A stretch of 42,774 bases of DNA from Spirochaetota bacterium (GTDB taxonomy: Bacteria; Spirochaetota; Spirochaetia; Treponematales; UBA12059). The notes beneath the pieces were generated by a model, which saw only the letters and a program-made list of their open reading frames with translations, was not told the origin of the DNA and searched no databases. The stretch spans positions 1 to 42,774 of the forward strand of contig JAHIWG010000169.1 in assembly GCA_018816345.1 (NCBI GenBank), in the 5' to 3' direction. A program made the translations under genes and the position numbers. Below, one piece after another: positions 1 to 42,774 of this stretch (the stretch's first letter is position 1; the number at the start of each line of letters is the position of its first letter).

Positions 1-67
1 AGCTGCGCGGATAGATCTGGTAGAAGACCGCCTTGCGCCACCAGCCTGAATCGTTCCTGTCTATCAT
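1..67 (-). CDS. GH13 alpha-glucosidase family protein, N-terminal fragment
   Basis: Only the first 22 codons are inside the window; the rest lies beyond the left edge. The ATG at 67 on the minus strand reads MIDRNDSGWWRKAVFYQIYP followed by RS. The pattern W-W-x-x-A-V-x-Y-Q-I-Y-P-R-S is the conserved opening of the GH13 family that includes oligo-1,6-glucosidase, trehalose-6-phosphate hydrolase and related alpha-glucosidases, which are cytoplasmic enzymes cleaving alpha-glucosidic bonds. The start overlaps the ferredoxin stop by four bases (ATGA), so the gene is translationally coupled and third in the cyclase-ferredoxin operon. Substrate cannot be judged from this fragment. Confidence 0.82.
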   Translation of the reverse strand, partial: MIDRNDSGWWRKAVFYQIYPRS

Positions 68-399
68 GCCCGTCCTCCCTCCGGTTCGCCCGGGACCGCG
101 GGGCCCCCGAGCGCGAGCGACGCGGCTAGGCGGAGGTCCGAGCCGGCCCTGGCCTGGCACGCCAGGCGCTCGTCGGCTCCCGCGCCGACGGCCTCCAGCC
201 TATGCCGCTCCCTATCGGTCTTCGGGCTCGTCACGCCCGACTCGACCCGGACCCTGCAGGTCCCGCAGGCCGCCTTGCCGCCGCAGTCGTGCCGTAGCGC
301 GACCCCGGCCCGCTGGGCCGCGACGAGCACCGATACCACCGGGGACGCCTCGAACTCGACTCGCCGTCCGTCGACGTACGTCAGCGTTATCCCAGGCAT
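64..399 (-). CDS. [2Fe-2S] ferredoxin
   Basis: A 111-residue soluble electron carrier of the beta-grasp [2Fe-2S] ferredoxin fold. The cluster motif is visible: Cys39 in DCGGKAACGTC gives C-x5-C-x2-C, and the fourth ligand is in LACQ about 35 residues later. The C-x5-C spacing is the adrenodoxin/bacterial type rather than the plant C-x4-C type. The N-terminus (ITLTYVDGRRVEFEAS) is the usual first beta hairpin. The start ATG overlaps the stop of the upstream cyclase by one base (TGATG), and the stop overlaps the next start by four. The last 20 residues are rich in Gly, Pro and Ala and look like a loose tail. The redox partner is unknown. Confidence 0.88.
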   Translation of the reverse strand: MPGITLTYVDGRRVEFEASPVVSVLVAAQRAGVALRHDCGGKAACGTCRVRVESGVTSPKTDRERHRLEAVGAGADERLACQARAGSDLRLAASLALGGPAVPGEPEGGRA

Positions 400-1439
400 C
401 AGCGCGCCGCCGAGACCATGTTCCGCCCGTTCTGCTTCGAGAGATACATGGCCTTGTCGGCCCTGTCAATGACGGACTTGGCCGTGAGGTCCCGATCGGG
501 ATCGTACTGGGCGACGCCTAGCGAAAGGGTCACCGAGAGCCTCTGCCCGTCGTAGTCGACGCCCATCCCCTCGACGTGCGTCCTGATCCTCTCGGCGATG
601 CGCCAGGCGGTAGCCGAGTCGGTATCGGGTAGCAGCATGCAGAACTCTTCCCCGCCGTAACGGGCGGCGACGTCCACCGAGCGCGTCTGGTTCTGTATTA
701 GCTTGGCCACCGACTTGAGCACCTCGTCGCCGCAGCTATGGCCGTACGCGTCGTTGAATTTCTTGAAGAAGTCTATATCGCACATGATGACCGAGAGCGG
801 CTTCTCCGAGAACGCGCTCTCTTCCATCTTCTCGACGAGCACGGTGTAGAAATAGTGCTTCATCCTCAGCTTCGTCATCATGTCGGTCGTGGTCATCTCG
901 AACAGGAACGCGTTGTTAATGGCGATGGAGGCGAGTATGGCGATATTAAGGAGGTAATCCTTGTCGTAGTCGGAGAAGTCGTCGCTGAGTATCTGCTCGC
1001 CTAGGAGCAGGAGCCCGTTGATCACTCCCTTGGCCTTGAGCGGCACGACGAGGCACGGCCCCATCGATTCCAGGGGCTCCAGGCCGCCGAGGTCGCCGAA
1101 GCGGGCCCGCAGCTCGTCGAGGGTCCAGCACCGCGTCTCCCTGGCGAACAGCCTGATGGCCGGGACGTCGTCGGGTATGCCGTAGTCGTGCTCGTGGTCT
1201 ATGTCGAAGCCCTTGTAGTTGCGGTGCAGGCTGAAGCGCGTGGAGTCTATGCCTTTCTTGGCGTAGAGGGCCGCCTTGAGAACTCGCATCTGACCCATGA
1301 TGATGTAGAGGATCGACTCGATGAGGATGCCGTAGTCGAGCGTGGAGTTGAGGCTCTTGGAGATTTCCAGCAGCTGCTTGAGATCGAATAGCTGCTTCTC
1401 GTATTCGTCCCTGAGCGCGTCTATTTCGCTGTTTTCCAC
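399..1439 (-). CDS. GAF-GGDEF diguanylate cyclase
   Basis: A 346-residue cytoplasmic protein predicted to make cyclic di-GMP from two GTP. A GAF-like sensor region covers roughly residues 15-180 and the GGDEF domain 185-345. The active-site loop is GGEEF at 262-266, a catalytically competent variant. RSVD at 253-256 lies five residues upstream and fits the RxxD allosteric inhibitory site. The start is GTG at 1439 behind a purine-rich AGGATGAGAGA stretch. There is no transmembrane segment, so the signal is probably a cytoplasmic ligand of the GAF domain. It is first in an operon with the ferredoxin and the GH13 enzyme. Function is firm from the motifs; the ligand is unknown. Confidence 0.93.
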   Translation of the reverse strand: MENSEIDALRDEYEKQLFDLKQLLEISKSLNSTLDYGILIESILYIIMGQMRVLKAALYAKKGIDSTRFSLHRNYKGFDIDHEHDYGIPDDVPAIRLFARETRCWTLDELRARFGDLGGLEPLESMGPCLVVPLKAKGVINGLLLLGEQILSDDFSDYDKDYLLNIAILASIAINNAFLFEMTTTDMMTKLRMKHYFYTVLVEKMEESAFSEKPLSVIMCDIDFFKKFNDAYGHSCGDEVLKSVAKLIQNQTRSVDVAARYGGEEFCMLLPDTDSATAWRIAERIRTHVEGMGVDYDGQRLSVTLSLGVAQYDPDRDLTAKSVIDRADKAMYLSKQNGRNMVSAAR

Positions 1440-1530
1440 TCTATTCTCTCATCCTGGAGCTGTCTTCCCAGTATACGGCCACATCATTTTTAAAGCTATA
1501 CGAATGGGCGCCGGACCTCTATTCCGGGTC
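1440..1530. other. short gap upstream of the cyclase operon
   Basis: This 91-base stretch is locally AT-rich around 1470-1500. On the minus strand it carries TATACT (1470-1475), a good -10 hexamer about 30 bases before the cyclase start. No convincing -35 sits at the right distance, so the promoter for the cyclase-ferredoxin-GH13 operon is only suggested. Confidence 0.3.
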
Positions 1531-1923
1531 TTAGGGCTCGAGGGCGATTCCCGCCTCGGCGCGGGTCTCGCCTATCCACCTGGCGCCCGCGGCGCCGGAG
1601 GTCTCCTCGAACCGCTCCCTGTCCTCGCGCCGTATCGAGACTACGTAGCCGCTCGAACCCGGCCTCGGTCGAGTGCGATCGAGGGCGGCTACGCGTATGA
1701 CCGCGCCCGCGGCCGAGGAGGCCTCCGAAAGCGCTTCCTCGGGGGAGCCCGAGAACGGCCTGGCGCAGCGCAGGACGCGTCCCGAGGCCGCGCCGGCGAG
1801 GGCTGCCTCGGCTCGGCCTGGTTCCTCGCCCCTGACGAGGTAGACGAGCTCCCCTGGCGTCTCGAAGCGGTCCGGAATATCCCGGCCGCCTAGTAGAAGA
1901 GCCGTACGTCTTCTCCCGGGGCC
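1531..1923 (-). pseudogene. start-less open frame, probable gene remnant
   Basis: A minus-strand frame stays open for about 130 codons, from just after a TAA at 1924-1926 to a TAA at 1531-1533. Its codon choice resembles its neighbours (GCC, GAG, CGC, GGC). It contains protein-like stretches such as ELVYLVRGEEPGRAEAAL and GYVVSIRREDRERFEE. It has no ATG, GTG or TTG start anywhere, and its first 11 codons overlap the end of the upstream 603-residue gene in another frame. It could be the 3' end of a decayed gene, a C-terminal part of the upstream protein reached by a frameshift, or a chance open frame in GC-rich DNA. I do not recognise the family. Confidence 0.4.
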
Positions 1924-3701
1924 TTATGCCGCATCTTGAGGTACATCGCCCCCGCGGCTTTCTTATAGAAATACCCCGAGGCGTTATAGTTCTCGAAGCT
2001 GGCGTCCATATTATAGTCGAGTCCGTAGAGCTGTATCTTGACGAAGGGCTTGACCCCGTAGAGGGTCAGGTAGTGAGAAGAGCCTACCGGGTAATCGACC
2101 GTGATGACCGTCTTCTCCGGGCTCGCCGTCACGCGCGCGCCTGAGGCGCAGGTCCAGGCCCACGCGCCGGGCCCGAGCTGCTTGAAGAAGCTGATAGCCC
2201 TGGGGAGGTACGGCGATTCCGCGACGATAGGGTAGGCCGTCGCGGCCGGTAGCCGTTCTTCCGATCTCTGCAGGGCGCCGGAGACGATCGATACGCTCGC
2301 GGGGATGGAGCCGTCGCCCGAGGCCAGCCTGAGGATGCTCACGACCAGGCTCTGGCCTATGCCGGCGTAGATGGGCCTGCCGACGGCCTCGGCGAGCCTG
2401 ATGAGCGCCTTCCCCGCGTAGAGGCCGACGAGCGCGTCGCAGCGACCGTCCGCGGAGGTCTGCAGGAAGAATCCGCCGTCAGCCTTGCGGATCGAAGGGG
2501 CGATCGCCTTGTCCACGAGGTCCGCCGCCTTGGAGAACGGGTTCTCCTCCTCGCTCATATAGCCGCGGGCGTCGAGGTAGGCCTCGATGAGCGCTATCGA
2601 CTGCTGAGCGTCGGCCTTTGAGAAATCGAGCGCGCGCGCCAGGGATACGGCCTCCTGGGCGAGCGAGTAGGGGGCGCGGTCGAAGAGCAGGGGTACGACG
2701 CCCTTCTTATAGAAGAGGCTCGGGGACTTGGCCTGGACGAGGCGCTCGATCGCCTTTACCTCGGCCACCGTCGATTCCTCGAAGGCGGCCATCGAGCCCG
2801 CGGTCTTGCCGGCGAACGGCGCGCTCCTCCAGCTCAGGGCGTCGGCGCGGGTCGAGCGAACGACCGATACCAGCGAGGCCGCGGCCTCCCTGCGGTCCCT
2901 CCGCATCGCCTCCGACATATAGGCGATGAAGGAGTCCTCGTCGAACGCCTTCGGGGCGCCGGGGAGCGGGGACCATGACGCGGTCGCGGCGTCGAAGGAC
3001 GGGCCCGATAGCGCGGCCCACGCCTTATCCTGCCATTCGGCCAGTTCCTTCGACCACGCGGCCGGATCCATCGGCGCCTGCGCTATGAACTGCGCCGGGG
3101 CCGCCGGCTTGCCCTCGACCTCTCGGACGGCCGCGAAGGGCCGTAGCGAGCCCTTGACCGCGTTGACGAGCAGGGTCTTGGGGTCGTCGCCCGCGGAGAC
3201 TCCCGTAACCCGATACGTGGACCCGCCGAACGATAATCGGATGGCGCCGTCGTCGCCCGGCGCGATCTGCGACGCCCCGTACGATAGCTCGTAGCGGAAC
3301 TTCGCCGAGACCGCGGAGCTGGCGGGCTTCGGCGACAGCCTCCACGAGGCCCGGCCGTCGTCGTCGGCTCTTATCTCTAGCCTCGAGCCGTCGTCGAACC
3401 GCACGGTGAACCCGTCGGCTTGGGTATCGTACGAAACGGGGACGATGCGCCGTTCCTTGCCCGCGGCGTCCTTGAGCGACAGCGGGTAGCGCTCCGAGAA
3501 TATAAGCCGTAAGCCGTTCACGCTGACCTCGGCGGAGCGCACGCCGCCGCCGTCGCGCCCGGGCAAGGCCTTGAGGGCGACTCCGCCTGCCTGGGCGCTG
3601 ATGGGCCCCGCGGACGGGAACTGCACGACGACGAGGATCACGAAGGCGGCGATATATAAGAAGGCCATCGCCGCGGCCCTTCCGAATGCGCTTACTTTCA
3701 T
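1890..3701 (-). CDS. exported protein of unknown function, 603 aa
   Basis: The ATG at 3701 gives MKVSAFGRAAAMAFLYIAAF, followed by a hydrophobic run to about residue 28. This is a signal peptide or N-terminal anchor, so the bulk is extracytoplasmic. The frame is open further upstream to 3971, but that would run through the divergent promoter region and the start of the TPR gene, so the shorter start is preferred. The body has beta-rich segments near residues 50-180, an alpha-helical middle, and an aromatic C-terminus rich in Tyr (KIQLYGLDYNMDASFENYNA). I recognise no catalytic motif. The start has almost no Shine-Dalgarno sequence and a promoter very close by, suggesting a leaderless or near-leaderless mRNA. 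Confidence 0.75.
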   Translation of the reverse strand: MKVSAFGRAAAMAFLYIAAFVILVVVQFPSAGPISAQAGGVALKALPGRDGGGVRSAEVSVNGLRLIFSERYPLSLKDAAGKERRIVPVSYDTQADGFTVRFDDGSRLEIRADDDGRASWRLSPKPASSAVSAKFRYELSYGASQIAPGDDGAIRLSFGGSTYRVTGVSAGDDPKTLLVNAVKGSLRPFAAVREVEGKPAAPAQFIAQAPMDPAAWSKELAEWQDKAWAALSGPSFDAATASWSPLPGAPKAFDEDSFIAYMSEAMRRDRREAAASLVSVVRSTRADALSWRSAPFAGKTAGSMAAFEESTVAEVKAIERLVQAKSPSLFYKKGVVPLLFDRAPYSLAQEAVSLARALDFSKADAQQSIALIEAYLDARGYMSEEENPFSKAADLVDKAIAPSIRKADGGFFLQTSADGRCDALVGLYAGKALIRLAEAVGRPIYAGIGQSLVVSILRLASGDGSIPASVSIVSGALQRSEERLPAATAYPIVAESPYLPRAISFFKQLGPGAWAWTCASGARVTASPEKTVITVDYPVGSSHYLTLYGVKPFVKIQLYGLDYNMDASFENYNASGYFYKKAAGAMYLKMRHKAPGEDVRLFY

Positions 3702-3710
3702 ATCGACTGG

Positions 3711-3739
3711 ACTATATACGTATCCGACGGGCTTCGCAA
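3711..3739 (-). promoter_or_regulatory. sigma70-type promoter for the 603-aa exported protein
   Basis: On the minus strand TTGCGA (3739-3734) and TATAGT (3716-3711) are separated by exactly 17 bases. The -10 ends only nine bases before the ATG at 3701, so the predicted transcript would begin within a few bases of the start codon. Confidence 0.55.
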
Positions 3740-3756
3740 CATGGCTCCGGTTCGGC

Positions 3757-3785
3757 TTGCTAAACGATAGGAAACCGGCTACCAT
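3757..3785 (+). promoter_or_regulatory. sigma70-type promoter for the TPR lipoprotein
   Basis: TTGCTA (3757-3762) and TACCAT (3780-3785) are 17 bases apart on the plus strand. The -10 ends 34 bases before the ATG at 3820, leaving room for the GGAG ribosome site. It is divergent from, and close to, the promoter on the other strand. Confidence 0.45.
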
Positions 3786-3819
3786 TGCGCCGAATCCGAA
3801 CCGTCGACCGGAGAGATGC

Positions 3820-5244
3820 ATGAGAAACAGTCCGACGGCGGTCTTATCCGTCGCCATCGCCGTACTCCTCGCCTCCTGCGCGGGCGTTCCCGCCCCGGAC
3901 CGGGGCCTTCCCGGACCCGCCGTAGCCGAGCCGCTTCCTCCCGAGCTTAGCGAGGCCGAGAAGGAGAGCATGGAGCTGGACGCGATTTATCGCGCCATCG
4001 GGCAGGGAGATTACTCCGGCGCCGAGCCCCGGCTCGCGGCCCTGGCCGCGAAGCGGCCCGATAATAGGTCCTATCCCGTGCTCCGCGCGGCTGTCCTCCT
4101 ATCCATGGGCCGCCTCGACGATTCGCGGACGGCGCTCGCGGCCGAGCTGGCCGGCTATCCCGATAACCTCGAGGCCCTGTTCGCCCTGGCCGAGCTGGAA
4201 CGCTTCGCGGGAGACTCCAAGGCGCGCCGCGCCGCCGTCGAGGCCCTGCTCGCCAAGGATCCGGAGAACGCCGACGGCCGGGCCGCCATGGGCGACATAC
4301 TCTACGAAGGCAAGAACTACACGAAGGCGGAGCAGAGCTACTCGGCCTCGCTCGCCTCCGACCCGCAGAAGCCCGAGGCCCTGCTCGGCCTGGCCCGCGT
4401 CAAGTCCAGGCGCGAGGACTATAAGGGCGCGCTCGAGTTGCTGGACAGGGCGGTGGCCGCGGCCCCCGACGACGCCGTCGCCTATCTCGACAGGAGCCGC
4501 GCGCTCTATCAGGTGGGCCGCTACGCCGAGTGCGAGGCCGACCTGGACGAGGCGGTCAGGCTAGCCCCCGCCTCGGCCTGGAACTACGTCGAGCGCGGGC
4601 GTCTCTACCTGGATACGGGCCGCAAGGACCTCGCGATGTCCGACTTCTCGGAGTCTATACGGCTAAACCCCGGCTATTTCCTGCCGTACGTCTACAGGGC
4701 GGCCGTCTACGAGAGCGCCGGCGACGACGAGCGCGCCTTGGCCGACTACCGCGCGGCCGGGGCCCTCTATTCCGATTACTGGTACTCGTTCGAGTCCGTG
4801 GGCGTGCTCGCGTATCGACTCGGCTCCTGGAAGGAGGCCTTCGAGGCCTTCGACAAGGCCTCCGCCTACACCAGGAACCATTCCGAGTACTATATAGCGG
4901 CCGCGCTGTCGCTCTACAGGGCGGGGGAGGCCAAGGCCGCCAGGGAATACGCCGGCAAGAGCCTCGCGAAGGTGGACAAGGCCAAATTCCCCGCCCAATG
5001 GCTCGCCCTCAGGCTCCTGTACGATCAGGGCGACATGACGACGGAGCTAGAGGTGCGCATAGGCGCCGAGAAGAGCCTCGACGTCAAGGCGGGCATGCTC
5101 TTCTACCTAGGCGCCTATTGGGTCGCCAGGGATAAGCCCTCCCTAGGGGCGACGTATTTGCGGATGTCATACGATTTCGAGCGCATGGGCACCATTGAGA
5201 GGCGCATGGCCGAGGCCGACCTCGCCCGCCTCGCCTCGAGATAG
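3820..5244 (+). CDS. TPR-repeat lipoprotein
   Basis: A 474-residue lipoprotein. The ATG at 3820 follows a GGAG site. The signal peptide ends in a lipobox LLASC with Cys20 as the lipid-attachment residue. The mature protein is almost entirely helical tetratricopeptide repeats from about residue 50 to the end. Typical TPR signatures include AEQSYSASLASDPQKPEALL, ALELLDRAVAAAPDDAVAYL and AMSDFSESIRLNPGYFLPYV. TPR lipoproteins act as protein-protein scaffolds at the inner face of the outer membrane or on the periplasmic side of the inner membrane. No enzymatic domain is present. It is followed after 38 bases by the TraB-family gene on the same strand, so the two may form an operon. Partner proteins are unknown. 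Confidence 0.9.
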   Translation: MRNSPTAVLSVAIAVLLASCAGVPAPDRGLPGPAVAEPLPPELSEAEKESMELDAIYRAIGQGDYSGAEPRLAALAAKRPDNRSYPVLRAAVLLSMGRLDDSRTALAAELAGYPDNLEALFALAELERFAGDSKARRAAVEALLAKDPENADGRAAMGDILYEGKNYTKAEQSYSASLASDPQKPEALLGLARVKSRREDYKGALELLDRAVAAAPDDAVAYLDRSRALYQVGRYAECEADLDEAVRLAPASAWNYVERGRLYLDTGRKDLAMSDFSESIRLNPGYFLPYVYRAAVYESAGDDERALADYRAAGALYSDYWYSFESVGVLAYRLGSWKEAFEAFDKASAYTRNHSEYYIAAALSLYRAGEAKAAREYAGKSLAKVDKAKFPAQWLALRLLYDQGDMTTELEVRIGAEKSLDVKAGMLFYLGAYWVARDKPSLGATYLRMSYDFERMGTIERRMAEADLARLASR

Positions 5245-5282
5245 GCCCCCGAGGCTAATAAGCACGAGAGAACGGAGTTACG

Positions 5283-6458
5283 ATGTCCGATACAGTCAAG
5301 ACGCTCGAGCTATCGGGGCGCAGGATAACCCTCGTAGGCACGGCCCACGTCTCCAGCGAGAGCGTCGACGAGGCGGTTTCCGTTATCGCGGCCGAGGCTC
5401 CCGACGCGGTCTGCGTGGAGCTAGACGAGGCTCGCTGGAAAGCCATGAACTCCCCCGACTCGTGGGAGAAGACCGATATCGTGAAGGTGATCAAGGAAGG
5501 CAAGGCCTTCCTCCTCCTGGCGAACCTGGCCCTGTCCTCGTTCCAGCGGAGGATGGGCGCGGATTCCGGCGTCAAGCCCGGGGCCGAGATGGTCGCCGCG
5601 GTACGCGCGGCGGAGGCCGCCGGTATCCCGTACCGATTCTGCGACCGGGACGTACAGACCACGCTGCGGCGCGCCTGGGGCAAGTCCAACTTCTGGAACA
5701 AGTCGAAGCTGAGCGCCCAGCTCATAGCGGCGGCTTTCTCCAACGAGAAGCCGGACGCGGCCGAGATAGAGCGGCTCAAGGTCCGGTCGGAGCTCGACGA
5801 GATGATGGGCGAGCTCGCCGACTACCTTCCGAGCGTCAAGGAAGTCCTCATAGACGAGCGCGACCGGTATATAGCCGCCAGCATCTGGGCGACGCCGGGC
5901 GATAGGATCGTCGCCGTCATCGGCGCGGGCCACGCCGCCGGCGTCGAGGAATGGCTGGGGCGGCTGGCCGCCGGCGAGGCGACTACCGACGTGGGAGACC
6001 TCGAGCTCGTGCCCCCCAAGGGGTTCCTGGCGAGGTCGGCGGGCTGGCTCGTGCCCGCGCTGATAGTAGGGCTCATAACCCTCGGTTTTTTTACGTCCGG
6101 GGCCGAGGCTAGCCTCAGGCTGCTCCTCCGCTGGGTCGCGCTTAACGGCACGCTGGCGGCCTTAGGATCGCTATTATGCCTGGCCCATCCCTTGACCGTG
6201 CTCGTATCGTTCGCGGCCGCCCCTATCGCGACGCTCAATCCGCTGGTAGCCGTCGGCTTCTTCGCCGGCATCGTGGAGGCTTGGCTAAGGAAGCCTAGGG
6301 TGTCGGATTTCCAGACGCTGTCCACCGACGCGGCGACGCTCAGGGGCTTCTATAGGAACAAGGTGACGCATATCCTGCTCGTGTTCTTCCTCTCGAGCCT
6401 GGGCGGCGCGCTCGGCAACTTCATAGCCCTTCCCTTCCTAGCCGGAGGGGCGCTCTAG
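5283..6458 (+). CDS. TraB/PrgY-family membrane protein
   Basis: A 391-residue protein with an N-terminal TraB (PrgY/GumN-like) domain of about 235 residues and a C-terminal membrane part. The diagnostic motif GTAHVSSES lies near residue 19. A second conserved part follows with PDAVCVELDEARW, and GAGHAAGVEEW closes the domain. The TraB fold is related to the Tiki/EreA metalloprotease-like superfamily, with conserved Gly-His and Glu residues. In enterococci PrgY limits pheromone activity, but chromosomal homologues in other bacteria have no settled role. Hydrophobic helices after residue 250 (about four) anchor it. RBS GGAG lies eight to nine bases before the ATG. It is convergent with the response regulator downstream. 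Confidence 0.88.
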   Translation: MSDTVKTLELSGRRITLVGTAHVSSESVDEAVSVIAAEAPDAVCVELDEARWKAMNSPDSWEKTDIVKVIKEGKAFLLLANLALSSFQRRMGADSGVKPGAEMVAAVRAAEAAGIPYRFCDRDVQTTLRRAWGKSNFWNKSKLSAQLIAAAFSNEKPDAAEIERLKVRSELDEMMGELADYLPSVKEVLIDERDRYIAASIWATPGDRIVAVIGAGHAAGVEEWLGRLAAGEATTDVGDLELVPPKGFLARSAGWLVPALIVGLITLGFFTSGAEASLRLLLRWVALNGTLAALGSLLCLAHPLTVLVSFAAAPIATLNPLVAVGFFAGIVEAWLRKPRVSDFQTLSTDAATLRGFYRNKVTHILLVFFLSSLGGALGNFIALPFLAGGAL

Positions 6459-6490
6459 GCGGGCTTCCACCGGGGCCGGGAACGCGTCGC

Positions 6491-6546
6491 GCTCCTAGGC
6501 CCGGGCTCCTAGGCCCGGGCTCTCAGGCCCGGGCTCTCAGGCCTCG
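6491..6546. repeat. four tandem 14-bp repeats between convergent genes
   Basis: The unit GCTCCTAGGCCCGG occurs twice exactly (6491-6504, 6505-6518). Two further copies have CTCTCAGG in place of CTCCTAGG (6519-6532 and 6533-6546, the last slightly degenerate). The array spans the gap between the TraB-family gene and the response regulator. Its last copy supplies the TCA that reads as the regulator stop codon on the minus strand. Each unit contains the self-complementary cores CCTAGG and CCCGGG, so the array can fold in either strand. It may act as a bidirectional terminator-like element or be a slipped repeat. Confidence 0.85.
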
Positions 6547-7241
6547 GCTTCGAACCGGTATCCGAAGCCCCTGACCGTGACGATCCAGCGCGGCTTGGCC
6601 GGATCGTCGCCTATCTTCTGCCTGAGCGACGAGACGTGCATGTCCACCGTCCTCGATGCGGCCGCTCCGGCGTAGCCCCAGGCCTCCTCGAGCAGGCGGT
6701 TCCTGGGCATGGTCTTGCCCGGGTGCTCGGCCAGGAACACGAGCAGCCGGAATTCCTGGACCGTAAGCTGCATAGGCTCGCCCGCCTTCCTGGCCTCGGC
6801 CCGGTCGCGGTCTATCTCCACGTCGCCGAAGCGTATGACGCGACGCTCTCCGCCGACGCCGCCCGCCCCGGCCTTGGTCCGCCTGACGAGGGCCTCGACG
6901 CGCGCCAGGAGCTCCTCCGAATCGAACGGCTTGCCCAGGTAATCGTCGGCGCCGGCCTTGAGCCCGACGACGCGCTCGGGGACCGAGGACCGCGCCGTAA
7001 GCACGAGGACCGGGACGCCGTCGCCCCTCGACCGCATCTCGCGCAGCGCGTCCAGCCCGGAACCTCCGGGCAGCATCAGGTCCAGGATGATGGCGTCAAA
7101 GCCGCCGGAGCGTATCGCGGCGAGAGCTGACGCGTAGTCGCCCGCGTGAGTGACGGTATAGCCCTCGGAGAGGAGCAGGTCGGTAAGCGTGAAGACGAGC
7201 CCCGGCTCGTCCTCGACGAGGAGTATCCTCCGTTCGATCAT
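6537..7241 (-). CDS. OmpR/PhoB-family response regulator
   Basis: A 234-residue two-component regulator. The receiver domain (1-120) has the acidic pair in LLVEDEPG, the phosphoacceptor Asp in DAIILDLMLPG, the Thr in VLVLTARSS and the Lys in LGKPFDSEELL. The C-terminal winged-helix DNA-binding domain (about 135-232) ends in TVDMHVSSLRQKIGDD and VRGFGYRFE, the OmpR/PhoB signature. The ATG at 7241 overlaps the kinase stop by four bases (ATGA), so it is coupled to the upstream kinase and is its obvious partner. Upstream in-frame codons lie inside the kinase and are not needed. Target genes are not apparent. Confidence 0.96.
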   Translation of the reverse strand: MIERRILLVEDEPGLVFTLTDLLLSEGYTVTHAGDYASALAAIRSGGFDAIILDLMLPGGSGLDALREMRSRGDGVPVLVLTARSSVPERVVGLKAGADDYLGKPFDSEELLARVEALVRRTKAGAGGVGGERRVIRFGDVEIDRDRAEARKAGEPMQLTVQEFRLLVFLAEHPGKTMPRNRLLEEAWGYAGAAASRTVDMHVSSLRQKIGDDPAKPRWIVTVRGFGYRFEAEA

Positions 7242-9025
7242 GAGCGGCTCCTGAATGTCAGTTCGGCTATCGTGCCTCCGTCGAGGGGGAAGCGTAGCCG
7301 CGCCTCCCCGCCGTGGAGCCTCGCGATCCGCCTCGCGATGTAGAGCCCTATGCCCGTGCCCTGCACGCCGGTCTCTAGCGCCGTCCGCCCGCGGTAGAAC
7401 GGCTCGAACAGCTTCCTCCGCTCCGAGCGCGGCACCCCGGGGCCGTCGTCCGCGCAGGAGACGACCACGAAGGGCCTGTTCCAGCGACGCTCCTCGCGCG
7501 CGGAGACCCTGATGACGCCGCCCGCGTACTTGACGGCGTTGCTTACGACGCATTCGAGGGCGGACTCGACGAGCACCCGGGAGCCCTCGACGATAAGCTC
7601 CCCGTCCGATTCCAGGAGTATCCTGGCGCCGCGTTGCTCGGCGGAGTTATATAGCTTGGCGGCGAGGGACGCGATCAGCTCGCCCACCGCCACGGCTTCC
7701 CTCTGCCTGAGCTGCTGGGCCGATTCCAGGCCCGCCATCACGAGGAACCTATCCACCGACTCGGCCAGCCTGCGCGCCTCCATGGCGACTATTGCGCCGT
7801 AGGCGGGCACGCGCTCCGGCTGGATTATCCCCTTGGCCAGGTTCTCCCCCGCCGAGAGGGCTACGGCTATCGGGGTCTTCAGCTCGTGCGTCACGCTGGC
7901 TACGAAATCGCGCTCCTTGGCCGCTAGGCCCGACGATTTCCTCGCGGAGACGAACATCATGACGACGCTGCCGTAGAGCAGGGCCAGGAAGCCGGCCGCC
8001 GCGAGCGACCAGCGCAGCGTCTGCCTCGTCGCGGCGGCCTCTACCGATAGCTCCCGGCCGTATACCCTAAGCGTCCAGACGCCCCGTAGGTCCATCGACT
8101 GGTAGCGATAGCGGTCGATGAAGAACGGCCCCGCGCTAGGAACCGCGCCTGCCGGGCCTCGTGGCGGCAAGATTCCCGCATCCTCGGGACGCCGTCCCTC
8201 GAGCGGGGGGCCGTCCTGTCCCTCGCTATGGGGGAAGAGCGACGAGTAGAACGTCTCGACGTCGAAGCGGGACGCGTCGCGGATGAGGGGCCTCGCGAAG
8301 TCCGCCTCCCGGTCGACCTCGGGGCCGTCGTAATAGCGTCTCGCTCCCGACGCGTCCAGGACCTCCACGGCGTACTCGCCGAAGCCCGAGTCCTTTCCGA
8401 AATATATGCCCGCGAGGCTCGGGACTATAACGTCGGCGACGACGGCCTCGTCCAGGAGGGCGACGAAGAGCCTCGGCCGCTCGCGTCCTGTCGCGTCGTC
8501 CGAGATCCTGACGGCCCTCGTCAGTATGCTGGCGCCTTCCATCGGCGGCTGCTCGCGCCCGCCGCGCGCGAAGGCTCCGCCGTAGTACGCGGCGACCTCG
8601 CGCCCGAGGCGGTCGACCCCGTTCGCGGGCAGTACCATCGCGGCTATCGCTCCCGGGGGATCGGGCGAAGGCTCGACCAGGTAGAGGGCCGCGACGAGGG
8701 CCGGCCAGCGTGCGGCCTTGACGTAGGCGTCTATTCCCGACCTGACCTGCGGCGACGAAGCCTCGGGGAAGGAGTCTCGCGTCTCGAGGTACTCGCTGCC
8801 CTTGCCCGCCAGCATGAACGAATCGAGCAGGGAGAGCTCGAGGTCGAGGTCGTACGCGAGCCTGTCCGCCTGGTTCATGATGGCGTCGCGGGTCCTATCG
8901 GCGCTCGACTGGGCGATCTCGAGGAAGAATCCGCGGAGGAAGTACCAGAACGCCGCGACCGCGGGCAGGAGCAGGATGACGAAGGCCGCCGTGGCCGCGC
9001 CGATGAATCCCCCGTTTCGCCTCAA
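7238..9025 (-). CDS. membrane sensor histidine kinase
   Basis: A sensor kinase of 595 residues from a TTG start at 9025, which has AGGA six bases upstream and leaves an eight-base gap after the aldo/keto reductase. An ATG-free longer frame would overlap that gene by 60 bases. Transmembrane segments are near residues 8-28 and 340-359, bracketing a sensor of about 310 residues outside the membrane that I cannot assign to a family. The phosphoacceptor is His380 in SVTHELKTP. The ATPase domain has NAVKYA (N box), DDGPGVP (G1) and GTGIGLYIARR (G2). Only about 20 residues separate the second membrane helix from His380, so there is no HAMP domain. It pairs with the downstream OmpR-type regulator. 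Confidence 0.92.
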   Translation of the reverse strand: MRRNGGFIGAATAAFVILLLPAVAAFWYFLRGFFLEIAQSSADRTRDAIMNQADRLAYDLDLELSLLDSFMLAGKGSEYLETRDSFPEASSPQVRSGIDAYVKAARWPALVAALYLVEPSPDPPGAIAAMVLPANGVDRLGREVAAYYGGAFARGGREQPPMEGASILTRAVRISDDATGRERPRLFVALLDEAVVADVIVPSLAGIYFGKDSGFGEYAVEVLDASGARRYYDGPEVDREADFARPLIRDASRFDVETFYSSLFPHSEGQDGPPLEGRRPEDAGILPPRGPAGAVPSAGPFFIDRYRYQSMDLRGVWTLRVYGRELSVEAAATRQTLRWSLAAAGFLALLYGSVVMMFVSARKSSGLAAKERDFVASVTHELKTPIAVALSAGENLAKGIIQPERVPAYGAIVAMEARRLAESVDRFLVMAGLESAQQLRQREAVAVGELIASLAAKLYNSAEQRGARILLESDGELIVEGSRVLVESALECVVSNAVKYAGGVIRVSAREERRWNRPFVVVSCADDGPGVPRSERRKLFEPFYRGRTALETGVQGTGIGLYIARRIARLHGGEARLRFPLDGGTIAELTFRSRS

Positions 9026-9033
9026 GGCCGTTC

Positions 9034-10176
9034 CTAGGATAGCGCGGCGAGCGCTTCCGCCAGCCTCGCGGGAATATCTATGCCCTGCGGGCACTTAGGG
9101 ACGCAGGCGCCGCAGTCAGCGCAGGCCTCGGCCCCCGACCCGCTCGCCTTGAGGCCGCTCTCGTACTGCCTCCTGGATGCCTCGAGGGCGCCGAACATGG
9201 TCGCCTCGTTCCATAGCCCGAAGGCCGCGGGGATATCCACTCCGCTCGGGCATGGCTTGCAATAACCGCAGGCAGTGCAGGGTACGGCCGTCCTCGAGAG
9301 GAACCAGTCGCGGGCCTCGTCGAGCAGCGCGCGCTCGGCCTTCGTGACGGCGTTGGGGCGGGCCGACGACGCGACCCCGGCGTTCTCCCATAGTTCCTCG
9401 GAGCGGCCCATGCCCGAGAGGACGGTAACGACTTCCTGCCGGTCGAGCGCGTGGCGCAGCGCCCATTCGGCCGGCATGCGCGGCGTCGGGTATTTCGCGA
9501 ATATGGTCCTTATCCCCTCGGGGACCCTGGCCAGCGCGCCGCCGCGCAACGGCTCCATGACGATGACGCCGAGGTCGCGCCCCGCCGCGTAGCGGAGGCC
9601 GGCGCCGCCCGCCTGGTAATCCTCGTCAAGGTAGTTGTACTGGACCTGGCAGAATTCCCAGCCGTCCCAGCCGTCCACTATCTCCTTGAACGAGTCGAAG
9701 GCGTCGTGGAACGAGAAGCCGACGTGGCCTATCCTCCCGTCGGCCTTGGCCTTGGCGAGGAATTCGAGGCCCCCGGTCTGGAGCGCGTTCTTCCAGCGCG
9801 CGCGGTTGAGCGCGTGCACGAGATAGAAGTCGACGCGGTCGGTCCTGAGCCTCGAGAGCTGCTCCGAGAGGAACGTCTCCCAGTCGCCCGCCTCGCGCAC
9901 GAGCCACGACGGGGCCTTGGTGGCTAGGTGCACGCGGTCCCGGACGCCGAGATCCTCGACGGCCCTGCCTAGCCACGGCTCGCTCTTCTGCCCGTGATAG
10001 GGCCAGGCCGTATCGACGTAGTTGACCCCGGCGGAGACCGCGTCGGCCAGCATGGCCGTCGCGGCCGCCTCGTCGATCGTCGACGCGTCTCCGCCGATCG
10101 TCGGGAGACGCATGCATCCGAGCCCGAGCGCGGAGATTTCTAGCGAAGATATCTTGGGAAACCGTCGGTATAGCAT
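9034..10176 (-). CDS. aldo/keto reductase with C-terminal 4Fe-4S ferredoxin-like domain
   Basis: A 380-residue cytoplasmic oxidoreductase. The N-terminal TIM barrel carries the full aldo/keto reductase tetrad: Asp55 and Tyr60 in VDTAWPYH, Lys87 in LATKAP and His121 in FYLVHAL. After about residue 295 comes a ferredoxin-like extension with CTACGYCKPCPSGVD and CADCGACVPKCPQGID, eight Cys that can hold two [4Fe-4S] clusters. This arrangement defines the subgroup often annotated as predicted oxidoreductase of the aldo/keto reductase family (COG1453). The ATG at 10176 has AGGAG just upstream. It is first in an operon with the histidine kinase and regulator. The substrate is unknown; the clusters suggest ferredoxin-linked rather than simple NADPH chemistry. 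Confidence 0.93.
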   Translation of the reverse strand: MLYRRFPKISSLEISALGLGCMRLPTIGGDASTIDEAAATAMLADAVSAGVNYVDTAWPYHGQKSEPWLGRAVEDLGVRDRVHLATKAPSWLVREAGDWETFLSEQLSRLRTDRVDFYLVHALNRARWKNALQTGGLEFLAKAKADGRIGHVGFSFHDAFDSFKEIVDGWDGWEFCQVQYNYLDEDYQAGGAGLRYAAGRDLGVIVMEPLRGGALARVPEGIRTIFAKYPTPRMPAEWALRHALDRQEVVTVLSGMGRSEELWENAGVASSARPNAVTKAERALLDEARDWFLSRTAVPCTACGYCKPCPSGVDIPAAFGLWNEATMFGALEASRRQYESGLKASGSGAEACADCGACVPKCPQGIDIPARLAEALAALS

Positions 10177-10183
10177 GGCTCCT

Positions 10184-10213
10184 AGTATACCGGGTCTTGA
10201 CGGGGCTCCTCAA
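10184..10213 (-). promoter_or_regulatory. possible promoter for the aldo/keto reductase operon
   Basis: On the minus strand TTGAGG (10213-10208) and TATACT (10189-10184) are 18 bases apart. The -10 ends seven bases before the ATG, which would make the mRNA leaderless. However, an AGGAG ribosome site lies in those seven bases, which argues for a start further upstream. It overlaps the opposing promoter. Confidence 0.35.
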
Positions 10214-10224
10214 TGGTTTACAAT
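10197..10224 (+). promoter_or_regulatory. sigma70-type promoter for the DUF3798-type lipoprotein
   Basis: TTGACG (10197-10202) and TACAAT (10219-10224) are 16 bases apart. The predicted start near 10231 falls at the foot of a perfect hairpin that precedes the AGGAGG ribosome site. The promoter interleaves with the one on the opposite strand. Confidence 0.65.
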
Positions 10225-10232
10225 AGACGCAT

Positions 10233-10252
10233 TGCCGGGGGTAGCCCCGGCA
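10233..10252 (+). other. 5' leader hairpin of the lipoprotein mRNA
   Basis: TGCCGGGG (10233-10240), loop GTAG, CCCCGGCA (10245-10252): a perfect eight-base stem starting almost at the predicted transcription start. It ends three bases before the AGGAGG ribosome site. A hairpin here would shield the 5' end and may stabilise the transcript; it could also be a regulatory site. Confidence 0.6.
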
Positions 10253-10264
10253 TAAGGAGGATTC

Positions 10265-11497
10265 ATGAAACTGTCTCGCGTAATCGCGGTCGGCCTGCTA
10301 TCGGCCGTCGTCCTGCTCGCCGGATGCCAGAAGGCGGAGAAGCCCGCCGCCGCCCCCGAGGCCGCCAAGGCTGCCTTCCACATCGGCGTCGTAACCGGTA
10401 CCGTGTCCCAGTCCGAGGACGACCTTCGCGGAGCCGAGGAGCTGATCAAGCGCTACGGCAAGGTCGCCGATGGCGGTATGATCCAGCACATCACCTATCC
10501 CGATAACTTCATGGACCAGCAGGAGACCACCATCTCCCAGATCGTCGCGCTGGCCGACGATCCCCTCATGAAGGCCATCGTGATGAACCAGGCCATACCC
10601 GGCGCCGCCGAGGGCTTCAAGCGCGTTCGCGAGAAGCGCGCCGACATCCTCCTCTTCGCGGGAGAGCCCCACGAGGACCCGCTCGTCATCGAGGCGGCGG
10701 CCGACCTCGCCCTCAACAGCGACTTCATCAGCCGCGGCTATACCATCATCTGGGCCGCCAAGCAGCTCGGCGCCAAGACCTTCGTCCACATATCCTTCCC
10801 GCGCCACATGTCCTACGAGACCCTCGGCCTGCGCAGGCAGATCATGGAGCAGGCCTGCATCGACCTCGGCATGAAGTTCGCGTTCGAGACCGCCCCCGAC
10901 CCGACCTCCGACGTCGGCGTCGCCGGCGCCCAGCAGTTCATCCTGGAGAAGGTCCCCGCGTGGATACAGAAGTACGGCAAGGAGACCGCGTTCTTCTGCA
11001 CGAACGACGCCCATACCGAGCCCCTCCTCAAGCAGCTGCTCCAGTACGGCGGGATCTTCGTCGAAGCCGACCTCCCGTCGCCCCTCATGGGTTATCCAGG
11101 CGCGCTCGGCGTGGACCTGACCGCTGAAGCCGGAAACTTCCCCGCCATCCTCAAGAAGGTCGAGCAGGCCGTCGTGGACAAGGGCGGAGCCGGCCGCTTC
11201 GGAACCTGGGCCTACAGCTACGGCTTCACCGTCACCGCCGGCCTCGGCGAGTTCGCCAAGAACGTCATCGAGGGCAAGACCACCAAGGACAGCCTCGACG
11301 GCCTGTTCACGGCCTTCGCCGTGTACACCCCCGGCGCCAAGTGGAACGGCGGCTACTACATAGACGCCAACACCGGCGTCAAGGCCAAGAATCACCTGCT
11401 CGTCTACATGGACACCTACGTCCTCGGCAAGGGCTACCTGCCGACGACCCAGCAGGTCGTGCCCGAGAAGTACTTCTCCATCAAGTTCCAGAAATAA
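10265..11497 (+). CDS. substrate-binding lipoprotein, DUF3798-like (ABC importer)
   Basis: A 410-residue lipoprotein. The ATG at 10265 follows an ideal AGGAGG site. The signal peptide ends in LLAGC with Cys21 as the lipid anchor, then a Lys/Ala/Pro linker. The mature part (about 38-405) opens with FHIGVVTGTVSQSEDDLRGA, matching from memory the DUF3798 family of periplasmic-binding-like proteins related to BMP/PnrA binding proteins. It would capture a ligand outside the inner membrane and deliver it to the downstream ABC transporter. It has its own promoter and a strong terminator after it, which fits much higher expression than the transporter genes. The ligand is unknown; nucleoside- or flavin-like ligands are possibilities by analogy only. 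Confidence 0.85.
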   Translation: MKLSRVIAVGLLSAVVLLAGCQKAEKPAAAPEAAKAAFHIGVVTGTVSQSEDDLRGAEELIKRYGKVADGGMIQHITYPDNFMDQQETTISQIVALADDPLMKAIVMNQAIPGAAEGFKRVREKRADILLFAGEPHEDPLVIEAAADLALNSDFISRGYTIIWAAKQLGAKTFVHISFPRHMSYETLGLRRQIMEQACIDLGMKFAFETAPDPTSDVGVAGAQQFILEKVPAWIQKYGKETAFFCTNDAHTEPLLKQLLQYGGIFVEADLPSPLMGYPGALGVDLTAEAGNFPAILKKVEQAVVDKGGAGRFGTWAYSYGFTVTAGLGEFAKNVIEGKTTKDSLDGLFTAFAVYTPGAKWNGGYYIDANTGVKAKNHLLVYMDTYVLGKGYLPTTQQVVPEKYFSIKFQK

Positions 11498-11521
11498 GAC
11501 CGACGCCCGCGTCGATCTCGA

Positions 11522-11551
11522 GGGCCGCCCGCGAGGGCGGCCCTTTTGTTT
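11522..11551 (+). terminator. rho-independent terminator after the binding lipoprotein
   Basis: GGGCCGCCC (11522-11530), loop GCGA, GGGCGGCCC (11535-11543), then TTTTGTTTT. A perfect nine-base stem with a U-rich tail directly after the lipoprotein gene. It separates that gene from the ATPase and permease genes. Confidence 0.92.
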
Positions 11552-11579
11552 TGACAAGTATGGTCGCCTCGTTTATCAT
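11551..11579 (+). promoter_or_regulatory. sigma70-type promoter for the ABC ATPase/permease genes
   Basis: A consensus TTGACA (11551-11556), a 17-base spacer and TATCAT (11574-11579). It starts inside the U-tract of the terminator, so the transporter genes have their own promoter. A leader of about 90 bases precedes the ATG. Confidence 0.75.
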
Positions 11580-11585
11580 ACTCAA

Positions 11586-11675
11586 CCGTGTGGAGGCCCT
11601 CCACCACATCAGGCGAGGCCAACGCCGCAGTATCCCAGGCGTACGCCGGGACTTTTCGGAAAAAAGGTAGGTACC
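11586..11675 (+). other. 5' leader of the ABC transporter transcript
   Basis: A roughly 90-base leader between the promoter and the ATPase ATG. It holds a hairpin GTGGAG (11590-11595), loop GCC, CTCCAC (11599-11604), and downstream GC-rich segments (GGCG, CGCC, GGCGTACGCC) that could pair in more than one way. The ribosome site is AGGTAGG. I see no FMN, purine, cobalamin or other riboswitch core that I know. Confidence 0.4.
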
Positions 11676-13277
11676 ATGCCCAACGAACCGCCCTTACTAT
11701 CGCTGAAGGGCATATCCAAGGACTTCTACGGAAATACCGTTCTCGAGGACGTGACCTTCGAGGTCGGAGCCGGGAAGATCGTCGGCCTGGTCGGCGAGAA
11801 CGGAGCCGGGAAGACGACGCTCATGCGCATCCTCTTCGGCATGCCGGTCATCTCCGATACCGGAGGCTACGGCGGCTCCATAGAGCTGAACGGGAAACCG
11901 GTTAAGTTCAAGAGCCCGTTCGACGCCCTGGACGCCGGAATCGGTATGGTCCATCAGGAATTCTCCCTTATACCGGGCTTCACGACGACGGAGAATATCG
12001 TGCTCAACCGCGAGCCGATGAAGCCTAATCTCGCGTGCGAGGTCTTCGGCGACAGGATGAGCGTCCTGGACCGGGCCTCGATGCGCGAAAGCGCGTCCAA
12101 GGCCATCGACCGGCTCGGCGTGAAGCTCGATCCCGAGACGCTCGTCTCCGAGATGCCCGTAGGCCATAAGCAGTTCACCGAGATAGCCCGCGAGATAAAC
12201 CGCGAGAACGTGAGGCTCCTCGTGCTGGACGAGCCGACCGCGGTGCTCACCGAGACCGAGGCGGAGATACTCCTGGAGGCGCTCCGCCGCCTGGCCGCCC
12301 AGGGCATCTCGATCATTTTCATATCCCATCGCCTGCACGAGGTCGCGTCGGTCGCGGATACCATCGTCGTGCTTCGCGACGGCCGCGTCGTCAAGGATAC
12401 GCCCGCCCCGGGCACCACGGTCCGCGACATCGCCGCCTGGATGGTCGGCCGCTCCGTGGAGACGAAGCGGCCCGACCTGGCCGCGCGCACGTTCAAGGGC
12501 GACGCCCTGACGGTCGAGCGGCTATGGGTCGACATGCCCGGCGAGGCCGTCCGCGACGTGTCCTTCACCGTGCGCGAGGGCGAGATCTTCGGCATCGGAG
12601 GCCTAGCCGGGCAAGGCAAGCTGGGCATCCCGAACGGCATCATGGGCCTCTACGCCGGCGGCGGATCCGTCAGGCTCCACGGCGAGCCGGTGCCGCTCAA
12701 CGACCCCCGCGGCGCGCTGAGGCTAGGCATGTCGTTCGTGTCGGAGGACCGGCGGGGCGTCGGCCTCCTCCTCGACGAGAGCCTGGAATGGAACATCGGC
12801 TTCACCGCCATGCAGATCCACGGCAAGTACCTCAAGCCCTACCTGGGAGGCCTCATCAAGCTGCGCGACGAGGCGGGGCTGCGTAGGCTCGCGGAGGAGT
12901 ACATAGAGCAGCTATCGATCAAGTGCACCAGCCCCAAGCAGTTCGCCAAGGAGCTGTCCGGCGGCAACCAGCAGAAGATATGCCTGGCCAAGGCCTTCGC
13001 TCTCAAGCCGAACCTGCTGTTCGTCAGCGAGCCCACGCGGGGCATCGACGTCGGCGCCAAGGAGCTCGTGCTCCAGTCGCTGCGGCACTATAACCGCGAC
13101 TACGGGACGACGATCGTGATGGTATCGAGCGAGCTCGAGGAGCTCAGGTCTATATGCGACCGCGTCGCGATCGTCGACGAGGGGCGCATCGCGGGCATCC
13201 TGCCGCCCGACGCCGACATAGCCGATTTCGGGCTGCTCATGGCCGGCGAAGTAACCAAGGAGGCCGCGGGTGCTTAA
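11676..13277 (+). CDS. ABC transporter double ATPase (RbsA/YufO-like)
   Basis: A 533-residue cytoplasmic protein with two fused nucleotide-binding domains. Domain 1 has Walker A GENGAGKTT at about 40-48, Walker B LLVLDEPT at 181-188 and a degenerate signature MPVGHKQ at 160-166. Domain 2 has a degenerate Walker A (GLAGQGKLG, about 309-317), a good signature LSGGNQQ near 428 and LLFVSEPTRGID at 447-458. One intact and one degenerate site per copy is normal for sugar- and nucleoside-type importers of this class. It powers the two permeases that follow. The downstream permease starts inside its last codons (eight-base overlap), so the genes are coupled. Confidence 0.93.
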   Translation: MPNEPPLLSLKGISKDFYGNTVLEDVTFEVGAGKIVGLVGENGAGKTTLMRILFGMPVISDTGGYGGSIELNGKPVKFKSPFDALDAGIGMVHQEFSLIPGFTTTENIVLNREPMKPNLACEVFGDRMSVLDRASMRESASKAIDRLGVKLDPETLVSEMPVGHKQFTEIAREINRENVRLLVLDEPTAVLTETEAEILLEALRRLAAQGISIIFISHRLHEVASVADTIVVLRDGRVVKDTPAPGTTVRDIAAWMVGRSVETKRPDLAARTFKGDALTVERLWVDMPGEAVRDVSFTVREGEIFGIGGLAGQGKLGIPNGIMGLYAGGGSVRLHGEPVPLNDPRGALRLGMSFVSEDRRGVGLLLDESLEWNIGFTAMQIHGKYLKPYLGGLIKLRDEAGLRRLAEEYIEQLSIKCTSPKQFAKELSGGNQQKICLAKAFALKPNLLFVSEPTRGIDVGAKELVLQSLRHYNRDYGTTIVMVSSELEELRSICDRVAIVDEGRIAGILPPDADIADFGLLMAGEVTKEAAGA

Positions 13278-14313
13278 AATTAAGGAATTCGCGGCCGATT
13301 TCGGCTGGCCGCGCATCATCATATTCTTCTTCCTCGTCGCCCTGTTCATCGTCGCGCCCTTCGTCGGCGTCAGCATCAGCAGGTCCCTGTCGGATACCTT
13401 CAACCGTTTCGGGCAGAACGCGATACTCGTGCTCGCGCTGGTCCCAATGGTCCAGGCCGGCTGCGGCCTCAACTTCGGCTTGCCGGTCGGCATCGTCGCG
13501 GGCCTCCTGGGCGCGACCATAGCCATGCAGATAGGCCTTACCGGCTGGCTCGGCTTCCTCGGCGCCGTGGCCATATCCCTTCCGATAGCGGCAATATTCG
13601 GCTGGCTCTACGGACAGCTCCTCAACAAGGTCAAGGGCGAGGAGATGACGATCGCGATGTACGTCGGGTTCTCCATCGTCACCTTCTTCTCCATCCTGTG
13701 GCTGCTCCTGCCGTATTCCAGCCCGGCGATGGTCTGGGGCTATACCGGCAAGGGCCTGCGGACGACCATAACCCTGGACGGCTTCTGGGGGCGCATACTC
13801 AATAACTTCCTGGCCGTCAGGATAGGCGAGAATTTCGTCTTCCCTACCGGCATGATACTCTTCACGATGCTCTGCGCCTTCCTCGTATACCTCTTCTTCC
13901 GCACCAAGACGGGCACGGCTATGACCGCGGTCGGCTCCAACCCCGACTTCGCGCGGGCGGGCGGCGTCTCCTCCGATAGGATGCGGACCATCAGCGTGAT
14001 GCTGTCGACGATGCTCGGCGCCGTCGGCATCCTCGTGTACCAGCAGAGCTTCGGGTTCATCCAGATGTACCAGGCCCCGCTCTTCATGGCCTTCCCCGCG
14101 GTCGCGGCCCTGCTGATCGGCGGCGCGAGCGTCAATAAGGCGTCGATGGTCAACGTGATCATAGGCACGCTGCTGTTCCAGGGCATCCTGACAATGACGC
14201 CCAGCGTCATCAATAGCGTCCTGCAGACCGACATGTCGGAGGTGATAAGGATAGTGCTGTCCAACGGCATGATCCTCTACGCGCTGACGCGGAAGACGAA
14301 GGTGACTAAATGA
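13270..14313 (+). CDS. ABC transporter permease 1 (BPD_transp_2 family)
   Basis: A 347-residue integral membrane protein from a GTG at 13270, overlapping the ATPase stop by eight bases. About eight to ten hydrophobic helices are visible. The family pattern is clear from LNFGLPVGIVAGLLGA (a Gly-rich helix after the first conserved loop), a cytoplasmic stretch with GSNPDFARAGGV, and a Gly-rich segment LLIGGASVNKASM near the C-terminus. This is the branched-chain amino acid/sugar/nucleoside-type permease fold. It forms a heterodimeric channel with permease 2. The stop overlaps the next ATG by four bases. Confidence 0.92.
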   Translation: MLKIKEFAADFGWPRIIIFFFLVALFIVAPFVGVSISRSLSDTFNRFGQNAILVLALVPMVQAGCGLNFGLPVGIVAGLLGATIAMQIGLTGWLGFLGAVAISLPIAAIFGWLYGQLLNKVKGEEMTIAMYVGFSIVTFFSILWLLLPYSSPAMVWGYTGKGLRTTITLDGFWGRILNNFLAVRIGENFVFPTGMILFTMLCAFLVYLFFRTKTGTAMTAVGSNPDFARAGGVSSDRMRTISVMLSTMLGAVGILVYQQSFGFIQMYQAPLFMAFPAVAALLIGGASVNKASMVNVIIGTLLFQGILTMTPSVINSVLQTDMSEVIRIVLSNGMILYALTRKTKVTK

Positions 14314-15431
14314 AGAAGAAATTCGATTTCAGGAGGTTCATAGCCGACAACGTAGTCGTCGTGATCTTCCTGGTGCTCACCGCGATCGCGACGCCGGTAT
14401 CGGGACTGTCCGCGAACTACATACTCCAGGACATCATCACGCGCATAGGCCGCAACTCGTTCCTGGTGTTCAGCCTCCTCCTCCCCATCATGGCCGGCAT
14501 GGGACTGAACTTCGGCATGGTGCTCGGCGCGATGGCCGGCGAGATAGGGCTCATCTTCGCGGTAGACTGGAACATATCCGGCGTCTGGGGGCTGGGCTTC
14601 GCCGTCATCGTCGGGTTCCCCATCGCCGTCATGCTGGGCTGGGCCGCCGGAGCCGTCCTCAACCGGGCCAAGGGCCGCGAGATGGCGACCGGCTATATCC
14701 TCGGCTTCTTCATGGACGGCGTCTACCAGTTCGTGGTCCTGTACCTGATGGGCTCCCTGATCCCGATGCGCTCGCTGGCCATAACGCTGTCGCGCGGCTA
14801 CGGCATAAGGAACACGCTAAACCTGGATTCGGTCAGGCAGAGCCTCGATAACGTCATGATGGTCAGGCTGTTCGGCCTTAACTTCCCGATAGGCACCTTC
14901 ATCATAGTGGGCATGCTATGCGTCTTCATCGTGTGGTTCCGCAAGACGAAGCTGGGCCAGGACATGCGCGCGATAGGCCAGGATCAGCTCGTCTCGAACG
15001 CCTCGGGCATACCGGTGGAGAAGACGCGCATCATCGCCATAGTCATGTCGACGGTGCTCGCGATGATAGGCCAGGTGATATTCCTCCAGAACATGGGCAA
15101 CATGGCGACGTATAACGCCCACCGGCAGACTGGCTTCTTCGCGGTCGCCGCCATCCTCGTAGGAGGGGCCTCGGTCACGAAGGCGACGATTCCAAACGTC
15201 TTCGTCGGCGTAGTGCTGCTCCACCTCATGTACATCGTCATGCCGCGCGCGGGCGCCCAGCTGTTCGGGTCGGCCCAGATAGGCGAGTACTTCCGCGACG
15301 CGTTCAGCTACGGCGCGATAGCGCTGGCGCTCGTGCTCCACGCGTGGCGCAAGCGCCGCGGCGTCGAGATAGACCGCGCCGGCCTCAGGCGGAACACCGT
15401 CGACCCGGCGGCCAAAGGAGGCGCGGCATGA
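14310..15431 (+). CDS. ABC transporter permease 2 (BPD_transp_2 family)
   Basis: A 373-residue integral membrane protein, paralogous to permease 1. It has the matching elements LNFGMVLGAMAGEIG, AIGQDQLVSNASGI (cytoplasmic loop) and LVGGASVTKATIPNV. The ATG overlaps the permease 1 stop (ATGA). The C-terminus after about residue 345 is an Arg-rich cytoplasmic tail. With permease 1, the double ATPase and the binding lipoprotein it makes a complete importer. Gene order (lipoprotein, ATPase, permease, permease) matches the treponemal riboflavin (Rfu) and nucleoside-type systems, but order alone does not fix the substrate. Confidence 0.92.
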   Translation: MKKKFDFRRFIADNVVVVIFLVLTAIATPVSGLSANYILQDIITRIGRNSFLVFSLLLPIMAGMGLNFGMVLGAMAGEIGLIFAVDWNISGVWGLGFAVIVGFPIAVMLGWAAGAVLNRAKGREMATGYILGFFMDGVYQFVVLYLMGSLIPMRSLAITLSRGYGIRNTLNLDSVRQSLDNVMMVRLFGLNFPIGTFIIVGMLCVFIVWFRKTKLGQDMRAIGQDQLVSNASGIPVEKTRIIAIVMSTVLAMIGQVIFLQNMGNMATYNAHRQTGFFAVAAILVGGASVTKATIPNVFVGVVLLHLMYIVMPRAGAQLFGSAQIGEYFRDAFSYGAIALALVLHAWRKRRGVEIDRAGLRRNTVDPAAKGGAA

Positions 15432-15904
15432 GCCGGTCGACCGATAGGGCGGCGGCCGTCCGCCCGCGACGCATGATCGTCAGGGCCGCGCTGCTGGTAT
15501 TCTATGTCGCGCTCGGGGTTATTGTCTTCGTAAACGGAAGGACCCATACCGTCCTGATCGACAATAAGTCATCGGAGGACGGATCGACCGTCGCGTTCAG
15601 GCGCGTGACGGTCTACGTCGATAACCACGAGCCGCTGGAGCTCTACGCGCGCGACCGGGAGCTGCTGATGGTGCGCGGCCAGTCGCATCGAATACGCATC
15701 GAGACTCAGGAAGGCGCGCGGAGGCTCGAGGCCAGGTTCAAGGTGCCTTTCGGCGACGACATGATACTGGTATCGGTCCCGCGGATGGCCGCGGGCGACG
15801 AAGGCTTCTGGGAGAAGTTCGTCGTCAATTACGTGCGTCCCACCAATAACGACGCGCCGGAGAGCCCGGCGGACGAGCCCGTATCGATAGAGCCGACGCT
15901 ATGA
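15428..15904 (+). CDS. small membrane-anchored accessory protein of the ABC operon
   Basis: A 158-residue protein whose ATG at 15428 overlaps the permease 2 stop by four bases, so it is part of the transporter operon. A basic N-terminus (RPRRMIVR) is followed by one hydrophobic helix (about 19-36, LLVFYVALGVIVFV). The remaining 120 residues should then lie outside the membrane and appear beta-rich, with charged turns such as RVTVYVDNHEPLELYARDRE. I think this corresponds to DUF6672, a family seen next to such transporters in spirochaetes, but that is from memory. No catalytic residue stands out. A role in assembly or regulation of the importer is inferred from coupling only. Confidence 0.75.
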   Translation: MSRSTDRAAAVRPRRMIVRAALLVFYVALGVIVFVNGRTHTVLIDNKSSEDGSTVAFRRVTVYVDNHEPLELYARDRELLMVRGQSHRIRIETQEGARRLEARFKVPFGDDMILVSVPRMAAGDEGFWEKFVVNYVRPTNNDAPESPADEPVSIEPTL

Positions 15905-15911
15905 GGCGGCG

Positions 15912-15933
15912 AGACGCGGCCGTAGCCGCGTCT
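15912..15933 (+). terminator. stem-loop closing the ABC operon
   Basis: AGACGCGGC (15912-15920), loop CGTA, GCCGCGTCT (15925-15933): a perfect nine-base stem eight bases after the last stop. There is no real U-tract, so intrinsic termination would be weak. It may instead protect the 3' end. It touches the -35 of the leuS promoter. Confidence 0.5.
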
Positions 15934-15962
15934 TGCCGCGTAATTCCTTAATAGAGTAGTAT
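15933..15962 (+). promoter_or_regulatory. possible promoter for leuS
   Basis: TTGCCG (15933-15938), 18-base spacer, TAGTAT (15957-15962), in a locally AT-rich stretch. The predicted start near 15969 lies just before the 28-base palindrome in the leuS leader. Confidence 0.45.
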
Positions 15963-15977
15963 TCCAGCACTCGTACA

Positions 15978-16005
15978 GACGAAGGGCGCCTAGGCGCCCT
16001 TCGTC
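15978..16005. promoter_or_regulatory. perfect 28-bp palindrome in the leuS leader
   Basis: The half GACGAAGGGCGCCT is followed by its exact reverse complement. As RNA it forms a 12-base stem (15978-15989 with 15994-16005) closed by CTAG, between the predicted promoter and the leuS ribosome site (GGAG, 16017-16020). No U-tract follows and no T-box is visible. It could be a protein operator, a stabilising leader hairpin or an attenuation element. Confidence 0.7.
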
Positions 16006-16029
16006 GCATCAAGCAACGGAGCGACATCA

Positions 16030-18460
<2,431 letters not shown>

Positions 18461-18468
<8 letters not shown>

Positions 18469-19738
18469 CGCTGGCGGCGCCCCGCGGCGCCCCGCGGCGG
18501 AAGCCGCGGTCGGCGCAGCGGACCATGATCGCGCAGGCGAGGAGGCGCGCCTCGGGACCGACGGATTGGACGCCGAGGCCGCCTAGCGCCGCGACGAGGC
18601 CGGCCGCGACGGCGGCGGCCCTGAATAGCCAGGCCGCCGCGCCGCGCCGCGACGCCTTGGCGCCCGCGGCCAGCGCTATGGCGGGCGCGGCGTTAGCCCA
18701 TAGCAGGTTCACGTTCCATGCGGCCTCCTCGTAGCCCGCGAGGAGCCAGAAGAGCGCGACGCCTAGGCCTACGATAAGGGCGAAGCCGAATAACAGCGAG
18801 TCGAAGGCCGCGGCTAGGCGGCGCCTACGGAGCAGGGCCACGACGACGGACAGGCCGAGCAGGATCGCCGCCGCGATCGCCGGAGGCACTGAGAAAGCCG
18901 CGGACGAGGGCTCGGCCTCGTAGACGGTCCTCGTCGCCCGCACGAGGCTACGGCCTTCGACCGTCGCGGCCTCGGCCCAGTCCATGAGCTGCTCGGGCAG
19001 GAATATCGCGTCGCCGGCCGTCGGCTTCCGGTCGACGTTCGGGCCCATGAGCATATCGACGACGAATACCAGCCAGTCCCGCTCGCCCAGGACGCCCTTG
19101 ATCGAGGCGCGGACCGTCATCCTCGGAACGGCCGTCCCCGACGGCGTTTCGGGTTTCCCGTCGACGCCGCCGCCGCCGCCGCCGCCGTCCTCGTTGGCTA
19201 GCGCCTGCAGCATCGCAGCGACGCGCGTCGTGCAATTATCGCTGAAGTAGCGGTAGTTGTAGATCCTGTTCTCAGGTCGTATATCGCGCCTGAGCGTCTC
19301 TACGAGGCTTGATCCCTGGGCTTCGTCCAGGTCGAGCACCTGCTCGAATATCGTCCGGTTCTCGACGCCGCTGTAGAAGCCGAGCACATCGGCCGTCCGG
19401 CCCGCGCCTACCATGAATTCCATGCGGCCGGCGAACATGCCGAGGGCGAAGCCCAGGTCGAAGTCCCGGGCTGAGAGGCCGTAGTTATAGAACAGGTCGC
19501 GGTCGCTCGCGGCGTCGACGACCCGGAGCCCGGTGTGCCCGAAGGCGGAGTAGAGGCTTGGGCCCGGCAGTATCGTTATAAGGGATACCTGGAAACGGCC
19601 CGATTCGGCTCCCGAAGGAGTCGGGTCGGCCCGAAGGGCGAACGGCGCCCAGCCGAGCAGCGCCGCCAGCATAATCGCGGCGGCGGGCGAGGGCCGCCAG
19701 ATCCGCGAGGCCGAGAGAGTCAACGCTAGCCTCCGCAT
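18461..19738 (-). CDS. DUF4105 (Lnb-like) membrane protein
   Basis: A 425-residue protein with an N-terminal signal or anchor helix (about 18-36), an extracytoplasmic DUF4105 domain (about 48-280) and four to five hydrophobic helices after residue 285. The two catalytic-type residues of the papain-like DUF4105/Lnb family are present: His68 in [10 protein letters not shown] and Cys169 in [10 protein letters not shown]. The membrane part holds the family-like WNVNLLWAN. In enterococci Lnb N-acylates lipoproteins by intramolecular acyl transfer; whether diderm members do so is not established. The start overlaps the chemoreceptor stop (TGATG), so it is coupled to it. A seven-Gly run near residue 193 is coded by a GCC repeat. 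Confidence 0.82.
18482..18509. other. GC hairpins just past the leuS stop
   Basis: CCGCGG-CGCC-CCGCGG (18482-18497) and an overlapping CCGCGGC-GGAA-GCCGCGG (18492-18509) form alternative perfect stems. They lie inside the 3' end of the convergent DUF4105 gene and are the only candidate structure for ending leuS transcription. There is no U-tract. Confidence 0.35.
19166..19187. repeat. (GCC)7 microsatellite coding poly-Gly
   Basis: A 22-base run of the GCC trinucleotide inside the DUF4105 gene encodes seven Gly on the minus strand. Being in-frame, length changes would only alter a linker-like segment between the Cys169 region and the rest of the domain. Confidence 0.9.
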
Positions 19739-21870
19739 CAGGTCTTGAACTGCTCAATCTCGCCCGATACGGCCTGCACGCTACGCGATGCCGCGGAAGT
19801 CAGCTCGTTCGTGTCCTGCGCCGCCCTGCGGATCTCCTCGGCGCCGGCGGCCATCTCTACCATGCCGTTCTCCAGCTCGCTCGCGAGCTGCAGGAGCTGC
19901 CGCATCTCGAGGAGGACGGCGTTGGAGCCGTCCTGCATCTCCTGCGCTGACTGCCTGACGTCGGCGGTCACCTCGTTGATGTTGGCGAGGGATTCCAGGA
20001 TCTGGACGGAGCCCGTGCTCTGCTCCTGCATGGAGTACTTGATCTCCTCCTCGAGGCGGGAGAGGATCCGTATCTGCTCCAGGATATCGTCGAACGTGGT
20101 GGCGCTGACCCCGGAGCTCGAGACGACGGCCTCTATGAGCCCCCTGATGCCCTTGATGTTCTGGCCGATGGTCTTGGACTGGGTCGCGGCGTTCTCGGCC
20201 AGCTTGCGGATCTCGTCGGCCACGACAGCGAAGCCCATCCCGGCCTCTCCCGCGTGGGCGGCCTCTATGGCCGCGTTCATGGCGAGCAGGTTGGTCTGGG
20301 CGGCGATGCCGGCGATGAGCGAGTTCGCTTCCTGCAGGTTCTCCGACTGGGCGTCTATCTCGCGCACCTGCCTCACGACGGTCTCTATCGCGCCGCGGCC
20401 CGAATCGGACTTGCCTAGCAGTTTCTCGTAGTACGACGCCATCCGCTCTATATTGGCCGTGACCGACTGGATGCTCGCTACCATCTCCTCTATGGAGCTG
20501 GAGGAGGACGAGACTCCCTCCGATTGCCGCTCTATGAGCTTGTACAAATGCACGATGTTCTTGGCTATCTGCTCCACGGTGGCGCTCGATTCGGTCACGG
20601 AGGCGCTCTGGTTGATGGTCTGAAGCTTCAGGCTCTCGATATTGGCGCTTATCTGCCTAACGGCCCCGGCGGTCTCCTCGGTATTGGAGGAGAGGCGTAG
20701 CATGCCGTCGCCTAGCGACCTGACTTCCGTCTTGACCGTGGCTATGATGCCACCGAGCTTGGCGACGAAGCCGTTGAAGTACTCGGCTAGCATACCCAGT
20801 TCGTCCCTGGCCCCCGCCTTTATGGTGCGGGTCAGGTCAGCGTCGCCGGAGGAGACGTTCATCATTCCCGTGGAGACTTCCTTCATCCTGGCCGTGACGC
20901 TCGATAGCATGAATACCGATATGATGAATACGAACAGCACCGCGACTCCGAGCCCGGCGCCTATGAGGATGATCTCCCTGGCGAGCGTCGATGACTTCGA
21001 CGCGAACCAGACCTCTGTCTCGCCGGTCACGAGGTCGATGACGGCCTGGATCTTCTCTATTATCGGTTCGCTATCCTTATAGAATTCCATACCGTCGCGG
21101 CCGTAGCCGCCGATGTTAGCCATGCCGATGATCTCGACGACGGCGTCTTGCATGTTATACCACTCGGAGCTTATCTCTAGCTCCGATAAGGCGATAGCGG
21201 CCTCGGGCCCGGTGTTCGCGGCGCCGTTCCTGACGTTGACGGTAAGCCTGGCGTTGGCCTCGAGCAGCTCCTGGATGGCCTGTAGCTGGAAGATAGGCAG
21301 GTCGAGCGTGTAGATGGAGCTCGCGAGGCATTGGACGCGGCTCGCGTTCTCCTTGGCGTGCTCGAAGAGCACGAGGGCCTCGAGGCGCCTCGAGGCCTCC
21401 GCCGACTCGGTCCTGGCGAGCGAGCCTATATGCTCGAGGATCGTGTCGTCCACGGCGCTATAGCTCACGTACACGGAACGGGCCATGATCGAGCGGTCGT
21501 CGACCTGCCGCCTCAGCTGCGCGAGCTCGGCCACGGCGCTGGAGATGCCCGGCAGGACTTCCGTAGGCACGGCCTTCGCGGAGAACGATTCAGTCGCGGC
21601 TTGCATCGCCTCGTCTACCGCGTATCTCGTCGACATGATGCCGTCGGCCGCCGCCGCGCCAGCCAGGTACAGGTACGCGATGCCGCGCTCCTTCTGTAGA
21701 GCCGATATCAACGCGCTCGCCGATTTCATCGCCGCGAGCTTATACGCCGCTTCGCTCGACTTCGTCCGCTCCTTGCCCGACTGAAACAGGACCATGGCGC
21801 CCATCGCGACGGCGAGCACGAGCGGCGCGCTCGATAATATAAGGAGTTTGTTGCGTAATGATACGGTCAT
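19738..21870 (-). CDS. methyl-accepting chemotaxis protein with NIT sensor domain
   Basis: A 710-residue chemoreceptor. Transmembrane helices are at about 8-30 and 301-322. The periplasmic region starts with SALISALQKERGIAYLYLAG (LQKERG at 58-63), the hallmark of the NIT nitrate/nitrite-sensing domain, and is helical throughout. HAMP follows at about 323-375. The signalling hairpin is LIAGIAAQTNLLAMNAAIEA, then AGEAGMGFAVVADEIRKLAE. It would report ligand to CheA/CheW and control flagellar rotation. The ATG at 21870 has AAGGA upstream. No cheA, cheW, cheB or cheR gene is in the window. The ligand assignment to nitrate or nitrite rests on the domain only; NIT domains also bind other ligands. 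Confidence 0.93.
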   Translation of the reverse strand: MTVSLRNKLLILSSAPLVLAVAMGAMVLFQSGKERTKSSEAAYKLAAMKSASALISALQKERGIAYLYLAGAAAADGIMSTRYAVDEAMQAATESFSAKAVPTEVLPGISSAVAELAQLRRQVDDRSIMARSVYVSYSAVDDTILEHIGSLARTESAEASRRLEALVLFEHAKENASRVQCLASSIYTLDLPIFQLQAIQELLEANARLTVNVRNGAANTGPEAAIALSELEISSEWYNMQDAVVEIIGMANIGGYGRDGMEFYKDSEPIIEKIQAVIDLVTGETEVWFASKSSTLAREIILIGAGLGVAVLFVFIISVFMLSSVTARMKEVSTGMMNVSSGDADLTRTIKAGARDELGMLAEYFNGFVAKLGGIIATVKTEVRSLGDGMLRLSSNTEETAGAVRQISANIESLKLQTINQSASVTESSATVEQIAKNIVHLYKLIERQSEGVSSSSSSIEEMVASIQSVTANIERMASYYEKLLGKSDSGRGAIETVVRQVREIDAQSENLQEANSLIAGIAAQTNLLAMNAAIEAAHAGEAGMGFAVVADEIRKLAENAATQSKTIGQNIKGIRGLIEAVVSSSGVSATTFDDILEQIRILSRLEEEIKYSMQEQSTGSVQILESLANINEVTADVRQSAQEMQDGSNAVLLEMRQLLQLASELENGMVEMAAGAEEIRRAAQDTNELTSAASRSVQAVSGEIEQFKT

Positions 21871-21925
21871 AGTCGCGTCCTTCGTGAAGCTGTATCACGG
21901 CCGCGCGACCTTGAGCGAAGCGCGC

Positions 21926-22546
21926 CTAGCCGATGAATAGAGGTAAGTAAGCGGCCGCTACGGCGAGCGCGAGCGCGATGTCCCCTCGCCTTATCGCCGA
22001 CTTGCTAGTGCTATACCTGTCCCCGGCGCTGTCCTCGCCGGTTTCCGTTCCATAATAGACCGAAACGAGGATCTCGTCGATCGATTTCAAGAACCCGTCG
22101 AGCCTGATTGAGGCCTTTCGCTCGAGTATCCTATCGTAGCCGCGTAGCGCCTCGGCGAAGAACGCGCCGAACCGGCCCGGAAGCCGTAGGCCGGGGCCGA
22201 GGCAGGCCTTGGAGATGAACATAAGCGCCTCGAAGGTGACGGCCTTGCGGAGTCCGTCGGCGAGCGCGATCTCGGTAATCGCGAATGGCCCTATGGAGCC
22301 TAGCTTGCGGCCTATGGGCACGACGAGGTTAGCCGCCACGATACCCGCCATGACGAGGACGGTAGTGAGCGGGGATAGCCTGCGGCCCGAGAGCCACGCC
22401 GCCGCGGCCGCGCACGCGAGCATGACCGCCCTGCCGACGAGGCTGGGCTGGAAAAGGAGCGCCGCGGATAGGGCTACTCCCGCCATGGCTAATCTTGACG
22501 GGGCGAAGGCCGACTCCCATCGCTCCCGCCGCTCAGGCCTGCCCAT
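21926..22546 (-). CDS. EcfT/CbiQ-like membrane protein (tentative)
   Basis: A 206-residue integral membrane protein. Hydrophobic helices lie at about 19-50, 58-80, 100-120 and at the C-terminal end (ALALAVAAAYLPLFI). The centre (ITEIALADGLRKAVTFEALM to FFAEALRGYDRILERKASIR) resembles the cytoplasmic coupling-helix region of energy-coupling-factor T components, but the usual Ala-Arg-Gly motifs are not clear. It starts 14 bases inside the Gx-family gene, so it is in the same operon. A divergent EcfT-like protein also accompanies Gx-family and NusG-II proteins in flavin-based electron transfer loci of Gram-positive bacteria (recalled, not checked). Alternative: an unrelated small membrane protein. 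Confidence 0.6.
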   Translation of the reverse strand: MGRPERRERWESAFAPSRLAMAGVALSAALLFQPSLVGRAVMLACAAAAAWLSGRRLSPLTTVLVMAGIVAANLVVPIGRKLGSIGPFAITEIALADGLRKAVTFEALMFISKACLGPGLRLPGRFGAFFAEALRGYDRILERKASIRLDGFLKSIDEILVSVYYGTETGEDSAGDRYSTSKSAIRRGDIALALAVAAAYLPLFIG

Positions 22547-23114
22547 CGCTGGCCCCCTCGCCGCGCGCTTCCGCCCCGACGGAAGCCAGCCACGACGACC
22601 TCGACGCGAATACCTCGGTAAACGAGCCGAGCGCCAAGCCGGAAACGAGTCCGAGCGCCATGAAGGCGGGCGCCATGAACCGGGCGCTCTCCCCGAAGAC
22701 GAAGACTCGGGCCAGCCCTACCTGCGCCATGTTGGAGACGACGGCCCCCGCGACGCAGAGCCCGACGTACGATAGCGCCCTCGGGCCCGCGACGGCCCTG
22801 AGGCCGCGCATGACCAGGGCGCTCGCGAGCGTGCCGACCAGGGAGAACAGCGCGACGTACGAGAATAGCGATCCGGTAAGCACGCTCATGCCGACGACCT
22901 TCACGAGGGCGAGCGCTATATACAGGCCGAAGGGCAGGAGGTCCACGGCTATGAGTATGGGCAGGTTGGCCAGCCCCAGGCGCATGAACGGCACGGGCCG
23001 GGGCAGCATGTACTCGACGGTAGACAGGAAGAAGGCTAGCGCCGCCAAGAAGGCCGCGAGCCTCCTCCCGCCGTCGACGCGGGACGGCCTAGCGGACGAT
23101 GGCGTCGATCTCAT
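22533..23114 (-). CDS. Gx-family (Hpre_diP_synt_I) membrane protein
   Basis: A 193-residue integral membrane protein with about five or six helices between residues 17 and 165. The signature RLGLANLPILIAVDLLPFG and the charged pair near RPVPFMRLG are typical of the family formerly called heptaprenyl diphosphate synthase component I, now Gx transporter family. Some members (EetB-like) belong to loci for flavin-based extracellular electron transfer. The ATG at 23114 lies behind a strong GGAGG and overlaps the end of the NusG-II gene by 26 bases. The next gene starts 14 bases before its stop. No polyprenyl synthase component II is in view, so an isoprenoid role is not supported here. Confidence 0.83.
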   Translation of the reverse strand: MRSTPSSARPSRVDGGRRLAAFLAALAFFLSTVEYMLPRPVPFMRLGLANLPILIAVDLLPFGLYIALALVKVVGMSVLTGSLFSYVALFSLVGTLASALVMRGLRAVAGPRALSYVGLCVAGAVVSNMAQVGLARVFVFGESARFMAPAFMALGLVSGLALGSFTEVFASRSSWLASVGAEARGEGASDGQA

Positions 23115-23493
23115 CTTCTTCCTCCGAGCCTTCGATCCGCACGAATACGCCGTTGGGCAGGCACGCCGACCAATCCCCCGCGCGCTTGAGGGGGGGAGAC
23201 GCCACGCATGTCTTATTGACGCAGGGAGAGTCCTCGATACGGACGGAGCCGGCCGCTACGCTGACGCGCGTATCGCCGAGAATGCCCGGCACGTCGATGA
23301 CCCGGTCCTGGGACAGCGGGTATATCCAGGTCTCGTCGCCGCTGGACACGACGACGCTAGCGGACGCGGGACCGCCGTATACGGCAATGGACAGCGCGAC
23401 CAGGGCCGCGACCGATAGGCCCACGATCAGGGCGTCGAGCGGCCTGATCGCCGGCCTCGGCCCGCGCGCGCGGGCCGGGTCGATCAGTGGCAA
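23089..23493 (-). CDS. NusG domain II (DUF1312) membrane-anchored protein
   Basis: A 134-residue protein. The best start is TTG at 23493, overlapping the slyD stop by ten bases; there is no ATG in the frame, and a GTG at codon 24 would split the membrane helix. A basic N-terminus (RARGPRPAIR) precedes one helix at about 20-39. The extracytoplasmic domain has the NusG-II pattern: RIEDSPCVNKTCV (Cys91, Cys96) and ACLPNGVFVRI (Cys111). Such proteins stand beside Gx-family proteins in many genomes and are EetA-like in electron-transfer loci. They are not transcription factors despite the name. The acidic tail (EGSEEEDEID) lies just before the stop. Confidence 0.82.
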   Translation of the reverse strand: MPLIDPARARGPRPAIRPLDALIVGLSVAALVALSIAVYGGPASASVVVSSGDETWIYPLSQDRVIDVPGILGDTRVSVAAGSVRIEDSPCVNKTCVASPPLKRAGDWSACLPNGVFVRIEGSEEEDEIDAIVR

Positions 23494-24035
23494 CCGCCGC
23501 AGCCGCAGCCGCCCTCGTCGTCGCAGTCCCCGTCGCCGCACTCGCCGCCGCCGCAACCGCAGCCGCACTCGTCGTCGCCGTGCACGTGGCCGTGCTCGAG
23601 CTCCTCGGGCAGCGCCTCGCGGACGTCCTTGACCGTGACGTCGAAATGCAGCTCCTTGCCGGCCAGGGGGTGGTTGGCGTCTATGGTGACTGCGTCGCCC
23701 TCGACGGCGACCACGGTGACCACGCGCATGCCGCCCTCTTCCTGGGCCTGGAACTGCATGCCGGCCTCGATCTTGTCGGGCTCCGCGAAGTCCTTCTTGG
23801 AAACGGTGAAAACCATCTCCTTGTCGTGCTCGCCGTACGCGTCGGCGGGAGCGATGACGCATTGGACCTTGTCCCCGGCTTTCTTGCCGTCCAGGTGGCG
23901 CTCGAGGCCGGGGATGATGTTGTCGTTGCCGTGGAGGTAGACCAGGGGCTCGCCCTCGGAGCGGTCAATCATCGTACCCTGGGCGTCCTTGAGCATGTAG
24001 TCTATCGAGACGACGCGATCCTTCTGAATATCCAT
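23484..24035 (-). CDS. slyD: SlyD-type FKBP peptidyl-prolyl isomerase with metal-binding tail
   Basis: A 183-residue cytoplasmic folding helper. The ATG at 24035 has AAGGA seven bases upstream; a TTG further out at 24065 is less likely. The FKBP domain has VSIDYMLKDAQG, the loop EPLVYLHGNDNIIPGLERHL and the ending HFDVTVKDVREALPEEL. The insert-in-flap region (about 65-125) supplies chaperone activity. The tail from about residue 147 has His residues (EHGHVHG) and eight Cys in CGCGCGGGECGDGDC and GGCGCGGCH, ready to bind nickel or zinc. In enterics SlyD feeds nickel to hydrogenase. Here it is first in the operon with the NusG-II, Gx and EcfT-like genes. Confidence 0.93.
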   Translation of the reverse strand: MDIQKDRVVSIDYMLKDAQGTMIDRSEGEPLVYLHGNDNIIPGLERHLDGKKAGDKVQCVIAPADAYGEHDKEMVFTVSKKDFAEPDKIEAGMQFQAQEEGGMRVVTVVAVEGDAVTIDANHPLAGKELHFDVTVKDVREALPEELEHGHVHGDDECGCGCGGGECGDGDCDDEGGCGCGGCH

Positions 24036-24180
24036 AATTCCATCCTTAAAGAGAGGCTTGTTCAACGGGCGGGGCCGAGTAGAACGTTTAAAGTCCCTTA
24101 CAGGGTATCTATAAGAATGGAGATTTTCAAGTGCCGAGCGGCCGGCGGGATGACATTACGGTCACTTTGGGCCGGAAACG

Positions 24181-24209
24181 TTGTAGGCGTATGGTCATCG
24201 TGCTATAGT
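24181..24209 (+). promoter_or_regulatory. sigma70-type promoter for uppP
   Basis: TTGTAG (24181-24186), 17-base spacer, TATAGT (24204-24209). The -10 ends 19 bases before the ATG, and GGAGG lies between. Confidence 0.65.
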
Positions 24210-24228
24210 CCGGCCTCGGAGGCTATCG

Positions 24229-25026
24229 ATGACTATCTTGCAAGCGTCGCTATTGGGTCTTTTTCAGGGCGTAGCGGAATTCCTGCCCATTTCGTCGAGC
24301 GGGCATCTCTTAGTGTTCAAGGATATCATGGGGCTGTCGGAAGTGCCCGCCCTGTTCGACGTGACGCTGCACCTGGCTACGCTCGCGTCTATCGTACTGG
24401 TATTCCGGAAGCGCATATTCGGCATCGTCGCGTCCATCGCGCGGTGGATAGCCCGCAGGAGCGGCGAGGCGGACGCCGAGAACCTTTCGATCGTCGTCCC
24501 GGCGGCGCTCGCCACCGTCCTGACGGCAGGTATCGGCTTCGCCGTCGAGCTCGTCGATCTATCGGGCGCGCCTAAGGTCGTAGCCGGGCTCTTCCTCGTC
24601 ACGGCGCTCGTCCTCGTGGCCTCGTCCAGGCTCAAGCCGGGCGCTACGGGCTATCGCGGCATGCGGATACGGCACGGCGTCATCGTCGGCATAGCCCAGG
24701 GCATAGGCGTGTTCCCCGGCATCAGCCGTTCCGGCATCACTATCAGCGCCGGGCTCGCCTCGGGCCTCGACCGGGAGACGGCCGGGGAATTCTCCTTCCT
24801 GCTGGCCGTTCCGGCCATCCTCGGCGCGCTCGTGCTCAAGCTGGGCGACCTCGCCGAGCTGGCCGGTACTGTATCGCCGTCGGCCCTGGCGGCCGGCTCG
24901 GCCGCGGCGTTCGCGGCCGGCGTCGCCTCGCTCCTCGTCCTCCTGCCCATAGTGCGAAAGGGAAGGCTGGCCTGGTTCGCGGCCTACCTAGTACCCGCCG
25001 GGCTCCTGGGGCTATTCCTCCTCTAG
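24229..25026 (+). CDS. uppP: undecaprenyl-diphosphatase
   Basis: A 265-residue integral membrane enzyme that dephosphorylates undecaprenyl pyrophosphate to recycle the lipid carrier for peptidoglycan; overexpression gives bacitracin resistance. Both signature motifs are intact: QGVAEFLPISSSGHLLV with catalytic Glu and Ser-rich loop near residues 14-30, and GISRSGITISAGL near 165. About eight hydrophobic helices are present and length is normal for the family. RBS GGAGG is seven bases before the ATG. The ftsK gene follows after 41 bases on the same strand, so the two envelope/division genes may be cotranscribed. Confidence 0.97.
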   Translation: MTILQASLLGLFQGVAEFLPISSSGHLLVFKDIMGLSEVPALFDVTLHLATLASIVLVFRKRIFGIVASIARWIARRSGEADAENLSIVVPAALATVLTAGIGFAVELVDLSGAPKVVAGLFLVTALVLVASSRLKPGATGYRGMRIRHGVIVGIAQGIGVFPGISRSGITISAGLASGLDRETAGEFSFLLAVPAILGALVLKLGDLAELAGTVSPSALAAGSAAAFAAGVASLLVLLPIVRKGRLAWFAAYLVPAGLLGLFLL

Positions 25027-25067
25027 CGATACGCCGATATACCGTATAAGGATCGGAGCCGAAAGCA

Positions 25068-27926
25068 TTGTATACAGATCGTAAGGCAGCATCGCTCGTC
25101 ATCGTCTCGTCCGCCGCGTTGTGCGCGTCGGGTATAGCCCTGTTCGCGTGGCTTCTCGTCTCGGCGCTGGGCATAGGAGGGGGGTCGTTCCTCCTCGACG
25201 GCCTGTCGTGGGCGGCCTTCGTCCTGCCCGCCTACCCTTGGGTCGGCGCCCTGATCGTGGCGATGCCGGGCTTCAGGTACGATATACTCTTCGGCCTCGT
25301 GGGCAGCCTCGTTCCCTTCGCGACGCTGTCGTATACCGCGCGCCTGCTCGACGATCCCGCGAGGTGGTTCGCCGCCCATCCGCGTTCCGAGGCGCTCGGC
25401 GTCGCGGGCGCGGCCGCCCTCGGTTTCGGCGCCACGATTCTGGCCGGCGCCCTCCTCTTCTTAGCCGCGCGCCGCATACGGAACGGCGGACGGCCTGAGG
25501 CGCCCCGCTTCCGCACCGACGAGGCCCCTTCCGACGAGTCGCGTTACGGCGACGCGCGTTTCGGCGAGAGTTCCGGCGAAGCCGGGCCGGCCGCCCGGGC
25601 GGCGCCTCCCCTCGATGACTCTCCCGATGACGAGCCGAGGCCGCTGGTGCTGAGCTATCCGGACCTGCCCCCCGCGCCCTTCCTGACGTCGCTCTCGGCG
25701 CCCCGCCAGGGCGCATCCGGCGCCGGCGACGCCCCTGACGCCGGCGACGCCCCTGACGCCGGCGACTCTCCCGCCGACATCGCCGCGGCCGACGCCTCCG
25801 ACGCCTCCGAGGAGCCCGAGATGCTCGAGGAGCTCGAGGAGCTCGACCGTGTCTCCGAGGTCGAGGACGTGGCCGGCGACGACGTTCCCGAGGCGCCCAT
25901 ACCCCTGATGTTCGGACGGGAAAAAGCGCCCGCGGCTCTCGTCGAGGACGATCCCGCCCTTGACGCCGCCTTCTGGTCCGACGACGAGCCTCAAGCGGGC
26001 GACGCCGAGGGCTATAACGCGGCCGACGAGACGGGCGACGCCGAGGGAGATGAAGAGGGAGATGAAGAGGCAGATGAAGAGGCAGATGAAGAGGGAGCGT
26101 ACGCGGGCGACGATGGGGCCATGACGGCCGGACGAGCTCGCGGCGAGTCGGCGTATCCGAGGCGCTCGGCGCTGCTGCCGAAGGTGGAGATCTTCCAGGA
26201 CGGCGAGCACGCGGAGGCCGTCCGCGAGGCCGACGACCTAGCGGAGCGCTCCAGGCGCTTCGACCCGGCCGCGGTGGTCCCCGCCGCGGAGCTCGTGAAG
26301 GCCGCGGGAAAGCCCGCGGGGCAAGCGGCTAGGCCTCCGGTCGAGGTCTCCGCGCCTCCGGCCAGGGCCCCGCGCGTCGCGCCGCGGAAGCCGATAGTCC
26401 AATACTCCCTGCCCACCGAGGGCATCCTGACCGCGTACCCCGACGGGCAGTACTGGATCATAGACGACAAGACCCGCCACGAGGCCGAGGTGCTCCGCGA
26501 GACGCTCAAGGAGTTCGGCATAGAGGCTGAGGTCACCGGCATCAAGAAGGGGCCGGTAATCACCATGTTCGAGATACTGCCGGCTCCCGGCGTTCGCCTC
26601 TCCAAGATCGCCGGCCTGTGCGACAATATCGCCCTGCGCCTGGCCGCCTCGAGCGTGCGCATCGTCGCGCCCATACCGGGCAAGCACGCCGTCGGCATCG
26701 AGGTCCCCAACGCCAGGCGATCCATCGTGTCGTTCAAGGAGATTGTCGAGAGCGAGGCCTTCAAGAACGCCAAGATGGAGGTGCCGGTAGTCCTGGGCAA
26801 GGACATCACCGGCGACGTGCAGGTCGTCGAGCTCACCCAGACGCCGCACCTCCTCATAGCCGGGGCGACGGGCTCCGGCAAGTCCGTCTGCGTCAACTCC
26901 ATAATCCTGTCAATCCTGTACCGGCGCTCGTTCAACGAGGTCAAGCTCATACTCATCGACCCCAAGATAGTCGAGCTCAAGCTGTACAACGGCATACCGC
27001 ACCTGCTGACGCCGGTCATCACCGAGCCCAAGCGCGCCTTCCAGGCCCTGCAGTACTGCATCTGCGAGATGGAGCGCCGCTACAGCCTCCTCGACGCGAT
27101 GGGCGTGCGCGATATCAAGTCGTACAACAGGAAGATCGCCGAGAAGAGCATGGCGACCGATAGGCTCCCGTACATCGTCGTGATCATAGACGAGTTCGCG
27201 GACCTGATGGCGACCACGGGAAAGGAGCTGGAGTCCACGCTGGCGCGCCTCGCCGCGATGTCCCGCGCGGTGGGCATCCACCTGGTGCTCGCGACCCAGC
27301 GGCCTAGCATCGACGTCATAACGGGACTCATCAAGGCGAACATCCCCAGCCGCATAGCCTTCATGGTCGCGGGCAAGTTCGACTCGCGCATCATCATCGA
27401 CATGGTGGGCGCCGAGAAGCTGCTCGGCCGCGGCGACATGCTGTACTCCAGCGCTACCGACGCCTTCCCCGTGCGCATGCAGGGCGCCTTCGTCTCCGAG
27501 GACGAGGTTGAGCGCGTCGTGGCCTACGTGAAGACGCTGGGCGAGCCCGACTACATCGACGAGGAGATATTCGTCGACGACGAGGACGACGACGGACCGT
27601 CTCTCTTCGACGAGGAGGACGACGACCCGCTCTACGAGAAGGCCCTGGAGATAGTCCTGTCCCAGGGCAAGGCCAGCGCCAGCTTCCTGCAGCGCAAGCT
27701 GAAGATAGGCTATAACCGCGCCGCCCGCCTCGTGGAGCTGATGGAGGAGAAGGGCATAGTAGGGAAATCCCAGGGCAGTAAGCCCCGCGACCTCATGCAC
27801 AACCCCGAGATGGGCCGAGCGCCCAACCCGCGCGCCAGGTACGTGCCCGATTTCTCGCCCGACGACGGGGAGGCCGATGTGGCCGAAGGCGACGAGGACG
27901 GCGACGAGGACGGCGAGGCGCGGTAA
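25068..27926 (+). CDS. ftsK: DNA translocase FtsK/SpoIIIE
   Basis: A 952-residue septal DNA pump. The only in-frame start is TTG at 25068 behind GGAG; this gives four membrane helices within about residues 8-138. A long, acidic, low-complexity linker (about 140-440) contains tandem repeats. The alpha and beta domains follow, then the RecA-like motor with Walker A GATGSGKS at 599-606 and Walker B VVIIDEFAD (Asp708), plus ATQRPSIDVITG. The gamma winged helix at about 855-925 (DPLYEKALEIVLSQGKASAS) recognises KOPS sequences and activates XerCD. An extra acidic tail (GDEDGDEDGEAR) ends the protein. It resolves chromosome dimers at division. Confidence 0.97.
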   Translation: MYTDRKAASLVIVSSAALCASGIALFAWLLVSALGIGGGSFLLDGLSWAAFVLPAYPWVGALIVAMPGFRYDILFGLVGSLVPFATLSYTARLLDDPARWFAAHPRSEALGVAGAAALGFGATILAGALLFLAARRIRNGGRPEAPRFRTDEAPSDESRYGDARFGESSGEAGPAARAAPPLDDSPDDEPRPLVLSYPDLPPAPFLTSLSAPRQGASGAGDAPDAGDAPDAGDSPADIAAADASDASEEPEMLEELEELDRVSEVEDVAGDDVPEAPIPLMFGREKAPAALVEDDPALDAAFWSDDEPQAGDAEGYNAADETGDAEGDEEGDEEADEEADEEGAYAGDDGAMTAGRARGESAYPRRSALLPKVEIFQDGEHAEAVREADDLAERSRRFDPAAVVPAAELVKAAGKPAGQAARPPVEVSAPPARAPRVAPRKPIVQYSLPTEGILTAYPDGQYWIIDDKTRHEAEVLRETLKEFGIEAEVTGIKKGPVITMFEILPAPGVRLSKIAGLCDNIALRLAASSVRIVAPIPGKHAVGIEVPNARRSIVSFKEIVESEAFKNAKMEVPVVLGKDITGDVQVVELTQTPHLLIAGATGSGKSVCVNSIILSILYRRSFNEVKLILIDPKIVELKLYNGIPHLLTPVITEPKRAFQALQYCICEMERRYSLLDAMGVRDIKSYNRKIAEKSMATDRLPYIVVIIDEFADLMATTGKELESTLARLAAMSRAVGIHLVLATQRPSIDVITGLIKANIPSRIAFMVAGKFDSRIIIDMVGAEKLLGRGDMLYSSATDAFPVRMQGAFVSEDEVERVVAYVKTLGEPDYIDEEIFVDDEDDDGPSLFDEEDDDPLYEKALEIVLSQGKASASFLQRKLKIGYNRAARLVELMEEKGIVGKSQGSKPRDLMHNPEMGRAPNPRARYVPDFSPDDGEADVAEGDEDGDEDGEAR
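25722..25766. repeat. 18-bp tandem repeat in the ftsK linker
   Basis: GCCGGCGACGCCCCTGAC occurs twice exactly (25722-25739, 25740-25757) plus a nine-base half copy. It encodes repeated AGDAPD units in the acidic linker and keeps frame. Confidence 0.9.
26049..26096. repeat. 12-bp tandem repeat in the ftsK linker
   Basis: Four copies of GATGAAGAGGNA (N = G, C, C, G) encode DEEG/DEEA repeats. The unit uses GAT/GAA/GAG where the flanking DNA strongly prefers GAC/GAG, so it looks recently expanded. Confidence 0.9.
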
Positions 27927-28033
27927 GGGATAGGGCGGCGTCCCGCGCCCGGGCTGAGCGCCGGGAGTTGGAGGCGACACCTCGCGAAGGCCATAGCTGT
28001 ATAACGCCGGTACTCGGGGAGAGCGAATCGAAC

Positions 28034-29530
28034 ATGGGACGGACAGGACAGAAGACCATTCTCCTCGTCGAGGACGAGGCCCTGATAGCGATGTACGAGG
28101 CCCGCCAGCTTGAAGGCGAAGGGTATCGGGTCATCACGGCGAGCCGCGGCGAGAAGGCAGTGGCCATCGTTAGCGACGAAGGGACGGAGATAGACCTCGT
28201 CCTCATGGACATAGACCTCGGCCCCGGCATGGACGGTACCGAGGCCGCCGTGGAGATACTGAGGCGTCGCGACGTGCCGCTGGTTTTCCTGTCGTCCCAC
28301 ACCGAGAAGGAAATAGTCCGCAAGACAGAGGTGATTACCAATTACGGCTACGTCGTCAAGGACTCCAGCTTCACGGTTCTCGACGCCTCCATCAAGATGG
28401 CGTTCAAGCTGTTCGAGGCCCGTAAGAGCATCCTCGACCAGAAGATGGAGATCGAGGTCGCCTACGAGGAGATGCAGGTAACCAACGAGGAGCTCGTCAC
28501 CACCCAGGAGGGGCTGATAGAGCAGGGTAAGGCCCTCGACCAGAGCGAGGCCGTATTCAGGTCCCTCTTCGAGAAGGGGCCCATCGGCACCGCCTACCAC
28601 CGCATGGTCTACGACGGATCGGGGAAGCCGGTCGACTATATAATCCTCGACGCGAACAGGAGCTACGAGGAGCTGACCGGCTCCGCGGCGCCTTGCGGCA
28701 AGCGCGTCACCGAGGCCTTCCCGGGCATAGAGGACGATCCCTTCGACTGGATAGGCCGCTACGGCGAGGTCGCCAAGCACGGTAAGGACATACGGTTCCA
28801 GCAGTACTTCCGCCTGACCGACCGTTGGTACGATATCGTCGCGTACCAGAACAAGCCGGACCATTTCGTGACGGCGTTCTTCGACATCACGGACCGGAAG
28901 CGGGCCGAGGAAAAAGTAGAGCGCCTGCTCCGCGAGAAGGAGCTCCTCCTCAAGGAGATCCACCATCGCGTCAAGAATAACCTCGGCCTTATAAGCTCCC
29001 TCCTACAGGTCCAGGCGGAGGCGGTTGAGGCCACGGAGGCTAAGAAAGCCTTGGTAGAGGCCTCGGGCCGTGTGACCAGCCTGGGCATGCTGTACGACAG
29101 GCTGTACCGCTCCGAGACCATGGGCTCCGTCTCGATGGCGGCCTATATCCCGGCCCTCGTCCGGGATATCGCCTCTAGCTACCCCTCGAGGGCGACGGTG
29201 AGCGTGGAGACGCGGGTCGACGATATAGCGGTCGGCGCGAAGACCTTGTCGTCCCTAGGCATCATCGTCAACGAGCTCATGACGAACGCCATGAAGTATG
29301 CCTTCGCCGGGCGGGACGGCGGCCGCATAGCCGTGGCCGCGTCAGAGGCCGGCGGCCTCGTCCGCGTCGTCTTCGAGGACGACGGGGTCGGCCTTCCCGA
29401 GTCCTTCGAGGCAGGCGACCCGGCCGGCTTCGGGATGCGGCTCGTGGCCGCGCTCGTCGACCAGATAGACGGCACCCTGGCCGTAGGCCGCGAGGGCGGG
29501 GCCAGGTTCGTCATAGAGTTCAAGCCCTGA
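28034..29530 (+). CDS. receiver-PAS-HisKA_2 sensor histidine kinase
   Basis: A 498-residue soluble signalling protein. The receiver domain (about 6-125) has LLVEDEAL, phosphoacceptor Asp59 in LVLMDIDLGPGMDG and the Lys in YVVKDSSF. A coiled coil at about 135-175 leads to a PAS domain (175-300, ending FFDITDRKRAEE). Then HisKA_2 with the phosphoacceptor in LLKEIHHRVKNNL (His310/311) and an ATPase domain with NELMTNAMKYAF, EDDGVGLP and GFGMRLVAALV. Receiver-first kinases of this class often act in phosphorelays. The start at 28034 is ATG with GGGGAG about 11 bases upstream; a TTG at 27968 is possible. No dedicated regulator is adjacent. Confidence 0.93.
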   Translation: MGRTGQKTILLVEDEALIAMYEARQLEGEGYRVITASRGEKAVAIVSDEGTEIDLVLMDIDLGPGMDGTEAAVEILRRRDVPLVFLSSHTEKEIVRKTEVITNYGYVVKDSSFTVLDASIKMAFKLFEARKSILDQKMEIEVAYEEMQVTNEELVTTQEGLIEQGKALDQSEAVFRSLFEKGPIGTAYHRMVYDGSGKPVDYIILDANRSYEELTGSAAPCGKRVTEAFPGIEDDPFDWIGRYGEVAKHGKDIRFQQYFRLTDRWYDIVAYQNKPDHFVTAFFDITDRKRAEEKVERLLREKELLLKEIHHRVKNNLGLISSLLQVQAEAVEATEAKKALVEASGRVTSLGMLYDRLYRSETMGSVSMAAYIPALVRDIASSYPSRATVSVETRVDDIAVGAKTLSSLGIIVNELMTNAMKYAFAGRDGGRIAVAASEAGGLVRVVFEDDGVGLPESFEAGDPAGFGMRLVAALVDQIDGTLAVGREGGARFVIEFKP

Positions 29531-29541
29531 GGGCGGGGAGC

Positions 29542-29557
29542 CCCGCGCCGACGCGGG
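29542..29557. other. small GC hairpin between convergent genes
   Basis: CCCGCG (29542-29547), loop CCGA, CGCGGG (29552-29557) in the 37-base gap between the sensor kinase and the tolC-like gene. It is followed by a direct repeat GCGGGCCTA. It could serve as a weak two-way terminator; no U-tract. Confidence 0.35.
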
Positions 29558-29567
29558 CCTAGCGGGC

Positions 29568-30854
29568 CTAGCGGACGAGGCTGCGCCAGTCGACGCCCAG
29601 GGCGTATCCCAGGTCGATTACAAGCGATAGGTACTGGAATCGGCTGGCTATGAGCGATTGCCTGGCGGAGCCGAGGGCGAGCTCGGCGTCCTCGAGCTCC
29701 AGCCCGGTCGCCGAGCCCCGGTCGTAGGCTTCCCGGGCCCGTGCCAGTATGCGCGCGGCGAGGCTTTCCTGCGCCGTGGCCAAGTCTATACCGTCCGACG
29801 CGTATTCTATGTCCGCGCGCAGGGCCGCGACCTCGTCGAGCGCGGCGCGCCTGGCCTGCTCGTAGGCCAGCGCGAGCCGCTTCTCCGTGTCGCGGAGCGC
29901 GCGTAGCTCCAGGTCCTTGCGCGAGTTAGGTATCCAGGCGTCCGCGTTGAACGAGAGGCCCGCGCTCAGGGTAAAGGCGTCGCGCGCGGTCTCGAAGTCG
30001 GCCAGGCCGAAATTCCAGCCGGCCTCGAGGGTGAGGAGCGGCAGCCTGTTCACGGCCGCGTAGCGCGCGGCGGCCGTCGCGGCTACGCGCATGGCGAGCC
30101 GCGACCGCTCGAGATCGGTCCGGGCGTCGACGAGGTCGTCGAACGGGCCCTCAGCTACGGAGCCCGGCGCCTCGAGCGCCGTAGAGAGCCGCAGCTCGAC
30201 GCCGGGATCCAGGCCCAGCTGGCGCTTGAAGGCCGCCATGCGCTTGCCGTAGTCCGCGACCGCCTTGCGGTGCGCGGCCAGGGCGTTCCGCTCGGCCAGC
30301 TGCGCCCTGAGAGCGTCAAGCTCGGAGCCGAGGCCTCGGTCGAAACGGAGGCCGGCCAGCTTGGAGCGTTCACGGGCCAGGTCCGCGGCCTTGGCCTTAT
30401 TGCCCATGTCCAGTCCTAGGGACGCGAGCGTGAAATAGGCCTTCTCCACGTCCCGGGCGAGCCTCGCCACCGCGTCGGCCTCTCCCAGACTCGCCAGCTC
30501 AAGATCCGCGCGCCGTTCCTCCATGTCGAACAGGACCCCGTTCGCCAGGCTCAGGCGGGTTCCGAGGCTGACGGCTGTGGAGAAGCCCGTGGAGGACGGG
30601 CTGATGGCCGCCTGGGTAAGCAGCTTGTCGCCGAGCCTGGCGCTCAGGCCCGCGCTCAGGCCGGGCAGGAACAGGTTCCACGCGTTGTCCGCGTCGCGGC
30701 TCGCCCGAGCGACGGCGAGTCCCTGGCCGTAGACCTCGAGGCTCGCGCCCCGGGCCAGGGCGACCGCGTCCTGTACGGAGAGGACGAGCGGCTCGGCCCG
30801 GACGACGGAGGCGCATAGCGCGAGCAGCAGGATAGCGAAGGCCGGTTTCCTCAT
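29568..30854 (-). CDS. TolC-family outer membrane efflux protein
   Basis: A 428-residue outer-membrane channel. A signal peptide (MRKPAFAILLLALCASVVRA, cut after about residue 20) precedes the mature protein EPLVLSVQDAVALARGASLE, the classic start of an OEP repeat. Two long coiled-coil repeats follow (about 25-215 and 225-425). The second repeat ends ALDEVAALRADIEYA and SRFQYLSLVIDLGYALG. It forms the exit duct of the tripartite pump. The ATG overlaps the RND stop by four bases (ATGA). It is the last gene of the MFP-RND-TolC operon. Confidence 0.93.
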   Translation of the reverse strand: MRKPAFAILLLALCASVVRAEPLVLSVQDAVALARGASLEVYGQGLAVARASRDADNAWNLFLPGLSAGLSARLGDKLLTQAAISPSSTGFSTAVSLGTRLSLANGVLFDMEERRADLELASLGEADAVARLARDVEKAYFTLASLGLDMGNKAKAADLARERSKLAGLRFDRGLGSELDALRAQLAERNALAAHRKAVADYGKRMAAFKRQLGLDPGVELRLSTALEAPGSVAEGPFDDLVDARTDLERSRLAMRVAATAAARYAAVNRLPLLTLEAGWNFGLADFETARDAFTLSAGLSFNADAWIPNSRKDLELRALRDTEKRLALAYEQARRAALDEVAALRADIEYASDGIDLATAQESLAARILARAREAYDRGSATGLELEDAELALGSARQSLIASRFQYLSLVIDLGYALGVDWRSLVR

Positions 30855-33800
30855 GGGTCGTATCTCCAGAAGCTCAGGATGGCCGGGATAGCGAACAGGG
30901 TCAGGAACGACGACAGGATGAGCCCGCCCGAGACCGCGATGCCGAGCGGCTGGAGTATCGACGAGCCGGACCCGAGTCCCACGGCGATGGGCAGCATGCC
31001 GAAGATGGTCGTCAGCGTCGTGATGAGGATGGGCTGGAAGCGGAGCGCGGCCGTGCCTACGATGGCCGAGAGGTGATCGGGGTATTCCTTACGGGCGTTC
31101 AGGTAGAAGTCGATCATGATTATGGCGTTGTTCACCACGATGCCCCCGAGGAGGATAGTGCCTAGGAGGGAGTTGAGGTTGAGCGTGGAACGGAACGCGT
31201 ATAGCGATATGACGACGCCCGCGAAGCCCAGCGGGATGGTCACGATGATTATGAGCGGTATCCATAGCGAGTTGAACTGGAAGCACAGCAGTAGGTATAT
31301 GAGGACTATGGAGATGCCCATCGCGACGAAGAGCGAGCGCACCGCGTCGTCTATCTCCGCGCGCGGGTTGTCGAGCGTATAGCTGTACCCGGCCGGCATG
31401 ACCAGCTTCTCGGCGAACAGGGCCATGGCGTCCCGCTCCTTCCGGAGCCGCTCCGCGTCGGTCATGTCGGCCGACGAGCTGGCGTAGAGCCTGAAGGCGA
31501 GCTCCCCGTTCTCCGAGTAGACCTGCGAGACGCCGGAGCGGACCTCGAAGTCGAAGAAGTGCTTGAAGGGAACGTAGGAGTCGCGCCACGGAATAAGCAG
31601 GTTCGCCAGCTTGTCCCGCGAGTCCAGGGCGGTCTCGGGGTATCTCGCCGCCACCTGCACCTCGTAGGTGCCGTCGGTGACGGTCAGCGGGACGGTCCCG
31701 CCCAGCGCGCGCTTAGCGAGCGCGGTCAGCGAGGCGCTCGTCAGGCCCGGGAAGCCGCGCAGGGCCTCGTTCCTGGGGGTCAGCACCAGCTCGTTGACCA
31801 TGGCGGGCGAGGGCCTGACGTTGATCCTGCCGTACAGGCGCGAATCGTTGAGGAGCCGCTGCATCTCGTCCAGGATGGCCGCTTTCCGGGTGGAGTCGGG
31901 GCCGTAGACGCTCAGGCGTAGCGCGTATACCTGGGGCAGGGGCAGGGCCGCGGGATCCCACGATTGTATGTTAAAATACCAGAGCCCCTCGCTGACGAAC
32001 TCTCGTTCAAGCCGGCCCAGTGCCTCCTTGACCTCGGCCGTATCGCCGAAGTCGACGAGGAGCTGGTTGAAGCGCCCCGAGACGTTGGCGTAGCTTCGGT
32101 ACTCCATCCCCGACAGCGCGCCCGCCAGGCGCTCGCGCAGCTCCGGCATCAGCTTCTCGATGATGTCGACCGACGTGTCGTACTCGGCGTGCCTGAAGAA
32201 CAGCACGACGCGGTCCGACTGAGGCTTGGACATGATCTCCTTGGGGATCCCGGGGAAGAGCGCGGCCACCGCGACGACCATGGCCGCCAGGACCACGGCC
32301 AGGAACGCGCCCGCGACGAGGCGCCTGGAGATGAGGGCCTGGAGTATCCGCCTGTATCCCCCGACGACCGCCCGTATGACCGGCTCCGACAGCCTCGCGA
32401 AGCCCCTGGCGCTCAGGTGGTCGACGTTCTGCTTTCCCTTGCCCCGGAAGAGGAAGTAGGCGATGACCGGCACGAGGCTCAGGGACACGAACAGGGAGCA
32501 CAGGAGCGAGAACACGACCGTCCTCGCCTGGTCCCCGAGTATGGCGTTGGCCAGCGGCGCGGAGAACGACAGCGGGAGGAAGACGAGCACGGAGGTCAGC
32601 GTCGAGGATATGACCGGGCCTCGGACCTGCCTCGTGGATTCCATGACGATATGCTTCCACATGGCCGAGTTGAGGACCCTCGTATCCTCGCGGCGCCAGC
32701 GATGGATGTTCTCCATCACCACGATGGTGGAATCCACTATCATGCCGACCGCCAGCGCGAAGCCGCCGAGCGATATCAGGTTGAGCGATACCTTGAACGC
32801 GTACATCAGTATGAACGAAAGCATTATGGAGACGGGCAGGGAGACCGCTATGATGAGCGTGTTCCTCGGCTCGCCTAGGATGAGGAAGACTATCAGGATG
32901 GCCAGGAAACCGCCTATGAGGGCGGCGCGTATCACCTGGTCGATGGAGCGCTTGATGTACTTGGCCGGGTCCACGTACAGGTTGAATTCGGTATCGGCGG
33001 GCAGCTGCCCGGAGTCCCTGGCGTCGGTCATGACGGCTAGGAGCTCCTCGGTCATCGTGTTGAGGTTGCCCCCCTCCACGGGGGTCAGCGTCACCTGGAT
33101 GGCCGGCCTGTCCTCTATCATGAAGACCTGCCTAGGCACGGCGTACCTGATATCGATATCCGATATATCGTCCAGGGACACGAGCGTGTCCCCGAAGCGC
33201 TTGATCTCGAGGCGGGGCAGGGCCGCGATGCTGCGGTCCGCCCTCTTGACGCGGACGCTGAAGCGCTCGCCGCTCTCCCTGATGGCTCCGAGGGGTTGGG
33301 GCGATAGCCCGGCCTGGAAGGCCGCGTTCACGTCGCTTGCCGAGAGCCCGTACGAGAGCATGGCCTCCTGGTCCAGGGTCACGGTCACCTGGAGCTCCTC
33401 GAGGCCGTAGATCCCGAATACCTCCACGTCCCGGATGGCGCGCAGGCGCGGCTCGACGTTGGCGGAGAGCCGCTCCATCAGGACCTCCGGCGAGGTGCCC
33501 GCGGAGGTGGCGCCCATGACTATGAACCCCGCGTTCTCGCTTTCCCTGAACCGTATGCTGTAGCCGTCGCGTATCTCCGAGGGCAGGCCGCCGTTGATGG
33601 AGAACATGGTCGACTCGACGAGGGCCTTCGCGTCGGCGCTCTTGGTCTCCCAGTCGAAGGTGAGGGTGATGCTGCTCGAGTCGCTGGAGTAGGTGGTCTC
33701 CATGACGTCGACGCCGTCGAGCGCGGCGAGCCGCGGCTCGATGGAGTCGGCGTAGTCCTGCTGGAAGTCCACGGCCGATATCCCCGGATGGCTGAAGCGG

Positions 33801-33934
33801 ACGGATACCATGGGCCTTCGCGTCTGCGGGTACATCATCACGGGCAGGCGCGACGCGAGCGCTATCCCGAGCGCGCACAGCAGTACCGAGAAGACTATGA
33901 ATCCCGTCGTCTTGCCGAATATCAGCTTGAGCAT
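30851..33934 (-). CDS. RND efflux transporter (AcrB/MexB-like)
   Basis: A 1027-residue inner-membrane proton-driven exporter. It has the usual two-fold layout: helix 1 at about 10-28, a large periplasmic loop, helices 2-6 near 335-500, helix 7 near 525, a second loop and helices 8-12 at about 850-1020. TM4 has GMIVDSTIVVMEN, with one Asp followed by Ser rather than the Asp-Asp of E. coli AcrB. TM10 has GGIVVNNAIIMIDF, with Asn in place of the Lys. This residue pattern also occurs in a broad HAE group that includes Bacillus SwrC-like pumps. The ATG is one base after the MFP stop. The substrate is unknown. Confidence 0.95.
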   Translation of the reverse strand: MLKLIFGKTTGFIVFSVLLCALGIALASRLPVMMYPQTRRPMVSVRFSHPGISAVDFQQDYADSIEPRLAALDGVDVMETTYSSDSSSITLTFDWETKSADAKALVESTMFSINGGLPSEIRDGYSIRFRESENAGFIVMGATSAGTSPEVLMERLSANVEPRLRAIRDVEVFGIYGLEELQVTVTLDQEAMLSYGLSASDVNAAFQAGLSPQPLGAIRESGERFSVRVKRADRSIAALPRLEIKRFGDTLVSLDDISDIDIRYAVPRQVFMIEDRPAIQVTLTPVEGGNLNTMTEELLAVMTDARDSGQLPADTEFNLYVDPAKYIKRSIDQVIRAALIGGFLAILIVFLILGEPRNTLIIAVSLPVSIMLSFILMYAFKVSLNLISLGGFALAVGMIVDSTIVVMENIHRWRREDTRVLNSAMWKHIVMESTRQVRGPVISSTLTSVLVFLPLSFSAPLANAILGDQARTVVFSLLCSLFVSLSLVPVIAYFLFRGKGKQNVDHLSARGFARLSEPVIRAVVGGYRRILQALISRRLVAGAFLAVVLAAMVVAVAALFPGIPKEIMSKPQSDRVVLFFRHAEYDTSVDIIEKLMPELRERLAGALSGMEYRSYANVSGRFNQLLVDFGDTAEVKEALGRLEREFVSEGLWYFNIQSWDPAALPLPQVYALRLSVYGPDSTRKAAILDEMQRLLNDSRLYGRINVRPSPAMVNELVLTPRNEALRGFPGLTSASLTALAKRALGGTVPLTVTDGTYEVQVAARYPETALDSRDKLANLLIPWRDSYVPFKHFFDFEVRSGVSQVYSENGELAFRLYASSSADMTDAERLRKERDAMALFAEKLVMPAGYSYTLDNPRAEIDDAVRSLFVAMGISIVLIYLLLCFQFNSLWIPLIIIVTIPLGFAGVVISLYAFRSTLNLNSLLGTILLGGIVVNNAIIMIDFYLNARKEYPDHLSAIVGTAALRFQPILITTLTTIFGMLPIAVGLGSGSSILQPLGIAVSGGLILSSFLTLFAIPAILSFWRYDP

Positions 33935-33935
33935 G

Positions 33936-34850
33936 TCAGGAACCCTTCTTCTGGGCTTCCCGGTACTCTTGCAGGCTCATGCCTTCCTTCTCGAAGCCCG
34001 TGAGCCTGGACGGGTAGCGAGTTCCGGGCTCGAGGCCCGAGACGACGAGCACGTCGTCGCCGTAGGGCTTGCCCGTGACTATCTGAGCCTGCCTGAGCGC
34101 GCCGGCCGGGTCGACGACCCACATGACGCTCCTGCCGAAGCGCCTGACTACGAGGCCCTGCGCGACGAACTGGCCTCGGACAGATTCCACCGGCAGGTCC
34201 ATGAAGAGCACTATGCCTATCCTGGCCCCCGGCTGGGCCGCGAAGCGTATCGTCGCGGAGAATAGCCCCGTGGCGTAGTCGGGCTCCGTGGAGACGCCCG
34301 CGAGGCTCCCCTTGAGCCTGGTCCCGTCCGCGGAGCGCGCCATGACGACGGGCCTCTCCATGGCCGCGACCCGGAACGCGTCCTTGTCGCTGAGCGCGGC
34401 GACGAGCCTGAACTCGGACTCGTCCACGACCGTAACGACCGCGGCTCCCGCCTTGACCTCCGCTCCCTGCGTCAGCTGTATCTCCGAGACACGGCCGGCG
34501 ATGCGCGAGCTTACGACGAGCGGGCGGTACGACTCGCCGGGAGCGTCCCGGCCTATCGTCGCCAGGGCCTGTCCCTCGGAGACCGTATCCCCGAGCCGTA
34601 CGTGGATCCTCTCCACGAAGCCCGAGATGCTCGCGGCATGGGCTATGCGCCTCGCGGGCTCCAGGCGGCCGGCGACGCTGATGGAGGTGGTCCGCGTCTC
34701 GACGCTCGAGACGGAGACGAGAGCGTCGGCTCCGCTTCCCTGCCTGGGACGCTGCGCCTGCGTTCCCGGCCCCGCTCCGGCAGGCGCCTGCTGGGCGCCG
34801 GCCGATACCGTCGCGATGAACGCTAGGACGTGGAAGATCGATCTCCGCAT
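33936..34850 (-). CDS. RND membrane fusion (periplasmic adaptor) protein
   Basis: A 304-residue HlyD-family adaptor. The signal peptide is MRRSIFHVLAFIATVSAGAQ; no lipobox Cys is present, so it is soluble or weakly anchored. A short linker leads to the biotinyl-lipoyl-like half motifs (GFVERIHVRLGDTVSEGQAL and GRVSEIQLTQGAEVKAGAAV) directly joined, with almost no alpha-helical hairpin between them. A beta barrel (about 150-225) and a membrane-proximal domain follow. The missing hairpin makes it shorter than AcrA-type adaptors (about 370-400). It is first in the pump operon; GGGAG lies six bases before the ATG. Confidence 0.92.
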   Translation of the reverse strand: MRRSIFHVLAFIATVSAGAQQAPAGAGPGTQAQRPRQGSGADALVSVSSVETRTTSISVAGRLEPARRIAHAASISGFVERIHVRLGDTVSEGQALATIGRDAPGESYRPLVVSSRIAGRVSEIQLTQGAEVKAGAAVVTVVDESEFRLVAALSDKDAFRVAAMERPVVMARSADGTRLKGSLAGVSTEPDYATGLFSATIRFAAQPGARIGIVLFMDLPVESVRGQFVAQGLVVRRFGRSVMWVVDPAGALRQAQIVTGKPYGDDVLVVSGLEPGTRYPSRLTGFEKEGMSLQEYREAQKKGS

Positions 34851-34901
34851 AGGTACTCCCGGAACGCGCGCTGTACTGACGCTATGTCTAGCGAGCCTAC
34901 T

Positions 34902-34928
34902 CTACCATCGAAGGCGAAGAAATGGTAG
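34902..34928. promoter_or_regulatory. operator-like inverted repeat upstream of the efflux operon
   Basis: CTACCAT (34902-34908) and its exact reverse complement ATGGTAG (34922-34928) are separated by 13 bases, so half-site centres lie 20 bases apart, two helical turns. The site is about 50-80 bases upstream of the MFP start, where weak -35/-10 elements (TAGAGT, TAGACA) lie on the minus strand. It fits binding by a dimeric repressor of the kind that controls RND pumps, but no regulator gene is in the window. Confidence 0.5.
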
Positions 34929-34962
34929 CGACGCCGAAACGCCGAGCGGGGCGTCGCTCGGC
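34929..34962. other. two mutually exclusive hairpins
   Basis: CGACGCC (34929-34935) pairs with GGCGTCG (34950-34956), while GCCGAGCG (34941-34948) pairs with CGCTCGGC (34955-34962). The two share bases and cannot form together. They lie between the divergent efflux and bcp genes and could be an alternating leader structure or a chance product of GC-rich DNA. Confidence 0.4.
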
Positions 34963-35045
34963 CGGAGCCGGCGCCTGAGCGCCCGGGGCCCTCCGCCTAG
35001 CCTGCGGGAGCCGTTAGTCAGTATCTTCGCTGACGGAGGCTCATG

Positions 35046-35498
35046 ATGCTCGCAGAAGGATCCCTTGCTCCCGATTTTACCCTCCAGGACGACGAGGGAA
35101 AGCCCGTCTCGCTATCGTCGTACCGCGGCAAGACCGTCGTCGTGTACTTCTATCCCAAGGACGATACGCCCGGTTGCACGAAGGAGGCCTGCGGCTTCCG
35201 CGACGCCTACGACCTGTTCCTGGCCAAGGGCGCGGTCGTCATCGGCGTCAGCCCGGACAAGCCCGCCTCGCACGGCCGCTTCCGCGCCAAGCACGGCCTG
35301 CCCTTCGTCCTCCTGGCCGACCCCGAGCACTCCGTCCTCGAGGCCTACGGCGCGTGGGGCGAGAAGTCCATGTACGGCAAGAAGTACATGGGCGTCGTCC
35401 GCTCGACCGTCGTCGTCGCGCCGGACGGCTCGGTGCTCAAGGCCTTCCCCAAGGTCAGCCCGGAGGGGCACGCCGCGGAGATACTCGCGGAGCTGTGA
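35046..35498 (+). CDS. bcp: thioredoxin-dependent thiol peroxidase (Bcp/PrxQ)
   Basis: A 150-residue cytoplasmic peroxiredoxin that reduces hydrogen peroxide and organic hydroperoxides using thioredoxin. The peroxidatic Cys44 and resolving Cys49 are in KDDTPGCTKEACGFRD, the one-helix C-x4-C arrangement of the Bcp/PrxQ subfamily. The conserved Arg is in RSTVVVAPDGSV. Two ATGs occur in a row (35043, 35046); the second has the better six-base spacing from GGAGG and matches the usual family N-terminus. Length is normal. It is followed after five bases by thpR, so they are likely cotranscribed. Confidence 0.97.
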   Translation: MLAEGSLAPDFTLQDDEGKPVSLSSYRGKTVVVYFYPKDDTPGCTKEACGFRDAYDLFLAKGAVVIGVSPDKPASHGRFRAKHGLPFVLLADPEHSVLEAYGAWGEKSMYGKKYMGVVRSTVVVAPDGSVLKAFPKVSPEGHAAEILAEL

Positions 35499-35503
35499 CG
35501 GCG

Positions 35504-36094
35504 ATGCGCGCGTTCCTGGCCTTGCCGATTCCGCTATCCTGCGCTCTCGCGCTATCGGACGCCTGCGCGCCCTTACGCGCCGCGGCGGCGGGTTGGCGCT
35601 TGATACGGCCCGGGGACATGCATCTGACGCTCGCCTTCCTCGGCGACGTGGACCGGCGCGGGGCCGAAGGCGCGTGCCTGGCCGCGCGGCGCGCCATCGG
35701 CCGGGCCGCCCCGGGCGCGCAGGGGCGCCGATCCGGCATCGACGCGCGCGCCCGCGGGCTCGTCTTCTTTCCCCCGCGGGGGCTCGCCACGGTGCTGGCG
35801 GCGGGCTTAGGCGACGGGGCGCGGGAGATAGCCGCGCTGGCCGACGGCATCGAGCGCGAGCTGGAGCGTGTCGGCGCGGAGACCGGCGTTCCGTTCAGGC
35901 CGCGGGAGCGGCGGCCCTTCCTGCCCCACGTCACGCTGGCCCGCGCGAGGCGGCCCGGGATCGGCGTCCCCGCGCGCGGGCTAGCCGTCCCGTTAGACTG
36001 TCCGTGCCGCCTCGATACCGTCGCGCTCTACCGTTCCGAGCCGGGGCCCGGCGGGCCGCGCTACGAGGCGCTGGAACTGATGACGCTCGGATGA
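35504..36094 (+). CDS. thpR: RNA 2',3'-cyclic phosphodiesterase (2'-5' RNA ligase family)
   Basis: A 196-residue member of the 2H phosphoesterase superfamily. Both HxTx catalytic motifs are present: His40/Thr42 in DMHLTLAFLG and His142/Thr144 in LPHVTLARAR. The N-terminus RAFLALPIP and the YRSEPGPGGPRYE segment are family-typical. The enzyme opens 2',3'-cyclic phosphates at RNA ends; its physiological job in bacteria is unclear. It starts five bases after the bcp stop. The GTG at 35495 is in frame but too close to its GGAG; ATG at 35504 is preferred. The C-terminal half is richer in CGC and GGG codons than its neighbours. Confidence 0.93.
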   Translation: MRAFLALPIPLSCALALSDACAPLRAAAAGWRLIRPGDMHLTLAFLGDVDRRGAEGACLAARRAIGRAAPGAQGRRSGIDARARGLVFFPPRGLATVLAAGLGDGAREIAALADGIERELERVGAETGVPFRPRERRPFLPHVTLARARRPGIGVPARGLAVPLDCPCRLDTVALYRSEPGPGGPRYEALELMTLG

Positions 36095-36119
36095 GGGGCG
36101 GGGGCTTTCCTTCGACCAA

Positions 36120-36159
36120 TCCCGGGGGGCGCGGGGCTCCTCCCGCCCGCGCCTCGGGA
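36120..36159. other. large GC stem-loop after thpR
   Basis: TCCCG (36120-36124) pairs with CGGGA (36155-36159), and GGCGCGGG (36128-36135) with CCCGCGCC (36146-36153), with a small internal bulge and a ten-base loop. It starts 25 bases after the thpR stop and likely ends that transcript or protects its 3' end. No U-tract. Confidence 0.5.
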
Positions 36160-36182
36160 ACGGCCGTCCGTCCGCCGTCGCG

Positions 36183-36212
36183 TTCGCGAAAAACACCCGC
36201 CGGCATTATCAT
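36183..36212 (+). promoter_or_regulatory. possible promoter of the AhpD-like gene
   Basis: A weak TTCGCG (36183-36188), 18-base spacer, and TATCAT (36207-36212) in a locally AT-rich patch. The -10 ends six bases before the ATG at 36219 and there is no Shine-Dalgarno sequence, which would suit a leaderless mRNA. Confidence 0.4.
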
Positions 36213-36218
36213 AGGTAT

Positions 36219-36857
36219 ATGCGCAGGAATAACCCCGTAAAAGGACCAGGCCCGTCGTCCGCCCCCGCGTTCCTCCCCGAGCCGCCCAGGCTCGCGTGGC
36301 CGCTCCGGCTGCTGCTCGGCGCCGTCGAGCGCTCCCTGGGGAAGCGCCTCGTCGCTAACCGCATCCTGGGCTGGTATCCCAAGGCCCTCTTGGGCTCTGG
36401 CCTCCTCGAGGCCTTCATAGCCCACGACGAGCCGGAGGCGCCCCGCCGGCTCCTGGCCATGATACGCCTGTTCGTGTCGTTCCGCGTCTCCTGCGCGTTC
36501 TGCATCGACATGAACGCGCTTCGCTTCGAGGAGGCCGGCCTCTCCGAGGCCGAGGTGGGGGCCCTACGCCTCATGGCCGCCGGCGGCGAGCCGGCTGTAC
36601 CGGGCTCCTTCTCCGAGGGCGAGCTCGCGGCGCTGCGCTACGCCGCGTCCGCCACTTCCACGCCCGTCGCCTTCGACGCCGGCGACGTCGCCCTCGTGCG
36701 CGAGCTCTACGGGGAGCGAGGCATGGTCATCGTCGCCAGCACCGCGGCCCAGGTCAATTTCTGGGCCCGCCTCATCCAGTCCCTGGGCGTGGCGCCCGCC
36801 GGCTTCTCCGAGGGCTGCGCCGTCCTCCGCCTGGACGAGTACGGCACCGTGAGGTAG
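36219..36857 (+). CDS. AhpD-like (carboxymuconolactone decarboxylase fold) protein
   Basis: A 212-residue helical protein. The core, about residues 75-200, has the AhpD-type redox motif: Cys92 and Cys95 in FVSFRVSCAFCIDMNALRF. The usual pattern is C-x-x-C-x-x-x-H; here the position four after the second Cys is Asn rather than His, which may lower peroxidase activity. The N-terminal 70 residues (LAWPLRLLLGAVERSLG) are an extra helical segment. AhpD-type proteins reduce peroxides with a lipoyl partner. Proximity to bcp suggests a shared oxidative-stress theme. No ribosome site precedes the ATG; a -10 lies six bases before it. Confidence 0.8.
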   Translation: MRRNNPVKGPGPSSAPAFLPEPPRLAWPLRLLLGAVERSLGKRLVANRILGWYPKALLGSGLLEAFIAHDEPEAPRRLLAMIRLFVSFRVSCAFCIDMNALRFEEAGLSEAEVGALRLMAAGGEPAVPGSFSEGELAALRYAASATSTPVAFDAGDVALVRELYGERGMVIVASTAAQVNFWARLIQSLGVAPAGFSEGCAVLRLDEYGTVR

Positions 36858-37149
36858 CCGGCCCAAAGAAACGCCTGGATGCGACGGCCGTGAGGTCCCG
36901 GCGATATCTCCCGGGAAAGCGCCGGGCGGTCCGGCCGCGCGTCCGAGCGCGCCAGCGGAGGCGAGGCCCGCGTCATGCGAATGCGTACATTCGCGCCGTC
37001 GAGCGCCGCCGAGCGGCCGTCGCGCTGTTCCGGGGCTTCGGTCCGGCGGCGCTAGCCGCCGGACACCCTTCGGGTCCCCTCCCATCGCTACCGCGGGGGG
37101 CGTTCGCGGGAGCGGATCCCGCGTAGGATACGACGGATAGGACGTTCCA
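36858..37149. other. 292-base gap with a perfect hairpin
   Basis: No convincing gene. The stem-loop GTCCGGCGGC (37041-37050), loop GCTA, GCCGCCGGAC (37055-37064) has a perfect ten-base stem. A smaller ACCC-TTC-GGGT follows, then GCGGGA and TCCCGC near 37107-37123. No U-tract. The remainder shows only GC-rich sequence without tRNA-like or repeat structure. Confidence 0.5.
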
Positions 37150-37481
37150 ATGCCGAAACCGCTTAGCCAGCGCGAGAAGCGCGCGCGCCTCTTCGAGCGT
37201 GTAGCCATACCGTACGCCTGGTTCTTCGCCGGTCAGACGCGGTCGTACGCCGGGTGCTTCGAGCCCGGCCGTTCCGCGTCGCCCGATCCGGCCGGCGAGC
37301 GCGCACTGGACATAGGCTACAATGCCGGCGCCTATTTACCAGCATCGTCGAGTATGTCGAGATGGGTGATTGCTTCCATTTCTTCCGCGCCGTGCAGGAC
37401 GGGCTACGGGAGGTATTCGCATCGCTCACGGTCGTACGGGCGGGCAGTCAGGCCGCCTGGTACATCCGCGACGCGCGGTGA
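37150..37481 (+). pseudogene. class I SAM-dependent methyltransferase, internally deleted
   Basis: Two pieces of one methyltransferase lie in different frames. The 5' piece starts at ATG 37150 (MPKPLSQREKRARLFERVAI, then PYAWFFAGQTRSY) and reaches ERALDIGYNAGAYL at about 37338, where the SAM-binding Asp-Ile-Gly-x-x-x-Gly motif I is already damaged. The 3' piece, in the +2 shifted frame, begins near 37330 (SIVEYVEMGDCFHFFRAVQD, then GLREVF) and ends AAWYIRDAR at 37481. About 100-130 residues expected between them are missing. Full-length relatives are about 230 residues. This is a dead gene with a deletion and frameshift. It could have methylated a small molecule or quinone. Confidence 0.75.
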
Positions 37482-37663
37482 GCCGAGGAGTGTTTATCCC
37501 GGTCGCGGCTTTCTTGATGCTGTAGCTCGAGTCGTCGGGGCTTGGTTCTTGACCTTCAGTTCGTTTCAGTACCCCTCGATACCGAGCCCAACATCGTCAC
37601 CTCCCCCGTCCACCCGGTTAATGCGGGCGAAGGGGGGAAGGTTGCCCTCCGCCGAGTGCCCCG
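37482..37663. other. gap after the pseudogene
   Basis: No gene supported. On the minus strand, just past the lipoprotein stop, GGCGGAGGG and CCCTTCGCC (37610-37645 region) can form a nine-base stem with one G-U pair, a possible weak end structure for that gene. Confidence 0.35.
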
Positions 37664-39481
37664 CTAGAATCTGCGGACCGGCCAAGCTACATAGCCACTG
37701 TCGATATAGCCTTTCCAGGTTTGATTCCAACTCGAATCCGAGCTTCTTAATATCCAGCTCCGATCGTAATTATATTGCGATGAGGATACAACGCCGTAGC
37801 CATGTACGAACTCTGTTCCGGACAACCTGGTTCTCATCTCCGTAACCTCGTCCTTGCTCGGCAGGAACCAGTCGGCATAACCGCCAAGGCCATATTCACG
37901 GCAGGCTCGCGCCCAGTATCCGCCTTCTCCGCAGGCGGCGATGATAGCGTCCGTATTAGCCTGGCCGGTACCGACGACGACACCGTCGGCTCCGGGAATG
38001 GAGGTATAAGTCCAGGGGGAGATAGCCCAGAATTGGCCCGACCCGACGGTGATATAAGCAGGAGAGACCTCCATGTAACGCCATCCGTCTGAGTAGGAGC
38101 CTTTGTCGTAGAAGAGCTTTCCGCCTGCAGGCCCAGTAGCCCCTGTCGAGAAGGCAATCGTCGTCGCGGTAAAGGTATCTTCGGCGCCCTGGCCGTCGGC
38201 TGCTCTAGCGGTGATGGTAGCCGAGCCGCTTCCTGCGCCGGTCACGAGGCTGTCGACGACGGTAGCGACGGTTGCATTGCTCGTGATCCAGGAAATGCCT
38301 GGATCGGTAGCCGTCTCCGGCGATACCGCGTAGGCGAGGCTTTCAGAGGATCCGGGTAGGAAGGTCGCCGAAGGTTTGCTTAAGCTTATCGATAATACCT
38401 TGATACCCACCATGCCCGAGCCTGCCGGGGAAGCAGCGCTGGAGCCCGTTACGTTCTTCGCTACGACCCAAACGTATTGTGTCGAGTAATTAGGGAGATC
38501 AGTCAACGTGCAGGACGTAGTAGTCAGGTCCGTCGGTCCATTGGGCGTCGCCGGTTTGGAATTGGTAGAATTATAATAAAGATCATAAAATATAGAACTC
38601 CCGCTAACGGCCGGCCAGGAGACGGCCAACTTCCCGCTACCAGCCGCGTATCCTATGGAGGCGACGCTCGGGGCGACGGGCGTCGCGGGTATGGTCGAGA
38701 AGGAGACCTGGGTGCCATAGCCGGTGGAAATGCCGTTGGACGCGTAGGCCCTGACGTAGTATAGGCTCCCGGCAGTCAATCCTGTCATATAGTCGGTAAA
38801 GACGCCCGTGCCTATTCCCGCGTCCAGCTGCGTATTGTCTTCGACTGTAGGATTCGGCGACGTGCTCCAGCAGATGCCTCGCGCCGTCACCGGGACGCCG
38901 CCGTCGTCCGTGATGTTGCCTCCGCCCGTGGCCGACGTGGTCGATATGTTCGTGACCGCGCTCGTGGTCAGGCTCACGGCCCAGCCGGCGCCTTTTAAGT
39001 CGAGGTCGAACGAAGGGTTCGCGTAGTCGTTTGTCGGGATCCTTAAGCTGGCTGCCTTCGCTCCCTCGGAGCTCGGTTGGAATCGTATCTTGAAGGACGA
39101 TGACTCGTTCGTAGCTATGCTGGCGGCCGGCGCCTTGTTCAGGGAGAACGTCGCGTCCGGGGTTCCTGAGGCCATGGTCAAGCGGATGCCCTGCGTGTCG
39201 ATCGTCAGCGCGCTCTTCCCTATGTTCTTTATCACGATCTCGATATCGCAGTAGCTCCCGACGGAGATCTGGTTGAAGTCGAGGCTCGTCCCATCCGCTA
39301 GAGGAGTGTCGTCCTTGCTCAATGAGATTGTTGGCGATACCGTCTCTGACTTTATCGCGTCGACCTTCTCGATCAGGCCGTTCTCGCACCCAGCGAGAGC
39401 CAGAACGCAAATGCATAGCGAGAAGGCTGGCAGTCGCGCGCTAGCGGGTATCGTCGGCTGTTGTCTATTGCCACTTATCAT
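37664..39481 (-). CDS. multidomain surface lipoprotein with FN3-like, BIG2 and DUF1566 domains
   Basis: A 605-residue lipoprotein with lipobox LALAGC (Cys32). The domain order as I read it is: choice-of-anchor D-like (about 45-165, FDLDLKGAGWAV at its end); a fibronectin-III-like repeat (170-265, ICWSTSPNPTVED and YYVRAYASNG); a second FN3 repeat (270-365); BIG2 (370-445, SWITSNATVATV); and a C-terminal DUF1566/Lcl domain (455-605) with DWFLPSKDEVTEM and the final VAWPVRRF. Such proteins are displayed at the cell surface and bind glycans or partners. DNA here is clearly AT-richer than its surroundings (for example near 38559-38590), suggesting horizontal gain. GGGAG precedes the ATG. Confidence 0.85.
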   Translation of the reverse strand: MISGNRQQPTIPASARLPAFSLCICVLALAGCENGLIEKVDAIKSETVSPTISLSKDDTPLADGTSLDFNQISVGSYCDIEIVIKNIGKSALTIDTQGIRLTMASGTPDATFSLNKAPAASIATNESSSFKIRFQPSSEGAKAASLRIPTNDYANPSFDLDLKGAGWAVSLTTSAVTNISTTSATGGGNITDDGGVPVTARGICWSTSPNPTVEDNTQLDAGIGTGVFTDYMTGLTAGSLYYVRAYASNGISTGYGTQVSFSTIPATPVAPSVASIGYAAGSGKLAVSWPAVSGSSIFYDLYYNSTNSKPATPNGPTDLTTTSCTLTDLPNYSTQYVWVVAKNVTGSSAASPAGSGMVGIKVLSISLSKPSATFLPGSSESLAYAVSPETATDPGISWITSNATVATVVDSLVTGAGSGSATITARAADGQGAEDTFTATTIAFSTGATGPAGGKLFYDKGSYSDGWRYMEVSPAYITVGSGQFWAISPWTYTSIPGADGVVVGTGQANTDAIIAACGEGGYWARACREYGLGGYADWFLPSKDEVTEMRTRLSGTEFVHGYGVVSSSQYNYDRSWILRSSDSSWNQTWKGYIDSGYVAWPVRRF

Positions 39482-39557
39482 ATTGACTCCCTCATCGGCG
39501 TCGGATTTTTTGCGTCTCCTCGGCGCGTAGCCGTAACGGGTACGCTCGACTCCCAGC

Positions 39558-41636
39558 TCAGAACCATAGCACTTCCGCGGTCTGCGCCTCGGCCGCCCTC
39601 GTGCCGCCGGGTACGGCCAGCGCCAGCGAGGCGTAGCGATCGGCCGTCCCCGGGTCTAGCTGCCTGACTTTTATAAGGGTAGCGGTAACCTCGTCGAGCC
39701 TGCCCATCGCGGAGGCGACGCGGGCGATGTTGACGAGGAGGCGGGGATTGTCCGGGCTCTGCTTGGCGGCCTGCTGGTAGTAGGAGTAGGCGCCCTTGAG
39801 GTCGGAGCGGATGAAGGCTATGTTGCCCAGGTTGACGACGGCTGCCAGGAGGCCGTCCTTGGCCGCCGCCTTGAAGTCCTGCTCGGCCTCGGCGTACATG
39901 CCGTACTTGCCGTAGACGGTGCCCCGGGCGTTGCGCGACTTGGCGTCCTTGACGGGGCCGAGGCTCGCCAGCCGCATGGACAGCTCGGCCTTGACCACCT
40001 TGTCTAGCTCGGCGGCGAAGGACTTCCTGACGACGGACGCGGCGGGCGGCGCGACCGTGGAGCGGTCGGCGGGGAGCCCGACGGGCGGGTAGGACTTCCA
40101 GGCCTCGTGCACGGGGTAGACGGCGGCCAGCCCCTTGGCCGAGGCGTCGCGCCATTGGGCGGCGGCCTTGCGCCAGGCGTCGGTGAAGCCCGATTCGCGC
40201 ATGGTGGTCTCTATGGGGAGCCAGAGCCTGCCGTCGAAGGCGATCAGCTCGCGATCGTCGAATGCCCGGGCGCCCGGGTCGCTCGGCCTGATCCCGAGGT
40301 CTACGGCGATGAAGATATGGCCGGGCACGGTGACGAGGGCGGTCTCGATGCCGGCCGCCTCGAAGCAGGAGGCGTAGAGCACCGACAGGTCGGCGCAGTC
40401 CCCGGCGCGGTAGCCCAGGGTCTGGCGGGGGAACTTGAGGCTGTCCACGGCGGCCGCGTCGAGGACGGCCCGGGCGAAGGGGCGGTTGGGGCTGAGCACG
40501 TAGCTGATGCCGTAGGCGCGCAGTCCCTCGTGGAAGGCGATGGCGGCCTGGAGGTTCTCGTTGACCTCGGGATTGCGGGCGTCCTTGGTAGCGGCGGCTA
40601 TATTGCCGGACAGGTCGAGCACCCAGGGGTCCTTGCTGGAGACGAAGGCGGCGGCCTTGCGGTCGTCGTCCCAGGTCAGGGCGTTGCGGTCGTAGACGAG
40701 CACCGTGGAGGTCTTGGACTGCGTCGAGTCGGTCCCGTACTCGACGACGACCTCCGCGTTGACCTTGGTGGCCTCGGTGACGGACAGGATGCCGTCGTTG
40801 AAGAGCCCGTACAGGGGCACGTCGACGACCTGTCCCGGGGCTATCCTCTCGAACGCGGCGCATTCCTTGGGCGCGTCCATGTATTGCCTGATGATGAAGC
40901 TGACCCGTACGTTAGTAGCCGTCCTCTTGCCGGTATTGACCAGCTGCACGGCGCCGACGGGGTTCTCGTCGTAGAACGACCGGAATATGGGGAAGACGTT
41001 CTTGACGTCCACGGTCCTGAACTCGAAGAGGCGGAGACCCTGCGAGCGCGCCTCCGGGAGGGCGTAGGTCAGGCCGAGGGTCGCCCCGAAGCCGCCGTAC
41101 AGGCCGAACATGTAGGTGAAGCCGGCGTCGAGCCGGGCGGAGAGCGCGTCGGTGATGCGGAGGTCGAGGCCCGCCCCGGCGCGGGCGGCCGCGTAGGGCA
41201 CGCTCTCGCCGGCCGTGACGCTGCCTATCGCCACTCCTCCGTCGAGGAAGCCCCTCAGGGTGAGGGGCGGCGCGAGGGCGAAGCCCATGCCGGCTCCCGC
41301 CATGATCGACGCCTCGCTCAGCGAGCCCGGCACCGCTACGCCCTGGTACGGTAGGAACCCTCCGGTCGAATAGGCGCCCGCGAGCCTCAGCGCGAGGGGG
41401 ATGCCCGCGGGCGGGGCGTACTCGAGCCCGATCGAGCCGCCCCAGGCCGCCGCGAAATCCTCGTTGGGGCCGAAGCTCCCGGAGGTGAGCGGCACGGTGA
41501 GCATGGGAGCCGCCGTAACGGTCAGCGTCGAGCCGGAACCCGGCTGGGCGGAGGCGCTACCGGCCGCGAGGATCGACGCGGCTACGACTACGGCGAGGCG
41601 AGCTCGGGGCGAAAGGGGCGGGCAGGGATTAGGCAA
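39558..41636 (-). CDS. exported barrel/transglutaminase-like/TPR protein
   Basis: A 692-residue exported protein from a TTG at 41636 with GGAGG six bases upstream. The signal peptide is about residues 12-31 (VVVAASILAAGSASA). Residues 35-190 alternate in the manner of outer-membrane beta strands (AAWGGSIGLEYAPPAGI, YMFGLYGGFGATLGLTYALP). A central beta-rich part (200-330) is followed by a transglutaminase-like cysteine domain: Cys414 in YRAGDCADLSVLYASC, His440 in VPGHIFIAVD and an Asp in AFDGRLWLP. TPR helices fill about 565-680. It may process or crosslink envelope proteins, or be a structural member using only the fold. A TATAAG -10-like element lies at 41680-41675. Confidence 0.82.
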   Translation of the reverse strand: MPNPCPPLSPRARLAVVVAASILAAGSASAQPGSGSTLTVTAAPMLTVPLTSGSFGPNEDFAAAWGGSIGLEYAPPAGIPLALRLAGAYSTGGFLPYQGVAVPGSLSEASIMAGAGMGFALAPPLTLRGFLDGGVAIGSVTAGESVPYAAARAGAGLDLRITDALSARLDAGFTYMFGLYGGFGATLGLTYALPEARSQGLRLFEFRTVDVKNVFPIFRSFYDENPVGAVQLVNTGKRTATNVRVSFIIRQYMDAPKECAAFERIAPGQVVDVPLYGLFNDGILSVTEATKVNAEVVVEYGTDSTQSKTSTVLVYDRNALTWDDDRKAAAFVSSKDPWVLDLSGNIAAATKDARNPEVNENLQAAIAFHEGLRAYGISYVLSPNRPFARAVLDAAAVDSLKFPRQTLGYRAGDCADLSVLYASCFEAAGIETALVTVPGHIFIAVDLGIRPSDPGARAFDDRELIAFDGRLWLPIETTMRESGFTDAWRKAAAQWRDASAKGLAAVYPVHEAWKSYPPVGLPADRSTVAPPAASVVRKSFAAELDKVVKAELSMRLASLGPVKDAKSRNARGTVYGKYGMYAEAEQDFKAAAKDGLLAAVVNLGNIAFIRSDLKGAYSYYQQAAKQSPDNPRLLVNIARVASAMGRLDEVTATLIKVRQLDPGTADRYASLALAVPGGTRAAEAQTAEVLWF

Positions 41637-41895
41637 GGCGGTCCTCCGGCATGGTAAGAGATCTCTCCGATCTTCTTATACCGCTTCCCGCCGACGCGGT
41701 CGTCCAGATTCAACGAAATCGTACTTCGGGGCAGGAAAAAGTATAGGGCGGCGTTTCCTCAAGCCTTGGTCTCGGAGCCGGGAGAATCTTCGTCAGGGTA
41801 GAAGCCTCAGCCCTCGGAGGACAGTACGCGGTACAACGTCCACGCCGGTACCCGCTTCAAGAGCGGAGCGCGGCAGTCGACGAAGAACACCCTGT
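41637..41895. other. 259-base gap upstream of the transglutaminase-like gene
   Basis: No gene supported. Contains the palindrome AGAGATCTCT (41657-41666) and a minus-strand TATAAG (41680-41675) that may be the -10 for the gene at 41636. No good -35 is seen. The rest is unremarkable. Confidence 0.4.
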
Positions 41896-42774
41896 CTATC
41901 CAGCCGCCCCGAGCGCCGTCCCGAGCGCCGCGCCGAGCGCGAGGAAGGCGCCCGCCGATAGGACGGTCTGGGCGTACATGAGCGCTACCGCGCGGCGTAT
42001 ATCGGACGCGACGGCCTCGCGGCCCTGCGGGTTGATCCACGGCTTGTCTATGACGCCCTCGGCGTAGCGCGAGGGTCCGCCGAGGCGGAGGCCCAGGGCG
42101 CCCGCGTAGGCGGACTCGGGGTGGCCCGCGTTGGGGCTCTCGTGGGCCAGGCGCCAGGATAGGAACGAGCGGAAGGCGGCCGCGGCGCCGCCGCCCGCCA
42201 GGGGCGAAAGGAGGCAGGCGACGATAGACGATAGCCGGGCGGGCAGCCAGTTGGCGACGTCGTCGGCGCGCGCCGGCGCGAGGCCGAAGTCCACGTAGCG
42301 CTCGTCCTTATGGCCGAACATGGAGTCCATCGTGTTGACGGCCCGGTAGGCGAAGGCCGCCCAGGGCCCGAGGAGGGCCGCCCAGAACAGCGGGGCAGCC
42401 GCGCCGTCCACGGAGCTCTCCGCGACGCTCTCCACGCAGGCGCGCGCGACGGCGGCCCGGTCGAGGGCCGAGACGTCGCGGCCTACGAGCATAGCGACCG
42501 CGGCCCTCCCGCGGACGGGCTCGGCCGAGCCCGCGTCGTCGTCGGCCGCGAGCGCGCGGCGGACCCTGGCGGCGTGGGCGGCCAGGTCGGCGGGGGCTAT
42601 CGAGGCCCATACGACGGCTATATCGGCGGCCGCGCCAAGGAAGGGATGCGCGGCGCGCGCGGCCAGGCAGAGCGCCCAGGCCGAGGCCCCGGCGAGGCCC
42701 GCGACGAATAGCCAGGCCGACGCCCCGGCCAGCCGCGCGCGGCGTCGCGCCGAGGCGTCGGCCGGCTGAGGGGG
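41896..42774 (-). CDS. cbiB: cobalamin biosynthesis protein CbiB (adenosylcobinamide-phosphate synthase), 5' end missing
   Basis: The frame is open from the right edge for 292 codons to TAG at 41896, so the first roughly 30-50 residues are outside the window. CbiB/CobD is an integral membrane enzyme that joins aminopropanol phosphate to cobyric acid. Conserved stretches are AVAMLVGRDVSALDRAAVAR, VESVAESSVDGAAAPLFWA, YRAVNTMDSMFGHKDERY, ADDVANWLPARLS, and ESPNAGHPESAYAGALGLRL. An internal Met (42492) is not the start because conserved residues precede it (HPFLGAAADIAVVWA). Presence of cbiB implies at least partial B12 synthesis or salvage in this organism. Four to five hydrophobic helices are visible. 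Confidence 0.96.
   Translation of the reverse strand, partial: PPQPADASARRRARLAGASAWLFVAGLAGASAWALCLAARAAHPFLGAAADIAVVWASIAPADLAAHAARVRRALAADDDAGSAEPVRGRAAVAMLVGRDVSALDRAAVARACVESVAESSVDGAAAPLFWAALLGPWAAFAYRAVNTMDSMFGHKDERYVDFGLAPARADDVANWLPARLSSIVACLLSPLAGGGAAAAFRSFLSWRLAHESPNAGHPESAYAGALGLRLGGPSRYAEGVIDKPWINPQGREAVASDIRRAVALMYAQTVLSAGAFLALGAALGTALGAAG

Follow-up and report, generated by a model that had tools for sequence, protein, structure and literature searches.

Four overlapping genes on the minus strand of a spirochaete contig were found to encode a SlyD protein followed by a NusG_II-Gx-EcfT-like module, and this module is likely the spirochaetal counterpart of EetB/FmnA, an FAD exporter of the ECF type, and would supply FAD to ApbE. 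It was read as a FAD supply line to ApbE because Gx and ApbE co-occur among spirochaete genomes, because their genes are adjacent in some of them, and because of the precedent in Listeria. The spirochaetal module departs from the EetB-type exporter by its divergent T-component. The window analysed was the whole of contig C166 (42,774 nucleotides) of a spirochaete assembly that measures 3.8 Mb and is 96% complete.

The first gene of the operon is slyD (23484..24035, minus strand), encoding an FKBP-type prolyl isomerase/chaperone with a Cys-rich, His-ended tail. It is followed on the same strand by the gene for a NusG_II or EetA-like protein with a single predicted transmembrane helix and a domain outside the cytosol (23089..23493, minus strand), the gene for the Gx or EetB-like protein, an ECF S-component-type membrane protein proposed as the FAD-binding subunit (22533..23114, minus strand), and the gene for its partner, a divergent ECF T-component by predicted fold (21926..22546, minus strand). 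The preliminary description had taken these four overlapping minus-strand genes as an operon, and the open reading frames (ORFs) at these coordinates, with overlaps of 10, 26 and 14 bases along the series, bear this out. A purine-rich, ribosome-binding-like stretch precedes the ATG of slyD, of Gx and of the EcfT-like gene, and for the latter two it sits within the preceding gene. No ribosome-binding-like sequence was found upstream of the TTG assumed as the NusG_II start, and for this reason the 10-base slyD/NusG_II overlap is the least certain, amounting to a guess on the start codon, whereas the 26- and 14-base overlaps are solid. An Rfam scan of the window gave no match, so that no FMN riboswitch was called in it, and promoter and terminator scans of the window gave nothing clearly above shuffled sequence.

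The resemblance of the second and third products to the EetA/EetB families, proposed from their appearance alone, was confirmed by HMM searches, in which the 134- and 193-residue proteins matched PF07009 (E 5e-17, 62 bits versus a curated cut-off of 29.6) and PF07456 (Hpre_diP_synt_I; E 7e-29, 101 bits versus 30), respectively, both well above the cut-offs. Three Cys of NusG_II (SPCxNxxC ... ACLPN) are invariant in 55/55 relatives, which would be in keeping with redox chemistry, metal binding or a structural disulphide. A sequence search of Gx against the PDB gave no match, and the S-component fold was read from a fused homologue of Rectinema subterraneum (L109), not from the Gx of the window. 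The Gx domain of this homologue models as an S-component, with TmRibU as the best match (Z 14.5, rmsd 3.1, 157 aligned) and ThiT at Z 13.8; since several S-components tie in Z, the fold does not fix the ligand.

The claim that the fourth protein is EcfT-like held for its predicted fold and failed for family models, as no Pfam or NCBIfam match was obtained for the window protein and PF02361 was not matched. An AlphaFold2 model from 28 aligned sequences (pLDDT 82.8) gave eleven best PDB fold matches that were all ECF-T (Z 8.8-14.5), the first unrelated match following at Z 4.8. The top match was 8bms_C (Z 14.5, rmsd 3.5, 202 aligned), on which Foldseek concurred (E 7e-4), and the C-terminal domain of the Rectinema subterraneum fusion model also matched ECF-T. 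Alignment of the T-like family with CbiQ of the same genomes by hhalign was colinear and weak (probability 13%, pairwise E 0.002), and the T-like profile gave chance matches only against PDB sequences. The relation to ECF-T is thus shown by modelled fold and is barely visible in sequence. With S-component and ECF-T folds both found, the operon encodes an S-T pair. Compared with canonical EcfT/CbiQ (PF02361), the predicted fold is alike across the entire chain, whereas the window protein is shorter (206 versus 240-266 residues) and is without a conserved [A/S]RG (Ala-Arg-Gly) coupling motif. Of 19 canonical CbiQ/EcfT proteins of relatives, 17 carried this motif around residue 170, whereas nothing equivalent was conserved across 39 T-like sequences, in which scattered matches fell at unaligned places.

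Within the order, NusG_II was found in 54 of 59 genomes and Gx in exactly those 54, and the T-like protein was found in 52 of the 59 using a 26-sequence alignment as the query. Of the 55 NusG_II loci known from the order (54 from relatives and the window itself), 31 have the complete SlyD-NusG_II-Gx-EcfT-like arrangement, as does every one of the 29 loci retrieved separately via the T-like protein; the four-gene order is therefore kept beyond chance. Gx and the T-like protein form a single ORF in 15 of the 55 loci, and S-T fusions have been reported for EetB-type exporters (Rivera-Lugo 2023, PMC9973259). In Treponemataceae, the Gx/T-like pair lies apart from NusG_II yet stays together, usually fused. 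A Treponema pallidum-like genome of 1.14 Mb carries SlyD and a fused Gx-T (L086) as well as NusG_II, whose match position is consistent with TPANIC_1032, annotated as a NusG domain II protein (PMC8525777). Among 217 spirochaete genomes, the T-like protein was found in 64, all of which have Gx, and it was absent from Gx-bearing genomes outside the class Spirochaetia. The Gx/T-like module is widespread in this class.

Gx was detected in 110 of the 217 spirochaete genomes and ApbE in 169, with ApbE in all 110 Gx genomes versus 59 of the 107 genomes without Gx. This co-occurrence is confounded by ancestry, the Fisher p of 2e-18 ignoring it and the genus-level p being only 1e-4. A survey of neighbours across spirochaetes for redox genes had been suggested, together with the expectation of a link to such genes in relatives, and the expectation was borne out by ApbE, whose gene is found no more than 2 kb from Gx in 12 of the 110 Gx genomes (0.2 expected), Gx occurring only in ApbE genomes. 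Gx-T-like clusters with ApbE alongside, mostly convergent and most with NusG_II (L183-L186, L171, L176, L177, L169), come from several Spirochaetia families and may be natural minimal FAD-export/flavinylation loci. Among the genomes of the order in which Gx is missing, G025 and G049 also lack ApbE and FMN_bind domains. Two others, G037 and G191, possess ApbE but neither Gx nor the T-like protein, and G037 has no NusG_II either; the FAD supply in these two must differ. Since 59 spirochaete genomes have ApbE without Gx, Gx is not the sole FAD supply. The module tracks ApbE rather than Rnf, because both the T. pallidum-like genome G032 and genome G052 keep Gx, NusG_II and ApbE and give no match to RnfA/E. 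The genome of the window has a single ApbE, on contig C92, in agreement with the earlier statement that ApbE is out of view here; it also has an Rnf cluster with an FMN_bind subunit, RnfG, carrying SGATRT, and further FMN_bind proteins carrying SGATHS and SGATIS (motif SGAT[RHI][TS]).

The mechanism proposed for the exporter is as follows. Gx, as the S-component, would bind FAD in the cytosol, and the divergent T-component would dock Gx and permit its toppling, whereupon the toppled Gx would let FAD go into the periplasm. In that compartment, the only ApbE encoded in the genome would use FAD to attach FMN covalently onto RnfG and the other FMN_bind proteins, and NusG_II, with its membrane-anchored periplasmic domain, may guide the hand-over of FAD to ApbE. 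The substrate and the outward direction are suggested by Listeria, in which EetB (PF07456) binds FAD. Without added FAD, flavinylation of PplA by FmnB, the ApbE enzyme of Listeria, depends on EetB together with the T-component FmnA and the ATPases EcfA/A' (PMC9973259). In addition, eetB often adjoins apbE (PMC9973259).

The spirochaetal module and the EetB-FmnA-EcfA/EcfA' exporter of Listeria monocytogenes have in common the PF07456 S-component, an ECF-T partner, the EetA/NusG_II neighbour and the link to ApbE. In contrast, the spirochaetal T-component is missed by Pfam and is without the conserved coupling motif, and the module adds SlyD, resides in a diderm host and has no Ndh2, demethylmenaquinone or PplA genes alongside. 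With the flavin-based extracellular electron transfer (EET) locus of Firmicutes (dmkA/B, ndh2, pplA, fmnA/B, eetA/B), it shares the eetA-eetB pair and the T-component, but it corresponds to the FAD-export part only, the consumers (Rnf and FMN_bind proteins) being elsewhere in the genome. Consistent with what had been said of the operon, NADH dehydrogenase (Ndh2) and demethylmenaquinone genes were absent, as was a flavinylated lipoprotein, among the 20 larger ORFs scanned (window 0.4-34.9 kb).

The Listeria exporter requires EcfA/A', whereas no ATPase gene was conserved beside the spirochaetal module in the loci surveyed. TIGR04520 gave no match in the genome of the window at E <= 1e-60; this threshold is strict, so an ATPase may still act in trans, and a CbiM-CbiQ-ATPase transporter with a CbiO-like ATPase is encoded at another locus of the genome. 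That the energy source differs across Spirochaetia, with a two-part ECF-derived FAD exporter working without the usual ATPases or coupled to an ATPase via a new surface, is a tentative extension of the exporter reading, with perhaps one chance in a few. Because the coupling motif is missing, the idea of an ECF exporter that is independent of ATPases or newly coupled is open to test, with S and T already available as one polypeptide.

The slyD product matched PF00254 (FKBP_C) in Pfam (E 2e-11), NCBIfam PRK10737 (E 2e-39, under the cut-off of that model) and PDB SlyD chains (E 3e-36, residues 1-179). It has the FKBP domain with insert and the Cys/His-rich tail of SlyD; the eight tail Cys noted earlier for this first gene of the operon were seen, together with a final His. 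Cys-rich tails are usual for SlyD, and the tail of the window protein is putatively of the metal-binding type. The slyD gene adjoins the module in 35 of the 55 NusG_II loci of the order. It is also beside the module in several Treponemataceae, with altered orientation in two (L190, L192), and overlaps or abuts the fused Gx-T gene in L086-L089, loci of four genomes that include the T. pallidum-like one of 1.14 Mb. The 20 loci sampled from other families and from beyond the class (L163-L182) all lack slyD next to the module, which marks SlyD as a lineage addition; it is probably an order-level addition serving as a co-transcribed folding helper, and not a core part.

The S- and T-component folds and the adjacent slyD would also fit an ECF system that imports a metal, for example nickel, or some other small molecule, with SlyD as a cytosolic metal chaperone. 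This alternative is improbable, since Gx is found only alongside ApbE, no locus examined outside the order has slyD beside the module, and the genome has the separate CbiM-CbiQ-ATPase transporter. Somewhat less probable still is a membrane electron conduit, the reading favoured by the preliminary description, in which NusG_II and Gx would pass electrons to extracytosolic acceptors and SlyD would supply metal. It draws on the EetA/EetB names and their EET loci, on the three invariant NusG_II Cys, and, for metal delivery, solely on the metal-binding type of the SlyD tail. Against it, the Gx domain has an S-component fold and a T partner, NusG_II and Gx persist in G032 and G052 without an RnfA/E match, and NADH dehydrogenase/quinone genes are absent among the window ORFs scanned. 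Moreover, in Listeria EetB binds FAD and deletion of eetA gives no electron-transfer phenotype, EET being normal (PMC9973259), which makes a membrane redox module unlikely. An isoprenoid/undecaprenyl function, hinted at by the name that Pfam gives to PF07456 (heptaprenyl diphosphate synthase component I) and by UppP (BacA), which adjoins the operon in the window and is conserved there in 23 loci, is very improbable, since the Gx domain folds as an S-component, no prenyl synthase is present among the window ORFs scanned, and Gx keeps its T partner where it is located elsewhere (Treponemataceae). The UppP neighbour was rejected as an isoprenoid sign and attributed to local synteny.

If the FAD-exporter reading is true, it explains how ApbE obtains FAD in spirochaetes, among them the agent of syphilis. 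In Treponema pallidum, flavinylation in the periplasm by ApbE (Ftp) is an established process, and the portions available of the two reports concerned name no FAD exporter for it (PMC4767422, PMC12052999). The point in common with that system (Ftp/ApbE TP0796) is the ApbE enzyme that the proposed exporter would feed. In the open-access literature, no paper was found naming a FAD route into the spirochaete periplasm. The module would be a concrete candidate for such a route across most of the class, the T. pallidum-like genome included, and would offer a function for proteins that at present go by 'NusG domain II' or 'Gx transporter' or are annotated as hypothetical.

Several further features were recorded. 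UppP (BacA) and FtsK are encoded at 24229-27926 (plus strand), divergent from the operon, and are conserved there in 22-23 loci of relatives, which is probably plain synteny. Directly downstream of the operon is the gene for a methyl-accepting chemotaxis protein with a NIT (nitrate/nitrite sensing) domain (19738-21870, minus strand), homologues of which are near the module in 18 loci. The region 10265-15431 (plus strand) encodes a DUF3798 protein, a double ABC ATPase and two BPD_transp_2 permeases, forming an ABC transporter to which no substrate was assigned; when it was compared with the RfuABCD-type riboflavin importer, the DUF3798 protein matched 3qi7 alone in the PDB, and no RfuA structure. 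A 693-codon ORF (1890-3971, minus strand) without a Pfam match at E <= 0.001 may be antisense or spurious, because it overlaps a TPR ORF (3571-5244). At L161:1621-4472 (G000 C100, in the genome of the window), CbiM with a PDGLE domain, CbiQ and an ABC ATPase are encoded, followed by ORFs that resemble LarE and LarC by eye; this cluster is perhaps a nickel transporter for lactate racemase. A PrxQ-type peroxiredoxin is encoded at 35043-35498 (plus strand) of the window.
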